Below, piece by piece: positions 1 through 62,131 of a DNA stretch of 62,131 bases; position 1 is the first letter of the stretch, and each line of letters begins with the position of its first letter. The stretch is from Phreatobacter sp. (GTDB taxonomy: Bacteria > Pseudomonadota > Alphaproteobacteria > Rhizobiales > Phreatobacteraceae), in the NCBI RefSeq assembly GCF_030691135.1, contig NZ_JAUYFA010000058.1, forward strand, positions 65,620 through 127,750, given 5' to 3'. Both the position numbers and the translations under genes were made by a program. The notes under the pieces are model-generated. The model ran no database searches, was not told the DNA's origin, and saw only the letters and a list, made by a program, of their open reading frames with translations.

Positions 1-233
1 CGTCCCGCATCGCCGGCTTCGTGCCGGCAGATGCGCCGGGCCTTCCGCCGCGCGTTCGCCAACAGCACCCGGCTGGGGCACGGCTGCAGCGGTGTCATCA
101 GCCCGGCCACCACCACGAGCGATTCGGCGGTGAACACGTCGTCGCAGGGCATCCTCGCCGCGTTGCCGGACAAGCCGTCGGGCGAAACGCGTGGTGACGG
201 TAGCTGGTAGCGGTTCGCTCGCTGTGGACGCAT
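1..233 (-). CDS. partial hypothetical protein (5' end only)
   Basis: A minus-strand reading frame opens with ATG at 231-233 and stays open to the left edge, giving about 77 residues. I do not recognise the product. Codons from position 152 downward end mostly in G or C, as in genuine genes here, while the first 25 codons look less coding-like, so the true start may be the in-frame ATG at 150-152. A plus-strand frame across positions 1-210 is also open and ends in TAG at 208-210, so the strand is not certain. The ribosome-binding site is weak. Treat as tentative; sequence to the left of the window is needed to decide. Confidence 0.3.
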   Translation of the reverse strand, partial: MRPQRANRYQLPSPRVSPDGLSGNAARMPCDDVFTAESLVVVAGLMTPLQPCPSRVLLANARRKARRICRHEAGDAG

Positions 234-327
234 GAATCCCGGCCGCAGATGGAACCGCCGCGTTTCTGTGCGCAGGTCTTTTCCCCCGGCATCGACGTCC
301 GGCGGGTGCTCAGGCCGCCATCGCGGC

Positions 328-356
328 TTCCCATCGACGGGAAAGCCGTCTATAGG
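328..356 (+). promoter_or_regulatory. candidate carB promoter
   Basis: A TTCCCA hexamer at 328-333 and TATAGG at 351-356 are separated by 17 bases, which suits a housekeeping sigma factor. Transcription from it would start near 363 and give a leader of about 125 bases ahead of carB, containing the hairpin at 402-436. This is inferred from sequence alone and the -35 match is moderate. Confidence 0.35.
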
Positions 357-401
357 GGCCTCTTAATCACGCGACCCGATTTTCAGGGGATGCGGTTGCG
401 G

Positions 402-436
402 GAGGCTGGCTCGATACGAGTCCGGCCTCTTTTTTT
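402..436 (+). terminator. intrinsic terminator in the carB leader (possible attenuator)
   Basis: GAGGCTGG at 402-409 pairs with CCGGCCTC at 422-429 (one G-U pair). The loop holds a second stem, CTCG at 410-413 with CGAG at 417-420. Seven T residues follow at 430-436. This is the classic form of a rho-independent terminator read left to right. It lies only about 50 bases before the carB ATG, so it either ends an upstream plus-strand transcript or attenuates carB. Confidence 0.7.
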
Positions 437-487
437 GAGCCGCGCAGCCCCGAAGATCCAGACGAGCCTTCAAAGGGCCGGAGCCTC

Positions 488-3400
488 ATGCCGAAACGCA
501 CCGACATCTCCTCCATCCTGATCATCGGCGCCGGCCCGATCGTCATCGGCCAGGCTTGCGAGTTCGATTATTCGGGAACTCAGGCGGTGAAGGCGCTGAA
601 GGAGGAGGGCTACCGGATCGTGCTCGTCAACTCCAATCCGGCGACCATCATGACCGACCCGGACATGGCGGATGCGACCTATATCGAGCCGATCACGCCC
701 GATATCGTCGCCAAGATCATCGAAAAGGAGCGCTATGTCGTCCCCGGCGGCTTCGCCCTGCTGCCCACCATGGGCGGCCAGACCGCGCTGAACACGGCGC
801 TGAAGCTCGAGGAGATGGGCGTTCTCGCCAAGTTCGACGTCGAGATGATCGGCGCCAAGGCGGATGCCATCGACAAGGCGGAGAATCGCGAGCGGTTCCG
901 CCAGGCCATGGCCAAGATCGGCCTGCAGACGCCGAAGAGCCATGTCGTCCAGTCGCTCGGAGCGGCCATCGACGTGCTCGACGACATCGGCCTGCCGGCG
1001 ATCATCCGTCCCTCCTTCACCATGGGCGGAACGGGCGGCGGCATCGCCTACAACAAGGCCGAGTTCATCGAGATCGTCGAGCGCGGCCTCGACGCCTCGC
1101 CGACCACCGAGGTTCTGGTGGAAGAGAGCGTTCTCGGCTGGAAGGAATTCGAGATGGAGGTGGTCCGCGACCACGCGGACAACGCCATCATCGTCTGCTC
1201 CATCGAGAACCTCGATCCGATGGGCGTCCATACCGGTGATTCCATCACCATCGCGCCGGCGCTGACGCTGACCGACAAGGAATACCAGATGATGCGCGAC
1301 GCCTCGATCCGCGTCCTGCGCGAGATCGGGGTGGAGACGGGCGGCTCGAACGTGCAGTTCGCCGTCAACCCGGCCGACGGCCGCCTCGTCGTCATCGAGA
1401 TGAACCCGCGCGTGTCGCGGTCCTCGGCACTGGCCTCCAAGGCGACCGGCTTTCCCATCGCCAAGGTCGCGGCGAAGCTCGCCGTCGGCTACACGCTGGA
1501 CGAGGTCAGGAACGACATCACCGGCGGCGCGACACCGGCCTCCTTCGAGCCGACGATCGACTACATCGTCACCAAGGTGCCGCGCTTCGCCTTCGAGAAG
1601 TTCCCCGGCGCCGACCCGGTGCTGACCACGTCGATGAAGTCGGTCGGCGAGGTCATGGCGATCGGCCGCACCTTCCAGGAATCGCTGCAGAAGGCCATGC
1701 GGGGCCTCGAGACGGGCCTCACCGGGCTCGACGAGATCGAGATCGAGGGCCTCGGCAAAGGCGACGACAAGAACGCCATCCGTGCCGCCCTCGGCACCCC
1801 GACGCCCGACCGCCTCCTCAAGGTGGTGCAGGCCATGCGCCTCGGCATCTCCAACGAGGAGATCCATTCCTACTGCCGCATCGACCCCTGGTTCCTCGAA
1901 CAGATTCGCGGCATCGTCGACGTCGAGGCCGAGGTCCGCGCCAAGGGCGTGCCGAAGACCGCGGGCGCGCTGCGTCGGCTCAAGGCCATGGGTTTCTCGG
2001 ACGCGCGCCTCGCCGTGCTCACGCAGAAGACCGAGGCCGAAGTCGCCAAGGCGCGCCGTACCCTGAACGTGCGTCCCGCCTACAAGCGCATCGACACCTG
2101 CGCCGCGGAATTCGCGTCCCCGACCGCCTACATGTACTCGACCTACGAGGCGCCCTTCGCCGGCGCTCTCGCCGACGAATCGCGTCCCACTGACCGCGAG
2201 AAGATCGTCATCCTCGGCGGCGGCCCGAACCGGATCGGGCAGGGCATCGAGTTCGACTACTGCTGCTGCCACGCCTGTTTCGCGCTCTCGGACGCCGGGT
2301 TCGAGACGATCATGATCAACTGCAATCCCGAGACCGTCTCCACCGACTACGACACCTCGGACCGGCTCTATTTCGAGAGTCTGACGGCCGAGGACGTGCT
2401 GGAGATCCTGGAGCGGGAGAAGCAGAACGGCACGCTGAAGGGCGTCATCGTCCAGTTCGGCGGCCAGACCCCGCTGAAGCTCGCCCGCGCGCTCGAGGAG
2501 GCGGACATCCCGATCCTCGGCACCTCGCCCGATGCCATCGACCTCGCCGAGGACCGCGACCGTTTCAAGCGCCTGCTCGACAAGCTCGGCCTCAAGCAGC
2601 CGAAGAACGGCATCGCCTATTCGGTCGAACAGGCCCGCCTGATCGCCGGCGAGCTCGGCTATCCGCTGGTCGTGCGGCCCTCCTATGTGCTCGGCGGCCG
2701 CGCCATGCAGATCATCCGCGAGGAAGGCCAGCTCGGCGACTATCTCCTCGGCACGCTGCCCGAACTGGTGCCGGCCGACGTCAAGGCCCGCTATCCCAAC
2801 GACAAGACCGGCCAGATCAACACCGTCCTCGGCAAGAATCCGCTGCTCTTCGACCGCTACCTGTCCGACGCCATCGAGGTGGACGTCGACTGCCTCGCCG
2901 ACGGCAAGACGAGCTATGTCGCGGGCATCATGGAACATATCGAGGAGGCGGGCATCCATTCCGGCGACAGCGCCTGCTCGTTGCCACCCTATTCGCTGCC
3001 CGATTCCATGCTGGCTGAACTGGAGCGCCAGACCAAGGCGCTGGCCCTCGCCCTCGATGTCGGCGGCCTGATGAACGTCCAGTACGCCATCAAGGACGGC
3101 GACATCTATGTCCTCGAGGTCAATCCGCGCGCATCCCGCACCGTCCCCTTCGTCGCCAAGGTGATCGGCGAGCCGATCGCCAAGATCGCCTCGCGTATCA
3201 TGGCGGGCGAGAGCCTGGCATCCTTCGGACTGAAGCCGAAGGTTCTCGACCATGTCGGCGTCAAGGAGGCGGTGTTCCCCTTCGCCCGGTTCCCCGGCGT
3301 CGACGTCCTGCTCGGGCCGGAAATGCGCTCGACCGGCGAGGTCATGGGTCTCGATACGACCTTCGCCACCGCCTTTGCCAAGAGCCAGCTCGGGGCAGGG

Positions 3401-3817
3401 ACCATCGTTCCCGTCTCCGGCACGGTCTTCGTCTCGGTGCGCGACGACGACAAGCCCCGCATCCTCGAAGCGATCCGGATGCTGCACACGCTCGGCTTCA
3501 AGATCATCGCCACCTCCGGCAACCAGCGTTATCTCGTCGAACAGGGAATCCCCTGCGGCAAGATCAACAAGGTGCTGGAAGGCCGGCCCCATATCGTCGA
3601 CGCGCTGAAGAACCGCGAGGTCCAGCTCGTCTTCAACACGACCGAAGGGGCCCAGGCGCTCTCCGACTCGCGTTCACTGCGCCGCGCGGCCCTCTTGCAG
3701 AAGGTTCCCTATTACACCACTCTCGCAGGGTCGGTGGCTGCCGCACAGGGCATCAAGGCCTATCTCGAGGGAGACCTCGAGGTGCGCGCGCTGCAGAGCT
3801 ATTTCGGCAAGGCCTGA
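488..3817 (+). CDS. carB: carbamoyl-phosphate synthase large subunit
   Basis: This enzyme makes carbamoyl phosphate from bicarbonate, two ATP and ammonia supplied by the small subunit, feeding both arginine and pyrimidine synthesis in the cytoplasm. The product is 1109 residues, a normal full length. It has the duplicated arrangement of the family: an N-terminal ATP-grasp half (about residues 1-400), an oligomerisation segment, a second ATP-grasp half that restarts near residue 565 with the [12 protein letters not shown] motif, and a C-terminal allosteric MGS-like domain (about 950-1109). The ATG follows AAAGGGCCGGAG. Its partner carA lies at 7059-8252 on the same strand rather than directly upstream, a separation common in Alphaproteobacteria. 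A terminator-like hairpin precedes the gene. Confidence 0.98.
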
Positions 3818-3856
3818 TCTCCGGCCATTGCCGGAACGCGCCAAGGTTTAACCATG

Positions 3857-3897
3857 AAGGTTCGCGGGGCCGGCGTCCTCGGCTCGCGGACCTTTAT
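3857..3897 (+). terminator. probable carB terminator
   Basis: AAGGTTCGCG at 3857-3866 pairs with CGCGGACCTT at 3885-3894 (one G-U pair) around a GC-rich 18-base loop, and a short T-rich stretch follows. It lies between carB and greA. The T tract is short, so termination strength is uncertain. Confidence 0.45.
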
Positions 3898-3925
3898 TCG
3901 TCATTGAAAGGCAAGGGCGAGCATC

Positions 3926-4399
3926 ATGGAAAAGGTTCCGATGACCGTCGGCGGATTCGCCAATCTCGAAGCCGAGTTGAAGGAGCGCCAGCGTGTCGAG
4001 CGCCCGCGCATCATCGCGGCGATTTCCGAGGCCCGCTCCCATGGCGACCTTTCGGAGAACGCCGAATATCACTCGGCCAAGGAGCAGCAGTCGCTCAACG
4101 AGGGGCGGATCGCCGAGCTTGAGAGCCTGATCGCGCGGGCCGAGGTGATCGACGTCACCAAGCTCTCCGGCGACACCGTCAAGTTCGGCGCGACCGTCAA
4201 GCTGGTCAACGAGGACACCGAGGAAGAGCGCGTCTGGCAGATCGTCGGCGACAGCGAGGCCGATGCCAAGGCTGGCCGCATCTCGATCTCCTCGCCGCTG
4301 GCGCGCGCGCTGATCGGCAAGTCGGCCGGCACGGTCGTCGAGGTGAACACGCCGAAGGGCGCCCAGAGCTACGGGGTCCTGGAAATCCGCTGGGGCTGA
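3926..4399 (+). CDS. greA: transcription elongation factor GreA
   Basis: GreA binds the secondary channel of RNA polymerase and stimulates cleavage of backtracked RNA. The 157-residue product has the family's two parts: an N-terminal antiparallel coiled coil (about residues 1-78) whose tip carries GDLSENAEY with the acidic pair that acts at the polymerase active site, and a C-terminal globular FKBP-like domain (about 80-157) with a [10 protein letters not shown] segment. The length is typical. The start follows a purine-rich GGCAAGGGCGAG site. It is preceded by its own 108-base spacer with a terminator-like hairpin and followed by a strong terminator, so it is probably monocistronic. The carB-greA adjacency recurs in Alphaproteobacteria. 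Confidence 0.96.
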
Positions 4400-4425
4400 C
4401 GCGCCTGAACCGGTACGGATTGCGG

Positions 4426-4459
4426 AGGCGTCGCCCGGCCGGGCGGCGCCTTTGCTTTG
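4426..4459 (+). terminator. greA terminator
   Basis: AGGCGTCGCCC at 4426-4436 pairs with GGGCGGCGCCT at 4441-4451 around a GGCC loop, followed by TTTGCTTTG. It starts 26 bases after the greA stop codon. Confidence 0.7.
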
Positions 4460-4558
4460 GTGCGCCGAGCCCGGTCGCTGAAACGATCCGGCCGGTCCCT
4501 CGCAGACGGATTGAAACGTCGGGACGCGACTCTCGCGGTCATGGAAGGAGGATCCGCC

Positions 4559-5515
4559 ATGACCCGCCGATGCCACACCCCTGATCACGACCGCCGCGCG
4601 CTGCTGCTCGGCCTCGTCGCCGCGACGCTGGCCCCCGCCGCCCCGGCGCTGGCGCAAGCGCCGGCGCGTCCGGCCCCGGATGCCGCGCTGCAGGCGGCGA
4701 TCGTCAAGTCCAACGCCTATACGGAACTGCTGAACCGCACCCTCCGGGCCGTCGAATCCTGGGATCGCTACCGCAGCTGGGTCAATATCCAGCGCGGACC
4801 GACAGGACGCGAGCGCTACATCACCTATGGGCTCTACAGCCTCTACGATGTGCGCAGCGAGCTCGAGAAGGCCGCCCAGGCGGTGGTCCAGGAACCGGCA
4901 ATGCCGGATCTGGATGACGCCATGCGCCGCTACATCCAGTCCTACGGCGCGCTGGCGCCGTTGATCACCCGCGCCAACGTCTATTACGAGCGCAAGGACT
5001 ACCAGGACGATGGCGCGGCGCTGGGCCGCGAACTGCACCGCGACCTGGTCCCGGCGGCGCAGGCCTTCCTCAAGGACCGCGCCGATGTCGAACTGCACAT
5101 GCGGACCTTCAGGGGCGACATCAACCTGCGCGAGCTCGCCGACATCGAGCGGCGCGAGGGCCGTTCCGCCCGCTGGAACGTCCGCAACGTCATGATCGAG
5201 GCGCGCGGTGTCATGGACCTCATGCCGTCCGACGCCCGTCCCGTGGTCGATCTCGCAGCCTTCGACGCGGCCATCGCCCGCTATTCGGCGGCGCTGCGCG
5301 AGCTCGACAAGCTGAAGGAGACCGATCCGAGCGGCGCCTCGATCCTCGACAGCCAGGCAGGCTCCTGGCTCGGCAGCCTGCGCGAATACCGCCAGAAGCT
5401 GGCCCGCGTGCGTGGCGACGCTCGCCGTGCCGGCGGGCACGAGCGCATGTGGATCGTGAACAACTACAACACGATGGTAAGCGTCGCTCAGACGCGCCTG
5501 CGGTTCGGCCGCTGA
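4559..5515 (+). CDS. DUF3829 (YiiG-like) exported protein
   Basis: The 318-residue product begins with a twin-arginine-like signal sequence (DRRALLLG followed by a hydrophobic run ending ALAQA near residue 33), so it is probably exported. The mature part matches the DUF3829/YiiG pattern as I know it: an alpha-helical, charged protein with NAYTELLN near its start, a SWDRY segment and long amphipathic helices. YiiG-like proteins are usually lipoproteins of unknown function. Here I see no lipobox cysteine. The ATG at 4559 is chosen over an upstream in-frame start at 4457 because GGAGG stands just before it and the signal peptide then sits at the N-terminus. No biochemical role is known. Confidence 0.75.
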   Translation: MTRRCHTPDHDRRALLLGLVAATLAPAAPALAQAPARPAPDAALQAAIVKSNAYTELLNRTLRAVESWDRYRSWVNIQRGPTGRERYITYGLYSLYDVRSELEKAAQAVVQEPAMPDLDDAMRRYIQSYGALAPLITRANVYYERKDYQDDGAALGRELHRDLVPAAQAFLKDRADVELHMRTFRGDINLRELADIERREGRSARWNVRNVMIEARGVMDLMPSDARPVVDLAAFDAAIARYSAALRELDKLKETDPSGASILDSQAGSWLGSLREYRQKLARVRGDARRAGGHERMWIVNNYNTMVSVAQTRLRFGR

Positions 5516-5616
5516 GCGACGGGGGGCGCGCTCACGAAGGCGTGAGGATGCGTGATGGTCCGGCGGCCCGGCCCGCGCGCTAGACTGCCCGACAACCTCA
5601 GAGCGGGAGACTGACC

Positions 5617-5979
5617 ATGCTGAACCGACGCAAGATCCTCGGCGCCGCTGCGACCGCTGGAACCGTCATCCTGTCGGGTGCCGCGGCCGCCCATCACGGC
5701 TGGGGCGGCTTCGACCGTGACAAGATCCTCGACCATTCCGGTGCCGTGGCGCGCTCGACCTACGCCAACCCGCACGGAACGCTCTTCATGCAGAAGGACG
5801 GCCGGGAACTGATCATCGAGCTGGCGCCGACGTCGCGCATGCAGGCCCGTGGGCTCAGTGCCGACGACATCGCTCCGGGCAAGACCTTGCGGGTCTACGC
5901 CTACCAGAACCGCGGCAACCCGGACGTCTATCGGGCCGAATGGGTCGAGGTCGCCGGTCGCCGCGTCGAACTCAGGTAA
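5617..5979 (+). CDS. DUF6152-like small exported protein
   Basis: The 120-residue product has an N-terminal signal peptide of twin-arginine type (NRRKILGAAATAG), with cleavage likely after residue 25, just before HHGWGGFD. That histidine-containing start of the mature protein and the following beta-rich domain (about residues 26-118) match the DUF6152 family, small periplasmic proteins of unknown function. The start follows GCGGGAG. The stop codon overlaps by 8 bases the 3' end of the convergent DUF6644-like membrane protein. In my recollection these two families are often neighbours, which hints at a common role, but the two genes are convergent here and cannot share a transcript. Confidence 0.7.
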   Translation: MLNRRKILGAAATAGTVILSGAAAAHHGWGGFDRDKILDHSGAVARSTYANPHGTLFMQKDGRELIIELAPTSRMQARGLSADDIAPGKTLRVYAYQNRGNPDVYRAEWVEVAGRRVELR

Positions 5980-6442
5980 AGGCGATCCAGCGGCCGAGCC
6001 CGATCGCGGCGAGCCAGAGGGCGAGCGAGGCGATGCCGCTCGCCCGGGCCGCGGGATGTCCGACGAGGGCAGGGAGCCCGACCCGCCGCGCCGCGACCTC
6101 GAAGGCCAGCGCATTGGCGAGGGCGAGGGCGATCACCGCCAGCTTCGCGAGAAAGGTCGGATTGGCGAAATACTCGTCCGGCCGCGCCGAGGCGAGGAGG
6201 ACGCCTGTCAGCACGGCCAGCCCCGTGCCGATCTTCGCGGTGGTGCGCAGCATCGTCAGGGCGGTGACGTCGAGCGACCGCAAGGCGCCCGCCAACCGCA
6301 GGTCGACCAGCGCGATCGGGCCGAAGAGCAAGGCGATGCCGACGACGTGCAGCGCCGAGGCGGCGGCATAGACCGGCGTCGAGAGGGTGACGCCGCTGAT
6401 CCGGCCGAGATCGGCCAACAGCCAGACCAGCGCCTCCACCAT
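5972..6442 (-). CDS. DUF6644-like integral membrane protein
   Basis: The 156-residue protein is almost entirely hydrophobic, with four predicted membrane helices (about residues 22-45, 60-82, 92-112 and 128-152). The pattern resembles the DUF6644/DUF2214 group of small inner-membrane proteins of unknown function, sometimes compared with copper-resistance CopD-type membrane domains. The start codon lies 3 bases after the yqeY stop on the same strand, so the two are probably co-transcribed from the yqeY promoter. It converges with, and overlaps by 8 bases, the DUF6152-like gene. Family assignment is from pattern recognition and is moderately secure; no function can be stated. Confidence 0.6.
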   Translation of the reverse strand: MVEALVWLLADLGRISGVTLSTPVYAAASALHVVGIALLFGPIALVDLRLAGALRSLDVTALTMLRTTAKIGTGLAVLTGVLLASARPDEYFANPTFLAKLAVIALALANALAFEVAARRVGLPALVGHPAARASGIASLALWLAAIGLGRWIAFT

Positions 6443-6445
6443 GCG

Positions 6446-6898
6446 TCAGCCGAGCAACTGCTTGACGAGCGGGCTGGCCTTGCCGAAATCCATCTGCCCG
6501 GCAAAGCGGCTCTTCAACTCGCTCATCACCTTGCCCATGTCCTTCACCCCCGCCGCGCCAGTCTCGGCGATGACGGCGGCAATGGCGGCGCGGGCCTCGT
6601 CCTCGTCCATCTGCTTCGGCAGATAGACCGAGATGATGGCGATCTCGGCGTTTTCCTGGTCGGCCAGCTCCGGCCGACCGCCGTCGCCATACATCTTCGC
6701 GCTCTCCTGGCGCTGCTTCACCATCTTCTGCAGGAGTTGCAGGATCTCGTCGTCCGGGATCGGCCCCTTGCCGGCGCCGCGGGCCTCGATGTCCTTGTCC
6801 TTCAGCGCCGCCTGCATCAGGCGGATGGTGCCGAGGCGCAGCTTCTCGCCGGCCTTCATGGCTTCCTTCAGATCGCTCATGAAACGGTCGCGCAGCAT
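6446..6898 (-). CDS. GatB/YqeY domain-containing protein
   Basis: This is a 150-residue stand-alone YqeY protein, homologous to the tRNA-binding tail domain of the amidotransferase subunit GatB. The function of the free-standing form is not settled, although tRNA binding is expected. An alpha-helical N-terminal part (about 1-90) precedes the compact C-terminal bundle with GKVMSELK and SPLVKQLL. I place the start at ATG 6898, 10 bases after GAGGA, rather than at an in-frame TTG at 6907 that would sit directly on that site. It is divergent from carA, an arrangement seen in many Alphaproteobacteria, with 160 bases between the two starts. Confidence 0.88.
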   Translation of the reverse strand: MLRDRFMSDLKEAMKAGEKLRLGTIRLMQAALKDKDIEARGAGKGPIPDDEILQLLQKMVKQRQESAKMYGDGGRPELADQENAEIAIISVYLPKQMDEDEARAAIAAVIAETGAAGVKDMGKVMSELKSRFAGQMDFGKASPLVKQLLG

Positions 6899-7021
6899 GA
6901 CGGGCAAATCCTCGCTAGGGCAGGCAGGGTTCGGCCGGGCTCACGGGAGAGGCCGTCAGGGGCCGATGGGATCGGAAGCCGGGCGGCAGTGGATTTCGGT
7001 GGGCGACAGCCCGCATTCCTT

Positions 7022-7050
7022 TTGACCGACGCCCAAGTCGTCGCTATGTA
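7022..7050 (+). promoter_or_regulatory. carA promoter
   Basis: TTGACC at 7022-7027 and TATGTA at 7045-7050 are spaced by exactly 17 bases, a strong match to the housekeeping consensus. Transcription would begin near 7056-7059, which coincides with the carA ATG at 7059. If this is the main promoter the message is leaderless or nearly so. Confidence 0.65.
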
Positions 7051-7058
7051 GGCGCCTC

Positions 7059-8252
7059 ATGACAGACAGACAAGACGAATCCGGCTGGACGGATCCCAAG
7101 CCGACGGCCCTGCTCGTGCTCGCAGACGGCACGGTGATCGAAGGTTTCGGCCTTGGAGCGAACGGCATCGCCGATGGCGAAGTCTGCTTCAACACCGCCA
7201 TGACCGGCTACCAGGAGATCCTCACCGATCCCTCCTATGCCGGTCAGATCATCACTTTCACCTTCCCGCATATCGGCAATGTCGGCGCCAATGACGAGGA
7301 TATCGAGACCGTCAACATGGCGGCCGCCTCGGGCGTGCGCGGCGTCGTGCTGAAGGCCGAGATCACCAGCCCGTCGAATTATCGCTCCGTCAGCCATTTC
7401 GACCTCTGGCTGAAGCGCCGGGGCATCGTCGGCCTGTGCGGCGTCGACACCCGCGCGCTCACCGCGCTCATCCGCGAGAACGGCATGCCCAATGCCGTGA
7501 TCGCCCATTCGCCCAGCGGTGAATTCGATGTCGAGGCGCTGAAGCGCCGTGCGGCGGGCCTGCCCTTGATGGACGGGCTCGATCTCGTGCCAGGCGTCAC
7601 CTCGTCGCAGCGCTATCCCTGGTCGGAGACGATCTGGGAATGGGACGAGGGCTACGGCACCGCCGGCGAGCCGCGCTTCCATGTGGTCGCCCTGGATTAC
7701 GGCGTGAAGCGCAACATCCTGCGCCTCCTCGCCAATGCCGGTTGCAAGGTCACGGTGGTGCCGGCCAGCGCCACCGCCGACGAGGTCATGGCGCTGAAGC
7801 CCGACGGCGTCTTCCTGTCGAACGGCCCCGGCGATCCCGCCGCTACCGGCAGATACGCGGTTCCGGTCATCCGGGCAGTGCTCGACCGGCAGATTCCAAC
7901 CTTCGGCATCTGCCTCGGCCACCAGATGCTCGGTCTCGCCGTCGGCGCCCGGACCATGAAGATGCATCAGGGCCATCACGGGGCGAACCACCCGGTGAAG
8001 GATCTGGACACCGGCAAGGTCGAGATCACCTCGATGAACCACGGTTTCGCCGTGGACGAGGCGACGCTGCCCGCCAATGCCCGGCCGACCCATATCAGCC
8101 TGTTCGACGGGTCGAATGCCGGCATCGCGCTGACCGACAAGCCGGCCTTCTCGGTCCAGTATCACCCCGAGGCGAGCCCCGGGCCGATGGACAGCCACTA
8201 TCTGTTCGATCGCTTCGTGGCGATGATGGAAAAGGCCAAGACCTGCGCCTGA
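7059..8252 (+). CDS. carA: carbamoyl-phosphate synthase small subunit
   Basis: This glutamine amidotransferase subunit hydrolyses glutamine and channels ammonia to CarB. The 397-residue protein has the expected two domains: an N-terminal CPSase_sm_chain domain (about 15-160, starting at TALLVLADG) and a class I glutaminase domain (about 200-390). The catalytic cysteine is in GICLGHQM and the His-Glu pair in [10 protein letters not shown]. Length is normal. There is only a weak purine stretch before the ATG, in keeping with the promoter lying directly upstream. A strong terminator follows at 8348. The nearest partner is carB at 488-3817. Confidence 0.97.
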
Positions 8253-8347
8253 CAGGGGTCGCCGTCCCGTCGGGTTATCCACGTTATCCACAGGGGCCGG
8301 CGCATCTGCGCCAACCGGTGAATGCTCCAAAGTTGCTGTGAAATACG

Positions 8348-8378
8348 AAGGCCTCGCAGAATGTTGCGAGGCCTTTTT
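8348..8378. terminator. carA terminator, possibly bidirectional
   Basis: AAGGCCTCGCA at 8348-8358 pairs perfectly with TGCGAGGCCTT at 8365-8375 around a 6-base loop, followed by a run of T to 8378. It separates carA from the convergent RlpA-like gene and could also serve transcription coming from the right, although the left-hand A tract is short. Confidence 0.85.
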
Positions 8379-8404
8379 CATGTGGTTTCTGATGGAACGG
8401 TCCG

Positions 8405-8758
8405 TCAGTATCGCGCGACGCGCACCCGGCCGACGCCGCGGTCGATCAGCCCGATCTTGCGGGCGGCGCCGCGCGAGATATCGACGATGCGGCCGCGGAC
8501 GAAGGGGCCGCGGTCGACGATCGTGACGACGACGGAGCGGCCGTTGGACAGGTTGGTCACCTTGATGAGGGTCCCGCAGGGGAGCGAGCGATGGGCCGCC
8601 GTCATCGCCTCGGGATTGTGGCGTCCGCCGCAGGCTGTCCGTCCAGGCAACTGGTACCAGGACGCGAGGCCGACCGCATCCGCGGCGCGGGCCTCGGCCG
8701 CCGAGGCGACAACGAACAATGCGGCGCCGATCGCCGCGAAGCGAAGCGTTGATATCAT
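8405..8758 (-). CDS. RlpA-like double-psi beta-barrel protein
   Basis: The 117-residue product has an N-terminal signal peptide (about 1-26, ending AAEARA), so it should be periplasmic. The rest is a single double-psi beta-barrel of the RlpA type, recognised by the GLASWY start, the CGTLIKVTN strand and the VDRGPFVRGR-DISRGAA segment with the catalytic-type aspartate. RlpA proteins are septal lytic transglycosylases acting on denuded glycan. This copy lacks the C-terminal SPOR domain that recruits RlpA to the septum, so a short wall-binding or lytic protein is the safer description. I prefer the ATG at 8758 over an upstream in-frame TTG. It converges with carA. Confidence 0.82.
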   Translation of the reverse strand: MISTLRFAAIGAALFVVASAAEARAADAVGLASWYQLPGRTACGGRHNPEAMTAAHRSLPCGTLIKVTNLSNGRSVVVTIVDRGPFVRGRIVDISRGAARKIGLIDRGVGRVRVARY

Positions 8759-9306
8759 GATGTGGGGTCTCTGCTCGCGGGAGGCCAACGCGGCCGATCC
8801 CGGGTGGGTTCCAGCGGCTGGGACGAAATCACACCAGACGCCAAGCGATACATGAAACCCTAAAGACGAAATGAGACGAGAATGGGGCTCTCGCCTGTGG
8901 CGAGAGTTCCATGCCCTAACGGCGGTGCGGCGCTACTGCGATATGCTGGTCGTACAACTGCCGTTGACGAAGCTCGTCGTCGCGGTCCGGCAAACGGTAT
9001 TCACGCAGTGTCCGCGAGTGGACCTCATCCTGTTCTCGCGAACCGAGGTTTAGTCTGTCATCGGTCGCGATGGCAACTGCGTGACCGCCGTGTTGGTGTC
9101 GCGCGGGTTGGCGTCACAAGGGTCGGGACGATGTTCGGCGGACCGCCGCGGAAGACCAATGACTAGATGCTCGTCACGCAGAACACAGCTTATGGATGGT
9201 GAAAATCTCTGGTACGCGGACTGCGGGAGGCGCCGAAAGCTGCCGGCGTTGACAGCCGCCCTCCGGCTCGTATGTCCTGCGTCACACCTTCGAGGGCCCA
9301 TTCGTC
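8759..9306. other. 548-base intergenic region, no gene supported
   Basis: This divergent spacer lies between the RlpA-like gene and the metallo-hydrolase. It holds a perfect inverted repeat, CTCTCGCC at 8888-8895 and GGCGAGAG at 8899-8906, without a T tract. Several short frames are open on both strands, but none has convincing codon use plus a ribosome-binding site, and the sequence looks less GC-rich than its surroundings. It may contain promoters for both flanking genes and a decayed gene. I see no tRNA, repeat array or insertion-sequence end. Confidence 0.5.
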
Positions 9307-10185
9307 ATGCCTCATGTCTGGACCATCGGCGATCTCACCATCCACCGCATCGTGGAACAGGAGGGTGGTTTCCTCGACGCCTTCGACATGCTTCCTGACC
9401 TCACCGCCGAGACCCTGTCCACCGAGCGGGACTGGTTGACGGCGGCGGGGGCGCTGACCGCCGACAATCGCCTGAGCCTCGCCTTCCAGAGCTATGTCGT
9501 GCGCACGCCCCACCACGTCGTGCTGGTGGACAGCTGCATCGGCAACGACAAGCATCGCCCGACGCGACCCGAATGGCACGGCAAGACCGACAGCCGTTTC
9601 ATGGACGGGCTCAAGGCGGCGGATCTGTCGGTTGCCGACATCGACTTCGTCATGTGCACCCATCTGCACGCCGACCATGTCGGCTGGAACACGCGGCTAG
9701 AGAACGGCCGCTGGGTGCCGACATTTCCCAACGCCCGCTATGTCTTCGAGGCTCGCGAGTTCGAGCACTGGCGTGCGGCGGATGAAAAGGCCCCGGTCTT
9801 TCCGTTCCAGGACAGCGTCCTGCCTGTCGTTGCGGCGGGCCGGGCCGACCTCGTCGCCGGCGATCACGCCATCGGCGATCATATCCGCCTGATGCCGACG
9901 CCCGGCCATACGCCGGGGCACGTCTCGATCGCCTTCGGCAAGGGGCGCGACGTGGCGGTGGCGCCCGGCGATCTAATCCACTCGCCGCTGCAGGCGCTCC
10001 ATCCGCACCTGTCGACGCGGTTCGACGTCGACAAGCCGGCGGCGGCAGCAACCCGCCGCGCCTTCCTCGAGCGCTATTGCGACACCGAGACGATGTGCTG
10101 CATGGCGCATTTTCCCTCGCCGTCGGTCGGACGGATCCGGCCCTGGCGGGAGGGGTTCCGCTGCGCGCCGATGGGCGAGGCGTGA
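9307..10185 (+). CDS. MBL-fold metallo-hydrolase
   Basis: The 292-residue product is a cytoplasmic metallo-beta-lactamase-fold enzyme. The zinc-binding signature HLHADHVGW is near residue 120, followed by a further ligand histidine in PTPGHTPGHVSI (about 200) and an aspartate in APGDLIHS (about 220). A C-terminal histidine occurs in MAHFPSP. The sequence is of the lactonase/glyoxalase-like type usually labelled MBL fold metallo-hydrolase; the physiological substrate cannot be read from the sequence. There is no signal peptide. Its stop codon lies 4 bases from the end of the convergent msrP gene. Confidence 0.88.
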   Translation: MPHVWTIGDLTIHRIVEQEGGFLDAFDMLPDLTAETLSTERDWLTAAGALTADNRLSLAFQSYVVRTPHHVVLVDSCIGNDKHRPTRPEWHGKTDSRFMDGLKAADLSVADIDFVMCTHLHADHVGWNTRLENGRWVPTFPNARYVFEAREFEHWRAADEKAPVFPFQDSVLPVVAAGRADLVAGDHAIGDHIRLMPTPGHTPGHVSIAFGKGRDVAVAPGDLIHSPLQALHPHLSTRFDVDKPAAAATRRAFLERYCDTETMCCMAHFPSPSVGRIRPWREGFRCAPMGEA

Positions 10186-10189
10186 CGCC

Positions 10190-11146
10190 TCAGGCCCAGA
10201 GGCGCTCGCGCTCGCGGCCGCGATAGAGCGGTGCGACATATTCGCCGTAGCCGTTGAACAACTGGCTCGGCACGCGGCCGCCGCCGCCGATCAGCTCTTC
10301 CGTCGCCTGGCTCCAGCGGGGATGGGCGACCGCCGGATTGACGTTGGCCCAGAAGCCGTACTCGCCGCCCTGCAGGCGCTCCCAGAACGATTGCGGCCGC
10401 TGCTCGGTAAAAGAGATGCGGACGATCGACTTGATGGACTTGAACCCGTATTTCCACGGCACGATGAGGCGCAGGGGCGCGCCATGCTGGCGCGGCACGG
10501 GCTTGCCGTAGATGCCGGTGACGAGGATCGACAGGTCGTGCGCGGCCTCGTCGATGGCCAGCCCCTCGACATAGGGCCAGGAATACCAGGGCGAACGCAT
10601 GCCGGGGGCCCAGCTCTGGGTGTCGAAGGTCTCGAAGCGCAAATACTTGGCTGAACCCTGCGGCTGGACCATGTCCATCAGCGCCTTGATGGGAAAACCG
10701 GTCCACGGAACCGTCATGGCCCAGGCCTCGACGCAGCGGAAGCGATAGACGCGCTCCTCCAGCGGCATGGCGCGGATCAGCTTGTCGATGTCGATCGTCT
10801 GCGGCTTTTCGACGAGGCCATCGATCTTCACCGTCCAGGGGCGGATCGGCAGCGCCTGGGCGGCATGGGCGATATGCTTCGACGTGCCGAATTCGTAGAA
10901 ATTGTTGTAGCTGCCGGCGACGTTCTCCGCCGTCAGCGGCCGCTCGACCTTGTAGGTCTCGTTGCGGCGCACGGGGTAGAGGTCGGCGGTCGGGTCGGGC
11001 GCGGCCTGTGCCTCCGCCCTCCCGACGAGGGCCGCGGCGGCGACGCCGGCACCGGCCGCCATCATGGTCCGGCGCGACAGAAAGATGTGCTCCGGCGTCA
11101 CCGCGGATTCCGGCAATTCCCATCCGCGCTTCGACTTGATCAGCAT
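10190..11146 (-). CDS. msrP: protein-methionine-sulfoxide reductase catalytic subunit MsrP
   Basis: MsrP (YedY) is a periplasmic molybdopterin enzyme that reduces methionine sulfoxide in oxidised envelope proteins. The 318-residue protein starts with a twin-arginine signal (LSRRTMMAAG near residue 24) and a processing site after residues 45-47. The sulfite-oxidase-type fold follows, with the molybdenum-ligand cysteine in YRFRCVEAWAM and the typical TGFPIKAL and PWKYGFKSIK segments. The length is normal. MsrP usually receives electrons from the haem membrane protein MsrQ. No msrQ is adjacent on either side, so the partner must be encoded elsewhere or another donor is used. Confidence 0.95.
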   Translation of the reverse strand: MLIKSKRGWELPESAVTPEHIFLSRRTMMAAGAGVAAAALVGRAEAQAAPDPTADLYPVRRNETYKVERPLTAENVAGSYNNFYEFGTSKHIAHAAQALPIRPWTVKIDGLVEKPQTIDIDKLIRAMPLEERVYRFRCVEAWAMTVPWTGFPIKALMDMVQPQGSAKYLRFETFDTQSWAPGMRSPWYSWPYVEGLAIDEAAHDLSILVTGIYGKPVPRQHGAPLRLIVPWKYGFKSIKSIVRISFTEQRPQSFWERLQGGEYGFWANVNPAVAHPRWSQATEELIGGGGRVPSQLFNGYGEYVAPLYRGRERERLWA

Positions 11147-11242
11147 GGGGGCTCCCTTGGTCTTTCCGACAGGCTATAGGCCGAACAGCCCGACATCCAA
11201 TCACGCTATGGCGAGTCGGCCCTGACCCGCCTGGAGGCCAAC

Positions 11243-11506
11243 GTGCTGCCGCAGACCCTCGTTCCCTATATCGGCCTCGCCGCCGCTTTCGTTACGACCT
11301 TCTGCTGGTTGCCTCAGGCAATCCACATCATCCGCACCCGCGACACCCGGGCGATCTCGTTGCCCGCCTATGGCGCCTTCACCGTCGGCATCGCCCTGTG
11401 GCTCGTCTACGGGATTGCACTGGGCGACCTGCCGTTGATCCTGTCCAACACGGTGACGCTCGGCCTGCAACTGGTGATCGTCGGCCTTAAGCTCAGATAC
11501 GGCTGA
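11243..11506 (+). CDS. SemiSWEET family sugar transporter
   Basis: The 87-residue protein has three membrane helices (about 6-26, 38-58 and 63-83) and the PQ-loop signature CWLPQ in the first helix. This is the layout of bacterial SemiSWEET transporters, which work as homodimers in the inner membrane to move sugars down their gradient. The ATG is preceded by GGAGG at a slightly long spacing. The substrate cannot be predicted. It is divergent from msrP and is followed, 76 bases on, by another small membrane protein. Confidence 0.88.
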   Translation: MLPQTLVPYIGLAAAFVTTFCWLPQAIHIIRTRDTRAISLPAYGAFTVGIALWLVYGIALGDLPLILSNTVTLGLQLVIVGLKLRYG

Positions 11507-11582
11507 GGCTGCGCCGCCGCCGGGGCTCGTGCGGTGCGGGGCGACTTCGTGCTAGCCATGCAGCGCCGCTCCGGAGTACCCC

Positions 11583-11942
11583 ATGGCGTCGCTGACTTCG
11601 CCCTTCGTCTCGCCGATCCTGCTTCTCCTCGCCTCAAACGTCTTCATGACCCTCGCCTGGTACGGCCATCTCAAGTTCAAGGCGGCGCCGCTTTCGGTCG
11701 TCATCCTGGTGAGCTGGGGGATCGCCTTCTTCGAATATTGCCTCGCCGTGCCGGCCAACCGGATCGGGCATGCGGTCTATGGCGCCGCCGAACTGAAGAC
11801 GATCCAGGAGATCATCACGCTTCTCGTCTTCGCCGTCTTCTCGGTCGTGGTTCTCAAGGAACAGCTGTCATGGAACCATGCCATCGGCTTTTCCCTGATC
11901 GCCGCGGGCGCATTTTTCATCTTTCAGGGGAGGGCCGCATGA
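11583..11942 (+). CDS. DMT family protein (DUF486)
   Basis: The 119-residue protein has four membrane helices and the NVFMTLAWYGHLK start region characteristic of DUF486, a family placed in the drug/metabolite transporter superfamily. Its substrate is unknown. The WGIAFFEYCLAVPANR and LKTIQEIITL segments are the conserved core of the family. The next gene starts inside its stop codon (ATGA overlap), so it is translationally coupled to the downstream methyltransferase. Confidence 0.88.
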   Translation: MASLTSPFVSPILLLLASNVFMTLAWYGHLKFKAAPLSVVILVSWGIAFFEYCLAVPANRIGHAVYGAAELKTIQEIITLLVFAVFSVVVLKEQLSWNHAIGFSLIAAGAFFIFQGRAA

Positions 11943-12694
11943 CGCCTTTCATCAGCGGCATTCCGTTGCTCGACACCTATCTCGCCGAAGGCTTCGACAG
12001 CGTCCGCGGCATGTCTTCGCGCTTTTCGGCAACGATCTGCGGCCATATCCTGCGCCGCCAGACCGAGATGGGCATCCGCGGCGCCGTGGCCGAGATCGGC
12101 ACGTTCGAGGGGCGGTTCTTCATCGCCATGGGCCATGCGCTCGCCCCAGGCGAACACGCCTACGGTTTCGACATCTTTTCCTGGCCGGACGACCATGTGC
12201 TCGACCGCTTTGTCGCCAATGCCGCCCGCTGCGGATTGCCGTCCGACCGTTTTACCCCGCGCCCCTTCGACACCGGCAAGCTGTCGGTCGACGAATTCGC
12301 CGGGCTGACGGGCCGCGGTCCGCTGCGCTTCATCCATATCGACGGCGAGCATTCGCCCGAGGCGCTGACCCATGACCTCGCGCTGGCCCATGACCGGCTC
12401 CATCCGCAGGGCCTGATCTGCCTCGACGACATGCTGCACCCCGGCTACCCGTTCCTGGTGGTGACCGTGCACGCCTATCTCGTCGCCCACCCGGAGATGT
12501 GCGTCATGTGCGTCATCGACCGCGAGGACATCGTCGCCGCGCCGAAATTTTTGATCTGCCGGCGCGACGTCGTCAGGCTCTATGAAAACGACCTGATGCA
12601 GTCCTTCGCGGCCCAGCACTTCGTGCTCGGCGGCGACGCGATGGGACACCATTGCGTCGTGCTGACGCCGCATCCGCGCATCGCCGACGTCTGA
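11939..12694 (+). CDS. class I SAM-dependent methyltransferase
   Basis: The 251-residue product carries the first glycine-containing SAM motif as AEIGTFEGRF (about residues 43-52), followed by GFDIF as the acidic end of the second strand and FIHIDGEHS and CLDDML further on. This places it with the Methyltransf_24 type of class I methyltransferases, several of which act on sugars or small molecules. The substrate is not predictable. The start ATG overlaps the DUF486 stop by four bases. The gene ends 8 bases from the end of the convergent sugar dehydrogenase gene. Confidence 0.82.
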   Translation: MTPFISGIPLLDTYLAEGFDSVRGMSSRFSATICGHILRRQTEMGIRGAVAEIGTFEGRFFIAMGHALAPGEHAYGFDIFSWPDDHVLDRFVANAARCGLPSDRFTPRPFDTGKLSVDEFAGLTGRGPLRFIHIDGEHSPEALTHDLALAHDRLHPQGLICLDDMLHPGYPFLVVTVHAYLVAHPEMCVMCVIDREDIVAAPKFLICRRDVVRLYENDLMQSFAAQHFVLGGDAMGHHCVVLTPHPRIADV

Positions 12695-12701
12695 GGCGGC
12701 C

Positions 12702-13877
12702 TCAGGCCGGTGGCGCGAGGCGCAGGAGGGCGCCCTCGCGGGCATCGGTCAGCACCCAGAGCGCCCCGTCGGGGCCCTGCTGGACGTCGCGGAAGCGGTG
12801 GCCGAGATCAGTCAACAGGCGCTCCTGCCGCACGACCGCCTCGCCGTCGAGGACGAGCCGCACCAGCATGCGGCCGGCGAGGGCGCCGGAAAAGGCGCTG
12901 CCCTTCCAGCCCGGCATCAGGTCCGCGGTGTAGAAGGTCAGGCCGGCCGGCGCGATCGATGGTGTCCAGTGGACGAGCGGCTGCACCAGCCCGGCGCGCT
13001 CCCGAAGCCCGCCATTGACGGGCCTGCCGTCGTAATGGGTGCCCCAGGAAATCAGCGGCCAGCCGTAATTCTCGCCCGGCCGGACGGCGTAGAGTCCGTC
13101 GCCACCGCGCGGACCATGGTTGCTCACCCAGAGGAGCCCTGTCTGTGGATGCAGGGCGGCGCCCTGCACGTTGCGCAGGCCGATGGCCCAGACGGCCGGG
13201 TCCCAGCCGTCCTTGGCGACGGCCGTCCGGTTGTCGGGCGCGGGTTGTCCGTCCGTCGTGATGCGGACGATCTTGGCGATCGTGTTGGAAGGGTTCTGAC
13301 TCAGGTCCATCTGGCCGAACCGGTCGCCCGTCGTGATGAACAGGTGCCCCGAACGGTCGACGACGATGCGGGAGCCGAAATGGTGCCGACTGGCGAAGGC
13401 CGGCTGCTGGCGCCAGATGACGCGTCCCTCATCCAGGCCGTCGCCGGCGGCGTTGAGCCTCCCCCGGAAGACGGCGGTGGCATTGGTCTCGCCACCGCGC
13501 GGTTCGGCGAAGCTCAGATAGATGCGACGGTTGCGGACGAAATCGGCGTCGACGGCGATGCCGAGCAAGCCGCCCTGGCCGACGGCATGGACCTGGGGCA
13601 CGCCGGACAACGGCTGTGAGACCGTCCCATCCGGCGTGATGCGCCGCAGGCGCCCGCCGCGTTCGGTCACCAGCATGGTGGCGTCAGGCAGGAAGGCGAC
13701 GCCCCAGGGATTTTCGAGCCCTGAAGCGATGGTCGTGACGGCGAGCGGCTGGCCGGGTGCGTCGGCCCGGATGGTGCGGGCCTCCGCCGATCTGCCCATC
13801 AGGGCTCCAAGGCCGACGGCGGCGGCGGGCAGGCCCCTGGCCAGAAGCGCACGGCGATGCAGGCGGTCTTGGAACAT
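12702..13877 (-). CDS. PQQ-dependent sugar dehydrogenase (YliI/sorbosone dehydrogenase type)
   Basis: The 391-residue product has an N-terminal export signal with paired arginines (HRRALLARG), suggesting twin-arginine export. The mature part is a six-bladed beta-propeller of the glucose/sorbosone dehydrogenase family, recognised by LENPWGVAFLPD, GQGGLLGIAVD, WAIGLRNVQG, NHGPRGGD and ENYGWP. Members such as YliI oxidise aldose sugars in the periplasm with soluble PQQ. The ATG at 13877 is preceded by GGGAG and gives a proper signal peptide; a much longer upstream frame to 14411 is not supported. A small two-helix membrane protein lies just upstream. Confidence 0.88.
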   Translation of the reverse strand: MFQDRLHRRALLARGLPAAAVGLGALMGRSAEARTIRADAPGQPLAVTTIASGLENPWGVAFLPDATMLVTERGGRLRRITPDGTVSQPLSGVPQVHAVGQGGLLGIAVDADFVRNRRIYLSFAEPRGGETNATAVFRGRLNAAGDGLDEGRVIWRQQPAFASRHHFGSRIVVDRSGHLFITTGDRFGQMDLSQNPSNTIAKIVRITTDGQPAPDNRTAVAKDGWDPAVWAIGLRNVQGAALHPQTGLLWVSNHGPRGGDGLYAVRPGENYGWPLISWGTHYDGRPVNGGLRERAGLVQPLVHWTPSIAPAGLTFYTADLMPGWKGSAFSGALAGRMLVRLVLDGEAVVRQERLLTDLGHRFRDVQQGPDGALWVLTDAREGALLRLAPPA

Positions 13878-13888
13878 GGTGCTCCCGA

Positions 13889-14203
13889 TCATGCGGCGAA
13901 CGGGGGATCCTTGCGGTCCTGGCTCACGGAGACATAGCGGCGCAGGATCGCGACCAGAAGCCCGATCAGGCCGAGGGTCAGGAGCACCACCGTGCCGGAC
14001 AGGACCAACGTTTCGGCATCCGCGCCGTCCTCGAGCCCCGAAGGACTGACGAGTTCGGTCGTCAAAGATATCCCCGCTACGATGAGGGCGAGGATCAGCG
14101 CGGCGACGATGCCGGCCGAGACGATGGTCGGAACGCGGGGATAGCCACGACCGAAACCCGCACGCGGGGCTCCGACGCGGAAGGATTGAGGCGAATGAAG
14201 CAT
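13889..14203 (-). CDS. small two-helix membrane protein, unknown function
   Basis: The 104-residue product has a basic, glycine-rich N-terminus and two strongly hydrophobic helices (about residues 29-50 and 68-91), with a short charged tail. I do not recognise the family. The ATG at 14203 follows ACGGAG at a good distance, which makes it better than an in-frame start 129 bases upstream. Its stop is 11 bases before the sugar dehydrogenase start, so the two probably form an operon. A membrane anchor or assembly role for the dehydrogenase is possible but only inferred from position. Confidence 0.6.
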   Translation of the reverse strand: MLHSPQSFRVGAPRAGFGRGYPRVPTIVSAGIVAALILALIVAGISLTTELVSPSGLEDGADAETLVLSGTVVLLTLGLIGLLVAILRRYVSVSQDRKDPPFAA

Positions 14204-14469
14204 TCGGCAGCTCCGTCCTGTGAGGTCGACGTCCACCCGGGGCCCGCCCGCCGGAATCAGTGGCGGGCCGCGGATCCTTTGAGCAGACGAGATTGACCGA
14301 AACCATGGTAACACCGCGATGGTTCCGGGCAAAAATGCGGCGGCGTGTCACTGTTGTGTGATGGAACCGTGAACGCACGGCCCCGAAGCACTGCAAATGC
14401 TTGAAACCCAACCTTAACCACGCTTGTGCGACAAAACGTCGTCAGGCGTTGTTCGGTTCCGAGGTTTCC

Positions 14470-14634
14470 ATGTCCCGCTGGGTTTTGTTCGCCGTGGCTG
14501 CCGCCTCCGTCGTCCTCGCGCAGTTCGTCGACCGCGGTTCGAAGGACCTCGCCGAGGGCATCCAGACCGCCCGCATGCCGCAATCCGACGACGACATCCG
14601 GACCGGCACGGTGCGCCGTCCGCCGCAGCGCTGA
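14470..14634 (+). CDS. small hypothetical protein with N-terminal hydrophobic segment
   Basis: A 54-codon frame starts at ATG 14470 after CCGAGG. The product has a hydrophobic stretch (residues 4-18) that could be a signal peptide or single membrane anchor, followed by a polar tail ending in a basic patch. I do not recognise it. A start 69 bases upstream is possible but lacks a better ribosome-binding site. Codon use is in keeping with the region, which supports a real gene, but the size leaves doubt. Confidence 0.4.
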   Translation: MSRWVLFAVAAASVVLAQFVDRGSKDLAEGIQTARMPQSDDDIRTGTVRRPPQR

Positions 14635-14796
14635 GGTCGCGCAGCCTGCGCTGCATCGCGAGATGACGCGCTTGCACGCCGGCTCCTGCGGGTGGACGAT
14701 GGTCTTCACGCGAGGTCCCCGAACAAGATCCTCCGTTTGGCCTGTCACTTCCGGGTCGACCTTCTCGCCCGGACCCCAACAAGAGGGGTTGCAGAC

Positions 14797-16842
14797 ATGG
14801 GCGATCAAGCCGGCAGAAGACAGTCGGGTCCCCGGTGCATAGCGCTGGTGGGCCCGTTCCAGAGCGGCAAGACCACCTTGCTGGAAGCGGTGCTGGAGCG
14901 AACCGGCGCCATCGCGAGAATGGGTTCCACCGAGACGGGCACGACGGTTTCGGATTCCAGCGTGGAATCCCGCCAGTTCAAGATGAGTGTCGAGGCCGGG
15001 TTCGCCACGACCGCCTTCATGGGCGACGACTACACCTTCGTCGATTGCCCGGGTTCCATCGACTTCGTCCATGAGATGCGGGCGGTCTGTCCGGCGATCG
15101 ACGCCGCCATCGTTGTCTGCGAGGCCGACGAGAAGAAGGTTCCGGCCCTCGGCCTGATCCTGCGCGAACTCGAGGAGCGCGGCATTCCGCGCATCATCTT
15201 CATCAACAAGATCGACAAGGCCAGCCGCCGCCTGCGCGAGACGCTCGAACTGCTGCGGCCCGCCTCCCGGGTTCCAATGCTGCTCCGTCAGATCCCGATC
15301 TGGTCGAACGGCATCGTCTCCGGCTTCGTCGACCTCGCACTCGAACGGGCCTTCATCTACCGCGAGCATGCCGCATCCGAGGTCATCCCGCTGCACGGTG
15401 CCGACCTCGAGAGGGAGAAGGAAGCCCGCTTCACCATGCTCGAGACGCTGGCCGACCATGACGATGAGCTGATGGAATCGCTGCTCTCGGACCTCGAACC
15501 GCCGCGCGACCGCATCTTCGACGACCTCGGCCGGGAACTTGCCGCCGGTCTCGTCGTGCCCGTCCTTTTCGGGTCCGCGCTGCAGACCCACGGTGTCCTG
15601 CGGCTCCTCAAGACACTCCGCCATGACGTGCCGCCGGTCGCAGCCGCCGCTGCCCGTCTGGGCGTTCCCCCGGGCGAGACCGTGGCACAGGTGATGAAGA
15701 CCATCCATACCGGCCACGGAGGCAAGCTCTCGGTCGCCCGGCTCCTGTCCGGAACACTTGCCGAAGGGGCCGTTCTGACCGGAGCAGCCGGCATCGCGGA
15801 GCGGACATCCGGGCTGTTTCGGCTCTTCGGCCCGGGCGTCGAGAAACGGCGCGATGCGCAGGCCGGCGAAACGGTGGCGCTCGGCAAGCTCGATCATGTC
15901 GCGACCGGCGAGGCGATCACCACCGCCCGCACCGCGACCATGCCGCTGGCGACCATCACGGCACCACCGCCGGTCCTGTCGGTGGCGCTGTCGGCACGCG
16001 ACCGCAAGGACGATGTCCGCCTCGGCCTCGCGCTCGGCAAGCTCTGCGACGAGGATCCCTCACTCACGGTCACCCTTGGGGGGGACACCGGAGACATCGT
16101 CCTGGCGGGGCAGGGGGAGATGCAGCTGCGCATCGCCGTCGCCAAGCTGGCGAACCGCCACGGCGTGCAGGTCGACCAGGGGCGCCCGGCGATCGGCTAT
16201 CGCGAAACGATCAAGAGGGCGGTCACGGGCGTGCGCGGACGCCACCGCAAGCAGTCCGGCGGGCACGGCCAGTTCGGCGACGTGGTGATTGCAGTGAAGC
16301 CCCTGCCGCGCGGCAGCGGCTTTGTGTTCGACGAGACGATCGCCGGTGGCGTGGTGCCGAGGCACTATGTCCCGGCCGTGCGGGAGGGCGTGGCGGAGGG
16401 CCTGCGCAAGGGGCCGCTCGGGTTCCCGGTGGTCGACATCGCCGTGACCCTGACCGACGGCAGCTTTCATACCGTCGACAGTTCCGACATGGCGTTTCAG
16501 CAGGCGGGGCGGATCGCTATCCAGGAGGCGCTCGGGGCCTGCCACCCGGTGCTGCTGGAACCGATCCAACGTGTCGCGGTGGCGGTCCCCTCGGATGCCA
16601 CGGCGCGGATCAACGCCATCGTCTCGGCCCGCCGCGGCCAGATTCTCGGCTTCGATACCCGCGACCATTGGCCCGGCTGGGACATCGTCTCCGTGTTGCT
16701 GCCGGAAGCGGAGGTCGGCGACCTCATCATCGAGATTCGCTCGGCGACCGCCGGCGTCGGCTCGTTCACCGCAGCTTTTGATCACCTTGCGGAACTGACC
16801 GGCCGTGAAGCGGAGCGGATCGTCAAGGCACGCGCGGCCTGA
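14797..16842 (+). CDS. EF-G-like translational GTPase family protein
   Basis: The 681-residue protein aligns with elongation factor G over its length: GTP-binding domain (about 10-260), beta-barrel domain II (about 290-380) and the EF-G-type domains III-V (about 395-675). The P-loop is GPFQSGKTT (19-27) and the base-recognition motif NKID is intact (137-140). The G3 motif reads DCPGSIDF, with Ser87 in place of the catalytic histidine of the usual PGH, and the switch I RGIT motif is not conserved. It is therefore an EF-G paralogue of the EF-G-like subfamily and unlikely to be the main translocase. The ATG is preceded by AGAGGGG. A bidirectional terminator follows. Confidence 0.88.
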   Translation: MGDQAGRRQSGPRCIALVGPFQSGKTTLLEAVLERTGAIARMGSTETGTTVSDSSVESRQFKMSVEAGFATTAFMGDDYTFVDCPGSIDFVHEMRAVCPAIDAAIVVCEADEKKVPALGLILRELEERGIPRIIFINKIDKASRRLRETLELLRPASRVPMLLRQIPIWSNGIVSGFVDLALERAFIYREHAASEVIPLHGADLEREKEARFTMLETLADHDDELMESLLSDLEPPRDRIFDDLGRELAAGLVVPVLFGSALQTHGVLRLLKTLRHDVPPVAAAAARLGVPPGETVAQVMKTIHTGHGGKLSVARLLSGTLAEGAVLTGAAGIAERTSGLFRLFGPGVEKRRDAQAGETVALGKLDHVATGEAITTARTATMPLATITAPPPVLSVALSARDRKDDVRLGLALGKLCDEDPSLTVTLGGDTGDIVLAGQGEMQLRIAVAKLANRHGVQVDQGRPAIGYRETIKRAVTGVRGRHRKQSGGHGQFGDVVIAVKPLPRGSGFVFDETIAGGVVPRHYVPAVREGVAEGLRKGPLGFPVVDIAVTLTDGSFHTVDSSDMAFQQAGRIAIQEALGACHPVLLEPIQRVAVAVPSDATARINAIVSARRGQILGFDTRDHWPGWDIVSVLLPEAEVGDLIIEIRSATAGVGSFTAAFDHLAELTGREAERIVKARAA

Positions 16843-16866
16843 CTGCGTCACCGCGTGCCAAAAAAA

Positions 16867-16893
16867 GGGCCGGGCTCGATGAGCCCGGCCTTA
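16867..16893. terminator. bidirectional intrinsic terminator
   Basis: GGCCGGGCTC at 16868-16877 pairs perfectly with GAGCCCGGCC at 16881-16890 around GAT. An A tract lies on the left (16860-16866) and TT on the right, so the structure is a stronger terminator for leftward transcription, yet its position 25 bases after the EF-G-like stop suggests it also ends that transcript. Confidence 0.7.
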
Positions 16894-17402
16894 TGAGTTT
16901 CGGCTTCCGATGAAGAACACCTGGAAGCCGCCTTCCAGAGGGGAACGCCGACAGCGACGCGAGGGTCACAGGGAGGAAGTGACCCGAAAAATGCTATCGA
17001 CCAGCCGAAGATGGCGTGTTCGTGTGCAGCGCACAACCGGAATGGGCGCATGGCTGGATTTCACTTGCCGCACGCCTCGGCAGCGTGCCCGCAATTTGAG
17101 CAAAAGCGGCCATAGCCGATTTCACCTCGATCCTCACTGAAACGGTGGAGGACTGATCGCCGCGAGCCCTTCCGTGTGGATAAGAATGACGTCGCGATTG
17201 CGGCACGATGACGAATCCAAGATCGGTTGGCGGGTCAGTAGGCAGCGCCGCCATCCTGCGTTAGGGTCTGGGTCAGAGATCGATTCGAACAGTCGAATCA
17301 AAAGCTTGCAGGTGGCTCTCGCAGCCGGTTGCCAGTCGGTCTCGGGTTCAGTTGAGTCCCGTCGCGTCTGTCCGACAACCGAGCGAACCGCACGGGGGCG
17401 GA
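16894..17402. other. 509-base spacer, no gene supported
   Basis: The region between the EF-G-like gene and the YbjN gene has only short frames without coding-type codon use. It contains three GANTC sites (17213, 17282 and 17295), the last two forming a perfect palindrome described separately. The rest shows no tRNA, repeat or clear promoter to me. Confidence 0.5.
17282..17299. promoter_or_regulatory. inverted repeat carrying two GANTC methylation sites
   Basis: GATTCGA at 17282-17288 and TCGAATC at 17293-17299 form a perfect 7-base inverted repeat around ACAG. Each arm contains one GANTC sequence, the target of the cell-cycle methyltransferase CcrM, and a third GANTC lies at 17213. The repeat is about 105 bases before the ybjN-like start, where GcrA/CcrM-controlled promoters carry such sites. 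A regulatory role is inferred. Confidence 0.4.
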
Positions 17403-17906
17403 ATGTCCTTGACCGATATCGAAAGCACCGACCGCCAGGTCAATCCTGTCGACCTGGTGGAGAACCTCGCCTCCCTGAACGAATGGTCCTTCGACCGTTC
17501 CGGGGATGACGAGATCACGTTGTCCGTCACCGGCCGCTGGTCCGACTATCACGCCTCCTTCACCTGGATGGACGATATCGAATCGCTCCATCTGGCCTGT
17601 GCCTTCGACCTGAAGGTTCCCGACCGTCGCCGGTCCGAGGTCAAGGAACTGGTTCAGCTCATCAACGAGCAGCTCTGGCTTGGTCACTTCGACCTCTGGC
17701 CGCAGGAAGGCGTGGTCATGTTCCGCCACGCCCTGCTTCTGGCCGGCGGCGCGGAGGCCTCTGGGCGGCAATGCGAGGCGCAGCTCGACGCGGCGATGGA
17801 GGCCTGCGACCGCTACTATCAGGCCTTCCAGTTCGTCGTCTGGGCTGGAAAGTCGGCGCGCGAGGCCATGGACTCCGCCCTGTTCGAGACGGCCGGCGAG
17901 GCGTGA
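17403..17906 (+). CDS. YbjN domain-containing protein
   Basis: The 167-residue protein belongs to the YbjN family, cytoplasmic proteins with a fold like that of type III secretion chaperones and no agreed function. The NPVDLVENLASL start, the WSFDRSGDDE segment and the central VKELVQLINEQLWLGHFDL stretch are the family core. The ATG at 17403 follows a GGGGGCGGA site; an in-frame start at 17352 lacks one. It lies 52 bases before proC, an adjacency that recurs in Alphaproteobacteria, so the pair is probably an operon with tetR. The GANTC palindrome upstream may mark cell-cycle control. Confidence 0.88.
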   Translation: MSLTDIESTDRQVNPVDLVENLASLNEWSFDRSGDDEITLSVTGRWSDYHASFTWMDDIESLHLACAFDLKVPDRRRSEVKELVQLINEQLWLGHFDLWPQEGVVMFRHALLLAGGAEASGRQCEAQLDAAMEACDRYYQAFQFVVWAGKSAREAMDSALFETAGEA

Positions 17907-17958
17907 CAGCGGCCTCCCGGGCGGCTATCGGTGGGCTCTGTCGAGCCCCGAGGACGCC

Positions 17959-18804
17959 ATGACCGACCCCGCCGCCGCCTCCCGTTCCCTTGCCGCTTTC
18001 ACCGGTCACGTCGTGCTGGTCGGTGCCGGACAGATGGGTGGCGCCCTTCTGCGAGGATGGCTCGGCCACGGGCTGCCGCCGGCGCGCATCACCGTCATCG
18101 ATCCGCGCCCGCCCGCCAATGTCCAGGCCATCATCGACGGCAGCGGCATCGCCCTCGATCCCCTCGACCCCGCCGTCGCCGATGTGCTGATCCTGGCCGT
18201 CAAGCCGCAGATCGCCGATGACGTCATGCCGCTGGTGCGTCACGTCGTCGGCCCGCGCACGGTCATCGTCTCCGTCATGGCCGGCAAGACCATCGCCCGG
18301 CTGGAGGAGGTCTTCGGTCGGGGCACGGCCGTCGTCCGCACCATTCCCAATACGCCGGCTGCGGTCGGCCGCGGCATCACCGGTGCGGCCGCCAACGACC
18401 ATGTCACGACGGCGCAGCGCGCCTCCGTCGAAACGCTTCTGGCCGCCGTCGGCCGGGTCGAATGGCTGATGCGCGAGGACTGGATCGACATCGTCACAGC
18501 CGTTTCCGGTTCCGGGCCGGCCTATGTCTTCCTCCTCGCCGAGGCCATGGCCCGGGCCGGCGCCGCCGCGGGCCTGCCGGCCGAGCTCGCTTCACGCTTC
18601 GCCCGCGCCACCGTCGAGGGCGCCGGCGAATTGATGTTCCGCTCACCCGACACCGAGCCGGCGACGCTCCGGCAGAACGTCACCTCGCCCAACGGCACGA
18701 CCCATGCGGCTCTGCAGGTGCTGATGGGAGCGAAGGGCATCGACGCCGCCTTCGTCGAGGCCATCGCGGCTGCGACGAAACGCTCGCGGGAACTGGCGGG
18801 CTGA
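17959..18804 (+). CDS. proC: pyrroline-5-carboxylate reductase
   Basis: ProC catalyses the NADPH-dependent last step of proline synthesis, reducing pyrroline-5-carboxylate to proline. The 281-residue product has the N-terminal Rossmann domain with VGAGQMGGALL (about 21-31) and the C-terminal dimerisation domain with the family signature running from VSGSGPAYVF through the RQNVTSPNGTTHAAL segment near residue 240. Length is normal. The ATG at 17959 is preceded by GAGGACGCC. It lies between the ybjN-like gene and a TetR regulator on the same strand. Confidence 0.96.
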   Translation: MTDPAAASRSLAAFTGHVVLVGAGQMGGALLRGWLGHGLPPARITVIDPRPPANVQAIIDGSGIALDPLDPAVADVLILAVKPQIADDVMPLVRHVVGPRTVIVSVMAGKTIARLEEVFGRGTAVVRTIPNTPAAVGRGITGAAANDHVTTAQRASVETLLAAVGRVEWLMREDWIDIVTAVSGSGPAYVFLLAEAMARAGAAAGLPAELASRFARATVEGAGELMFRSPDTEPATLRQNVTSPNGTTHAALQVLMGAKGIDAAFVEAIAAATKRSRELAG

Positions 18805-18853
18805 CGCCGACGACCTATCTGTGTCTCAGGGCATTCCATCGAGGGAGACGGCC

Positions 18854-19600
18854 ATGACCGACACGACCGGAACCGACGTCACGAAAGACCGCCACGGTGC
18901 AATCGTCGCAGCCTTCATGGGCCTGCTGGCCGAACGTGACTTCGACGCCGTGACCCTGGCCGACATCGCCGATCGCTCCGGCCTGTCGCTCGGCGAGATC
19001 CGCGCCGGCTTCGATACGCGCTTCTCCATCATCGAGGCCTTCGTCGCCGGGATCGACAGGGCGGTGCTCGACGGAATCGACGCCGATCTCGCCGACCAGG
19101 ACACCAAGGAGCGGCTGTTCGACGTGCTGATGCGCCGGCTCGATCTCCTGACCCCCCACAAGGCGGCGATCCGCAACCTGTCGCACGCCGCCATGCGCGA
19201 TCCGGCGCTGGCGCTCGCCCTCAACGGCGTGGCCCGGCGCTCGCAGCGCTGGATGCTGGCCGCCGCCGGCGTCGAGGTGCCGGGAGCGGGCGGCATGATC
19301 CGCGCCCAGGGGCTGGCCATCGCCTTCGCCAAGGTGGTGCAGGCCTGGCTCGACGACGAGGACCCGGCACTGGCGCGCACCATGCGCGTCCTCGACGAGG
19401 AACTCGTCAAGGCGGGCCGGGCCGCGAAGACGCTGAAGTCCATCGAGCAGCTGACGGCGCCGCTGAAGAGCCTCCTCTGCGCGCCGCTGTCCTGGCGCCG
19501 CGGCTCGTCTTCCAGGAGCCGGCCGAACGAGGATCGCGACGACCGGGACAGGGGCTGGCGCGGCGACGATTTCCGCGATCCGAAGGTCACGCCGGTCTGA
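18854..19600 (+). CDS. TetR/AcrR family transcriptional regulator
   Basis: The 248-residue product has a TetR-type DNA-binding domain at its N-terminus (about 12-60), with the helix-turn-helix in VTLADIADRSGLSLGEI. An all-helical ligand domain follows to about residue 205. The last 40 residues are an unusual tail rich in Arg, Asp and Ser (for instance RPNEDRDDRDRGWRGDD) that is outside the TetR fold. The ATG is preceded by GGGAGACGG. Position directly after ybjN-proC, 49 bases from proC, suggests co-transcription; the effector and targets are unknown. A strong terminator follows. Confidence 0.88.
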   Translation: MTDTTGTDVTKDRHGAIVAAFMGLLAERDFDAVTLADIADRSGLSLGEIRAGFDTRFSIIEAFVAGIDRAVLDGIDADLADQDTKERLFDVLMRRLDLLTPHKAAIRNLSHAAMRDPALALALNGVARRSQRWMLAAAGVEVPGAGGMIRAQGLAIAFAKVVQAWLDDEDPALARTMRVLDEELVKAGRAAKTLKSIEQLTAPLKSLLCAPLSWRRGSSSRSRPNEDRDDRDRGWRGDDFRDPKVTPV

Positions 19601-19632
19601 GGATGTCTTGACGTCCCGCATGAATGGGCGAG

Positions 19633-19659
19633 AAAGGCCGGGTCCGTCCCGGCCTTTTT
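19633..19659 (+). terminator. terminator after the TetR gene
   Basis: AAAGGCCGGG at 19633-19642 pairs perfectly with CCCGGCCTTT at 19648-19657 around TCCGT, with T residues extending to 19659. It sits between the TetR stop and the csaA-like start, so csaA probably relies on readthrough or its own promoter. Confidence 0.82.
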
Positions 19660-19674
19660 CGTCGCGAGAGCCCC

Positions 19675-20031
19675 ATGTCGCCGACCCAGTCCAGCCCGCC
19701 CATCGGTTTTGACGATTTCATGAAGGTCGACATCCGGGTCGGCGAGATCGTCGCGGCGGAACCCTTTCCTGAGGCGCGAAAGCCCGCGATCAAGCTGGTG
19801 ATCGATTTCGGCGAGGGGATCGGCCGCAAGAAATCCTCCGCCCAGATCACGCGGCACTATCAGCCCGAGGCCCTGATCGGTCGCCAGGTGCTGGCGGTAG
19901 TGAACTTCCCGCCGCGGCAGATCGGCAAATTCATGTCGGAGGTGCTGACCCTTGGGGTGCCGGATGCCGACGGCGAGGTCGTCCTGATCGGCCCGGGCCA
20001 TGACGTGCCGCGCGGCGGCCGGCTGTTCTGA
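19675..20031 (+). CDS. csaA: tRNA-binding protein, CsaA-like
   Basis: The 118-residue protein is a stand-alone OB-fold tRNA-binding domain of the CsaA/EMAP-II type, with DFMKVDIRVGEIVAAE at its start, a central RKKSSAQITRHY segment and the RQIGKFMSEVL loop. CsaA proteins bind tRNA as dimers and have been described as export-related chaperones; the true role is open. The ATG at 19675 has only a weak GCGAGAG site, and it begins 18 bases beyond the terminator hairpin of the preceding gene. It is convergent with ilvE. Confidence 0.85.
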   Translation: MSPTQSSPPIGFDDFMKVDIRVGEIVAAEPFPEARKPAIKLVIDFGEGIGRKKSSAQITRHYQPEALIGRQVLAVVNFPPRQIGKFMSEVLTLGVPDADGEVVLIGPGHDVPRGGRLF

Positions 20032-20047
20032 TTGTCCCCAGAACGGT

Positions 20048-20072
20048 GATGGCCGGGACGAGCCCGGCCATC
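20048..20072. terminator. hairpin between convergent csaA and ilvE
   Basis: GATGGCCGGG at 20048-20057 pairs perfectly with CCCGGCCATC at 20063-20072 around ACGAG. There is no T tract on either side, so it is a stable hairpin in the right place for a terminator rather than a proven one. Confidence 0.45.
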
Positions 20073-20097
20073 GCATCCTGTCGGCAGATACCGCGGC

Positions 20098-20985
20098 TCA
20101 GGCCGCTGCGGCCTTCGGCGTCACCTCGGCCGTGTAGTCCTCCATGATGGTCTTGGACATGTTGCCGGGCGTGTAGAAGTAGGGGCCGATCTCGGAGACC
20201 GGGGTCACTTCGGCCGCGGTGCCGGTGATGAAGCACTCGTTGAAGCTGGACAGCTCCTCCGGCATGATTCGCCGCTCGATCACCTCGAAGCCGCGCTTCC
20301 GGCACAGGTCGATGACGGTGCGCCGCGTGATGCCGTCGAGGAAGCAGTCGGCGAGCGGCGTGTGCACCTGGCCGTCCTTGATGAAGAAGACGTTGGCGCC
20401 GGTGCATTCGGCGACGCGGCCCTGCCAGTCGAACATCAGGGCGTCAGCGTAGCCCTTCTTCTCCGCCCGGTGCTTGGAGATGGTGCAGATCATGTAGAGG
20501 CCGGCCGCCTTCGACGTCGACGGCGCCGTCGCCGGATCCGGGCGGCGGTAATCGGCGATGTCGAGGCGGATGCCCTTCATCTTGGTCGCCGGGTCGAAAT
20601 AGCTCGGCCATTCCCAGGTGGCGATGGCGAGATGGATCGTGTTGTGCTGGGCCGAGACGCCCATCATCTCCGAACCGCGCCAGGCGATCGGGCGCACATA
20701 GGCGTCGGTCTGGCCGTTGGCCTTCAGCGTCGCCATCTTGGCGGCGTCGATCTCGGCGACCGAGAAGGGAATCTCGAAGTCGAGGAGTTCGGCCGACTGG
20801 CGCAGCCGGGCCGAGTGCTCGGTGCACTTGTAGATCGCGCCGCCATAGGCCCTCTCGCCCTCGAAGACCGCCGAGGCATAGTGCAGACCGTGGGTGAGCA
20901 CGTGGACCTGCGCGTCGCGCCAGGGGACGAGCTTGCCGTCCATCCAGATAAATCCATCGCGGTCGTGGAACGGGACCAGAGACAT
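20098..20985 (-). CDS. ilvE: branched-chain amino acid aminotransferase
   Basis: This pyridoxal-phosphate fold-type IV aminotransferase makes valine, leucine and isoleucine from their 2-oxo acids using glutamate. The 295-residue product shows the IlvE pattern: WMDGKLVPWRDA near the start, GLHYASAVFEG, YVRPIAW, the lysine region of the cofactor site in KAAGLYM-KHRAEKKGYADALM, and GTAAEVTPV near the end. The ATG at 20985 is set by a perfect AGGAGG 6 bases upstream; an upstream frame to 21156 is not needed. It is divergent from a MarR regulator, and an operator-like palindrome lies in the shared 191-base spacer. Confidence 0.95.
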   Translation of the reverse strand: MSLVPFHDRDGFIWMDGKLVPWRDAQVHVLTHGLHYASAVFEGERAYGGAIYKCTEHSARLRQSAELLDFEIPFSVAEIDAAKMATLKANGQTDAYVRPIAWRGSEMMGVSAQHNTIHLAIATWEWPSYFDPATKMKGIRLDIADYRRPDPATAPSTSKAAGLYMICTISKHRAEKKGYADALMFDWQGRVAECTGANVFFIKDGQVHTPLADCFLDGITRRTVIDLCRKRGFEVIERRIMPEELSSFNECFITGTAAEVTPVSEIGPYFYTPGNMSKTIMEDYTAEVTPKAAAA

Positions 20986-21167
20986 GTCTTCCTCCTGTAC
21001 TCTCCGGGCTTCTCGGGCGTCCACATCGCGGTTTTGCGAAGTGGGCCGGGTCCGGCTAACCTTGTCATGCGGGAAGCGGCGCTGAGCGGCGATTCCCGAC
21101 GGGGTGAGCAGCCTTTGGGTACGATCGTTTCGTGAATGCGGGCAGATGAGTAACAATCGGCATCGAA

Positions 21168-21188
21168 TATGTCAACATGGCTGACATA
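21168..21188. promoter_or_regulatory. operator-like palindrome between ilvE and the MarR gene
   Basis: TATGTCA at 21168-21174 and TGACATA at 21182-21188 form a perfect 7-base inverted repeat with a 7-base spacer, the geometry expected for a MarR-family dimer. It covers the possible marR start ATG at 21177. Its left half overlaps a TTGACA sequence on the minus strand (21175-21170) that could be the -35 box for ilvE. Autoregulation and ilvE control are inferred. Confidence 0.5.
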
Positions 21189-21731
21189 AATGTCTCACCG
21201 GCCCAGCGCCGCCCCAGTTCCGGCACCGCGATGACCGGAACAGAACCGGCTGGTCGCGATCCTGCCTATGAGCTCATCGAACTGATGTTCTTCGCCTATC
21301 GCGACTTCGTCGGCGATCCCGACCATGTGCTGGAGCGCTACCAGTTCGGCCGCGCCCATCACCGCGTGCTGCATTTCGTCTTCCGACACCCCGAGATCCG
21401 GGTGGCCGATCTGCTCGACATCCTCAAGATCACCAAGCAGAGTCTCGCGCGGGTCCTGAAGGAGCTGATCGATCAGGGTTTCATCCTCCAGAAGGAAGGG
21501 CAGGTCGACCGCCGCCAGCGCCTGCTGGCCGTGACCGACAAGGGCAAGGCGCTCGCTCTCGAGCTCGCCAAGCTGCAAACCGAACGCTTTGCCCGTGCCA
21601 TCGCCCAGTCGGGCACGACGCGCGACCAGGCGGTGCGCTTCCTCTATGCGATGATCGATCCGGAGCGGCGCGAGGATGTGACGCGGATGATCACCCAGGC
21701 CGATCGCGCCTTGCGCGGCAAGGAGCGTTGA
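21177..21731 (+). CDS. MarR family transcriptional regulator (PetP-like)
   Basis: The product is 184 residues from ATG 21177 or 166 from the in-frame ATG at 21231. The first start lies inside a palindrome, so the second may be correct, leaving the palindrome as an upstream operator. The winged-helix domain occupies the central part, with RVLHFVFRHPEIRVADLLDILKIT as scaffold and KQSLARVLKELIDQGFI as recognition helix, then the wing (QVDRRQRLLAVTDKG). The arrangement MarR followed 4 bases later by an OmpR-type regulator resembles petP-petR of Rhodobacter capsulatus, linked there to cytochrome bc1 expression. Ligand and targets are unknown. Confidence 0.82.
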   Translation: MADINVSPAQRRPSSGTAMTGTEPAGRDPAYELIELMFFAYRDFVGDPDHVLERYQFGRAHHRVLHFVFRHPEIRVADLLDILKITKQSLARVLKELIDQGFILQKEGQVDRRQRLLAVTDKGKALALELAKLQTERFARAIAQSGTTRDQAVRFLYAMIDPERREDVTRMITQADRALRGKER

Positions 21732-21735
21732 GGTC

Positions 21736-22467
21736 ATGTCGACCGTGCCGACCATGCCGAAGCCCCCCGCCGACGACGCGCCGCATCTGCTGATCGTCGA
21801 CGACGACCGCGTGATCCGCCAGACGCTCGCGCGCTACCTGACGAATAACGGCTATCGGATCACCACGGCGAACAACGCCGCCGCGGCCCGCAAGAAACTC
21901 GACGGGCTGACCTTCGACCTCCTCATCCTCGACGTGATGATGCCCGGCGAGACCGGCTTCGAACTGGCCAAGGCCATCCGGGGCGGCAAGGCGGGTCCGT
22001 CCAGTGACGTGTCGATTCTCATGCTGACCGCGCGTGCAGACCTGTCGGACCGGCTGACCGGTCTCGAGATCGGCGCCGACGACTATCTGCCCAAGCCCTT
22101 CGAGCCACGCGAACTGCTGCTGCGCATCGGTGGCATTCTCCGCCGGGCCATGAGCGCGCCGCAGCCGATCGTCGAGGCGGTGAAGTTCGGCGACTTCCAT
22201 TTCCACATCGCCCGGCTGGAGCTCAGGAAGGGTGACGAGGTGGTTCGCCTGACCGATCGCGAGAAGGACATGCTCAAGGTTCTCGCGGTGAAGCCCGGGG
22301 AGACCGTGCCGCGCTACGACCTCGCGGCCCCCGGTGGCGACATCAACGAGCGCACGGTTGACGTCCAGGTCAACCGCCTGCGCCGCAAGATCGAGGTCGA
22401 TCCGGCCAATCCGCTGCATCTGCAGACCGTCCGGGGCATCGGCTACCGACTGATCGCCACGCCCTGA
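21736..22467 (+). CDS. OmpR-type response regulator (PetR-like)
   Basis: The 243-residue protein has a receiver domain (about 18-135) with acidic pocket Asp22-Asp23, phosphorylation site Asp66 in LDVMMPG, Thr98 and Lys120 in PKPFEP. A winged-helix Trans_reg_C domain follows (about 150-240), with RLTDREKDML, NERTVDVQVNRLRRKIE and TVRGIGYRL. It starts 4 bases after the MarR gene, so the two are one operon. No histidine kinase gene is nearby; like PetR it may respond to a distant kinase or to none. The extended proline-rich N-terminus (residues 1-15) is unusual but harmless. Confidence 0.88.
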   Translation: MSTVPTMPKPPADDAPHLLIVDDDRVIRQTLARYLTNNGYRITTANNAAAARKKLDGLTFDLLILDVMMPGETGFELAKAIRGGKAGPSSDVSILMLTARADLSDRLTGLEIGADDYLPKPFEPRELLLRIGGILRRAMSAPQPIVEAVKFGDFHFHIARLELRKGDEVVRLTDREKDMLKVLAVKPGETVPRYDLAAPGGDINERTVDVQVNRLRRKIEVDPANPLHLQTVRGIGYRLIATP

Positions 22468-22561
22468 TTGCGCTGCTGAAACAGTCGCTGGCATCGGCGA
22501 TCTAGCCCGGAAACACGCCTGTGGCCAGTTACCGTCCACCACGATCGAGGGGGATGGTTTC

Positions 22562-23872
22562 ATGACGATGGATTCGGACGGCTGGAGCACGGGGCCTCAG
22601 GATGGAGGCGGCGCGGTCGACGATGCGACGACCGAGCATGTCGGCTTTCTCGAAAGGCTGTGGCAGTCGATCACCGGCATTCTGATCGGCCTCGGCCTGA
22701 TCGCCGCCACGATCTGGGGCATTTTCTGGAATGAGGGACGGGCGATCGGGACCACCCGGGCCCTGAACGAAGGCGCTGGCGTGACCCTGACCGTGGCGCC
22801 GACCCGCGTCGATCCGGCCAACGAGGGCAAGCTCGTCCATGTCGCTGGCGATCTGCGCGCCGGTGGCAGGCTCACCGACGGTGATTTCCAGATTACCACC
22901 GAGGCGGTGCGCCTCGTCCGCAAGGTCGAGATGTACCAGTGGAAAGAAGAGCAGCGGACCGAGACGCGCAGCAATGCCGGCGGCTCCCAGACCCGCACCA
23001 CCACCTATGACTACACCCGGGTCTGGTCGGATCGTCCCATCGATTCGAGCCGGTTCCGCCGCCAGGACGGCCATGCAAACCCGGCCATGACGGTGACCGG
23101 GCGAAGCCAGACGGCCGGCAACGCGACCCTCGGCGCTTTCCGTGCCGACAGCCGTGTCATCGGCCTGTTCGGCTCGTCCACCGAGCGCCGCCTCGAGATC
23201 ACCGAGGGGCAGCTGCGGGCCTTCCAGTCGCGTTTCGGCGGTCAGGCCCGCCTGAACGACGGCGGTGTCTATGTCGGCTACGACGTCGGCAACCCTGTGG
23301 TCGGCGACGTCCGCATCTCCTACACGGTCCTGCCGGAAGGCCCGGCGACGGTGGTCGCCCGCCAGGTCGGTCAGGGGTTCGGTCCCTATCAGGCATCGAA
23401 CGGCCGCGAGGTCTTCCTCGGCGAGACCGGCACGAAGACGGCCCAGGAACTCTATGCCCACGCGCATGAATCCAACAGCATGCTGACATGGATCCTGCGG
23501 GTTGTGGTGCTGATCGCCATGTGGATGGGTTTCAACATGATCCTGCGGCCCTTCGTCGTGCTTGCCGACGTCATTCCGCTCTTCGGATCGGCCATGGCTG
23601 CCGGAGCCGGGATCGTCGCCCTGGCCCTGACGCTGGTGGTCGCTCTGCCGACCTTCGCCATCGCCTGGTTCTGGCACCGTCCCATCATGTCGATCATCCT
23701 GATCGTCGTCGGGGTCGCCGGCGCCTATGGCCTGAAGCTCCTCGGCGAGCGCCGTCGGGCGGCGGCGCCCCCGGCAGGTGGGCAGGCCATCGGCGGCCAG
23801 CCTGGCGCACCGCAACAGCAGGGCGGCTTCCTCAATGTCCCGCCGGGCCTCAAACCGGGGCAGGGCGGCTGA
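22562..23872 (+). CDS. TMEM43 family membrane protein
   Basis: The 436-residue product resembles the TMEM43/LUMA family found sporadically in bacteria. One membrane helix lies near residues 36-56, then a large extracytoplasmic region (about 57-300), then three or four helices clustered between about 305 and 400 and a Gly/Pro/Gln-rich tail. Conserved family features include FWNEGRA after the first helix and the RPFVVLADVIPLFGS segment. The function in bacteria is unknown. The ATG follows GAGGGGGATGG. A strong terminator follows, and the gene converges with the quinone oxidoreductase. Confidence 0.85.
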   Translation: MTMDSDGWSTGPQDGGGAVDDATTEHVGFLERLWQSITGILIGLGLIAATIWGIFWNEGRAIGTTRALNEGAGVTLTVAPTRVDPANEGKLVHVAGDLRAGGRLTDGDFQITTEAVRLVRKVEMYQWKEEQRTETRSNAGGSQTRTTTYDYTRVWSDRPIDSSRFRRQDGHANPAMTVTGRSQTAGNATLGAFRADSRVIGLFGSSTERRLEITEGQLRAFQSRFGGQARLNDGGVYVGYDVGNPVVGDVRISYTVLPEGPATVVARQVGQGFGPYQASNGREVFLGETGTKTAQELYAHAHESNSMLTWILRVVVLIAMWMGFNMILRPFVVLADVIPLFGSAMAAGAGIVALALTLVVALPTFAIAWFWHRPIMSIILIVVGVAGAYGLKLLGERRRAAAPPAGGQAIGGQPGAPQQQGGFLNVPPGLKPGQGG

Positions 23873-23892
23873 CCAGCTGTGCCTTAAAAACG

Positions 23893-23923
23893 AACGCCCG
23901 GTCCTTGCGGCCGGGCGTTTGTC
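23893..23923. terminator. terminator between TMEM43-like gene and oxidoreductase
   Basis: AACGCCCGG at 23893-23901 pairs perfectly with CCGGGCGTT at 23911-23919 around a 9-base loop. T-rich sequence follows on the right and an A run (23886-23890) lies on the left, so it could serve both convergent genes. Confidence 0.75.
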
Positions 23924-23945
23924 TTTCTCGAACCGGTGGGATCGG

Positions 23946-24920
23946 TCAGGGGATCAGGATGATCGACCCCGTCGTCTTCCGGCCGGCCAGGTCCTTGTGC
24001 GCCTTGGCGGCATCCTTGAGCGCATATTCCTTCGGCTTCTGGATCGTCACCGTGCCGTTGGTCACCGCCTCGAAGACATCCTTGGCGTTGGCGAGGAGCT
24101 CCTTGCGGGTGGCGATGTAATGGTAGAGGCCGGGCCGCGTCAGGCTCGCAGACTTCGCCGACAGCGCCGCTGGCGAGACGGGGTCGGGGACGCCGGAGGC
24201 GGTGCCGAACAGGACGAGGTGGCCGCGCACGGCGAGGCATTCGAGGGATTTCAGGAACGTGTCCTTGCCGACGCCGTCATAGACGACCTGGACTCCCTTG
24301 CCGCCGGTGATCTCCATCACGCGGGCGACGAAATCCTCCTCCGTATAGATGATCGGGAACTTGCAGCCGTTCTTCTTGGCGAGGGCCGCCTTCTCCGCAC
24401 TCGACGTCGTGCCGATGACGGTCGCGCCGAGAGCTTTCGCCCACTGGCAGAGCCAGAGCCCCATGCCGCCTGCCGCGGCATGGATGAGCACCGTATCGCC
24501 CTTCTTGACCGGATGCGTCTCCTTCAGGAGATAGCGCGCCGTCATTCCCTGCAGCATGATCGCGGCGGCGGTCTTGTCGTCGATCGTTTTCGGCAGCTTG
24601 ACGAGCTGCGTCGCCGGAATCATCCGCTTCTCGGCATAGGCGCCGGGTGGGCCGCCGGCATAGGCGACCCGGTCGCCGAAAGCGACTTCGGTGACGCCGG
24701 CCCCGATGGCCTCGACCACGCCGGCCGCTTCCATGCCGATGCCGTGCGGCATGGACGGCAGCTTGTAGAGGCCGCTGCGAAAATAGACGTCGATGAAGTT
24801 CACGCCGATGGCGGTCTGCCGGATATAGGCCTCGCCGGGACCGGGCGGCTTCACCAGCACGTCCTCATAGACCAACGCATCCGGTCCGCCGGTCTTGTGG
24901 ATGCGGATCGCCTTCACCAT
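23946..24920 (-). CDS. quinone oxidoreductase (zinc-free MDR family)
   Basis: The 324-residue protein is a medium-chain dehydrogenase/reductase of the Qor type, which reduces quinones with NADPH without zinc. It shows the N-terminal GroES-like domain with GVNFIDVYFRSGLYK and MGIGMEAAGVVEAIG-type segments, and the Rossmann domain with the nucleotide motif AAAGGMG near residue 150. The zinc-ligand cysteines of alcohol dehydrogenases are missing, as expected. The ATG at 24920 is preceded by GAGGG; a longer frame to 25022 is not supported. It is divergent from the GH10 gene. Confidence 0.9.
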   Translation of the reverse strand: MVKAIRIHKTGGPDALVYEDVLVKPPGPGEAYIRQTAIGVNFIDVYFRSGLYKLPSMPHGIGMEAAGVVEAIGAGVTEVAFGDRVAYAGGPPGAYAEKRMIPATQLVKLPKTIDDKTAAAIMLQGMTARYLLKETHPVKKGDTVLIHAAAGGMGLWLCQWAKALGATVIGTTSSAEKAALAKKNGCKFPIIYTEEDFVARVMEITGGKGVQVVYDGVGKDTFLKSLECLAVRGHLVLFGTASGVPDPVSPAALSAKSASLTRPGLYHYIATRKELLANAKDVFEAVTNGTVTIQKPKEYALKDAAKAHKDLAGRKTTGSIILIP

Positions 24921-25143
24921 GTCGCCAGTCCCTCTTTCATGCCGGGCCGAATCCCCGCGGTCCTGGATCTTGCCGACCCGACGCGCGGTTGCCGTGTTTC
25001 GATCCGTTGTAATGCGTTCCAACCTCTTCCGTCACCTGTCATTCTTGCCGGCGAAGGGTCCTGCGCGCCGATCGGCGCGGCGACACGTTGTCCCCCCGGT
25101 TCTCTTGGGAACGGCTCTTGCGAGAGTTCGGCAAGGAGCCGCC

Positions 25144-26241
25144 ATGCTGTCCCGTCGCGAAACGATCCTGTCGTCCCTGAAGGCCGCCACCGCGCTGGGC
25201 CTCGCCGCTTCGTCCCCATTGGGGACTCTGCTTGCCGGCAACGCCTTTGCGCAGCCGACCTCGCCGGTGGCAGGACTGCCTTATGGCGCGGCGGTGCGCG
25301 ACGGGCCGCTTGATCAGGAAGCCGATTACCGCGCCGCCCTGGTCCGCCATTGCAGCCAGATTGTCGGGGAGGGTGGCCTGAAATGGTATGACCTCCGACC
25401 GACGCGCGAGCAGTTCGTCTATACGGCGCCGGACAAGCATATCGCCTTCGCGACCGCCCACGGCATGTCGCTGCGCGGCCACACGCTCGTCTGGTACGGG
25501 GCCATGCCCGACTGGACCAAGTCCATCGCCTCGGCCTCCGAGGCCGAGAGGCTGCTTGTCGGCCATATCGAGGCGGTGATGGGGCGCTATCGCGGGCGCA
25601 TCAAGAGCTGGGACGTCGTCAACGAGGCGATCCCCGATGATCCCGCGAGTCGTTCCGACATCCGCCCGTCGATCTGGCAGCAGCGTCTGGGTGAAAGCCA
25701 CATCGCGCTGGCCCTGCGCACCGCGGCGCGCGTCGACCCGGCCGCCCAGCTCGTCATCAACGAATATGACATCGAGTTCGTCGGCGCGCGGTTCCGCCGC
25801 AAGCGCGAGGCCTTCCTGCGGCTCATCCGCGACCTTAAGCTGCGCAATGTGCCGCTTCATGCCGTCGGCCTGCAGGGGCACCTGCGCGGCGAGCTCGCCA
25901 TCGACAAGGAAGGGCTCTCCGCCTTCATCGCCGAATGCCGGGCCATGGGCCTCGCCGTGCTGGTCACCGAACTCGACGTCATCGACGACAAGCTGCCCGG
26001 CCCCCCGGAGGTCCGTGACATCCTCGTCGCGTCGCGCGTCTACGATTTCCTGGATGCGATCCGCGTCGCCGCGCCGCTCGATTCGCTCCTCACCTGGGGC
26101 ATTACCGACAAGCACACCTGGGTACCGATCTATTTCAAGCGCACCGATGGCTTCATCAACCGCCCGTTGCCGCTCGACGCCGCCTATCAGCCGAAGCCGA
26201 TGATGCAGGTCATCGCCCATTTCCTGCGGGATCGTCGCTGA
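25144..26241 (+). CDS. GH10 glycoside hydrolase (endo-1,4-beta-xylanase family)
   Basis: The 365-residue protein has an export signal with paired arginines (SRRETIL, cleavage near AFAQP at 36), so it acts outside the cytoplasm. The rest is a GH10 TIM barrel. The acid/base is Glu161 in WDVVNEAI and the nucleophile Glu276 in VTELDV; the GHTLVW and LQGHL segments also fit. GH10 enzymes cleave beta-1,4-xylan and related glycans. The stop codon overlaps the start of the flippase gene, so here it is likely to act on the secreted polysaccharide, as a trimming or release enzyme, rather than on plant xylan. The ATG follows AAGGAG. Confidence 0.9.
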   Translation: MLSRRETILSSLKAATALGLAASSPLGTLLAGNAFAQPTSPVAGLPYGAAVRDGPLDQEADYRAALVRHCSQIVGEGGLKWYDLRPTREQFVYTAPDKHIAFATAHGMSLRGHTLVWYGAMPDWTKSIASASEAERLLVGHIEAVMGRYRGRIKSWDVVNEAIPDDPASRSDIRPSIWQQRLGESHIALALRTAARVDPAAQLVINEYDIEFVGARFRRKREAFLRLIRDLKLRNVPLHAVGLQGHLRGELAIDKEGLSAFIAECRAMGLAVLVTELDVIDDKLPGPPEVRDILVASRVYDFLDAIRVAAPLDSLLTWGITDKHTWVPIYFKRTDGFINRPLPLDAAYQPKPMMQVIAHFLRDRR

Positions 26242-27668
26242 TGCTGATCCGCCAGACCTCCACCTACATGGTGGCCCACGGGACCTCGTCGGCCCTCGGC
26301 TTCCTGTCGGTGATCCTCTTCACGCGGCTGCTGACGCCGGCAGAATACGGCGTCTATGTCGTGGCGCTGTCGGTGGCCGGCATCGTCTCGGCGCTGCTTT
26401 TCACCTGGGTCAGGCTGTCGGTCCTGCGCTTCGAATCGGAGGGCGAGGCGACGGATATCCGCCTGACGGCCCTCGTCGCCTATGGCGTCTCGGCCGCGAC
26501 GCTTCCCGTGGCCCTCGGCGTCACCGTCTGGGCACTGGCCGTCCCGCTCGACAAGGCGCTGGCGGCGATCGTGCTCGCGGCGGCGCTCGGCCTGTTCGAA
26601 CTGGGCCAGGAAATCCTCCGGGCGCGGCTGGATTCGACCTCCTACATGCGGGCGACGGTGGTCCGCGCCTTCGCCGCCATCGGCATCTCCTTCGCGCTGG
26701 TGCAGGCGGGCTGGGGTGGTCTCGGTCTCGTCGCGGGCGTCGCCGGCGCCTATGTGATCGGTGCCCTGGCCTTTTCTCCGGCCATCTGGAGGGGCCCGCG
26801 CAAGCCCGTCGATCCCGTTACCTTCCGCGCCATGCTCGGTTTCGGCGTGCCGATGGCGATGTCAGGTGGTGTCTTCGCGCTCCACTCGGCCCTCGACCGG
26901 CTTCTCGTCGCCTATCTCCTTGGCGATGCGGCCGCGGGCGTCTATGGCGCGTCCGCCGATCTCGTCCGCCAGATCATCCTGTTTCCGGCGCTGTCAGTCG
27001 GATCGGCGGTGGTTCCGCTCGCCATCCGGGCGCTGGCCGAGGAGGGTAAAGCGGCTGCCGACGCCCATCTCACCCGTAGCGGCGAGCTCCTTCTCGCCGT
27101 CGTCGCGCCCGCCGTTGTCGGCCTGGCGATCGTCGCGCCGCATTTCGCCGCGCTCGTTCTCGGCCCGGAATTTCGCGACACCGCCGCCGTCCTGGTCCCG
27201 ATCCTGGTCTTCGCCTGGCTGTTCCATGCCGTGTCGCAGCAATTCGTGCAGATCAGCTTCCACCTCGCCAAGAAGCCCTCGCTCATGGTGGCGCACGGCA
27301 CTGCGATCCTCATCGTCAATGTCGTCGCCATGACCCTTCTCGTGCCGTCCTTCGGCCTGAAGGGCGCGGCATGGTCGCTCGTCATCGCCGAAGCCTCCGG
27401 GGTCGTCGCCGGCTACCTGCTGTCGCGCCGCGCCCATCCGCTGCCCTTCGCCTGGCGACCGATCCTCAAGGTCGTGGCGGCGGTGCTGATCATGGCGGTC
27501 CCGACCGCGTTCGTCGGGGGAAGCGGGGCGACCGGCGACGTCGCGACCTTCGCAGCCGCCGTCGTGACGGGCGTCCTCGCCTATGCCGCGGCGGCCTTCG
27601 CTTTCGATATCGCCGGCGTGCGCTCGCTGGTCATGCAGCGTATCCGCCCGGGCAGCGCCCTGACCTGA
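26241..27668 (+). CDS. oligosaccharide flippase family protein (Wzx-like)
   Basis: The 475-residue protein is built of about fourteen hydrophobic helices and belongs to the MOP exporter superfamily, polysaccharide biosynthesis branch. It would flip undecaprenyl-linked repeat units from the cytoplasmic to the periplasmic face of the inner membrane. The first residues (STYMVAHGTSSALGFLSVI) and the LGFGVPMAMSG segment starting the second half are typical. Its start overlaps the GH10 stop by one base (TGATG), so the two are translationally coupled. It converges with the GT92-like gene. Confidence 0.88.
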   Translation: MLIRQTSTYMVAHGTSSALGFLSVILFTRLLTPAEYGVYVVALSVAGIVSALLFTWVRLSVLRFESEGEATDIRLTALVAYGVSAATLPVALGVTVWALAVPLDKALAAIVLAAALGLFELGQEILRARLDSTSYMRATVVRAFAAIGISFALVQAGWGGLGLVAGVAGAYVIGALAFSPAIWRGPRKPVDPVTFRAMLGFGVPMAMSGGVFALHSALDRLLVAYLLGDAAAGVYGASADLVRQIILFPALSVGSAVVPLAIRALAEEGKAAADAHLTRSGELLLAVVAPAVVGLAIVAPHFAALVLGPEFRDTAAVLVPILVFAWLFHAVSQQFVQISFHLAKKPSLMVAHGTAILIVNVVAMTLLVPSFGLKGAAWSLVIAEASGVVAGYLLSRRAHPLPFAWRPILKVVAAVLIMAVPTAFVGGSGATGDVATFAAAVVTGVLAYAAAAFAFDIAGVRSLVMQRIRPGSALT

Positions 27669-27720
27669 CCGGCGCTGTTCACGGCAGAGCAAGGCGGCGA
27701 CGGTGCGCCTTGGGACGAGC

Positions 27721-28980
27721 TTACGCCGTCCAGTCGACCCGGGCGAAATGCGCCTTCAGGCGAGCGTCGACCTCGTGGATCGCCGGATCGTAGCGGTCCG
27801 CCCGCGTGCGCGCATATTTCCAGTTGTCGTTGATTTCGCGGAAGTGGCGATAGCCGAAGGCGGCGCTGGTCCTCAGGGCGGGGAGCCAATGCCCCACCGT
27901 ATGGACGCGCCATTGCGCCTTGTCCGGACACCGCGAGGGCACGAGGGACCATTTGGCCGGGCACGCCAGCACATCTCGTCGCAAAACGCCGAAGCGCCGC
28001 TGCAGCTTTTCGCGCTGGACGGTATCGAAATCCGCGTGCCGCAGCCGCGGGGCCAACGAAGCGGCGGGATCGCCTGTGCCGACGATCCAGCGACCCCGGT
28101 AACGCAAAATGCCGAAGGGATCGGCTTCCGCCGCGGCGAAGACGCTTTGGCCGTCAGCCGATACCACGAGTTCGTCGACATCCGCGTTCTGGACGCTGCG
28201 CGCCGCCTCGAGAAACCGCCGCCGCGCATGTTCCCAGGCGCCATGCTGGCAGAAGTCGGAATCCCAGAAACGCTTGGCATCCAGCCCCTGTGGACCATAT
28301 TTGAACGGCCAGTCCACGATACGAATGGCGGCGATGCCGGAAATGGCGCCGAGGGCGTCGGCGATGTCTTCCGGTGTGTAGCGCGTCGAGGCGTTGTCGT
28401 AGAGCAGCACGGCATCGGCGCCGTGGATGTCGCGCGCATAGCGCACCCAGTCCTGGATCCATACCAGGTCGTTGTTGCGCGACTGGGTGAAAATCACGCG
28501 CCGGCCGGCGAAGACATCGACCTCGCTCGGCTGGACCTTCACCTCCACTCGGCCGAGGGGCGACGTGATGACGAGTGCGTCGGTGCCGTCGGGTGCGACG
28601 ACATGGATCTGCCCGTGCCGGTCCATTTCGCGCAGCTCGAAGGAACAGACGCGACCAGAGGGCTTCGCCTCGATGGTCGCGGCTTCGAGCGCCGGCCTCA
28701 GGTTGAGGAAGGGCGGCCCGACGAGAACGATCCGGCCACGAATGCCGATGAACGCGTCGTAGAAGAGTGTATCCGCGTCAAACTTTGCGTCGAAATCAGC
28801 CTCCCGCACCTCCAACGGCCGCACCGACAGCCGGCGCTCGCCGCTGAACTGGGTCAGCAGGGTCGGGGAGGGACGGATGATCGCGATATCCGCGCGGCTC
28901 TGGTTCAGGGTGCTGCTCCGGGCAAGGGCGACGGGACCATCAGGGGCACCGCGCGAGACGGTCAAACAGGGCGGGGTCAT
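27721..28980 (-). CDS. glycosyltransferase family 92-like protein
   Basis: The 419-residue product has the pattern of GT92/DUF23-type transferases: an N-terminal beta-rich region (about 1-190), then WIQDWVRY, the nucleotide-sugar-binding LLYDNAS, and a metal-binding-type DVDEL acid motif near residue 280. It has no signal peptide or membrane helix, so it acts at the cytoplasmic face. The sugar it adds cannot be predicted. The ATG at 28980 is 5 bases downstream of the WecG-type gene's stop, in a four-gene minus-strand block with the chain-length protein and deacetylase. Confidence 0.68.
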   Translation of the reverse strand: MTPPCLTVSRGAPDGPVALARSSTLNQSRADIAIIRPSPTLLTQFSGERRLSVRPLEVREADFDAKFDADTLFYDAFIGIRGRIVLVGPPFLNLRPALEAATIEAKPSGRVCSFELREMDRHGQIHVVAPDGTDALVITSPLGRVEVKVQPSEVDVFAGRRVIFTQSRNNDLVWIQDWVRYARDIHGADAVLLYDNASTRYTPEDIADALGAISGIAAIRIVDWPFKYGPQGLDAKRFWDSDFCQHGAWEHARRRFLEAARSVQNADVDELVVSADGQSVFAAAEADPFGILRYRGRWIVGTGDPAASLAPRLRHADFDTVQREKLQRRFGVLRRDVLACPAKWSLVPSRCPDKAQWRVHTVGHWLPALRTSAAFGYRHFREINDNWKYARTRADRYDPAIHEVDARLKAHFARVDWTA

Positions 28981-28985
28981 GGGTG

Positions 28986-29765
28986 TCAGGCCGAGTGCCG
29001 GGCCATCAGGTAGATCGCCTTCGGGTTGGTGACCGCATAGCGCCAGAAAAGGCGTCGCGGTTCCAGCCAGATGCGGTAGGCCCATTCGAGTGACGCCCGC
29101 TGCATCCAGGCCGGTGCCCGGCGATTGGTCCCGGACAGGAAATTGAACAGGCCGCCGGAGGTCTTGATCATCCCGACGCGGGTCAGTCTGTCGGCATGGT
29201 TCGCCACGAAACGCTGTTCGTGCGGAACGCCCATGGCGAGCCACAGGATGTCGGGTGCGAGAGCGTCGATCTCGGCGATCTTCGCCGTGAGCGCGGCACC
29301 GTCGAGGAAGCCGTGGCAATGACCGGCGATCCTGAGACGCGGATAGGTCCGGCGAATATTGGCGACGGCCCTGGCATTCTCGTCGGGCGTCGCGCCGAAG
29401 AGATAGAAGCTGGTCCCACTGTCTTCGGCGCGGCGTGCGACGTCGTGGAAGAGATCTGTCGTCGCCACCCGCTCGGGCAACGCGGTGCGGCAGCGGAGGC
29501 GGGAGGCGACCACCAGCGGCTGACCGTCGGCGACGATCTGGTCGGCCGCGCGCACGAGGGCCGCGAGCTCGGGCTCTGCCGCGACACGGGCCAGGACCTC
29601 GCCGTTGGCCGAGGTCAGGTAGAGCGGTCGCCGACCGCGCCGGCGCTCGCGGGCCGCCCGGATCATCCAGTCGGCGGTCGCGGCGCGATCAAGGACGGCG
29701 ATCGGAAGATCGCCGACCGTGACGGTCGGGATGGCGGCGAAGGCCGTGTCGAAGGGGTCGCTCAT
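28986..29765 (-). CDS. WecG/TagA/CpsF family glycosyltransferase
   Basis: The 259-residue protein belongs to the GT26 family, which adds a sugar such as ManNAc or ManNAcA to a lipid-linked intermediate at the membrane. Recognisable segments are TSANGEVLARVA, ADGQPLV, FLFGATPDENARAV-type (here YLFGATPDENARAV), LWLAMGVPHEQRFV near residue 175 and EWAYRIWLEPRRLFWRY near the C-terminus. The ATG at 29765 is one base from the stop of the chain-length gene. It probably extends the repeat unit of the neighbouring exopolysaccharide. Confidence 0.9.
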   Translation of the reverse strand: MSDPFDTAFAAIPTVTVGDLPIAVLDRAATADWMIRAARERRRGRRPLYLTSANGEVLARVAAEPELAALVRAADQIVADGQPLVVASRLRCRTALPERVATTDLFHDVARRAEDSGTSFYLFGATPDENARAVANIRRTYPRLRIAGHCHGFLDGAALTAKIAEIDALAPDILWLAMGVPHEQRFVANHADRLTRVGMIKTSGGLFNFLSGTNRRAPAWMQRASLEWAYRIWLEPRRLFWRYAVTNPKAIYLMARHSA

Positions 29766-29766
29766 C

Positions 29767-31257
29767 TCAATGCACCAGGCGTGCGACGGGGCGGTGCGCG
29801 GTGATCTGGCGGGCGACCGCGACCGATGGCGGTTGGCCGGTTCCCCCTTTGAGGAGCGCGAGCAGGAGCGCGAGGCCGACGCCCAGCCCGCCGCCGATCG
29901 TGAAGCCGGCAAAGGCCATGACCACGCCACGTGGCGGGAACACCCGGTCGCGCGGCGGCTGCGCCACGGTGATGATCCGCGCATTGCTGGTGTCGAGCCG
30001 CTCCAGCTCGCTCGTCTCGCGCGACCGTGCCAGGAAGGCGTTCAGCAAGTTACGGTTGACGTCCACCTCGCGCTGCAGTTCGCGGAGCTGGACGAAGGCC
30101 TGTCCGGCCTCCGAGGCGAGCGAGGTCAGCTGCTCGACGGTCCGGCGCTGGGTGATTTCGGCAGCACGGGAGCGGTCGAGATCGGCGCGGGCGGCCTGGG
30201 CGATACGGCCGAGTTCGTCGGCGATGGCACGGTCGAGATCGCTGACCTGGGCCTGGGCGTTTCGGACGGTGGGGTGGCGGGGACCGAACTCGGTCTGGGC
30301 GTCGGCGAGACGGCGGCGCGCCTCGGCCTGCTGGCCGCGCAGGGCGGCGATCGTCGGGGACATGACCGCCTCCGGCAGCGCGCCGGCCTGGCTCGCGGTC
30401 CGCAGCGACGTCTGGATCTGCTCGCTGCGTGCCTGGGCCTCGGCGACCCGGGCCTGGGCCTGGGCGAGCTGGCTGTTGGCATCGGTCAGCTGCTGCTCGC
30501 TGACGAGTTGCGTGCGCGTGCCGACGAGACCGTTGCGGCGGCGGAAATCCTCCGCCCGCTCCTCGGCGATGCGGACGCGGTTGCGCAACTCGTCGAGACG
30601 GTTGGTGAGGGACAGGGTGGCACGGCGGGCCGAATCGGCGCGGGCTGCCGTCTGGCTGTCGATGTAGGCGTGGGAGACCGCATTGGCGAGGCGGGCGGCT
30701 TTCTCGCCGTCGGCCGCACGCACCGTCACCTCGATCACGAAGGTGCGCTCCGGACGCCGCACGATGACGCGGTCGTAGAGGGCGTTGAGCGCATGTCGCT
30801 CGCGGTTCTGCAGGCTTTCCTCGGCTACCTGGCGCAGGCCGAAGGAACGCAGGAGGCTGACGGCCCAGGACGCGCCGCCCTGTCCGTTGAATTCGGGGTC
30901 TTCCGTCAGGCGCTCGCTGTCGATGACGCGCGAGAGCACGCTCTGCGACGTGACGATCCGCGCCTGGCTTTCAACGAAGTTGATGGCCGCGTTGGAATCC
31001 TGCTGGCGCGGCGTCAGCTCGTTGTCGAAGACCTGGATGCCACGCGGGTCGACAAAGATCTGGGCCGTGGCCATGAAGCGCGGCGTCATCAGGCGCGACG
31101 CGGCGTAGCCGACCCCGGCGCAGATCAGCGCGAGGATCAGGATCGACAGCCAGTAAGGAAGAATGGCGGCGACGAGACCGGTGGGGGACAGCGTCGGGCC
31201 TGCAACAGGCGCCGGCATCGGCGGTTCGCGGCGTTCTGGACGACCATCGTCAAACAT
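29767..31257 (-). CDS. polysaccharide co-polymerase / chain-length determinant (Wzz, GumC-like)
   Basis: The 496-residue protein has membrane helices near both ends (about 28-55 and 440-462) enclosing a long periplasmic coiled-coil-rich region (about 180-420) rich in Ala, Arg, Glu and Gln. This is the GumC/ExoP-type layout without a cytoplasmic tyrosine kinase domain, which would follow the second helix. It would set chain length and link polymerase to export. The PPRDRVFPPRGVVMAFAG segment before the second helix is typical of the family. The ATG follows AAAGGA. No separate kinase or phosphatase gene is present in the locus. Confidence 0.9.
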   Translation of the reverse strand: MFDDGRPERREPPMPAPVAGPTLSPTGLVAAILPYWLSILILALICAGVGYAASRLMTPRFMATAQIFVDPRGIQVFDNELTPRQQDSNAAINFVESQARIVTSQSVLSRVIDSERLTEDPEFNGQGGASWAVSLLRSFGLRQVAEESLQNRERHALNALYDRVIVRRPERTFVIEVTVRAADGEKAARLANAVSHAYIDSQTAARADSARRATLSLTNRLDELRNRVRIAEERAEDFRRRNGLVGTRTQLVSEQQLTDANSQLAQAQARVAEAQARSEQIQTSLRTASQAGALPEAVMSPTIAALRGQQAEARRRLADAQTEFGPRHPTVRNAQAQVSDLDRAIADELGRIAQAARADLDRSRAAEITQRRTVEQLTSLASEAGQAFVQLRELQREVDVNRNLLNAFLARSRETSELERLDTSNARIITVAQPPRDRVFPPRGVVMAFAGFTIGGGLGVGLALLLALLKGGTGQPPSVAVARQITAHRPVARLVH

Positions 31258-31379
31258 GGTCGGGTCCTTTCCTGGGCCTGTCCGGCCTGCCTCGGTGGAC
31301 GAGGCGTACCGGAGTGGAACACGAGACTTCGTTCGTGCTCATGCACCGCAAGGACGGGACCACCCGCTTCTGTCTCGAT

Positions 31380-32222
31380 TCAGGCGATACCGGCCCGATC
31401 GAGCGCCGCATCGACGGGAAGGATCGCAAAGCGCCGCTCGAGGGCACGGGCGACGACGCGCTCTACTACCCGCGGGGTCGTGCCGTAGATGCTCGGACTG
31501 TCGCAGACGTCATGGGTGAACAGGACGAGCCAGCCCCTGGCGGCCTCGGCTGCGTCCAGCCAGCGCTCGAGATTGGCCTCGGTGAGCGCTCGCGCGCTGA
31601 TCTCGACGGCCTTGACGAAGTCGAGGTCGACGCGGCCGGCATTGACCCCAGTCTGCACCGAGCGGCAGCTCCGCACGGTCCCAGCCAGGTGCTTCTTTTG
31701 CATCAGGCCGCAGAGACCGTAGGGATAGGCATAGTTCTCGCGCGTCAGCCCCGGAACGATCCGCCGCAAGGCCGCTCGGTTGGCGGCGAGATCGGCGACG
31801 AAGGCCGCGGGCCACATCCTGTTCGCCGGCTTGTGCGCATGGCTATGCAGCCCGATCTCATGGCCGCGCTCATGCAGATCGGCGACCTTGTCAGCCCCTG
31901 CGACCGTCCAGCGGCTGTCGGTCAGCCCGAAGAGGCCGGAGGCGGCATAGAAGGTGCCGCGGACGCCGTGATCATCGAGAATGCGCGCGCCGAGCTCGAA
32001 CGCCGATTGCGGGAAGTCGTCGAAGGTGATCGAGAGGATCGGCTGGTCGAGCGCGAGAGATGCCGTACGGAACGGGACGCGCCGTCCCACCATATGGCTG
32101 AGGCGCGGCAGAAGGCCACCGGAGCACACATCGCCGCCGTCGGGAGACGCACCACGGTCGTCATGCGGTCGTTCCTGCCTCGACGCGGGATTCGTCGTCA
32201 CCTTGCGGCTGTCCTCGATCAC
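31380..32222 (-). CDS. polysaccharide deacetylase family protein (NodB-like, CE4)
   Basis: The 280-residue product has a NodB-homology domain: the catalytic/metal aspartates in SITFDDFP, the metal histidines in GLHSHAH and the YAYPYG strand. Such enzymes remove N- or O-acetyl groups from glycans with a divalent metal. No signal peptide is evident, so it may act on cytoplasmic precursors or be exported by another route. I set the start at GTG 32222 because GGGAGG lies just before it; the ATG at 32093 is an alternative that still keeps the whole domain. It lies 122 bases upstream of the chain-length gene on the same strand. Confidence 0.82.
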   Translation of the reverse strand: MIEDSRKVTTNPASRQERPHDDRGASPDGGDVCSGGLLPRLSHMVGRRVPFRTASLALDQPILSITFDDFPQSAFELGARILDDHGVRGTFYAASGLFGLTDSRWTVAGADKVADLHERGHEIGLHSHAHKPANRMWPAAFVADLAANRAALRRIVPGLTRENYAYPYGLCGLMQKKHLAGTVRSCRSVQTGVNAGRVDLDFVKAVEISARALTEANLERWLDAAEAARGWLVLFTHDVCDSPSIYGTTPRVVERVVARALERRFAILPVDAALDRAGIA

Positions 32223-32410
32223 TCCCACCTCCCGGCTGACTGGCCTGTTTCCGGACAGAGTCGCACCTTGTCCGGATCGTTGGGAAGAAACTGGCAAGAG
32301 ACGCGCCAAACAACCGGCGGGCAGCCGTCACGCAGGCGGGACGTCCGGCGGCAAGCGGTTTGCTGCAGCAGGACAACCATCCCTGTCCGCACCCGCGTGA
32401 GGCCTTGATC

Positions 32411-33433
32411 GTGAACCAGGTTGAGACTGTCCCCATGGAAGTGTCCCGCAGCGAGACGTCCACCGAACCGGCGCTGTTCCAGACTGCCGGGCTGGTCGCC
32501 GACGCGGTGCGTGCCGTCGTCGTCGTCCCGACCTTCCGGCGTCCCGCCATGCTGGCCGAAACGCTCGCCTCGCTCGCCGCCCAGCGCACTGCTGTCCCAT
32601 TCGCGGTGGTGGTCGTCGAGAATGACGCGTCCGGCCTGGAGGGGCTCGCCGTCGCCAAGACCCGGCTGGCGGAGAGCGGCTTGCAGGGCCTGGCTTTCGT
32701 CGAGACCGCCCAGGGCAATGTCCATGCGATCAATGCAGGCTTCGCTCGGGCCATGGCCACCTTCCCCAGGGCGGACCACATCCTGATGATCGACGACGAC
32801 GAAGTCGCATCTCCCGGCTGGCTCGACGCCATGGTCACGGCCGCCGAACGGGAGGATGCGGACGTCGTCGGCGGTCCCGTCGTGCCGCGCTTCCGCGATG
32901 AGGCGCCGCGCGTGCTCGCCCGCCATCCGGTCTTCTGGCCGAGCCACGACCGCTCCGGCCCTGTTCCGATGATCTACGGCACCGGCAATTGCCTGATGCG
33001 GCGGCGCGTCTTCGCGCGTCTCGGCCATCGTCCGCTCGATCCCCGCTTCAATTTCCTCGGTGGCGGCGACATGGACTTCTTCACCCGCTGCCGGCGGGCC
33101 GGACTGCGCTCGTTCTGGGTCCAGGAGGCGCTGATCACCGAGACGGTGCCTGCGGATCGGGCCCGCATATCCTGGGTGCTGCGGCGGGGCATGCGGATCG
33201 GCTCGATCAACCGGGCCGTCGAGCTGAAACATGCGCCGGGCCTGGCCGGACGCCTCAGGATCATCGCTAAGGACATCGCGATCGTGCCGCTCGCGGTGCT
33301 GCGCGCGATCGGGACGCTGGTGCGCACCGGCAACCCCGTCGTCGCCGCCCATCCGCTCGCCGTCTCGGCCGGCCGCATCGCCGCCTGGGCCGGCGTCGAG
33401 CAGCAGCCCTACCGGGCAGGAAACGCCTCATGA
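32411..33433 (+). CDS. family 2 glycosyltransferase
   Basis: The 340-residue protein is a GT-A transferase. Its first strand is VVVVPTFRRPAMLAETL, with VVVENDAS, the metal-binding acid cluster MIDDDE and the acceptor-region GGGDMDFFTRC near residue 215. A hydrophobic segment near the C-terminus (about 280-300) may associate with the membrane. Start choice is uncertain: GTG at 32411 follows GAGG, while ATG at 32435 is also possible; the catalytic domain is unaffected. The stop overlaps the polymerase start (ATGA), beginning a three-gene plus-strand block with polymerase and GT-B transferase. Confidence 0.87.
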   Translation: MNQVETVPMEVSRSETSTEPALFQTAGLVADAVRAVVVVPTFRRPAMLAETLASLAAQRTAVPFAVVVVENDASGLEGLAVAKTRLAESGLQGLAFVETAQGNVHAINAGFARAMATFPRADHILMIDDDEVASPGWLDAMVTAAEREDADVVGGPVVPRFRDEAPRVLARHPVFWPSHDRSGPVPMIYGTGNCLMRRRVFARLGHRPLDPRFNFLGGGDMDFFTRCRRAGLRSFWVQEALITETVPADRARISWVLRRGMRIGSINRAVELKHAPGLAGRLRIIAKDIAIVPLAVLRAIGTLVRTGNPVVAAHPLAVSAGRIAAWAGVEQQPYRAGNAS

Positions 33434-34746
33434 GCACCGCCGAGGGCACCGGTTCGGCACGCAGCCTGCCGTCGGACGATCTCGCTCAGCTGATGCGCTG
33501 GGCGCGCGTGCTCGTCTTCGTCGGCGCGTTCCTGCTCGCCTGGGTGACGCTGGAACCCTATGCGGACCTCGGCAACAACTCCTCGCTGGAATTCGCCTTC
33601 GGCCAGGAGGGCACCGCCTATGCGGCCTATGGGATCCTGGCGGGCATCGCCGCCGTCATCGCGATCCTGACGCAGCCCAGGGCCGTGGCGACGCTGATCC
33701 ATCCGCTGTGGATCGCGCTCGCAGCCTGGCTTTCCTTCACGGTCCTCACCTCGGCGGACTTTTCGCTGTCGCTGCGACGCTTCATCCTGTTTGGCCTGAT
33801 CGCCGCGCTGACCGCATCGCTCTTCCTGATGCCGAAGGGCCGGCGCGATCTCGCGGGCCTGCTGATGGTCGCCGTCGGCATTCTCGTCGCCCTGTCGCTC
33901 GTCGGCATCGCGCTCTTTCCCGAATACGCCGTCCACCAGCTCTCCGACATCAGCGAGCCTCAGCTCGCCGGCGGTTGGCGCGGCGTCTTCGCGCACAAGA
34001 ACTCGGCCGGCGCAATCTTCGCGATGACCATCTTCATGATGATCTTCGCGATCCGCGCCGGCCTTGTGCCGGGCGGTTCCGTGCTCCTCGTGCTCTGTTC
34101 GCTCATCCTGCTGATGTCTGGGGCCAAGAGCTCCACCATGCTCCTGGTGGTCAGCCTGCTGGTCTCGTTGGCGGTTTCCCGCATCCGGAGCGGGTGGTGG
34201 GCCGGCGTCGTCGCCTTCACGCCGCTGGCGATTCTTTTGATCCTCGGCCCCGGCACCGTCGTCAGCGATGCGATTGCCGGCATCGTCCGCATGTTGCCGA
34301 TCGACGCCACCTTCACCGGTCGCGCCGACGTGTGGGAACTCGCCCTCGACAAGATCCGCGAACGGCCGCTGACCGGCTTCGGTTATTCCGCCTATTGGGC
34401 GCTGGAATCGACGCGCTTCGGCCAGGAGGACACAACCCAGTGGGGCGGTCTCGCGGCCCATGCCCATAACGGCTATATCGACGCAGCGCTCAACATGGGC
34501 ATCCCCGGTCTCGTGCTCGTGGTGGCGGTCTTCGTGATCTGGCCGCTGCGAAACTATCTCGCCGCGCGCGCCGGAGGCGCCGATCCGGCTCTCCTGCTGA
34601 TGCTGCTGCAGATCTGGCTGTTCGGGATCTATGTGTCCGTGCTCGAGAGCTTCCTCTTCGTCCGATTCGACCCGATCTGGATCACCTTCCTGTTCGCGGT
34701 CTTCGGCCTGCATTTTCTGGCGAGGCGCGCCCATGTCGCTGAGTGA
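33430..34746 (+). CDS. O-antigen ligase family protein (Wzy/ExoQ-like polymerase)
   Basis: The 438-residue membrane protein has about ten to twelve helices and the Wzy_C/O-antigen-ligase periplasmic loop, including GRADVWELALDKIRERPLTGFGY and the HAHNGYIDAALNMG segment. In an exopolysaccharide locus this is the probable polymerase that joins repeat units on the periplasmic side. The GVFAHKNSAG motif of the family is also present. It is translationally coupled to the family 2 transferase upstream and overlaps the next gene by 14 bases. Confidence 0.9.
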   Translation: MSTAEGTGSARSLPSDDLAQLMRWARVLVFVGAFLLAWVTLEPYADLGNNSSLEFAFGQEGTAYAAYGILAGIAAVIAILTQPRAVATLIHPLWIALAAWLSFTVLTSADFSLSLRRFILFGLIAALTASLFLMPKGRRDLAGLLMVAVGILVALSLVGIALFPEYAVHQLSDISEPQLAGGWRGVFAHKNSAGAIFAMTIFMMIFAIRAGLVPGGSVLLVLCSLILLMSGAKSSTMLLVVSLLVSLAVSRIRSGWWAGVVAFTPLAILLILGPGTVVSDAIAGIVRMLPIDATFTGRADVWELALDKIRERPLTGFGYSAYWALESTRFGQEDTTQWGGLAAHAHNGYIDAALNMGIPGLVLVVAVFVIWPLRNYLAARAGGADPALLLMLLQIWLFGIYVSVLESFLFVRFDPIWITFLFAVFGLHFLARRAHVAE

Positions 34747-35791
34747 CCGCGGCCAGGCCCGACTCGATGTTCTCGTCTCCGACACCGCGACACCCTGCGG
34801 CGTGGAGGCCTTCGCCCGCAGGCTGGCCGCGACCGCCGGTGACCGGGCCGCGTTGCGCCAGCTCGGCCATGGCCGCGGCGACGGCGTCCTGGTGATCAAC
34901 CTGCCGGTGGTCGCCTGGAAACGCCGGCTTGCCGATCCGGTTCTTGCGGCGGCCCAAGCCAGGGCGCAGGGCCGGCCCGTGCTCGTCATCCTGCACGAAT
35001 GGGCCGATCTCGACTGGAAACGCCGCGCCAGCTACGCGCCGCTGCTGCCCTTCGCCACCGCCGTGCTGTTCTCATCGCCCGAGGTCGCCGACCAGCTAGC
35101 CGCAGATCCGTTGTCGCGCCTTGCGCCGCGCCGGCGCGGCATCGTTCCGATCCCGCCCAACGTGGTTGCACCGGATGACCTGCCGTCGAACGAGACGGCA
35201 CGCCGCCTCGCCGAGGCGCGTCGTGGCGGCAAGCTCGTCCTCGGCCATTTCGGATCCATCTATCCGCGCAAGCAGTCGGCGCAGATCCTCGACCTGACCG
35301 CGGCGCTCAGGCAGCGCGGCGAGGATCCCTTCGCGGTCTTCATCGGCTCTTTCGTCAAGGGCCAGGACCGCGTCGAGGAGGACTTCAGGACGCGGGCGGA
35401 AAGCCTCGGGATCGCCGACCGCGTCCTCGTCACCGGCTATGTCGCGAGCGATGCCGATCTCTTCGCGCTCTTCGCCGAGGTCGACGTCTTCGCCTATCTC
35501 TTCGCCGAGGGGCTGACCAGCCGGCGCGGCAGCGTGCTCGCCTGTGCCATGTCCGGCCGCCCCGTCGTCGTCAATGCGCCGGAACGCCCGGGCGCCTTCG
35601 ACCACCACCCGACCTACCAGCGTCTGCTCGGCGAAGGCCAACTCAGGCTGGTACCACTGCGGGCGACGGTGGACGAGGTCGCGGCGGCGGTCGAGGAGGC
35701 AGCGGCCTTGCCGCGCCACGGCGCCCGCCTCGACGTTGCGGCCTCCTGGCGCGATGCGCTGGCGGCCGTCGACCGGGTCATGACCGCCTGA
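34733..35791 (+). CDS. GT-B fold glycosyltransferase
   Basis: The 352-residue protein has the two-domain layout of GT4-like transferases, with a hinge near residue 165, the LGHFGSIYPRKQ strand that opens the nucleotide-binding domain, and LVTGYVASDADLFALFAEVDVF before the donor site. The donor-site EX7E is altered: EGLTSRRGSVLACAMSG reads as a degenerate version. It is cytoplasmic, with no helix. The ATG lies 14 bases inside the polymerase gene, so expression is coupled. The sugar added is unknown. A strong terminator follows. Confidence 0.82.
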   Translation: MSLSDRGQARLDVLVSDTATPCGVEAFARRLAATAGDRAALRQLGHGRGDGVLVINLPVVAWKRRLADPVLAAAQARAQGRPVLVILHEWADLDWKRRASYAPLLPFATAVLFSSPEVADQLAADPLSRLAPRRRGIVPIPPNVVAPDDLPSNETARRLAEARRGGKLVLGHFGSIYPRKQSAQILDLTAALRQRGEDPFAVFIGSFVKGQDRVEEDFRTRAESLGIADRVLVTGYVASDADLFALFAEVDVFAYLFAEGLTSRRGSVLACAMSGRPVVVNAPERPGAFDHHPTYQRLLGEGQLRLVPLRATVDEVAAAVEEAAALPRHGARLDVAASWRDALAAVDRVMTA

Positions 35792-35830
35792 CCGGCACGT
35801 CGGCCGCGACAATCCCACGCTGATGAACAA

Positions 35831-35863
35831 AAGGCTGCGGCGCCCGGGGGCAGCCGCAGCCTT
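35831..35863. terminator. terminator between convergent transferase genes
   Basis: AAGGCTGCGGC at 35831-35841 pairs perfectly over 11 bases with GCCGCAGCCTT at 35853-35863. An A-rich stretch to the left gives a T tract on the minus strand, and TTGTC follows to the right. It divides the plus-strand polymerase block from the initiating transferase. Confidence 0.75.
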
Positions 35864-35901
35864 GTCGTCCCGGCGCGCGGCCGGGGCAAGCCGAGTCTTC
35901 G

Positions 35902-37344
35902 TCAGAAGGCGTTGTCGTAGGCCTTGCGGGAGAACACGGTACGGAACAGGATTTCGACATCGAGCAGGATCGACCAGTTGTCGATGTAGAAGAGGTCGTG
36001 CTCCACCCTGGCCTTCATCTTGTCGTCGGTGTCCGTCTCGCCGCGCAGCCCGTGGACCTGAGCCCATCCGGTAATGCCCGGCTTGACGTTGTGCCGCCTG
36101 GCATAGAGCGCAATCCGCTCGTCGAACTCCCGGTCATGGGCGATGGCGTGCGGGCGCGGCCCGACCAGCGACATCTGGCCGGCCAGCACATTGAGAAGCT
36201 GCGGCAGCTCGTCGAGATTGAGGCGCCTCAGGACACGGCCGACACGTGTGATCCGCTGGTCGTTGCGCGTCGCCTGACGGACCACGTCGCCGTCGTCCAT
36301 GACGGTCATGGTGCGGAACTTAACGATCTGGAACGCCCGCTGGTTGAAGCCGAGACGCCGCTGCATGAACAGGACCGGCCCCGGGGTGTCGAGTTTGATC
36401 GCGATGGCGACGAGGACCAGGACCGGCGTCAGCAGGAACAGCGCGAAGGACCCGAGCGCGATGTCAAGGACGCGCTTGGCCATCACCTCGCCGGCAGTCA
36501 GCGGCGGACGACCGAGCTGCAGGCTGGCGATGCCGCCGGCCTTGGCGATATGGACGTCCTGGAACCGGTCGAAGATCCGCTCGGGACCGAGATGGATGGT
36601 GACCGGAATGCGCATGAAACCATCGACCAGCCGGTCGATGGTTTCGGTCTGCGACCAGGGCACGATGATCAGGACATCGTCGAGTTGCATCTCGCGCGCC
36701 TGGCTGGCGATGCGGGCGATATCGTCTCGGCCGACCGGGCCGTCGCCGGGCGACAGGAGCCCAGTTCCGGCGATGTACATGCCCGCATTCCACGGCTGGT
36801 AGCGGCGGGCGAAATCCGAGACGTCATCCTCGCGGCCGACCAGCATGACGCGGCGGGCCGGGATGACGCCGAATTTGGAACCGAGCGTCATCAGCCGTCC
36901 CGTCAGTTCGCTGGCGACGAAGACCGCCGGCAATCCGACGAGGAAGGTCAGGATCACGGCGACGCGGGAAAAGGCGTCGGTGGTCTTGGTGGCGAAGGCG
37001 AAGGCCATCAGACTGAAGAAGGTGGCGCCCCACATGGTCAAGGTGGTGCCGAAGGTGCGCCGCGCACCGATATAATTGCCGATCTGATACTGGCTCCGCA
37101 CCGCGCTGAGCATGACGAAGGTGCTGGCGACAAGCATGGCGAGCGTCGCCTGTGAGGGCGTGGTCCACCACTCGCCGCTGGCGATCCGGCTGTAGAGCAG
37201 GGACGTCACATAGCTCGAGAGCGCGATCACCAGCCAGTCGACTGCGGCGGTGCACAGCTTCAGCGCGAGCCGCATCCAGGCATAGCCGCCTCGACCGCGT
37301 CGGGCGACGGCTCCGGCCGGAAGATCGAGTTCCTTCAACGTCAT
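35902..37344 (-). CDS. undecaprenyl-phosphate sugar phosphotransferase (initiating enzyme, WcaJ/ExoY type)
   Basis: The 480-residue protein starts exopolysaccharide synthesis by moving sugar-1-phosphate, usually glucose- or galactose-1-phosphate, onto undecaprenyl phosphate. It has four N-terminal helices (about 28-140), a Rossmann-like CoA-binding-type middle domain (about 160-280) and the catalytic bacterial sugar transferase domain (about 285-480) opening with KRVLDIALG. The latter includes FMQRRLGFNQRAF, FRTM, LRRLNLDELPQLLNVL, MSLVGPRP and KPGITGWAQV. The ATG at 37344 is chosen because the frame above it lacks coding character. The gene is 111 bases downstream of the double-hydrolase gene on the same strand and may continue that transcript. 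Confidence 0.93.
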   Translation of the reverse strand: MTLKELDLPAGAVARRGRGGYAWMRLALKLCTAAVDWLVIALSSYVTSLLYSRIASGEWWTTPSQATLAMLVASTFVMLSAVRSQYQIGNYIGARRTFGTTLTMWGATFFSLMAFAFATKTTDAFSRVAVILTFLVGLPAVFVASELTGRLMTLGSKFGVIPARRVMLVGREDDVSDFARRYQPWNAGMYIAGTGLLSPGDGPVGRDDIARIASQAREMQLDDVLIIVPWSQTETIDRLVDGFMRIPVTIHLGPERIFDRFQDVHIAKAGGIASLQLGRPPLTAGEVMAKRVLDIALGSFALFLLTPVLVLVAIAIKLDTPGPVLFMQRRLGFNQRAFQIVKFRTMTVMDDGDVVRQATRNDQRITRVGRVLRRLNLDELPQLLNVLAGQMSLVGPRPHAIAHDREFDERIALYARRHNVKPGITGWAQVHGLRGETDTDDKMKARVEHDLFYIDNWSILLDVEILFRTVFSRKAYDNAF

Positions 37345-37455
37345 GGCGTGAACCTTCGGTTCGCGTGCCCGGACTTGTCCCGTTTGGGGACGCCGGTCGG
37401 GCCCTCGGCAGGTCCATCGCAGATGCCGTGCCACGCCTCGGCGGGAAACGGCTGC

Positions 37456-39162
37456 TCAGGACGGGGTCTTGCTGCGCTTGGCAATGGCCGCTGCCCGGGC
37501 GATCAGGATGTCCCGGGCCGCAGGAGGTGTCAGGTCGTGGTCGGCCTGCGGCAGGATCGTCAACTGGACATTGTCCTGGCCGGCCAGCCAACGCCCGCCG
37601 GAGCCGAAATGCAGAGCCAAGTCGCTGAGCCCCGCATCGTTCTCGCTGAAGATGATGTCGACGGAGACGCGCCTTTCACTGAGCCGGCGCATGATCGCAC
37701 GCGCCTGCCTGGTTCCGTCGCTCGGTCGCAGCGCCCTGAGACGGTCGGTCGCACGCTTGCCGAAGGCATGGATCAGTGGGCCGACCTTGCGCTCGCCGGT
37801 CAGCAGCCGTCGCCAGGCGCGCGCCTCGAACACCTTCGCGGCATAGCTCGCCGCCAGCGGATAGGCCGATGCGATCGCTTCCTCGACGGTTTCGCCCGGA
37901 CGCCAGACGAAACGCTGTATATTGACGATGATGAGGCCGCCGATCCTTTCGTCGCGCGTCGCCTGCTGGAGCGCCAGATAGGCGCCGCTGCAGGCGCCGA
38001 GCAGCGTCACGTTTCCATAACCGCGGCCGACGAGCAGGTCGATCGCAACGCTGACCTGAGGCTCGTTGGCCTTGTTGTAGAGGACGCTGTCGAGACTGTC
38101 GGGGCTGCCGGCGCGGTCGCCCGCATCGCCGATTCCGGCCAGGTCCATCCGCAGCGATGCGATCCCCTGGTCCGCCAGTTCGCGCGCGAGCTGCACGCCG
38201 GACCGGGCCCAGCCGACATGGGAATTGCGGCCGGCATTGACGATCAGCAGAACCGGGCGGCCCGGCGCAGCCGTTTCGGGCTCGCAGAGCACGCCGAACA
38301 GACCCAGCTCCTCACCGAAGACCAGCGCTTCCTCGGTGAAGTGCGGTCCGGCGAGCAGGGCCAGGGCAGGGGGCGGGAGCGCGTCGGCGACCTTGCCGGC
38401 AAGCCCGTTCACCCACGCGACCGTGTCGGCCAGGACATCCGCAGGGGTAGCGGCCGTGGTCGGGCTGAGCGAGATCGCCTCGAAACCCCGGACCTCGGCG
38501 GCCGTGACGTCACCGGCGGCCCAGGCGCCGGCGAGCAGGCGCGCATCGGCGCTGCTCTTGCGCGAGAGCAGCAGAACCGGCGCTGCAGGCACCGCGAGCC
38601 GCTGCAGGTCAATGCCGCGCATCGACTCCAGCGTTTCGACCGAGGTCGTCAGCCCGGCGATCGACAGGCCCGCTTCCGTCGCGGTCTCATCCGGATCGAG
38701 CCGTGACGCTTCGGCGAGAGCCCTGGCCGTCATGGCCAGTTCGCGTGCGTAGAGCCGGCCCTTCACGACGGGATCGAGCAGGATCAGCCCGGCGAGGCCG
38801 GAGCGATCCCCTGCCGCCATCGCGGCGATGGTGGCACCGAAGCGCAGACCCGCATAGACGACCCCGCCGACGCTCGCATGACGCGCCAGGACGGTCGCCG
38901 CGTCGCCGGTCGCGGCGACCCAGGCGGCGATGCGATCGGGATCCGTATCGACGCCGAGGGAATCGGCCGTTCCCGGGAGATCGAAGCGCAGGGCGGCATG
39001 GCCGGCCTCGGCCAGGGCCTCCGCCATTCGGCGCAGCGTCTTCGTCGCCGCCAGCGCCTCGACACCGTGCGGCGGCACGATGACGACGCCGACACCGGAC
39101 CTGCGGCCCTCGTCAGGCAGATGCAGTTTGCCCATCAGGCCGTTGAACGTGATGGGGATCAT
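37456..39162 (-). CDS. double alpha/beta hydrolase
   Basis: The 568-residue protein contains two alpha/beta-hydrolase domains in tandem (about 1-265 and 280-568). In the first, the nucleophile elbow reads GLRFG (105-109), with Arg107 where a Ser is expected, so it is probably not a hydrolase. In the second, the elbow is GACSG with Cys391 as likely nucleophile, an aspartate follows in SENDAG and a histidine in QADHD near residue 550, giving a Cys-Asp-His triad. No signal peptide is visible. Its start overlaps the GH2 stop (ATGA), so it is the last gene of the carrier-protein operon. An acyltransferase or thioesterase acting on a carrier-bound acyl group is a reasonable guess. Confidence 0.8.
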   Translation of the reverse strand: MIPITFNGLMGKLHLPDEGRRSGVGVVIVPPHGVEALAATKTLRRMAEALAEAGHAALRFDLPGTADSLGVDTDPDRIAAWVAATGDAATVLARHASVGGVVYAGLRFGATIAAMAAGDRSGLAGLILLDPVVKGRLYARELAMTARALAEASRLDPDETATEAGLSIAGLTTSVETLESMRGIDLQRLAVPAAPVLLLSRKSSADARLLAGAWAAGDVTAAEVRGFEAISLSPTTAATPADVLADTVAWVNGLAGKVADALPPPALALLAGPHFTEEALVFGEELGLFGVLCEPETAAPGRPVLLIVNAGRNSHVGWARSGVQLARELADQGIASLRMDLAGIGDAGDRAGSPDSLDSVLYNKANEPQVSVAIDLLVGRGYGNVTLLGACSGAYLALQQATRDERIGGLIIVNIQRFVWRPGETVEEAIASAYPLAASYAAKVFEARAWRRLLTGERKVGPLIHAFGKRATDRLRALRPSDGTRQARAIMRRLSERRVSVDIIFSENDAGLSDLALHFGSGGRWLAGQDNVQLTILPQADHDLTPPAARDILIARAAAIAKRSKTPS

Positions 39163-41624
39163 GCTGGGACCTCGTAGGGGACTGGATAACTGTTGAGCGC
39201 CGCAACGACGCCCCGCGGGGCGGCGTCATCATGGCCACCGATGAGCGAAACGACACGCGTTTCGCCCGGCGCCAGGCTGAACCCCTGGTCGGCTGCACGA
39301 AAACCGGCATCGTCGACGGTGACGAAGCGAGCCAGCCGCTCGGTCGTGATGGAAACGGCGGGAGCGCCATCCTGGATCACCGGGCGCACCGATAGACCGA
39401 TGTCGCGGGGTGTGGCGGCGCGGCCGGCGACACAGTGGCAGGCTTCCGCCAGGAGGTCGCCGGTGTCGGGATCGACCAGGCGGGCCAATGTCGCGTCGTG
39501 GGCAAGGGGGCCGAAGCGATAGGCATGGGCCATGTCGAAGAACCGGCCGGCCAGCGTGAAACTGGACAAGCTCGTCTGCGAGCGCGGCGCGAGTGCCATG
39601 TCCTTCTCGGCACGAACGAGCGGATGCGGACCCTCGCCATAGGTCGCCAGCGTCAGCCGCACGCGCTTCGCCGATACCGTCTCGTTGGTGAGGTGGATGC
39701 CGAGCCCGTTGAGTCCCTCGTCAGTGATGCCGAGATGGATCGGCCGGAAGGCGCGCTTCAACGCGTGCCATGTGGTTTTCGGCTGCCCGAGCCGGTCGAC
39801 CACGCCCCAGCCGGCCCCCGGCTTCATGTCGTTGAGGAACCAGACGAGACCGCCGCCGCAGCGCGAGCCGGCGCGGCGCCATTCGGCGAAGACGGCTTCC
39901 ATCAGTTCGGCGGGCGCGGCCCGGCCGAGGGCGAGGTAGCGGTCCGGATCCTCGCGTCGCAGCGTCACGGGATCGACGGCGAAAAGGGTGCGGACATAAT
40001 GGTCGCGCACATCCTCGAAATCCCAGGACGCACCGGCATCGCGCGGCACGCCGTCCTTCCAGCCGGCCTCCTGCGGCGAGGCGAGGCCTTCCCGCGCCAG
40101 CGTCGCCGGCGCCGGGACATTGGCGAAGGCGAGGCATTCCGAGGCGAAGCGGACATCGGCGCGGCGGGCATCCTCGATCGGACGGCAATAGGCCCCGACG
40201 CCGAAATAGTGGGTGACGCCCTCGTCGGTGACGAAGGGCAGGGGGCCGCCCCAGGGCGTGTGCGGCACGTAGACCGCCTGCGGCGCGACGACGGCGGAGA
40301 CCGCTGCCAGCACCTCCTCGAACAGCGGCATGGCCGCCTGGTCCGGCCTCAGGCCGAGCATCGTCGCCTGCTGGGCGATCTCGCTGCCGCCGCAGACCAC
40401 GGCCAGCGAGGGCGATGCCTGCAGCCGGCCGAGGAGCGACCGGGTTTCGGCCTCGACAGCGGTCCGGAAGGCGGGATCATCGCCGGGATAGTCGAAATTG
40501 GCGAAGGGCAGGTCGTGCCAAACGAGGATACCGAGCGCGTCGCAGGCGACGTGGAAGGCGCGGCTCTCCGGCGTCGCGGTACCGGAAATGCGGATCATGT
40601 TCATGCCGGCATCGCGCGCCAGCGTCAGCAGGGGAAGCGGATCGGCGCCGCCCGGGGAGACCGGATCGGGCGGCATCCACGACGCGCCGCGGCAGAAGAC
40701 CCGTTCGCCGTTGACGATGAGTGCAAAGCCCTTGCCGTCTGGGCCGCGGTCGAGGGCGAGGGAGCGGAAGCCCACCGATCCACAATCGAGCAGCCACCCG
40801 CCGATGCGCAGGTGCACCGGGTAGAGCGTCGGCTCGCCATGGGTGTGAGGCCACCAGGGGGCGACACCCGGCAGCACCAGCCTTGCGGTGAGACGGCCGT
40901 CGGTGCCGGGATAGAGCGTCTGGGCGTGGCCGCCGCAGAGGATCTCGACCGGCGCGGCAGGGGAAGCGTCGAAACACAGGGAGACATCGAGCACGCCCTC
41001 GGTGCCGTCGAGGCGCGCCGCGAGTGCGAGATCGACCGGGCGGGGACCGTCATTGTGACGGCTCAGCGTCACCGATTGCCAGGGTCCGACGATCGCGACA
41101 TCGGGCGACCAGCCCGGCATATGGCCGAGCGGCGTGGTGCGCACCAGCCGCAGCGACCCCGGCTGGATCATCTGCGGCCGCCAGCGTTGCCGCGGGCCCT
41201 TGGCCGCGGCGAGGATGGGGTTGAGCGCGAGGAACCGGATGGCGAGCCGGTGGCGGCCGGTTGCGGTGATGTCGCAGGAGCGAGCCTCGAACATCGAGCG
41301 TGCCTCGAGCACCATCTCATCGTCGAGGAAGATGTCGGCGTGCCCGGCGAGGCCTTCGAAACAGAGCGTCGCCGGCCCTTCCGCATGGAAGCCGCAGCGA
41401 TACCAGACGTCCCGGTCGTGCAGGCCCGACGGCGTGCCGCGCACGAGGCGGCCGGCAGCGATCAGCGCTGCTTCCGCCGTCCCGGGCACCTGAGCCGCGA
41501 TCCAGTCGCCGCGTGAATCAGCCTCGGCCGGCGAGCCCGCGGCCCCCGGCTCCATGATGGCCAGCATCCAGCCCGCATCGAGCGGGACGAGGTCGTCGTC
41601 CTTTTCGCTGCGGATCGGATCCAT
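39159..41624 (-). CDS. glycoside hydrolase family 2-type protein (beta-mannosidase-like)
   Basis: The 821-residue protein has the GH2 domain order: N-terminal jelly-roll sugar-binding domain (about 20-190), an immunoglobulin-like domain (about 195-300), a TIM-barrel catalytic domain (about 300-600) and C-terminal beta domains. VFCRGASWMPPD and WHDLPFANFDYP match mannosidase-type GH2 sequences. Candidate catalytic residues are Glu415 in CGGSE (acid/base) and Glu496 in RFASE (nucleophile). No signal peptide is seen, so it may be cytoplasmic. The ATG at 41624 follows GAGG. It is 7 bases downstream of the DUF1839 gene in the carrier-protein operon, which suggests that the pathway product carries a sugar. 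Confidence 0.82.
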   Translation of the reverse strand: MDPIRSEKDDDLVPLDAGWMLAIMEPGAAGSPAEADSRGDWIAAQVPGTAEAALIAAGRLVRGTPSGLHDRDVWYRCGFHAEGPATLCFEGLAGHADIFLDDEMVLEARSMFEARSCDITATGRHRLAIRFLALNPILAAAKGPRQRWRPQMIQPGSLRLVRTTPLGHMPGWSPDVAIVGPWQSVTLSRHNDGPRPVDLALAARLDGTEGVLDVSLCFDASPAAPVEILCGGHAQTLYPGTDGRLTARLVLPGVAPWWPHTHGEPTLYPVHLRIGGWLLDCGSVGFRSLALDRGPDGKGFALIVNGERVFCRGASWMPPDPVSPGGADPLPLLTLARDAGMNMIRISGTATPESRAFHVACDALGILVWHDLPFANFDYPGDDPAFRTAVEAETRSLLGRLQASPSLAVVCGGSEIAQQATMLGLRPDQAAMPLFEEVLAAVSAVVAPQAVYVPHTPWGGPLPFVTDEGVTHYFGVGAYCRPIEDARRADVRFASECLAFANVPAPATLAREGLASPQEAGWKDGVPRDAGASWDFEDVRDHYVRTLFAVDPVTLRREDPDRYLALGRAAPAELMEAVFAEWRRAGSRCGGGLVWFLNDMKPGAGWGVVDRLGQPKTTWHALKRAFRPIHLGITDEGLNGLGIHLTNETVSAKRVRLTLATYGEGPHPLVRAEKDMALAPRSQTSLSSFTLAGRFFDMAHAYRFGPLAHDATLARLVDPDTGDLLAEACHCVAGRAATPRDIGLSVRPVIQDGAPAVSITTERLARFVTVDDAGFRAADQGFSLAPGETRVVSLIGGHDDAAPRGVVAALNSYPVPYEVPA

Positions 41625-41631
41625 CGGAGCC

Positions 41632-42645
41632 TCAGGAGGCCGCCCGGATGAGCGTCCGGGTTTCTGCCATGGGAAAGCGCAGGGCTTCGGCCAGTTCCGC
41701 CATGAGCCGGTCGTACTGCCCTGCGGTCTCGTCGAGGGCGGCGGCGAGCGCGTCGGTCTTCTTGCGCGCCAGGGCGCGGGCAAGGAGGAACTGGAAGGTC
41801 TTCATGCCGTTCGCCATCGCCTCGCACGCCGCCACGGCGTCGTCGAGGCCGGCGACACCCTGGCCGCGGAGCCAGGCGAGATGGTCGCCCAGCAAGGCGA
41901 TATTGGCGCCGAACTGGCGGGCGGTGTTGAAGGCGTAGGGGTGGAACGAACTGGCCGGCTGCGTCGCCAGCCAGTCAAGATGGCGCTGCATCGCCGCGCG
42001 ATAGGCGAGTACCGGGTTGCGCGCGGGCCGGCGGGCCCAATGCGAGGCGAGGCGTGCCAGTGCGGCATCCTTCAGAGCCCGGCCCGACAAGCCCGGCCCG
42101 ACAACCTTCACGAATTCCGTATAGGGCGGCAGGAGCGGCGTCGGCACGGCGCCAAAGCCGAGGAGATGCTCGACATCGGCCCCCTCCATCTCGAAATAGC
42201 CGGCATTGTGGAAATAGCCGAGGCTCGACGTCGTACGGTCGAAGCTGTTCACCGCGATCGTCGTCTTGGAATGGTCGGTGCGGTAGGTCACGCCTTGGGT
42301 GTCGGGCAGGAAATGCGCGTCGACCTCGACCAGCACGATACGGCCGCGGGCGACCTGCTCCTCGAGGTGGTCGACCAGTGGCCGGTAGATCGACAGTTCC
42401 TGCAGGTCGAGCCCGAACAGCCCGTCGAGGTCGCCGTTCGGGATCTTGAAGAAGGTGAACTGGTCCCCCTCGAAATCCTGCGCGAGGGTCATGCCGAGAG
42501 CTGCCGCCGGCTCGCGGCCGAGCGTGTGCAGGAGCTCGATGAAGAGATCGGTGTGGCAGTTGGTTTCCGGCCAGGCCCGGCCGGCATCATGCAGGCCATG
42601 GCGCCGGTAGGTCGCCGCCGAGAGCTGGGGAAAGATCGCTGCCAT
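41632..42645 (-). CDS. DUF1839 family protein
   Basis: The 337-residue protein belongs to DUF1839, found with amino acid:carrier-protein ligases in Rhizobiales. Its function is undescribed. The first 135 residues look like the papain-like N-terminal domain of BtrH: a potential nucleophile Cys30 in ETNCHTD, then QFTFFK, a VEVDAHFLPD strand with Asp109 and His111, and His125 in TDHSK. BtrH moves an acyl group from a carrier protein to an aminoglycoside. The C-terminal half (about 190-337) is helical. The start lies 3 bases after the ligase stop. The transferase role is my inference from this resemblance and from gene order. Confidence 0.85.
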   Translation of the reverse strand: MAAIFPQLSAATYRRHGLHDAGRAWPETNCHTDLFIELLHTLGREPAAALGMTLAQDFEGDQFTFFKIPNGDLDGLFGLDLQELSIYRPLVDHLEEQVARGRIVLVEVDAHFLPDTQGVTYRTDHSKTTIAVNSFDRTTSSLGYFHNAGYFEMEGADVEHLLGFGAVPTPLLPPYTEFVKVVGPGLSGRALKDAALARLASHWARRPARNPVLAYRAAMQRHLDWLATQPASSFHPYAFNTARQFGANIALLGDHLAWLRGQGVAGLDDAVAACEAMANGMKTFQFLLARALARKKTDALAAALDETAGQYDRLMAELAEALRFPMAETRTLIRAAS

Positions 42646-42648
42646 GGT

Positions 42649-43566
42649 TCAAATCCCCAGCGACTGGCGCACCGAGGCCGGCCAGCGCTTCACGTTGGTG
42701 CCGTAGTGCTTCAGCAGGGCGAGGATGACCCGCTCGTGACCGAAGCCGACGCAGGCCGTATGCGCGACCTCGTCGCCCGCCGTCGTCAGGCCGAAGGTCT
42801 TGCCGAAGTGATCCTGGTGGTAGTTGAACGACAGGCAGGCGGTCGGGTTCTCCTCGCTTTCGATGGCGATGAGGAGCTCGAATTTCAGGCGCTGGTCGCG
42901 CTGGTTGACGGCGAGCATCTTGCCGGCACGGCCGAAGAAGGGATCGTTGGCGACGTCGACCATGAAGGGCAGGCCGAGTTCGCCGATCATCGCCTGGCCG
43001 CGCTCCAGCCAGGCGGCGCGGAACTCGGTGACCTGGTCCGGCGTGCCCATGCGGACGAATTCGCGCATCCGGAAAAACTGCTGGCGCGCCGGGTCCTTCG
43101 AGGGCTCGTGGCGGAAGCAGTAGGACATCAGGTCGAAAAGCCGCCCCTCGGCGGGCAGGGTGCCGCGCTTCGCCGCCGTCGGGTAGAGCGGGTAGCAGGC
43201 GGCGGGCGTCAGCACGATCTCGCTCGCCTTCTGCCCTTCGGTCCAGTCGCCGCCCTGCTCGATGGTCTGCAGCAGGCTGACATGGTCGGCCGGGTTGCCG
43301 CAGAAGCAGTGGACCGTGCCGGCGAGCTGGGGGAAGCTCTTCATGTAGCCGGACTTCTCGAAGATCGAGCGCGACATGGCAGGCGGAAAACGCACCACTT
43401 CCGGGTCGTCGGCACCGCCATAGCGGGTGACCAGCGCCTGGAACCCGTCGCCGATGGCCTCGAACAGGCCGGAGCGGCCATAGAGGCCGTCGACGCCGGT
43501 ATCGATGAGCAGGCCCTGGTCGAAGAGTTCGTCGAGGAACGTCGCGGTCTCGGTCTTGGCGAGCAT
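42649..43566 (-). CDS. amino acid--[acyl-carrier-protein] ligase
   Basis: The 305-residue enzyme is a truncated class II seryl-tRNA-synthetase homologue lacking the tRNA-binding arm. Such enzymes, first described in Bradyrhizobium japonicum, activate glycine or alanine with ATP and transfer it to the phosphopantetheine of a small carrier protein instead of tRNA. Motif 2 is [12 protein letters not shown] (151-162) and motif 3 GFGHER (274-279). Cys124, Glu169 and Cys272 have the spacing of the active-site zinc ligands known for atypical seryl-tRNA synthetases. Amino acid preference (Gly versus Ala) cannot be read directly. It is flanked by its carrier protein operon partners. Confidence 0.93.
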
Positions 43567-43569
43567 GTC

Positions 43570-44763
43570 TCAGTCCTCCAGATCGGTGTCGAGACGCGAC
43601 ATGAGGAGCATGGTCGCGGTGTTGGCGAGGATTCGGTCATTGGCGATCATCAGCGGCGCCGACAGGATGTCGCGCAGCTGGCGGCCGATGGAGAAGGGAT
43701 TGTCGTTCTTGTAGCCCTGGATGCCGACGATGGTCAGCGCCTCCTGGACGATGGCGACGGCGCGGCGCGAGGCCTCGATCTTCACCGCATTCATGGCGAC
43801 GGCGAAGGCCATGGAATTGATCGCCGCCTCGTCATGGCGCGCCACCTCGAAGCGGGCGATGCCGTCGCGGACGATGGTCTTCAGAGCCGCGAGTTCAGCG
43901 GCCGCGGCGGCGAGACGGGCGGCGCCCGGCGGCACAGCGTTCGGCATGCGGCGAGCGGCGGCGCGCACGCTCGCCTGTGCCTTCGACAGGGCCGAACCGG
44001 CGATGCCGAACCACAGCGAGGCCCAGAACAGATGCGAGCTCGCCAGCATGGACTGGGCCGCGATCTCGGCGAAGGGCTTCGGGAAGACCTGCGCGGCCGG
44101 CACGGTGGCAGCCAGCTTGAAGCCGTGCGAGGTGGTGCCACGCATGCCGAGCGTGTTCCAGACTGAGGTCTGCTCGAGGCTCGCCTGTGCCTTCTCGATG
44201 ACGACCATGACCTGGTCGGAGGACGCGGCATCCGGTGCGCGGCGGGCGGTCGCCAGGATTGCGTCGGCATCGAGCCCGTAGGAAATGACGGTCGCGTCCT
44301 TCTCCAGCCGCACCATGTCGCCCTCGGGCACGATGGAGCAGATCGAATTGCGCAGGTCGCCGCCGATGCCGCCCTCGGTCGTCGCCGAGCCGAGGAGCAA
44401 CTGTTCCGCGGCGAGGCGGACCATGAAGTCGCGGTGCCAGTCGCTGTCCAGCCCGTGATGGACCAGGCTCGACGTTTTGATCTGGTGCATGGCGAAGACC
44501 ATGCCGGACGCCGAACAGGCGGCTCCCAGCGTGGTGCAAACCCGGGCGACGTCGGCGAAATCGGCGCCTTCGCCGCCGAGATGGGTCGGAATCATCATGC
44601 CGAGCAGGCGCGCCTCACGCATGGCGGCCACCGCCTCGCGGGGAAAGCGTCCGTCACGGTCGACCGCATCCGCGTGGGATGCCGCCACCTTCGCGACCTG
44701 CTTGGCGCGTGCGGTGAAATCGGTGCCCTGCGGCACGCTCCGGGGTTCCGACCTGTCGAGCAT
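43570..44763 (-). CDS. acyl-CoA dehydrogenase-like flavoprotein
   Basis: The 397-residue protein has the acyl-CoA dehydrogenase fold: an N-terminal helical domain (about 1-125), a beta domain (about 125-235) with LLLGSATTEGGIGGD for flavin and substrate binding, and a C-terminal helical domain (about 240-397). The usual catalytic glutamate of the YEGT-type motif is not seen; the aligned region reads IANDRIL. The VGIQGYKNDNPF segment keeps the family's glycine-tyrosine pair. Acting in an operon with a carrier protein, it may oxidise a carrier-bound aminoacyl group, as prolyl-carrier-protein dehydrogenases do, rather than a CoA thioester. It lies 2 bases after the carrier protein gene. Confidence 0.88.
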   Translation of the reverse strand: MLDRSEPRSVPQGTDFTARAKQVAKVAASHADAVDRDGRFPREAVAAMREARLLGMMIPTHLGGEGADFADVARVCTTLGAACSASGMVFAMHQIKTSSLVHHGLDSDWHRDFMVRLAAEQLLLGSATTEGGIGGDLRNSICSIVPEGDMVRLEKDATVISYGLDADAILATARRAPDAASSDQVMVVIEKAQASLEQTSVWNTLGMRGTTSHGFKLAATVPAAQVFPKPFAEIAAQSMLASSHLFWASLWFGIAGSALSKAQASVRAAARRMPNAVPPGAARLAAAAAELAALKTIVRDGIARFEVARHDEAAINSMAFAVAMNAVKIEASRRAVAIVQEALTIVGIQGYKNDNPFSIGRQLRDILSAPLMIANDRILANTATMLLMSRLDTDLED

Positions 44764-44765
44764 GA

Positions 44766-45017
44766 TCAGCCCCCGACATTCTCGGAACGCAGCTCTTCGA
44801 GAGCGGCGCGGATCGTGGCGATGGAGGAGAACAGCCGGCGGTTCAGCATCCGCTCGGGGAACTCCACGTCGAACGCCTCTTCGAGCGCCAGCATGAGCTG
44901 CACCGATCCGAACGAGGTCATTCCGGCCTCGTAGAGATCGCTCGTGTCGACGAGGTCAGTGACGCCGCCCGGCAGTTCAACCGTCTTGGCGATGATATCT
45001 CGGATCTTGACGTTCAT
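44766..45017 (-). CDS. acyl/aminoacyl carrier protein
   Basis: The 83-residue protein is a phosphopantetheine-binding helical carrier. The attachment site is Ser35 in EAGMTSF, where the usual DSL of fatty-acid carriers is replaced by TSF, as I recall for carrier proteins served by amino acid:carrier-protein ligases. The next helix is VQLMLALEEAFDVEFPE. The ATG at 45017 follows AAGGAG. It is the first gene of the minus-strand operon and would be the central scaffold for the ligase, flavoprotein and DUF1839 partner. Fatty acid synthesis is an unlikely role given this context. Confidence 0.92.
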   Translation of the reverse strand: MNVKIRDIIAKTVELPGGVTDLVDTSDLYEAGMTSFGSVQLMLALEEAFDVEFPERMLNRRLFSSIATIRAALEELRSENVGG

Positions 45018-45584
45018 TTCGGATCGCTCCTTCGAGCCGATCCCCGTTCCCGGGACCGGTTGTGTTGCATTTGACCGAGGCAATCAACGGATGATTACCG
45101 ATAGCGTTAACCGCCTTGGTCCTTCCGGATGGGGTTGAAACGGACTGCCCCGCTGCGGGGCTGGTCCGGCGCTGTTTCCCATCGGGACATGACGACGGTG
45201 TTGACCGATACGCAGCAAGAACGGCGCCGTTGAGAAAGCGACCGGAATTGATGGAATTCGCCGCTAATGGCGACTTCACGGGCCGGCAGCGAGGTCATTT
45301 CGGTTCTGGCGATACGGGTGTTTAACGAAGCCGTAAGGATAGGCTGTGCCAAAACGGTTGCATTGCGGGAGCGCGGCCGGAGAGGGCAGGCGAACGGCGC
45401 CCGGTGGCGTGCCGACGCAGACCGCCAAGTCTCGACACGGCAAACCGGCGAGGCCGCAACCGTGAAGTCGGCGGGCGAGAGCCGACCGACAATGCTGACG
45501 CGTGGACGCCGGGCTTGGGAAACAGGAGAGGGCAGGGTGGGCCGCGTCCCACGGATGGGGAGCATCGAAGCCGTGACGGCCTTT
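45018..45584. other. 567-base spacer upstream of the carrier-protein operon
   Basis: No frame in this stretch has convincing coding character. It should hold the promoter of the carrier-protein operon, reading leftward, but I see no clear -35/-10 pair. A small GC-rich hairpin occurs near 45148 (GCCCC pairing with GGGGC). The region from about 45300 onward leads into the tRNA gene, whose 3' end faces left. Confidence 0.5.
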
Positions 45585-45661
45585 TGGTAGCGGGAGGCAG
45601 AGTCGAACTGCCGACCTCAGGGTTATGAATCCTGCGCTCTCACCAACTGAGCTACCCCGCC
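45585..45661 (-). tRNA. tRNA-Met (CAT)
   Basis: A 77-base cloverleaf reads from 45661 to 45585 on the minus strand. The acceptor stem starts GGCGGGG, the D arm is AGCTCAGTTGGTGAGAGC, the anticodon loop TTCATAA contains CAT, and the T arm contains GTTCGACTC. The CCA end is encoded (45585-45587). D-loop and acceptor stem resemble elongator methionine tRNA rather than initiator; a CAT-anticodon isoleucine tRNA cannot be fully excluded without modification data. Confidence 0.92.
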
Positions 45662-45729
45662 CCAAAGGGCATGCGATCCGGCGAACCGTCTCGCGAGAGC
45701 GCGGATATAAGGTCCGGGCCGAAGGGGTG

Positions 45730-46377
45730 TCAAGGTGACCCGGACGGGGTTTTGCCGCCGCGGCGCGCCAGATACCCGTCGAGCCAGACGAGTGTCACGG
45801 CCAGGGCCGCGAAGACCGCCGTGACCACGACGGCGTTCTGCAGCACCGTCCGGTAGCCGAACCGCCCGGCATCGAGGAAAGGGTAGGGGTACCAGCCGTC
45901 GACGGCCCCGCGGGCCATCGCATAGGCGAAGAAGGTCAGCGGATAGATCAGCCATGCCGGCAGATCGGCGCGTTTCAGGGCACCTCTAGGTGCAAAGCCG
46001 AGCCACATCACCAGAGCGAGCGCCGGAACCACGCCGTGGAGCAGGGAATCGGCGACCCTCTGCCAGCCCTCGGGATCCCCGGTCGGCCTCAGCACGAGCC
46101 AATAGATCAGCGCCACGACGGTGATGTAGAGCGTCGCGGCGCCGTGGAGCGCCGCCGCGATCGACCGTCCGGCAGCCATGACCGTCATCAGGCAGGCCAC
46201 GATAATGTTGGTCAGAATGGTGAAGAAGCTGAAATAGTCGAGGATCGCACCGGCGACCGATCCGCCCGCTGCCAGGCTGGCGCCGATGCTGAGGGCGAGT
46301 TGCAGGGCGAGGGCGCACCAGCCGAGTGCCGCGGACAGTCCGGCGAGGGCCTGTGCCGGGGTGGCCGAAAGCGTCAT
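45730..46377 (-). CDS. Pr6Pr family membrane protein
   Basis: The 215-residue protein has six hydrophobic helices and matches the Pr6Pr (FAR-17a/AIG1-like) group of bacterial membrane proteins. DYFSFFTILTN after the second helix, the WLVLRPTGDPEGW loop and YPYPFLD near the C-terminus are characteristic. The function is unknown; eukaryotic relatives in this superfamily hydrolyse fatty-acid esters of hydroxy fatty acids, but the catalytic threonine and histidine would need alignment to confirm. It is 28 bases downstream of the pmtA-like gene on the same strand. Confidence 0.85.
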   Translation of the reverse strand: MTLSATPAQALAGLSAALGWCALALQLALSIGASLAAGGSVAGAILDYFSFFTILTNIIVACLMTVMAAGRSIAAALHGAATLYITVVALIYWLVLRPTGDPEGWQRVADSLLHGVVPALALVMWLGFAPRGALKRADLPAWLIYPLTFFAYAMARGAVDGWYPYPFLDAGRFGYRTVLQNAVVVTAVFAALAVTLVWLDGYLARRGGKTPSGSP

Positions 46378-46405
46378 GGCCGTCCTCGCATCCGGGGCGA
46401 CGCCG

Positions 46406-47038
46406 TCAGGCCGCGGCCTTCTTGAAGCGCACCTGCGTAAACAGCCCGCCGAACCCGGCCGGCTTCTTCTCGACCATCGTCAGGTCCTTCTGACCCATGA
46501 CGCGGTCGAACGAGAAGTCGGGGTGCCAGCCCAGCTTGTCGCCGAAAGGCGCGGCGGCCTTCTCGATCCAGGCCCGCAGGCCGCCCTCGGCGGCGAAATG
46601 GTTGACGAGGATGACCTCGCCGCCGGGCTTGCAGACGCGGTTCAGCTCGGCCATCACGCCTTCCGGATCCGGCACCACGGTGATCAGGTACATCGCGACG
46701 ACACAGTCGAAGCTGGCATCACCGAAGGCGAGCCTGCCGGCATCCATCTGCAGAATGCCCTCGACATTGGTCAGCCCCTCGTCGACGCGCTTGCGGGCGA
46801 TGCGCAACATGTCGAAGGACAGGTCGAGCCCGATGACACGGCAGTTCGCGCCATAGTCCGGAAGCGCGATCCCGGTGCCGACGCCGACCTCCAGAATACG
46901 CCCGCCGACCCGGGACGCCGCCGCCACCGCAGCCTTGCGGCCGGTCGTGGTGATGCGCCCGAAGATCGGATCGTAGATCGGCGCCCAACGCGCATAGGCC
47001 TTCTGGATGGACTGGGCGTCGAGTTCGGCGGCTTGCAT
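46406..47038 (-). CDS. pmtA: class I SAM methyltransferase, phosphatidylethanolamine N-methyltransferase-like (PmtA)
   Basis: The 210-residue protein has the SAM motif LEVGVGTGIALP (about 49-60), then GLDLSFDML and LNRVCKPGGEVILVNHF. The N-terminus (AYARWAPIYDPIFG) is typical of the Rhodobacter/Rhizobium PmtA group that methylates phosphatidylethanolamine three times to phosphatidylcholine at the inner membrane. The related UbiE group differs in its N-terminal segment. The ATG follows CCGGAG. Order mnmA-pmtA-Pr6Pr on one strand with short gaps suggests co-transcription. Confidence 0.85.
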   Translation of the reverse strand: MQAAELDAQSIQKAYARWAPIYDPIFGRITTTGRKAAVAAASRVGGRILEVGVGTGIALPDYGANCRVIGLDLSFDMLRIARKRVDEGLTNVEGILQMDAGRLAFGDASFDCVVAMYLITVVPDPEGVMAELNRVCKPGGEVILVNHFAAEGGLRAWIEKAAAPFGDKLGWHPDFSFDRVMGQKDLTMVEKKPAGFGGLFTQVRFKKAAA

Positions 47039-47049
47039 GGAAACTCCGG

Positions 47050-48219
47050 TCAGATCATGGCCTGCAGCGTGGCCTCGTGGCGCCGCGTCTCTGCCGCCGG
47101 GCGACGGCGGATGATGCCGCCACCGAGCACCCGCGCCATGCCGCCGGCGCCATCATAGAGCACACAGGCCTGGCCGGGGGCCACGCCGTCCTCGCCGTCG
47201 AGGAGTTCGATCTCGACCTCGCCGTCGACCATGCGCAGCCGCGCCGGTCGCGGCGGCCTCGTGGACCGTACCTTGGCGAAACAGGCGACCGTCTCGCCCT
47301 CGGCGAGTGCCGCGTCGCCGAGCCAGTTGAAGTCGCGCAGGGTCACGGCATGGATGGCGAGGGCCTCGCGCGGGCCGACGATCACATGCCGTCGTCCTGC
47401 ATCGAGGCCGACGACATAGAGCGGCTCCTGCGCGGCGATGCCGATGCCGCGCCGCTGGCCCACCGTGAAGCGCATGACGCCCTCGTGGCGGCCGAGCACC
47501 CGTCCGTCGACATGGACGATGTCGCCGGATTCCGCCGCCTCGGGCTTCAGCTTCTCGACGATGGACGTGTAGCGCCCGGTGGGCACGAAGCAGATGTCCT
47601 GGCTGTCGGCCTTGTCGGCGATGGCCAGACCGAAACGGCGCGCATGCTCGCGGGTTTCGGGTTTGGTCATGGTTCCGAGCGGGAAGCGCAGCAGGTTGAG
47701 CTGGTCCGGTGTCGTGGCGAAGAGGAAATAGCTCTGGTCGCGGTCGGCATCGACCGGCTGGTAGAGCGCCCGCCGGCCATGCGCTCCGGGACGGCTCGAG
47801 ACGTAATGGCCCGTCGCCAGGGCATCGGCGCCGAGATCGCGCGCCGTTTCGAGCAGATCGGTGAACTTCACATGGCGGTTGCAGTCGATGCAGGGGATCG
47901 GCGTCTCGCCATCCGCATAGGACTGGGCGAAGCGGTCGATCACCGCCTTCTTGAACCGCTCCTCGTAGTCGAGGACGTAGTGGGGAATGCCGAGGCTCTC
48001 GGCGACGCGGCGGGCGTCATGGATGTCCTGGCCGGCGCAGCAGGCACCCTTGCGATGGATCGCCGCGCCATGGTCGTAGAGCTGCAGCGTCACGCCGACG
48101 ACATCGTAGCCCTGCTCGGCGATTAGGCCGGCGACGACCGAGGAATCGACGCCGCCGGACATGGCGACGACGACGCGGGTCGCGGCGGGGGACTTGTCGA
48201 TGTCGAGGCTGTTCAGCAT
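47050..48219 (-). CDS. mnmA: tRNA-specific 2-thiouridylase
   Basis: MnmA uses ATP and persulfide sulfur to put a 2-thio group on the wobble uridine of Lys, Glu and Gln tRNAs. The 389-residue protein has the PP-loop [10 protein letters not shown] near residue 18, GACCAGQD, the [11 protein letters not shown] cysteine and the second catalytic cysteine in SQDICF, followed by the central domain and a C-terminal beta-barrel. Length is normal. The ATG at 48219 is chosen because the frame above it encodes no conserved residues. It is divergent from the DUF1045 gene. Confidence 0.95.
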
Positions 48220-48388
48220 CCGGCGGCGGTTCTCGTCTGAACGCGATATATAGGCTGCGCCGCCGCCGCCGCAAAGCATTCGCTCGTGTGCCCAGCCAGA
48301 TTGATGCAGGGCCAGTTCCAGCGTCTTCGTGGCGGGCGCCCGCGGCGGGGGTCTTGAGCCGGTCACTCCGGCCCGCTAACACCTGCCC

Positions 48389-49078
48389 ATGACCGCCCGC
48401 TATGCCCTCTACGCCGCTCCCGCGCCCGATACGCCTCTCTGGCGGTTCGGCTCCGCCGTCATCGGCTATGATGCCGCTGCGGCCATCGAGCGGCCCTTTC
48501 CCGAGGGCGCGCCCTTCGACGCGGCCGACTGGCCGGCGATGACCGAGGATCCGCGCCTCTATGGCTTCCACGGCACGTTGAAGGCGCCTTTCGCCCTCGC
48601 CGAGGGGGCACGGGAAGCCGATCTCATCGAGGCTGCCATGCTCTTCGCCGAAAGGCGGCAGGCCTTCATGGTCCAGCAGCTGAAAGTCTCGCTCCTCGGC
48701 GCCTTCGTCGCGCTCGTCCCGGACGGCAATGCCGAACCGCTTGATGCGCTCGCTGCCGACTGCGTACGCGAGTTCGACGCCTTCCGGGCGCCGCTCACCG
48801 ATGCCGACCGCGCCCGGCGGATGCGTTCGGCGCTGTCGGATCGGCAGATCGCCCAGCTCGAGGCCTGGGGCTATCCCCATGTCTTCGCCGATTTCCGGTT
48901 TCACATGACGCTGACCGGCCGCCTCGAGGAACCACGGCGCGAGCAGGTCGCCGCTGCCCTTGCGGAGCATCATCGTGCCATCGCCGCGCCGCTGGCGGTC
49001 GACGCGCTCTGTCTGTTCCGTCAGCGCGACAGGGCCGAGCGGTTCAGCATCCTCGCCCGCTTTCCCTTCGAGGCCTGA
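48389..49078 (+). CDS. DUF1045 protein, 2H phosphoesterase superfamily
   Basis: The 229-residue protein has two His-x-Thr motifs, HGTLKAPF (about residue 60) and HMTLTG (about 172), which form the catalytic pair of the 2H phosphoesterase superfamily. The YALYAAP start and WLGYD-like FGSAVIGYD stretch fit DUF1045, whose members are often found in phosphonate-degradation operons and resemble a ribosyl phosphate hydrolase. No phn gene lies nearby, so the substrate here is unknown. It is a cytoplasmic protein with no signal. Confidence 0.88.
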   Translation: MTARYALYAAPAPDTPLWRFGSAVIGYDAAAAIERPFPEGAPFDAADWPAMTEDPRLYGFHGTLKAPFALAEGAREADLIEAAMLFAERRQAFMVQQLKVSLLGAFVALVPDGNAEPLDALAADCVREFDAFRAPLTDADRARRMRSALSDRQIAQLEAWGYPHVFADFRFHMTLTGRLEEPRREQVAAALAEHHRAIAAPLAVDALCLFRQRDRAERFSILARFPFEA

Positions 49079-49182
49079 CGCGGCGGCACCGGCCTGCGCT
49101 TGCCTTGGAGATGGCGCTCGCTTAAGCCGCTTGCACGGTGGTTTCGGCCGAGAATCCGCCACGCGCAGACTGCGAGACGACC

Positions 49183-50472
49183 ATGCACGACATTCGCTGG
49201 ATCAGGGACAATCCGGAGGCCTTCGACGCCGGCCTCGCCGCCCGTGGGCTCGCCGCACTGTCCACCTCCCTGATCGCCCTGGACGACGCCCGGAAAGCGG
49301 CGGTCTCGACGCTGCAGGCCGCCCAGGAGCGCCGCAACGCCGCCTCCAAGGAGATCGGTCAGGCCATGGGCCAGAAGGACACGGCCCGCGCCGATGCCCT
49401 GAAGGCCGAGGTCGCCGCCTTGAAGGACCGCATGGCGGAGGCCGAGGTTGCGGAAAAGGCGGCCAGCGCCGATCTCACCGCCGCTCTCGAGATCATCCCG
49501 AACCTGCCGCTGGCGGACGTGCCCGTCGGTCCGGACGAGACCGCTAATGTCGAGCATCACCGTTTCGGCGCGCGGCGGCAGATCGACAATGCCAGGGAGC
49601 ATTTCGAACTCGGCGAAGCTCTCGGCCAGATGGATTTCGAGACCGCCGCGAAACTCTCCGGCGCGCGCTTCGTTCTCCTGAAGAAGCACCTGGCGCGCAT
49701 GGAGCGGGCCCTCGCCCAGTTCATGCTGGACCTGCACACCGACACCCACGGCTATACCGAAATCAATCCGCCGGTCCTGGTGAAGGACGCGGCCGTCTAT
49801 GGCACCGGCCAGTTGCCGAAGGCAGCGGACGACATGTTCGTCACGCGCGAGGGCCTGTGGCTCACGCCGACCGCCGAGGTGACGCTGACCAACATCGTCG
49901 CCCAGGAGATCGTCGCCGAGGACGTGCTGCCGCTGCGGTTGACCGCAGCCACCCAGTGCTTCCGCTCGGAAGCCGGCGCCGCCGGCCGCGACACGCGCGG
50001 CATGCTGCGCCAGCACCAGTTCCTGAAGGTGGAACTCGTCTCGATCACCGCGCCGGAACAGGCGATCGACGAGCACGAGCGCATGCTCGCCTGCGCCGAG
50101 GAGGTGCTGAAGCGTCTCGACCTGCATTACCGGGTGGTGACCCTCTGCTCCGGCGACATGGGCTTTGCGGCGCGCAAGACCTACGACATCGAGGTCTGGC
50201 TGCCGGGCCAGAAGGCCTTCCGCGAGATCTCCTCCTGCTCGGTCTGCGGCGATTTCCAGGCCCGGCGGATGAATGCCCGCTATCGGCCAAAGGCGACCGA
50301 CAGCAGGCAGCCGGCACCGCAGTTCGTCAACACGCTGAACGGCTCCGGGACGGCTGTCGGCCGGGCGCTGATCGCGGTCATGGAAACCTATCAGCAGGCG
50401 GGCGGGGGGATTGCGGTTCCTGCCGTCCTCCAGCCCTATATGGGCGGCCTCACCCTCATCGAGAAAGCCTGA
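49183..50472 (+). CDS. serS: seryl-tRNA synthetase
   Basis: SerS charges serine and selenocysteine tRNAs. The 429-residue protein has the N-terminal tRNA-binding coiled coil (about 25-100) starting from [14 protein letters not shown] and the class II catalytic domain with motif 2 in [15 protein letters not shown] and motif 3 in [14 protein letters not shown]. Length is standard. The start at 49183 gives the normal N-terminus. It heads the serS-surE-pcm block, overlapping surE by one base. The window also contains a truncated paralogue of this fold, the carrier-protein ligase at 42649. Confidence 0.97.
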
Positions 50473-51254
50473 TGCGCATCCTGGTCACCAATGACGACGG
50501 CATCCACGCTCCCGGCCTTGTCTCTGCCGAGAGGATCGCCCGCACCCTGTCGGACGACGTCTGGGTCGTGGCGCCGGAGACCGACCAGTCCGGTGTCTCG
50601 CATTCGCTGTCGCTGAACGATCCCCTGCGCCTGCGCGAGGTCGGCGAGCAACGCTATGCCGTGCGCGGCACGCCCACCGACTGCGTCATCATGGCGGTGA
50701 AGCACATCCTGGCGGGGGAGGGGCCCGACCTGGTCATTTCCGGCGTCAACCGTGGCCAGAACGTCGCCGAGGACGTCGGCTATTCCGGGACGATCGCAGG
50801 GGCCATGGAAGGGACCATCCTCGGCATTCCCTCGGTCGCGCTGTCCCAGGCCTATGGGCCCGAGAGCCGCAACACCGTCCCGTACGAGACCGCCGAGGCC
50901 CATGCGCCCGGCATCATCCGCACCATCCTCGCGGAGGGATTGCGGCCGGGTTCGCTGATCAACGTCAACTTCCCCAACCGCAGTCCCGATCAGGTCCGCG
51001 GCATCCAGGTGACGGCCCAGGGCCGGCGCGACCAGGAAATCCTGACCATCGATCCGCGCCACGACGGCCGCGGCAACCCCTATTATTGGATCGCCTTCGT
51101 CCGCAACCGCCACCGGATCGAGAACGGCACCGATCTGTGGGCCATGTCCGAGGGTTATGTCTCGGTCACGCCGCTCGAGATCAACATGACCGACGAACCG
51201 ACGATGACGCGCCTCGCCGCGGTCTTCGCCGGCGATCGCGCTCCCGGCACCTGA
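50472..51254 (+). CDS. surE: 5'/3'-nucleotidase SurE
   Basis: SurE is a metal-dependent survival phosphatase that dephosphorylates nucleoside monophosphates. The 260-residue protein starts with ILVTNDDGIHAPG, the metal-binding Asp-Asp pair of the family, followed by VAPETDQSG and SGVNRGQN. Length is normal. Its start shares a base with the serS stop (TGATG). The surE-pcm-LysM/M23 order is the same as surE-pcm-nlpD in gamma-proteobacteria. Confidence 0.96.
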   Translation: MRILVTNDDGIHAPGLVSAERIARTLSDDVWVVAPETDQSGVSHSLSLNDPLRLREVGEQRYAVRGTPTDCVIMAVKHILAGEGPDLVISGVNRGQNVAEDVGYSGTIAGAMEGTILGIPSVALSQAYGPESRNTVPYETAEAHAPGIIRTILAEGLRPGSLINVNFPNRSPDQVRGIQVTAQGRRDQEILTIDPRHDGRGNPYYWIAFVRNRHRIENGTDLWAMSEGYVSVTPLEINMTDEPTMTRLAAVFAGDRAPGT

Positions 51255-51262
51255 GGCCGACG

Positions 51263-51910
51263 ATGAACGCGGCGCCCGGACCGGAGCATTTCCTGGCCGC
51301 CGCTGAATTCGTCCTCATGCTGCGCCAGTCCGGCCTGTCGGACCGCCGTGTCCTCAAGGCGATGGAGCAGGTGCCGCGGGTGCCTTTTCTCGACGAGCGC
51401 CACTTTTCCCTCGCCGACGAGGATGTCGCCCTGCCGATCGCCATGGGCCAGTCGATCCTGCGTCCGACGCTGCTTGCGACCATGCTCGACGCGCTCGACG
51501 TCGCGCCCGACCATCGCGTCCTCCACATCGGCACGGGTTCGGGCTATGCGGCGGCGATCCTCGGCCGGCTTGCCGCCAGCGTCGTCACCGTCGAGCGCTG
51601 GCGGACCCTCGCCGACGCGGCCCATCTTCGCCTGCGGGCGCTCGGCTACGACATGGTCGAGACCATCTTCGGCGACGGCTTCGAGGGGCATGCCCAGCGC
51701 GCGCCCTTTGACCGGATCATCCTCACCTGCGCCGTGTCCGATCCGCCGCCGCATCTCCTGTCCCAGCTCGCCCCCGACGGCGTGATGGTGGCGCCGCTGA
51801 CGGCCGGGGTCATCGTCCGGACCGGCAAGGCGGATTCCCAGGCGGCCCGCACCGCCTTCGCGGTCGCCCAGATCGATCCCGCCGTCCATGGCGTGGCGCG
51901 CAGGCTCTGA
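51263..51910 (+). CDS. pcm: protein-L-isoaspartate O-methyltransferase
   Basis: Pcm repairs proteins with isoaspartyl residues by methylating them with SAM. The 215-residue protein shows the pre-motif I region ALPIAMGQSILRPTLLATML, motif I VLHIGTGSGYAAAIL and the GDGFEG motif. The usual GQTIS-type substrate loop reads GQSIL. It follows surE by 8 bases. The length matches the family. Cytoplasmic. Confidence 0.93.
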   Translation: MNAAPGPEHFLAAAEFVLMLRQSGLSDRRVLKAMEQVPRVPFLDERHFSLADEDVALPIAMGQSILRPTLLATMLDALDVAPDHRVLHIGTGSGYAAAILGRLAASVVTVERWRTLADAAHLRLRALGYDMVETIFGDGFEGHAQRAPFDRIILTCAVSDPPPHLLSQLAPDGVMVAPLTAGVIVRTGKADSQAARTAFAVAQIDPAVHGVARRL

Positions 51911-52005
51911 TTTTCCGGAAAGTTATCGCGGCCCGACAACCGAACCTTAACCTGAACAGGTCATAAATCAGGGTGTCACTTGTTGCGTACCGCGTGAGAG
52001 TAGCC

Positions 52006-53616
52006 ATGCGTCATCGAGCGTTCCCCGGTCTTTCCCGGTTCGTCCTCGTCATCGCGGTTTCCAGCCTCGGTGCTGCCTGCAGCGCGGACGTCGCGCGGTT
52101 CGACGAAAACCCCTTCACGTCGCGACAGGTCGCCAGCGCGCCGCCCCGACAGGTCGAGGCCGCGCCCGTCGCGCGGGTCGAATCGCAGCCGCTTCCCGCA
52201 CGCGACTTCGCCGTCACCGCCCCGCCGTCCGGCAATTCGCAGGGCGGAGCGCCCTTTGGCCAGGGAGCCGATGCGGGGCTGACCACGGGAACCGTGACGC
52301 CGCGCCAGCCCTTCGGCTCCGCCAATCCCCCGACGCCGGCAGTCCGGCAGATGGCTGCGGCGCCGACCGCACCCGGCCGTGGCGCCTGGTCGGCGGCCGG
52401 CGGTACGACGATCACGGCAGCACCGGGCGACACGCCCGACCTCCTGTCGCGCCGCTACGGCGTTCCCGCCGGCGCCATCGCCCAGGCCAACGGCATCGCC
52501 GGCAACCAGCCCTTCTCGGCCGGCCAGAGTGTCGTCATTCCCACCTACTCGATGGCTTCGGCGTCACAGCCCGCTGCCGTTGCGGCGCCTGTGCGCGCAT
52601 CGACCGACCTCGTGCGTCAGTCTGCGGCGACCGAGCAGCCGCGCCGCGTGCAGACACAGGCGATCAACCTTCCTCCCCAGCGCACTGAAACCGCCGTCGC
52701 ACCCGCCTCGGGGACACGGTTGAGCTGGCAGTCCGGCTCGCCGCCGGCGGCCGCTGCCCCGGCGCCGGCCTCGCGGCCGTCCGTCGCCCAGCCCGTTTCG
52801 ACGGTGCGCCCGACCACCAACGCCCGCCCCGGGAGCCATACGGTCACCTCCGGCGAAACCCTCGCCGGTGTCGCGCGCCGCTATGGCGTGACGCGCCAGC
52901 AACTGGCCACCGCCAACCGGATCGAAGTGTCGCAGTCGCTGCGGACCGGTCAGGTTCTGCGAGTGCCCGCCGTCACGCAGGTCGCCGTCGCTGCGCCTGC
53001 CGCCCAGACATCATCTCCCGCGGCCCCGACTGTTGCACCCACCCCCGCCGCCCGGCGCGAGCAGGCGCAGCGGGCCGTGGCCGAGGCCCAGGCGACGCCC
53101 GCTGGTCGGCAGGCCGATCCGCGGCCGACCGCGGCGATCTCTCCGGTTCAGCCGCAGCCTGCGGCTCAGCCGGTAGCGCCGGCTCCCGCACCGATCGTCG
53201 CCGAGGCGCCGGCCGCCAGCGAGGCGCCGGCACGTGCCGCTTCCGCCGAGCCGCAGTTCCGCTGGCCCGTGCGTGGCCGTGTCGTCAGCGGCTTCCGGGC
53301 CGGATCGAACGACGGCATCAAACTGTCGGTGCCTCAGGGCACGCCGATCAAGGCGGCCGAGGATGGCGTCGTCGCCTATGCTGGCAACGAGCTCCGTGGC
53401 TACGGCAACCTTGTCCTGGTGCGCCATGCGAACGGCTTCGTGACCGCCTATGCGCACAATTCGACGATCGCTGTCAGGCGCGGCGAACAGGTCCGGCGCG
53501 GCCAGACCATCGCCGCCGCGGGCCAGACCGGCAACGTGTCGTCGCCGCAGCTCCACTTCGAGATCCGCCGCGGAGCGACGCCGGTCGATCCCATGGCCTT
53601 CCTCGGAGCCAACTGA
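52006..53616 (+). CDS. LysM/M23 (LytM-type) lipoprotein, NlpD/DipM-like
   Basis: The 536-residue protein is an outer-membrane-directed lipoprotein: signal peptide with lipobox LGAAC (Cys near residue 25). It has two LysM peptidoglycan-binding repeats (about 135-180 and 278-322), proline/alanine-rich linkers and a C-terminal M23 domain (about 425-536). The M23 zinc ligands are degenerate: the usual HxGxD is NDGIK, while LHFEIR is kept. It is therefore likely a non-catalytic activator of cell-wall amidases during division, like NlpD and DipM. I use the ATG at 52006; a GTG at 51973 is possible. Context surE-pcm supports the call. A terminator follows. Confidence 0.9.
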   Translation: MRHRAFPGLSRFVLVIAVSSLGAACSADVARFDENPFTSRQVASAPPRQVEAAPVARVESQPLPARDFAVTAPPSGNSQGGAPFGQGADAGLTTGTVTPRQPFGSANPPTPAVRQMAAAPTAPGRGAWSAAGGTTITAAPGDTPDLLSRRYGVPAGAIAQANGIAGNQPFSAGQSVVIPTYSMASASQPAAVAAPVRASTDLVRQSAATEQPRRVQTQAINLPPQRTETAVAPASGTRLSWQSGSPPAAAAPAPASRPSVAQPVSTVRPTTNARPGSHTVTSGETLAGVARRYGVTRQQLATANRIEVSQSLRTGQVLRVPAVTQVAVAAPAAQTSSPAAPTVAPTPAARREQAQRAVAEAQATPAGRQADPRPTAAISPVQPQPAAQPVAPAPAPIVAEAPAASEAPARAASAEPQFRWPVRGRVVSGFRAGSNDGIKLSVPQGTPIKAAEDGVVAYAGNELRGYGNLVLVRHANGFVTAYAHNSTIAVRRGEQVRRGQTIAAAGQTGNVSSPQLHFEIRRGATPVDPMAFLGAN

Positions 53617-53659
53617 GGTTCCTCGCAATTCCCCGGCACGAGGCCGGGGCCGGGTAGTC

Positions 53660-53700
53660 GATCGGTCCTCTCCTGCGACCTCCAAAGGGACCGGTCTTTT
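53660..53700 (+). terminator. terminator after the LysM/M23 gene
   Basis: GATCGGTCC at 53660-53668 pairs with GGACCGGTC at 53688-53696 (one G-U pair) around a 19-base loop, with TTTT at 53697-53700. It separates this gene from the convergent DUF815 gene. Confidence 0.65.
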
Positions 53701-53742
53701 CGGGGCGGCACGGCAGTGTCGCCCCAACCCTTTTCAGAGGCG

Positions 53743-54654
53743 TCACGCCTCGAGCCGCAGGCCTGATCGTCCCGCATGGTCCTGCACGAACTGCCAGGCC
53801 ACCCGTCCGGAGCGCGAGCCGCGGGTGGTGGCCCATTCGAGGGCTTCCGCACGCAACTGGTCGGCGTCCGTCGTCAGCCCGAAATGTTCCGCATAGCCCG
53901 AGACCATGGCGAGATACTCATCCTGGCTGCATTTGTGGAAACCGAGCCAGAGGCCGAATCGGTCCGACAGCGAGACCTTTTCCTCGACGGCTTCGCCCGG
54001 ATTGATGGAGGTCGAACGCTCGTTCTCCATCATGTCGCGCGGCAGCAGGTGGCGGCGGTTCGACGTCGCATAGAAGATGACGTTGTCAGGCCGCCCCTCG
54101 ATGCCGCCTTCGAGCACCGCCTTCAGCGACTTGTAGGACGTATCGTCGTGGTCGAAGGACAGGTCGTCGCAGAAGACGATGAAGCGGTAGGTGCTGCCGC
54201 GCACCATGGCCATCAGTTGCGGCAGGCTCTCGATATCCTCGCGGTGAATCTCGACGAGTTTCAGGATGGCGCTGTGCCCGGCCTTCGCCAGGTCGGCGTT
54301 GACGGTCGCGTGCGCTGCCTTGACCAGTGACGACTTGCCCATGCCGCGGGCTCCCCAGAGCAGGGCGTTGTTGGCCGGCAAGCCTTCGGTGAAGCGGCGG
54401 GTGTTCTCGATCAGCGTGTCGCGTGCCCGGTCGATGCCGCGCAACAGCACCATCTCGACGCGGTTCACCCGCGCCACCGGATCGAGCCGGGGACCGAGCG
54501 GGTTCCACACGAAGGCGTCGGCCGCCGTGAGGTCAGCGGCCTTCGCGGCGGGCGGTGCGAGCCGCTCCAGCGCGGCTGCGATCCGGTGCAGCGCATCGAG
54601 GGTAAGAGGATCGGACAACGGCGTTTCTCCGGCGTGATTTTCCGTCCCATGCAC
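53743..54654 (-). CDS. DUF815 family AAA ATPase
   Basis: The 303-residue protein belongs to DUF815, cytoplasmic P-loop ATPases of unknown role. The Walker A is WGARGMGKSSLV (about 99-110), Walker B FCDDLSFDHDD (about 160-170), and the ATSNRRHLLPRDM segment with the arginines of the sensor region follows. Length is typical. The start ATG at 54654 has only a weak GGGG site; a slightly later start is possible. It is divergent from yajC and convergent with the LysM/M23 gene. This position beside yajC-secD recurs in my memory of alphaproteobacterial genomes but does not define a function. Confidence 0.88.
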   Translation of the reverse strand: MHGTENHAGETPLSDPLTLDALHRIAAALERLAPPAAKAADLTAADAFVWNPLGPRLDPVARVNRVEMVLLRGIDRARDTLIENTRRFTEGLPANNALLWGARGMGKSSLVKAAHATVNADLAKAGHSAILKLVEIHREDIESLPQLMAMVRGSTYRFIVFCDDLSFDHDDTSYKSLKAVLEGGIEGRPDNVIFYATSNRRHLLPRDMMENERSTSINPGEAVEEKVSLSDRFGLWLGFHKCSQDEYLAMVSGYAEHFGLTTDADQLRAEALEWATTRGSRSGRVAWQFVQDHAGRSGLRLEA

Positions 54655-54751
54655 CAGCCCCGCACATGAGGCAATGAGACCACTGGAAAGAAAGTCACGC
54701 AGGGCTTACATGGCTGCTCGCCCTCAGGTCGTGGCTCGCGCGACGGCGTCG

Positions 54752-54779
54752 TTGCAATCGACGCCTTGCTGGCTATAGT
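54752..54779 (+). promoter_or_regulatory. yajC-secD-secF promoter
   Basis: TTGCAA at 54752-54757 and TATAGT at 54774-54779 are spaced by 16 bases. Transcription would start near 54786, giving a 5' leader of about 55 bases with AAGAGG before the yajC ATG. This is a good match to the housekeeping promoter. Confidence 0.6.
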
Positions 54780-54839
54780 CCGCGCCAAAATCCCGTCCCG
54801 TCGCGCTTCCGCGGTCGGAACTCCCCAAGAGGATCTCTC

Positions 54840-55169
54840 ATGTTCATCACCCCGGCCTACGCTCAGACCGGTGCGGGCGGCACCAACGACATCCTGATGT
54901 CGATGCTGCCCTTCATTCTGATCTTCATCATCATGTATTTCCTGATTCTGCGCCCCCAGCAGCGCAAGGTGAAGACGCACCAGGAAATGATCGGGAACCT
55001 GCGCCGCGGCGACCAGGTGACGCTGTCAGGGGGAGTGATCGGTCGCATCACCAAGGTGATCGACGATACGACCATCGAGCTTGAGATAGCTGATAATGTG
55101 CGGATTCGCGCTGCCAAGCAGTTCGTCTCCGACCTCCGCTCCAAGAGCGAACCCGCCGACGAGAAGTGA
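54840..55169 (+). CDS. yajC: preprotein translocase subunit YajC
   Basis: YajC is a small inner-membrane partner of SecDF. The 109-residue protein has one membrane helix (about 18-40) with the typical YFLILRPQQRK exit, then a cytoplasmic domain with GDQVTLSGGVIGRI. The ATG follows AAGAGG. It is 45 bases upstream of secD in a yajC-secD-secF operon. Confidence 0.96.
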   Translation: MFITPAYAQTGAGGTNDILMSMLPFILIFIIMYFLILRPQQRKVKTHQEMIGNLRRGDQVTLSGGVIGRITKVIDDTTIELEIADNVRIRAAKQFVSDLRSKSEPADEK

Positions 55170-55214
55170 CGCATCAGGCCGCGCCAGCGGCCGGCCTCCG
55201 AGGATAACTGACCG

Positions 55215-56831
55215 ATGCTGAGCTTCACGCGCTGGAAGGCGACACTGATTCTGATGGCCGTGTTCGCCACCATGCTGCTGGCGGTGCCGAACGTCATGCC
55301 GCAATCCTGGGTGGACAAGCTCCCGCGGGCTCTGCGCACGCACATGACGCTGGGCCTGGACCTCCAGGGCGGCGTCCATCTGATGCTGCAGGTCGATTCG
55401 GACGAGGTTCGCCGCTCCATGCTGGAGAACCTGCGCGACGATGTGCGCCGCGTGCTCCGCGACTCACGTCTGCAGGTTCAGAACCTCGGTTTCCAGGGCA
55501 ATTCCGTTGTGGTTCGCCTGCGCGAGGGCCAGAACAACGAGCTCGCCCTGACCGAGTTGCGGAAGCTCCCGCAGTTGATCGGTGGCGCGTTCTCGACCTC
55601 CGGCCAGTATGATTTCGAGGTCTCCCGTCAGGGCGACAGTTTTGTGGTCGCGGCGACCGATGCCGGTACGCGCGACAAGATTTCGCGCGCCGTCACTCAA
55701 TCCATCGAGGTGGTGCGCCGGCGCATCGACCAGCTCGGCACCACCGAACCGGTCATCCAGCGCCAGGGCATCGACCGGATCCTGTTGCAGGTTCCCGGCG
55801 AGCGCGACCCGCAGCGGCTGAAGGCCATCATTGGCCAGACCGCCAAGCTCGAATTCCGCATGGTCGATCAGTCTGTCACGCCGGAGCAGGCGCTTGCCGG
55901 GCGCCCCCCGGCCGACAGCGTCATCCTCTACGAGGAGGTCAAGGAAGGGAACCGCGTCGTCCAGCAGGTTCCCTATGTCATCCAGCGGCGTATCATCGTC
56001 TCGGGTGAGGAGCTCGTGGATGCGCAGGCCGCCTTCAACGCCCAGCAGGCCGAATGGGTGGTGAACTTCCGCTTCAATTCCTCCGGCGGCCGCAAATTCG
56101 CCCAGGCGACCACCGAGAACGTCAACCGGCCCTTCGCCATCATCCTCGACAACAAGGTCGTTTCGGCACCCGTAATCCGCGAGCCGATTCTCGGCGGCTC
56201 CGGCCAGATTTCCGGCCGGTTCACGGCTGAGAGTTCGGCCAATCTGGCCCTGCTGCTGCGCGCCGGTGCGCTGCCCGCGCCGCTCACTGTCGTGGAGGAA
56301 CGCACCGTCGGCGCGTCCCTCGGCCAGGATTCCATTACATCGGGCACACAGGCCGCCATCATCGGCTCGATCTTCGTGCTGATCTATATCTTCGCGACCT
56401 ACGGCCTCTTCGGCCTGTTCGCCAACCTCGCGGTCATCGTCAACGTGGTGATGATGTTCGGGCTCCTCAGCCTGCTCGGCGCGACGCTGACGCTGCCGGG
56501 GATCGCCGGCATCGTGCTGACCGTGGGCATGGCGGTGGATTCGAACGTGCTCATCTTCGAACGCATCCGCGAGGAGGTGCGTTCGGGCCGCAGTGTCATC
56601 GCCTCCATCGACGGCGGTTTCACCAAGGCGATGGGCACGATCATGGACGCCAACATCACGCAGTTGCTGACCTCCATCATCCTGTTCTATCTCGGGACGG
56701 GTCCGGTGAAGGGATTTGCGCTGACCCTCGGCCTCGGCATCATCACCACGATGTTTACCGCCATCACCTTCACACGCTATCTGGTCGTCATCTGGCTGCG
56801 CGTGTTCAAGCCGGCACGGATTCCGATGTGA
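55215..56831 (+). CDS. secD: protein translocase subunit SecD
   Basis: SecD with SecF uses the proton gradient to pull preproteins through SecYEG. The 538-residue protein has the first membrane helix (about 10-28), the LGLDLQGGVHL motif, a large periplasmic P1 region (about 45-350) and five further helices in the C-terminal part, with GMAVDSNVLIFERIREE at the family motif. Length is normal. It follows yajC and is followed 25 bases on by secF. Confidence 0.97.
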   Translation: MLSFTRWKATLILMAVFATMLLAVPNVMPQSWVDKLPRALRTHMTLGLDLQGGVHLMLQVDSDEVRRSMLENLRDDVRRVLRDSRLQVQNLGFQGNSVVVRLREGQNNELALTELRKLPQLIGGAFSTSGQYDFEVSRQGDSFVVAATDAGTRDKISRAVTQSIEVVRRRIDQLGTTEPVIQRQGIDRILLQVPGERDPQRLKAIIGQTAKLEFRMVDQSVTPEQALAGRPPADSVILYEEVKEGNRVVQQVPYVIQRRIIVSGEELVDAQAAFNAQQAEWVVNFRFNSSGGRKFAQATTENVNRPFAIILDNKVVSAPVIREPILGGSGQISGRFTAESSANLALLLRAGALPAPLTVVEERTVGASLGQDSITSGTQAAIIGSIFVLIYIFATYGLFGLFANLAVIVNVVMMFGLLSLLGATLTLPGIAGIVLTVGMAVDSNVLIFERIREEVRSGRSVIASIDGGFTKAMGTIMDANITQLLTSIILFYLGTGPVKGFALTLGLGIITTMFTAITFTRYLVVIWLRVFKPARIPM

Positions 56832-56856
56832 TCCGGGCGACTGGGAGAGTTCCGCC

Positions 56857-57819
56857 GTGCGCCTGCTGAGACTGATTCCGGACGATACTTCCGTCCCATT
56901 CATGAAATTTCGGCCGTTCGCCTTTGGGCTGTCGGCCCTGATCTCGATCGCCACCATCATCGGCTTTCTGACCATCGGTCTGAATATCGGCATCGACTTC
57001 AAGGGCGGCACGCTGGTCGAACTTCAGACCAAACAGGGCAATGCCAACATTTCCGAGCTGCGCACCCGGCTGCAGGGCGCCAATGTCGGTGATGTCCAGT
57101 TGCAGGAGTTCGGCGGCCCCAATCTCGTGATGCTGCGCTACGGCGAACAGCCCGGCGGCGAGCCCGGCCAACAGGCGGCTCTACGGCGCGTGCGTGCGCT
57201 GATCGACGCCGATTTCGAGGTGCGGCGCACCGAGGTGGTGGGTCCGACCGTCTCCGCCGAGCTGGTGCAGATGTCCGTCGTCGGCGTCATCCTCTCCATC
57301 CTCGCGGTGCTGATCTATCTCTGGATCCGGTTCGAATGGCAGTTCGCCGTCGGTGCCATGATCGCGACGCTGCACGACGTCATGGCGATCATCGCGTTCT
57401 ATGTCTTCACCCAAGCCGACTTCGACATCACATCGATCGCCTCCGTCCTGACCATCATCGGCTATTCCCTCAACGACACGGTCGTCGTCTTCGACCGCAT
57501 CCGGGAGATGATGCGAAAACACAAACGGATGCCCGTCGCCGAACTGCTCGACATCGCGATCAATTCCACCCTGTCGCGCACCACCATCACCGCGACGACG
57601 ACCTTCCTCGCACTGCTCGGCCTGTTCTTCTTCGGCGGCGAGGTCATCCAGGGCTTCACCGCCTCGATGCTGGTCGGCGTCATCGTCGGCACCTATTCGT
57701 CGATCTTCATCGCCGCGCCGATTCTGATCTATCTCGGCCTGCGCGAGGGCGGCTTCGGCGCCGTCCGTTCCGACGCCGGCGAGGATGGTGACGGCGCGTC
57801 GGGCAAGGCCAAGGTGTGA
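56857..57819 (+). CDS. secF: protein translocase subunit SecF
   Basis: SecF is the partner of SecD. The 320-residue protein has six membrane helices, NIGIDFKGGTLVEL after the first, and GYSLNDTVVVFDRIRE in the fourth. The start is GTG at 56857 with GGGAG upstream. A short low-complexity tail (EDGDGASGKAKV) follows the last helix. The next gene starts one base after its stop. Confidence 0.96.
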   Translation: MRLLRLIPDDTSVPFMKFRPFAFGLSALISIATIIGFLTIGLNIGIDFKGGTLVELQTKQGNANISELRTRLQGANVGDVQLQEFGGPNLVMLRYGEQPGGEPGQQAALRRVRALIDADFEVRRTEVVGPTVSAELVQMSVVGVILSILAVLIYLWIRFEWQFAVGAMIATLHDVMAIIAFYVFTQADFDITSIASVLTIIGYSLNDTVVVFDRIREMMRKHKRMPVAELLDIAINSTLSRTTITATTTFLALLGLFFFGGEVIQGFTASMLVGVIVGTYSSIFIAAPILIYLGLREGGFGAVRSDAGEDGDGASGKAKV

Positions 57820-57820
57820 C

Positions 57821-58219
57821 GTGCCGCGAGGAGAACCGCTTCAGGTTCTGCACGAGGGTTTCGTTCCCGGACGCTTCGCCATCGACGCCTATGGGCGTGG
57901 CGGCTTCCGCTTCGCCGAGATGAGCCACCGCGGCTCGATCCTCGCCCTGCCGTCGGGCGTCCACGCCTGGCCGGTCGAGGAGGGCGCGGGCTTCAAACCC
58001 GCCGACTTCGCAACGGTTGTCGCCGAGCGCGACGCCATCGACGTGCTGCTGCTCGGCACGGGGGCAGAGCCGAGGGCGATCGACGATGCCATTCGCTGGG
58101 TGCTTCGCGAAGCGGGGATCGGGCTGGACGTGATGCCGACGGGCGCCGCCGCGCGCACCTACAACATCATGCTGGGCGAGAACCGCCGCGTGGCCGCCGC
58201 CCTGATCGCAGTCGGGTGA
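57821..58219 (+). CDS. Mth938-like domain protein (NDUFAF3-like)
   Basis: The 132-residue protein is a single Mth938-like (DUF498) domain, homologous to human NDUFAF3, a complex I assembly factor whose bacterial relatives are known to sit beside secDF. Segments FRFAEMSHRGSILALPSG, DVLLLGTG and GAAARTYNIMLGENRRVAAALIAVG fit the family. I set a GTG start at 57821, one base after the secF stop, because upstream frame codons belong to secF. It overlaps the next gene. Confidence 0.88.
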   Translation: MPRGEPLQVLHEGFVPGRFAIDAYGRGGFRFAEMSHRGSILALPSGVHAWPVEEGAGFKPADFATVVAERDAIDVLLLGTGAEPRAIDDAIRWVLREAGIGLDVMPTGAAARTYNIMLGENRRVAAALIAVG

Positions 58220-58230
58220 CGGGAAAGCCG

Positions 58231-59103
58231 ATGGCGACGCTCCCGCCCGCCGCGGCGCTCGCCGCCTCCTATGCCCATTGCGACGACATGGTGCGGCAGG
58301 GCGACAAGGATCGCTGGCTCGCCGCCCTCTTCGCGCCCGCCGACAGACGCGCCGATCTCATGGCGCTCCATGCGTTCAATCTCGAGATCGCCTCGGTCCG
58401 AGAACGTGTCTCGGACCCCTTGCCCGGCGAGGTGCGGCTGCAATGGTGGCGGGACGTGCTGACCGGCGAGGGCAGGGGCGACGTCATGGCCCATCCCGTG
58501 GCGGGCGCGCTGCTCGACGTCGTCGGCCGCCACAATCTCCCGATCAAGCCCCTGATCGACCTGATCGATGCGCGGGTCTTCGATCTCTACGACGATCCGA
58601 TGCCGTCGACGGCCGATCTGGAGGGCTATTGCGGCGAGACCAGTGCCGCGCTGATGCAGATGGCGGCGTTGATCCTCGCGGAGGGCGACGATCCCCGCAC
58701 CGCCGATCTCGCCGGCCATGCCGGCATGGCCTATGCCGTTACCGGTCTCGTGCGGTCATTCGCCCTGCATGCGTCGCGAGGCCAGGTCTTCGTCCCCGCC
58801 GAACTGCTGGCCGCCGAGGGGCTGGGCCGCGACGATGTCGTGACGGGCAGGGACTCGCCTGCCATGCGGCGCGCGCGGCAGGGGATGATCGCCCTGGCGC
58901 GCCGGCACCAGCAGGCAGCGGAGGCTTTGATCCGAACCGCCGACCGGCGGACCCGGGCGGCCTTCGTGCCGCTGGCGACGGTCCTGCCGCGCCTCAGGCG
59001 TCTGGAACGCCACGAAGAGCCCTTCGCGCCGCCCCCGGAAGTGCCCCAGTGGCGGTTGCAATGGGCGATGTGGCGCTGGTCGGGGCGCTTCGGGCGCGGC
59101 TGA
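58231..59103 (+). CDS. squalene/phytoene synthase-fold protein (NDUFAF6-like)
   Basis: The 290-residue protein has the trans-isoprenyl diphosphate synthase head-to-head fold, with SYAHCDDMVRQGDKDRW, ALHAFNLEIASV, VRLQWWRD and YCGETSAALMQMAA. The Asp-rich DxxxD motifs needed for catalysis are missing: the first position reads FNLEIASV. This is what is seen in NDUFAF6, a complex I assembly factor, rather than in carotenoid enzymes. The ATG at 58231 follows GGGAAAG; a GTG at 58216 overlapping the previous stop is an alternative. It follows the NDUFAF3-like gene directly. Confidence 0.88.
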   Translation: MATLPPAAALAASYAHCDDMVRQGDKDRWLAALFAPADRRADLMALHAFNLEIASVRERVSDPLPGEVRLQWWRDVLTGEGRGDVMAHPVAGALLDVVGRHNLPIKPLIDLIDARVFDLYDDPMPSTADLEGYCGETSAALMQMAALILAEGDDPRTADLAGHAGMAYAVTGLVRSFALHASRGQVFVPAELLAAEGLGRDDVVTGRDSPAMRRARQGMIALARRHQQAAEALIRTADRRTRAAFVPLATVLPRLRRLERHEEPFAPPPEVPQWRLQWAMWRWSGRFGRG

Positions 59104-59108
59104 AGGGC

Positions 59109-59273
59109 TCAGCGGCCGTCGGCGACCTGACGGGCGATGTACTCGATCTCGCCGCGCTGGAAGCCGAGGTCGGCGAGGGCACGGTCGTCGAGCTGCGTCA
59201 GTTCCTCGCGGGTGCGCAGATAGACGAGCTGAGCCTTGATACGGGCGACGAGGGCGTTGAAAAGATACAGCAT
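59109..59273 (-). CDS. DUF1127 domain-containing small protein
   Basis: The 54-residue protein ends in the DUF1127 module: ELTQLDDRALADLGFQRGEIEYIARQ. Short DUF1127 proteins in Agrobacterium and Rhodobacter affect RNA turnover, phosphate and stress behaviour, and some bind RNA. The ATG at 59273 is preceded by AGGA at a somewhat long distance. Its stop lies 5 bases from the convergent NDUFAF6-like gene. Confidence 0.88.
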   Translation of the reverse strand: MLYLFNALVARIKAQLVYLRTREELTQLDDRALADLGFQRGEIEYIARQVADGR

Positions 59274-59412
59274 GACACGAATTCCTGAGGCTGACGGGGC
59301 GGTTCCGCCCGCGTCCATTGCCCGTTAGATAGTCATTATGCTGCACCTGCGAGATGAGAAATTGTGCACCGCAGCTATGCGATAGGCACATGTGATCATT
59401 AACGAAGTGCGA

Positions 59413-60690
59413 TCAGGCGAGGAGCCGGGCGGCAAAGAACACGGCGGCGCCCGCCGTCAGGGCGACGGCGGACGCCCCGGCGAACATGCCGCCGAAGCGC
59501 CATGCGCCGAGCATCAGCGCGTAGCCGGCCTTCGCGACCGTGTTGCTGGTCACCGCGACGATCATCGCGATCGACGCGACCTCCGCGGACAGGCCGTTGC
59601 CGAACAGGCCGGCGACCGTGATCACCGGCGCGTCCACGTCGGCGAGGCCGGTGATCGCGGACACGGCGATGGCGCCGGCGTCACCGAACCAGGCGGCCGC
59701 GGCGCGGGTCGCGAAGGCGATCGCCGTCAGCAGGATCGCCATCTGGAGCACCTGTTTCAGGTCGAACGGATTGGCCGATTCGGTCGCGACATGGCCCTCG
59801 TCATCGCGCCGCGCCAGCCAGAAGGCCGCCGCTGCCATGACGAGTCCCGTAGCGGCGAGCGGGGGGGCGACGGTCGGCAGGAGTGCTGGCGCCAGCACGA
59901 GCACGAGCAGGGCGGTGCGCCCGTAGGAGACGACCCCGGCACCGAGCGCACCGGCGACGAGCCGGTCGGTTTCACCGGCCTCGATCGAACGGCGGGCATT
60001 GGTGACGGTCGTGGCCGTGGACGACAGGAGACCTCCGACGGCGCCGGCCACGAGCTCACCGTTGCGCTCGCCGAGCAGCTTCACCGCGACGTAACCGGCG
60101 AAGGAAATGGCCGCGACGAGGATGGCCAGGGTCCAGATCCGCGCCGGTGAAACGCCCCCGAACGGCCCGACATTGTCGGTCGGCACGAGCGGCAGGACGA
60201 CGAAGGTCATGGCGAGCAGCACGATCGCCGAGCGCAGTTCGGCGGAAGTCAGCGCCTCGACGAAACGATGCAGCGCCTCGCGTGCCGCGAGGATCGCGAC
60301 CAGTACGACACCGGCGGCGCCGGCGAGGCGCATGTCTCCGAGCACCGCCAGGCTGCCGAGGGCGAAGGTCACCATGCCGACGACGGCGGAGGTGACGCTG
60401 TAGGAATTCTCGCTCCTGTGTTCCTGATACTGGAAGAACGAGAAGACGGCGGCGAAAGCCACGAACACCCCGACGACGACGATGCCGCCGGGCCCTCCGC
60501 CGGTCCCCCGGAGGGCGAATTCGAGCGCTCCGGCGATGCCGCCGAGCATGCCGACGAGCGTATAGGTCCGCAGGCCGGCCGTGCGCTGGCCGTCGTCCTC
60601 ACCGCGCTCGCGCCAGTGACGTTCGGCTCCGACCAGCGCGCCGACGGCCAGGGCGACGCCGAGCCGCTGCGCGAGTTCCAGTTCCGTCAT
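59413..60690 (-). CDS. MgtC/SapB and DUF4010 family membrane protein
   Basis: The 425-residue protein has about twelve hydrophobic helices in two halves. The N-terminal half (about 1-145) is MgtC/SapB-like, with VGALVGAERHWRER and RTYTLVGMLGG. The C-terminal half (about 180-425) is DUF4010-like, with GGLLSSTATTVTNARRS and TNTVAK-type TSNTVAKAGYA segments. Function is unknown; MgtC-type domains regulate F-ATPase or magnesium in other bacteria. The start ATG is at 60690. It lies 53 bases downstream of... the uvrA end on the same strand, so read-through from uvrA is possible. Confidence 0.88.
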   Translation of the reverse strand: MTELELAQRLGVALAVGALVGAERHWRERGEDDGQRTAGLRTYTLVGMLGGIAGALEFALRGTGGGPGGIVVVGVFVAFAAVFSFFQYQEHRSENSYSVTSAVVGMVTFALGSLAVLGDMRLAGAAGVVLVAILAAREALHRFVEALTSAELRSAIVLLAMTFVVLPLVPTDNVGPFGGVSPARIWTLAILVAAISFAGYVAVKLLGERNGELVAGAVGGLLSSTATTVTNARRSIEAGETDRLVAGALGAGVVSYGRTALLVLVLAPALLPTVAPPLAATGLVMAAAAFWLARRDDEGHVATESANPFDLKQVLQMAILLTAIAFATRAAAAWFGDAGAIAVSAITGLADVDAPVITVAGLFGNGLSAEVASIAMIVAVTSNTVAKAGYALMLGAWRFGGMFAGASAVALTAGAAVFFAARLLA

Positions 60691-60740
60691 GGTCGTCCAA
60701 TGCCCCCTCCCGCACCTGCCGGGTTGGCACGGCGCGGCAC

Positions 60741-62131
<1,391 letters not shown>

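Follow-up and report, generated by a model that had tools for sequence, protein, structure and literature searches.

A six-gene operon on the minus strand of a 62,131-nucleotide stretch of Phreatobacter sp. DNA (the whole stretch analysed, hereafter the window) encodes what is, on balance, probably a self-contained aminoacyl-amide pathway that serves a surface glycan. In this pathway, an amino acid:[carrier protein] ligase would activate a small amino acid (Gly or Ala) and load it onto the phosphopantetheine (Ppant) of a small carrier protein (CP), and the amino acid, once tethered, may be oxidised by a flavoprotein, with the nitrogen or its vicinity as a plausible site. A DUF1839 protein would take the aminoacyl group onto its Cys30 and hand it to an amine, in the manner of CcbD from the lincosamide pathway; the likeliest acceptor is an amino sugar within a polysaccharide unit linked to a nucleotide or a lipid. 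Finally, a GH2 glycosidase and a Cys-type protein of two alpha/beta-hydrolase domains (HYD) would process or further acylate the unit ahead of export. The loading step and the transfer by DUF1839 are predicted from protein family, fold and conserved residues; we infer the oxidation by the flavoprotein, the processing by GH2 and HYD, and the glycan acceptor.

Operon layout and conservation

The operon (37456-45017, minus strand) comprises the following genes, in the order of transcription:
44766-45017, minus strand: carrier protein (CP), 83 aa (PF00550 and NF005480, both above cut-off; Ppant Ser35)
43570-44763, minus strand: flavoprotein of acyl-CoA-dehydrogenase fold, 397 aa (PF02771/PF00441; model; fold matches)
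42649-43566, minus strand: amino acid:[carrier protein] ligase, class II aaRS-like, 305 aa (NF005479; homologue Bll0957)
41632-42645, minus strand: DUF1839 protein, 337 aa, candidate aminoacyl-CP:amine amide synthase, Cys30 (PF08893; model; PDB matches)
39159-41624, minus strand: GH2 glycosidase, beta-mannosidase-like (PF22666, PF17753; 5n6u match)
37456-39162, minus strand: HYD, two alpha/beta-hydrolase domains (TIGR03101/TIGR03100 regions, below cut-offs; residue counts)

The coordinates bear out the original prediction of six minus-strand genes with overlaps or gaps of 7 bases or less: the gaps are 2, 3, 3 and 7 bases, and the one overlap, of 4 bases, is that between GH2 and HYD (the GH2 start was taken at an inner ATG; the mechanical ORF begins upstream at a TTG). 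Upstream of the operon lies a tRNA-Met gene (45585-45661), and beyond it (45730-47038) are a Pr6Pr-family membrane protein and a PmtA-like protein (phospholipid N-methyltransferase), the latter scoring below the PmtA cut-off.

Gene order was scored in 99 loci (the 80 best named-genome loci, 18 further stretches and the window), from which the near-identical copies L030, L109 and L112 were removed to give 96 distinct loci. The order CP-flavoprotein-ligase-DUF1839-GH2 on one strand is kept in 89 of the 96, window included (92/99 before removal), and the five genes thus form a genuine unit. The 80-locus set is biased toward the query, since the named-genome scan gave at least 577 DUF1839 relatives and the 80 best were kept; the DUF1839 proteins of the set include the closest relatives, which are 69-93% identical and carry the labels Phreatobacter, Rhizobiales, Hyphomicrobiales or Proteobacteria. 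Median gaps between the five successive genes in this set (L030 still included) are 2, 10, 6 and 28 bases, and DUF1839 and GH2 are separate entries of the ORF list in L064. There are seven exceptions to the five-gene order: a contig end truncates the locus upstream in L014, L027 and L053, GH2 was not found in L057, L066 (a 4.3 kb contig) and L118, and L104 is a second DUF1839 paralogue without the operon. HYD is present within ~10 kb in 59 of the 89 loci with the five-gene order. In a phylum sample, DUF1839 is present in 16 of 398 genomes. Two genomes of one genus carry the second DUF1839 paralogue (L102 12232-13452; L104 88-1299), which adjoins Wzz and a HYD gene in both and lies ~4 kb from a full operon in L102.

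The residue counts given below (denominators 79, 78, 77, 75 and 56) come from L006-L085, of which L030 is the only near-identical locus, and short or stop-containing sequences were removed beforehand.

Predicted loading of the carrier protein

CP matches NF005480 at 99.6 bits (cut-off 72) in addition to the PP-binding family PF00550, its Ppant serine (Ser35) is present in 78/78 aligned sequences, and its gene adjoins the ligase region in the window operon. The ligase matches the amino acid--[ACP] ligase family NF005479 at 489.6 bits (cut-off 357), and has a solved homologue, Bll0957 (3mey/4h2w), with E about 1e-96 to 1e-99. The zinc ligands of Bll0957, which we take to be C131, E176 and C279, map through the Bll0957 alignment to C124, E169 and C272. 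These presumed zinc ligands are intact in 79/79 ligases of the DUF1839-type loci, and in 11/11 of a second type. That the ligase would load CP, as originally predicted, is backed by its family, fold and neighbourhood, and by the retention of the three presumed zinc ligands.

The ligase lies beside DUF1839, by coordinates, in 18/18 DUF1839 genomes. In the phylum sample it is found above cut-off in 28/398 genomes, with weaker homologues below cut-off in a further 16/398, and 12 genomes have it above cut-off without DUF1839. Of the loci in the latter, 11 of 12 were examined (G623 was left out). The flavoprotein adjoins the ligase in 11/11, CP is on the opposite strand in 9/11, and no DUF1839, GH2 or HYD was found within the stretch in any of the 11. 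The median identity to the window ligase is 47% in this type, versus 66% in the DUF1839 type. Next to C272, ligases of the DUF1839 type have A271 and G274, and those of the other type have G and A, a pattern that would fit a larger pocket in the DUF1839-type enzyme.

Bll0957 is a member of the same ligase family, with CP and flavoprotein genes nearby in related genomes. Going by gene tags (bll0957 adjoins bll0958, an acyl-CoA dehydrogenase), it seems to belong to the DUF1839-less type, the loci of which differ from the operon by the absence of DUF1839, GH2 and HYD nearby (11/11). Because such loci exist and Bll0957 is seemingly one of them, its amino acid, which we take to be glycine (that of the Agrobacterium enzyme being presumably alanine), is not simply transferable to the operon ligase, and alanine is the more likely substrate of this ligase sub-type. 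According to a 2022 review (PMC9437257), amino acid:CP ligases load Gly, Ala or Ser.

A comparable arrangement is the Dlt system. In D-alanylation by Dlt, a stand-alone ligase and a small carrier decorate a surface polymer, the ligase being an adenylation enzyme and the transfer being carried out by an MBOAT protein. The operon shares the stand-alone ligase and the small carrier, with a CP that is weakly DltC-like, but its ligase is not an adenylation enzyme, and DUF1839 would replace the MBOAT transfer. Among the weak ligase homologues below the NF005479 cut-off, one lies beside an MBOAT acyltransferase (PF03062; L131 4511-10231) and another beside a PP-binding carrier (PF00550; L134 6941-8424), which looks like a Dlt-type arrangement with a different transferase. 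The ligase match in L110 (G465:C23:92354-93265) holds one in-frame TAA, which may reflect a decayed gene or a sequencing error.

The flavoprotein

The model of the flavoprotein has a mean pLDDT of 86.5, and its fold matches interleave the flavin monooxygenases TdsC/DszC, acyl-CoA dehydrogenases (ACADs) and KijD3, so that the fold model failed to discriminate between a dehydrogenase and a monooxygenase. At the MCAD-type site, as placed by alignment, the catalytic Glu is absent, with Ile or Val in 76/77 sequences and a gap in one. An invariant His244 lies near the alternative ACAD Glu site. The flavoprotein may act on the tethered amino acid as an oxidase or a monooxygenase. If glycine is the substrate in the second locus type, as we presume, the flavoprotein relative there cannot carry out alpha,beta-desaturation, since glycine has no beta carbon.

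The GH2 glycosidase and HYD

The GH2 protein matches the GH2 beta-mannosidase 5n6u (E 2e-41), and the acid/base and nucleophile Glu residues, located through the 5n6u alignment, are both kept in 75/75 sequences. A hydrophobic N-terminal stretch was not seen in its sequence, and it is thus probably cytoplasmic.

HYD had been described in the original prediction as a double hydrolase for trimming or release. The two alpha/beta-hydrolase domains stand, but the nucleophile of domain 1 is lost, its position being occupied by Arg (26) or Gly (30) in 56/56 sequences, and domain 2 has a Cys nucleophile (Cys391 in 56/56, Asp509 in 55/56 and His542 in 56/56). With domain 1 dead and domain 2 carrying a Cys nucleophile, release is no likelier than transacylation, and a putative Cys-based acyltransferase or thioesterase describes the protein better. 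HYD scores below the cut-offs of the exosortase A-associated hydrolase families TIGR03100 and TIGR03101 (124.0 versus 168.45 and 68.2 versus 202.75 bits). It is fused behind a Wzx flippase in 13 distinct loci, in proteins of ~1100 residues of which HYD is the C-terminal half, and the Wzx and HYD genes overlap by 4 bases in L108.

Polysaccharide genes around the operon

The genes downstream of the operon, with their family matches, include:
35902-37434, minus strand: WcaJ-type undecaprenyl-phosphate sugar phosphotransferase (TIGR03023, 411.1 bits, cut-off 410.75)
34631-35791, plus strand: glycosyltransferase (Pfam)
31380-32309, minus strand: polysaccharide deacetylase (Pfam)
29767-31257, minus strand: Wzz (Pfam)
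28986-29984, minus strand: WecG/TagA-type transferase (Pfam)
26241-27668, plus strand: Wzx (Pfam)

In the polysaccharide locus (26241-35791), 10 ORFs were put to Pfam, of which 4 gave no match; a GH10 (xylanase-family) gene (24895-26241, plus strand) adjoins Wzx.

The sugar phosphotransferase had been placed 111 bases downstream of the operon, a distance that is obtained with an inner ATG at about 37344. As a link to polysaccharide synthesis, this exact neighbour is lineage-specific. A match to it near DUF1839 occurs in 5 of the best 80 loci, all of a Phreatobacter-like group, and among the 18 whole genomes a sugar phosphotransferase (Bac_transf) is within 10 kb of DUF1839 in 4, versus 0.26 expected. 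These four are the host itself and three members of a single family from a different class; in two of them, L102 and L103, 119 and 27 bases separate the end of the Bac_transf gene from CP. Polysaccharide genes in general, by contrast, do recur.

A fairer measure of this recurrence than locus counts comes from Pfam counts in the 18 whole genomes, comprising every DUF1839 genome seen, in which the nearest PF13440 (Wzx) or PF02706 (Wzz) match was located. Chance expectations were derived from the number of matches and the genome sizes. Against these, 9/18 genomes have Wzx or Wzz within 15 kb of DUF1839, where at most 0.72 would be expected (tail about 6e-9); at 10 kb the figure is 6/18 (at most 0.49 expected) and at 20 kb 10/18 (at most 0.95 expected). 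The 18 genomes are not independent, as they represent 14 genera, of which 7 are positive at 15 kb. In a separate count, among the 81 distinct loci flanked on each side by 8 kb or more, 49 have glycan families near DUF1839 (51/84 before removal of near-identical loci), a figure biased upward because the HMMs were seeded on the neighbours of these same loci. None of these glycan-family HMMs matched in L118 and L119, which belong to another order of the class. A survey of DUF1839 neighbourhoods had been put forward as a check on the polysaccharide link; the outcome in which DUF1839 is never near glycan genes did not occur, given the Wzx/Wzz enrichment and the recurrent glycan genes. Two further candidates were discarded: sugar aminotransferases (PF01041), as makers of the acceptor, were not found near DUF1839 among the matches listed, and the polysaccharide deacetylase (3/18 genomes within 15.5 kb, a distance chosen after seeing the data, versus 0.71 expected, p about 0.03) was too weak. 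Both outcomes weigh against the glycan pathway.

Neither Wzx nor Wzz was found within 15 kb in the other 9 of the 18 genomes, which counts against a glycan as the acceptor. This half would be accommodated by a product that is a small diffusible aminoacyl-sugar, resembling lincosamides or mycothiol, the amide of which never enters a polymer and the polysaccharide genes of which are merely neighbours. CcbD, a fold match of DUF1839, produces a small molecule, and the GH2 protein without a visible hydrophobic N-terminus also agrees with this idea, but the Wzx/Wzz enrichment and the fusion of HYD to Wzx speak against it, and we regard it as unlikely, if the strongest of the alternatives.

DUF1839 as a candidate amide synthase

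The assignment of the transfer step to DUF1839 (PF08893, 377.8 bits), made in the original prediction, is backed by the predicted fold, which is that of carrier-dependent amide synthases. An AlphaFold model built with 39 aligned sequences (mean pLDDT 91.9) is matched by 19 PDB chains at E of 0.001 or below. All are AziU3, CtaG or CcbD, aligned over nearly the full length with TM about 0.5-0.6 and rmsd 5.6-8 A; the CcbD matches have E 1e-5 to 3e-4, and AziU3 and CtaG score better. The likeness is confined to structure: phmmer with DUF1839 gave no solved relative at E 1, and a profile search for solved relatives gave vinculin alone (E 0.27) and did not find CcbD.

In a study of CcbD (PMC12945683), proline held on a carrier is moved first to a Cys of the enzyme and from there to the amine of the lincosamide thiooctose. 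In the reaction proposed for CtaG (PMC6772006), the acyl group and the amine that receives it are both carrier-bound. With CcbD/LmbD, DUF1839 has in common the fold over nearly the full length and a single conserved Cys, and the passing of a carrier-bound amino acid to an amine is the reaction proposed here for DUF1839. It differs from them in the lack of detectable sequence similarity, and the CcbD/LmbD system uses an adenylation domain, unlike the operon with its aaRS-like ligase.

The following residues of DUF1839 are each identical in 79/79 sequences: Cys30, E107, His125, Lys127, His146, Glu177, His235, Tyr237, Arg243, Gln244, Lys282, Gln285 and Arg290. By comparison of residue numbers, the C30-H146 spacing of 116 is close to the 112 of C19-H131 in CcbD (C19 from the PDB title, H131 from PMC12945683), and K282, Q285 and R290 resemble, by spacing only, the CcbD carrier contacts R316, Q319 and R324 given there.

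Fold likeness at an rmsd of 5.6-8 A on its own leaves the reaction of DUF1839 unfixed, and this, together with the missing sequence similarity to CcbD, counts against the amide-synthase reading. In a 2023 JBC classification (PMC10318531), the fold of DUF1839 is papain-like and its site is C-(T/S)-H; the protein is placed in a superfamily made up mostly of hydrolases, and an acyl-CoA-dependent processing of glycans is suggested. DUF1839 could accordingly be a hydrolase rather than an amide maker, with a thioesterase or amidase activity directed at editing or unloading the carrier or at trimming a glycan amide. The full-length fold matches are to carrier-dependent enzymes, however, and the peptidase matches, of which staphopain is the next in the PDB, are partial and weak, which makes a hydrolase improbable.

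Relation to published predictions

The end product had been put forward as undescribed. The proposal itself is not new: a near-identical prediction was printed in 2010 (PMC2922099), and a related one in 2023 (PMC10318531). A note added in proof to the former lists an ACP, a redox enzyme, a class II SerRS-like ligase, a conserved uncharacterised protein, a glycosidase and saccharide genes, and predicts that the amino acid is ligated to the amino group of a cell-surface sugar by Atu2574, with the redox enzyme modifying the aminoacyl moiety. From this description and the Agrobacterium loci L021 and L059, we infer that Atu2574 is the DUF1839 protein. The genes and the proposed amide are the same and nothing essential differs; the fold of DUF1839, HYD and the statistics are added by the present analysis. 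The 2010 idea came independently, from gene neighbourhoods, and counts in favour of the amide. The scheme of loading, optional oxidation, transfer, and trimming or release is largely plausible and matches this published prediction.

The role of the amino acids on these carriers is still called unknown in the 2022 review (PMC9437257). In the open-licence literature, a single paper mentions DUF1839 by name, and searches on the Agrobacterium genes and on N-alanyl or N-glycyl sugars found no experiment on the operon, although one may exist elsewhere. The present analysis adds a fold assignment for DUF1839, reinterprets HYD and shows it fused to Wzx, finds the dehydrogenase Glu missing from the flavoprotein, separates two locus types, and tests the enrichment near Wzx/Wzz genes.

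A role in peptide synthesis or EF-P modification is very improbable: a 2010 PNAS title cited in that review ties amino acid:CP ligases to nonribosomal peptide synthesis, and three clusters upstream of CP in 24-31 of the best 80 loci are by-eye candidates for efp-epmB-epmA, but the operon has no condensation or peptide-synthetase domain, efp-like genes are missing from many loci, and glycan genes turn up repeatedly across different orders and beyond the class. The upstream conserved clusters, with by-eye candidates for efp, epmB and epmA, are seen in L068 (4555-7377) and in similar Rhizobium loci.

Returning to the aminoacyl-amide pathway for a surface glycan, a more specific form of it is conceivable, if rather doubtful: a route free of both NRPS and tRNA might provide an amino sugar of a Wzx/Wzy polysaccharide with an aminoacyl amide in oxidised, e.g. 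N-hydroxylated, form, and the carrier-bound units might serve as a toolkit in which the transferase can be exchanged (DUF1839 in this operon; MBOAT or others in the distant ligase loci).

With DUF1839 placed by its fold among synthases that act from carrier to amine, including one whose acceptor is an amino sugar, the 2010 prediction becomes a two-protein assay. If true, the pathway would account for an operon whose DUF1839 protein has at least 577 relatives in named genomes, many of them in plant-associated Alphaproteobacteria, and surface glycans would be decorated with aminoacyl groups by a route that needs neither adenylation domains nor tRNA.
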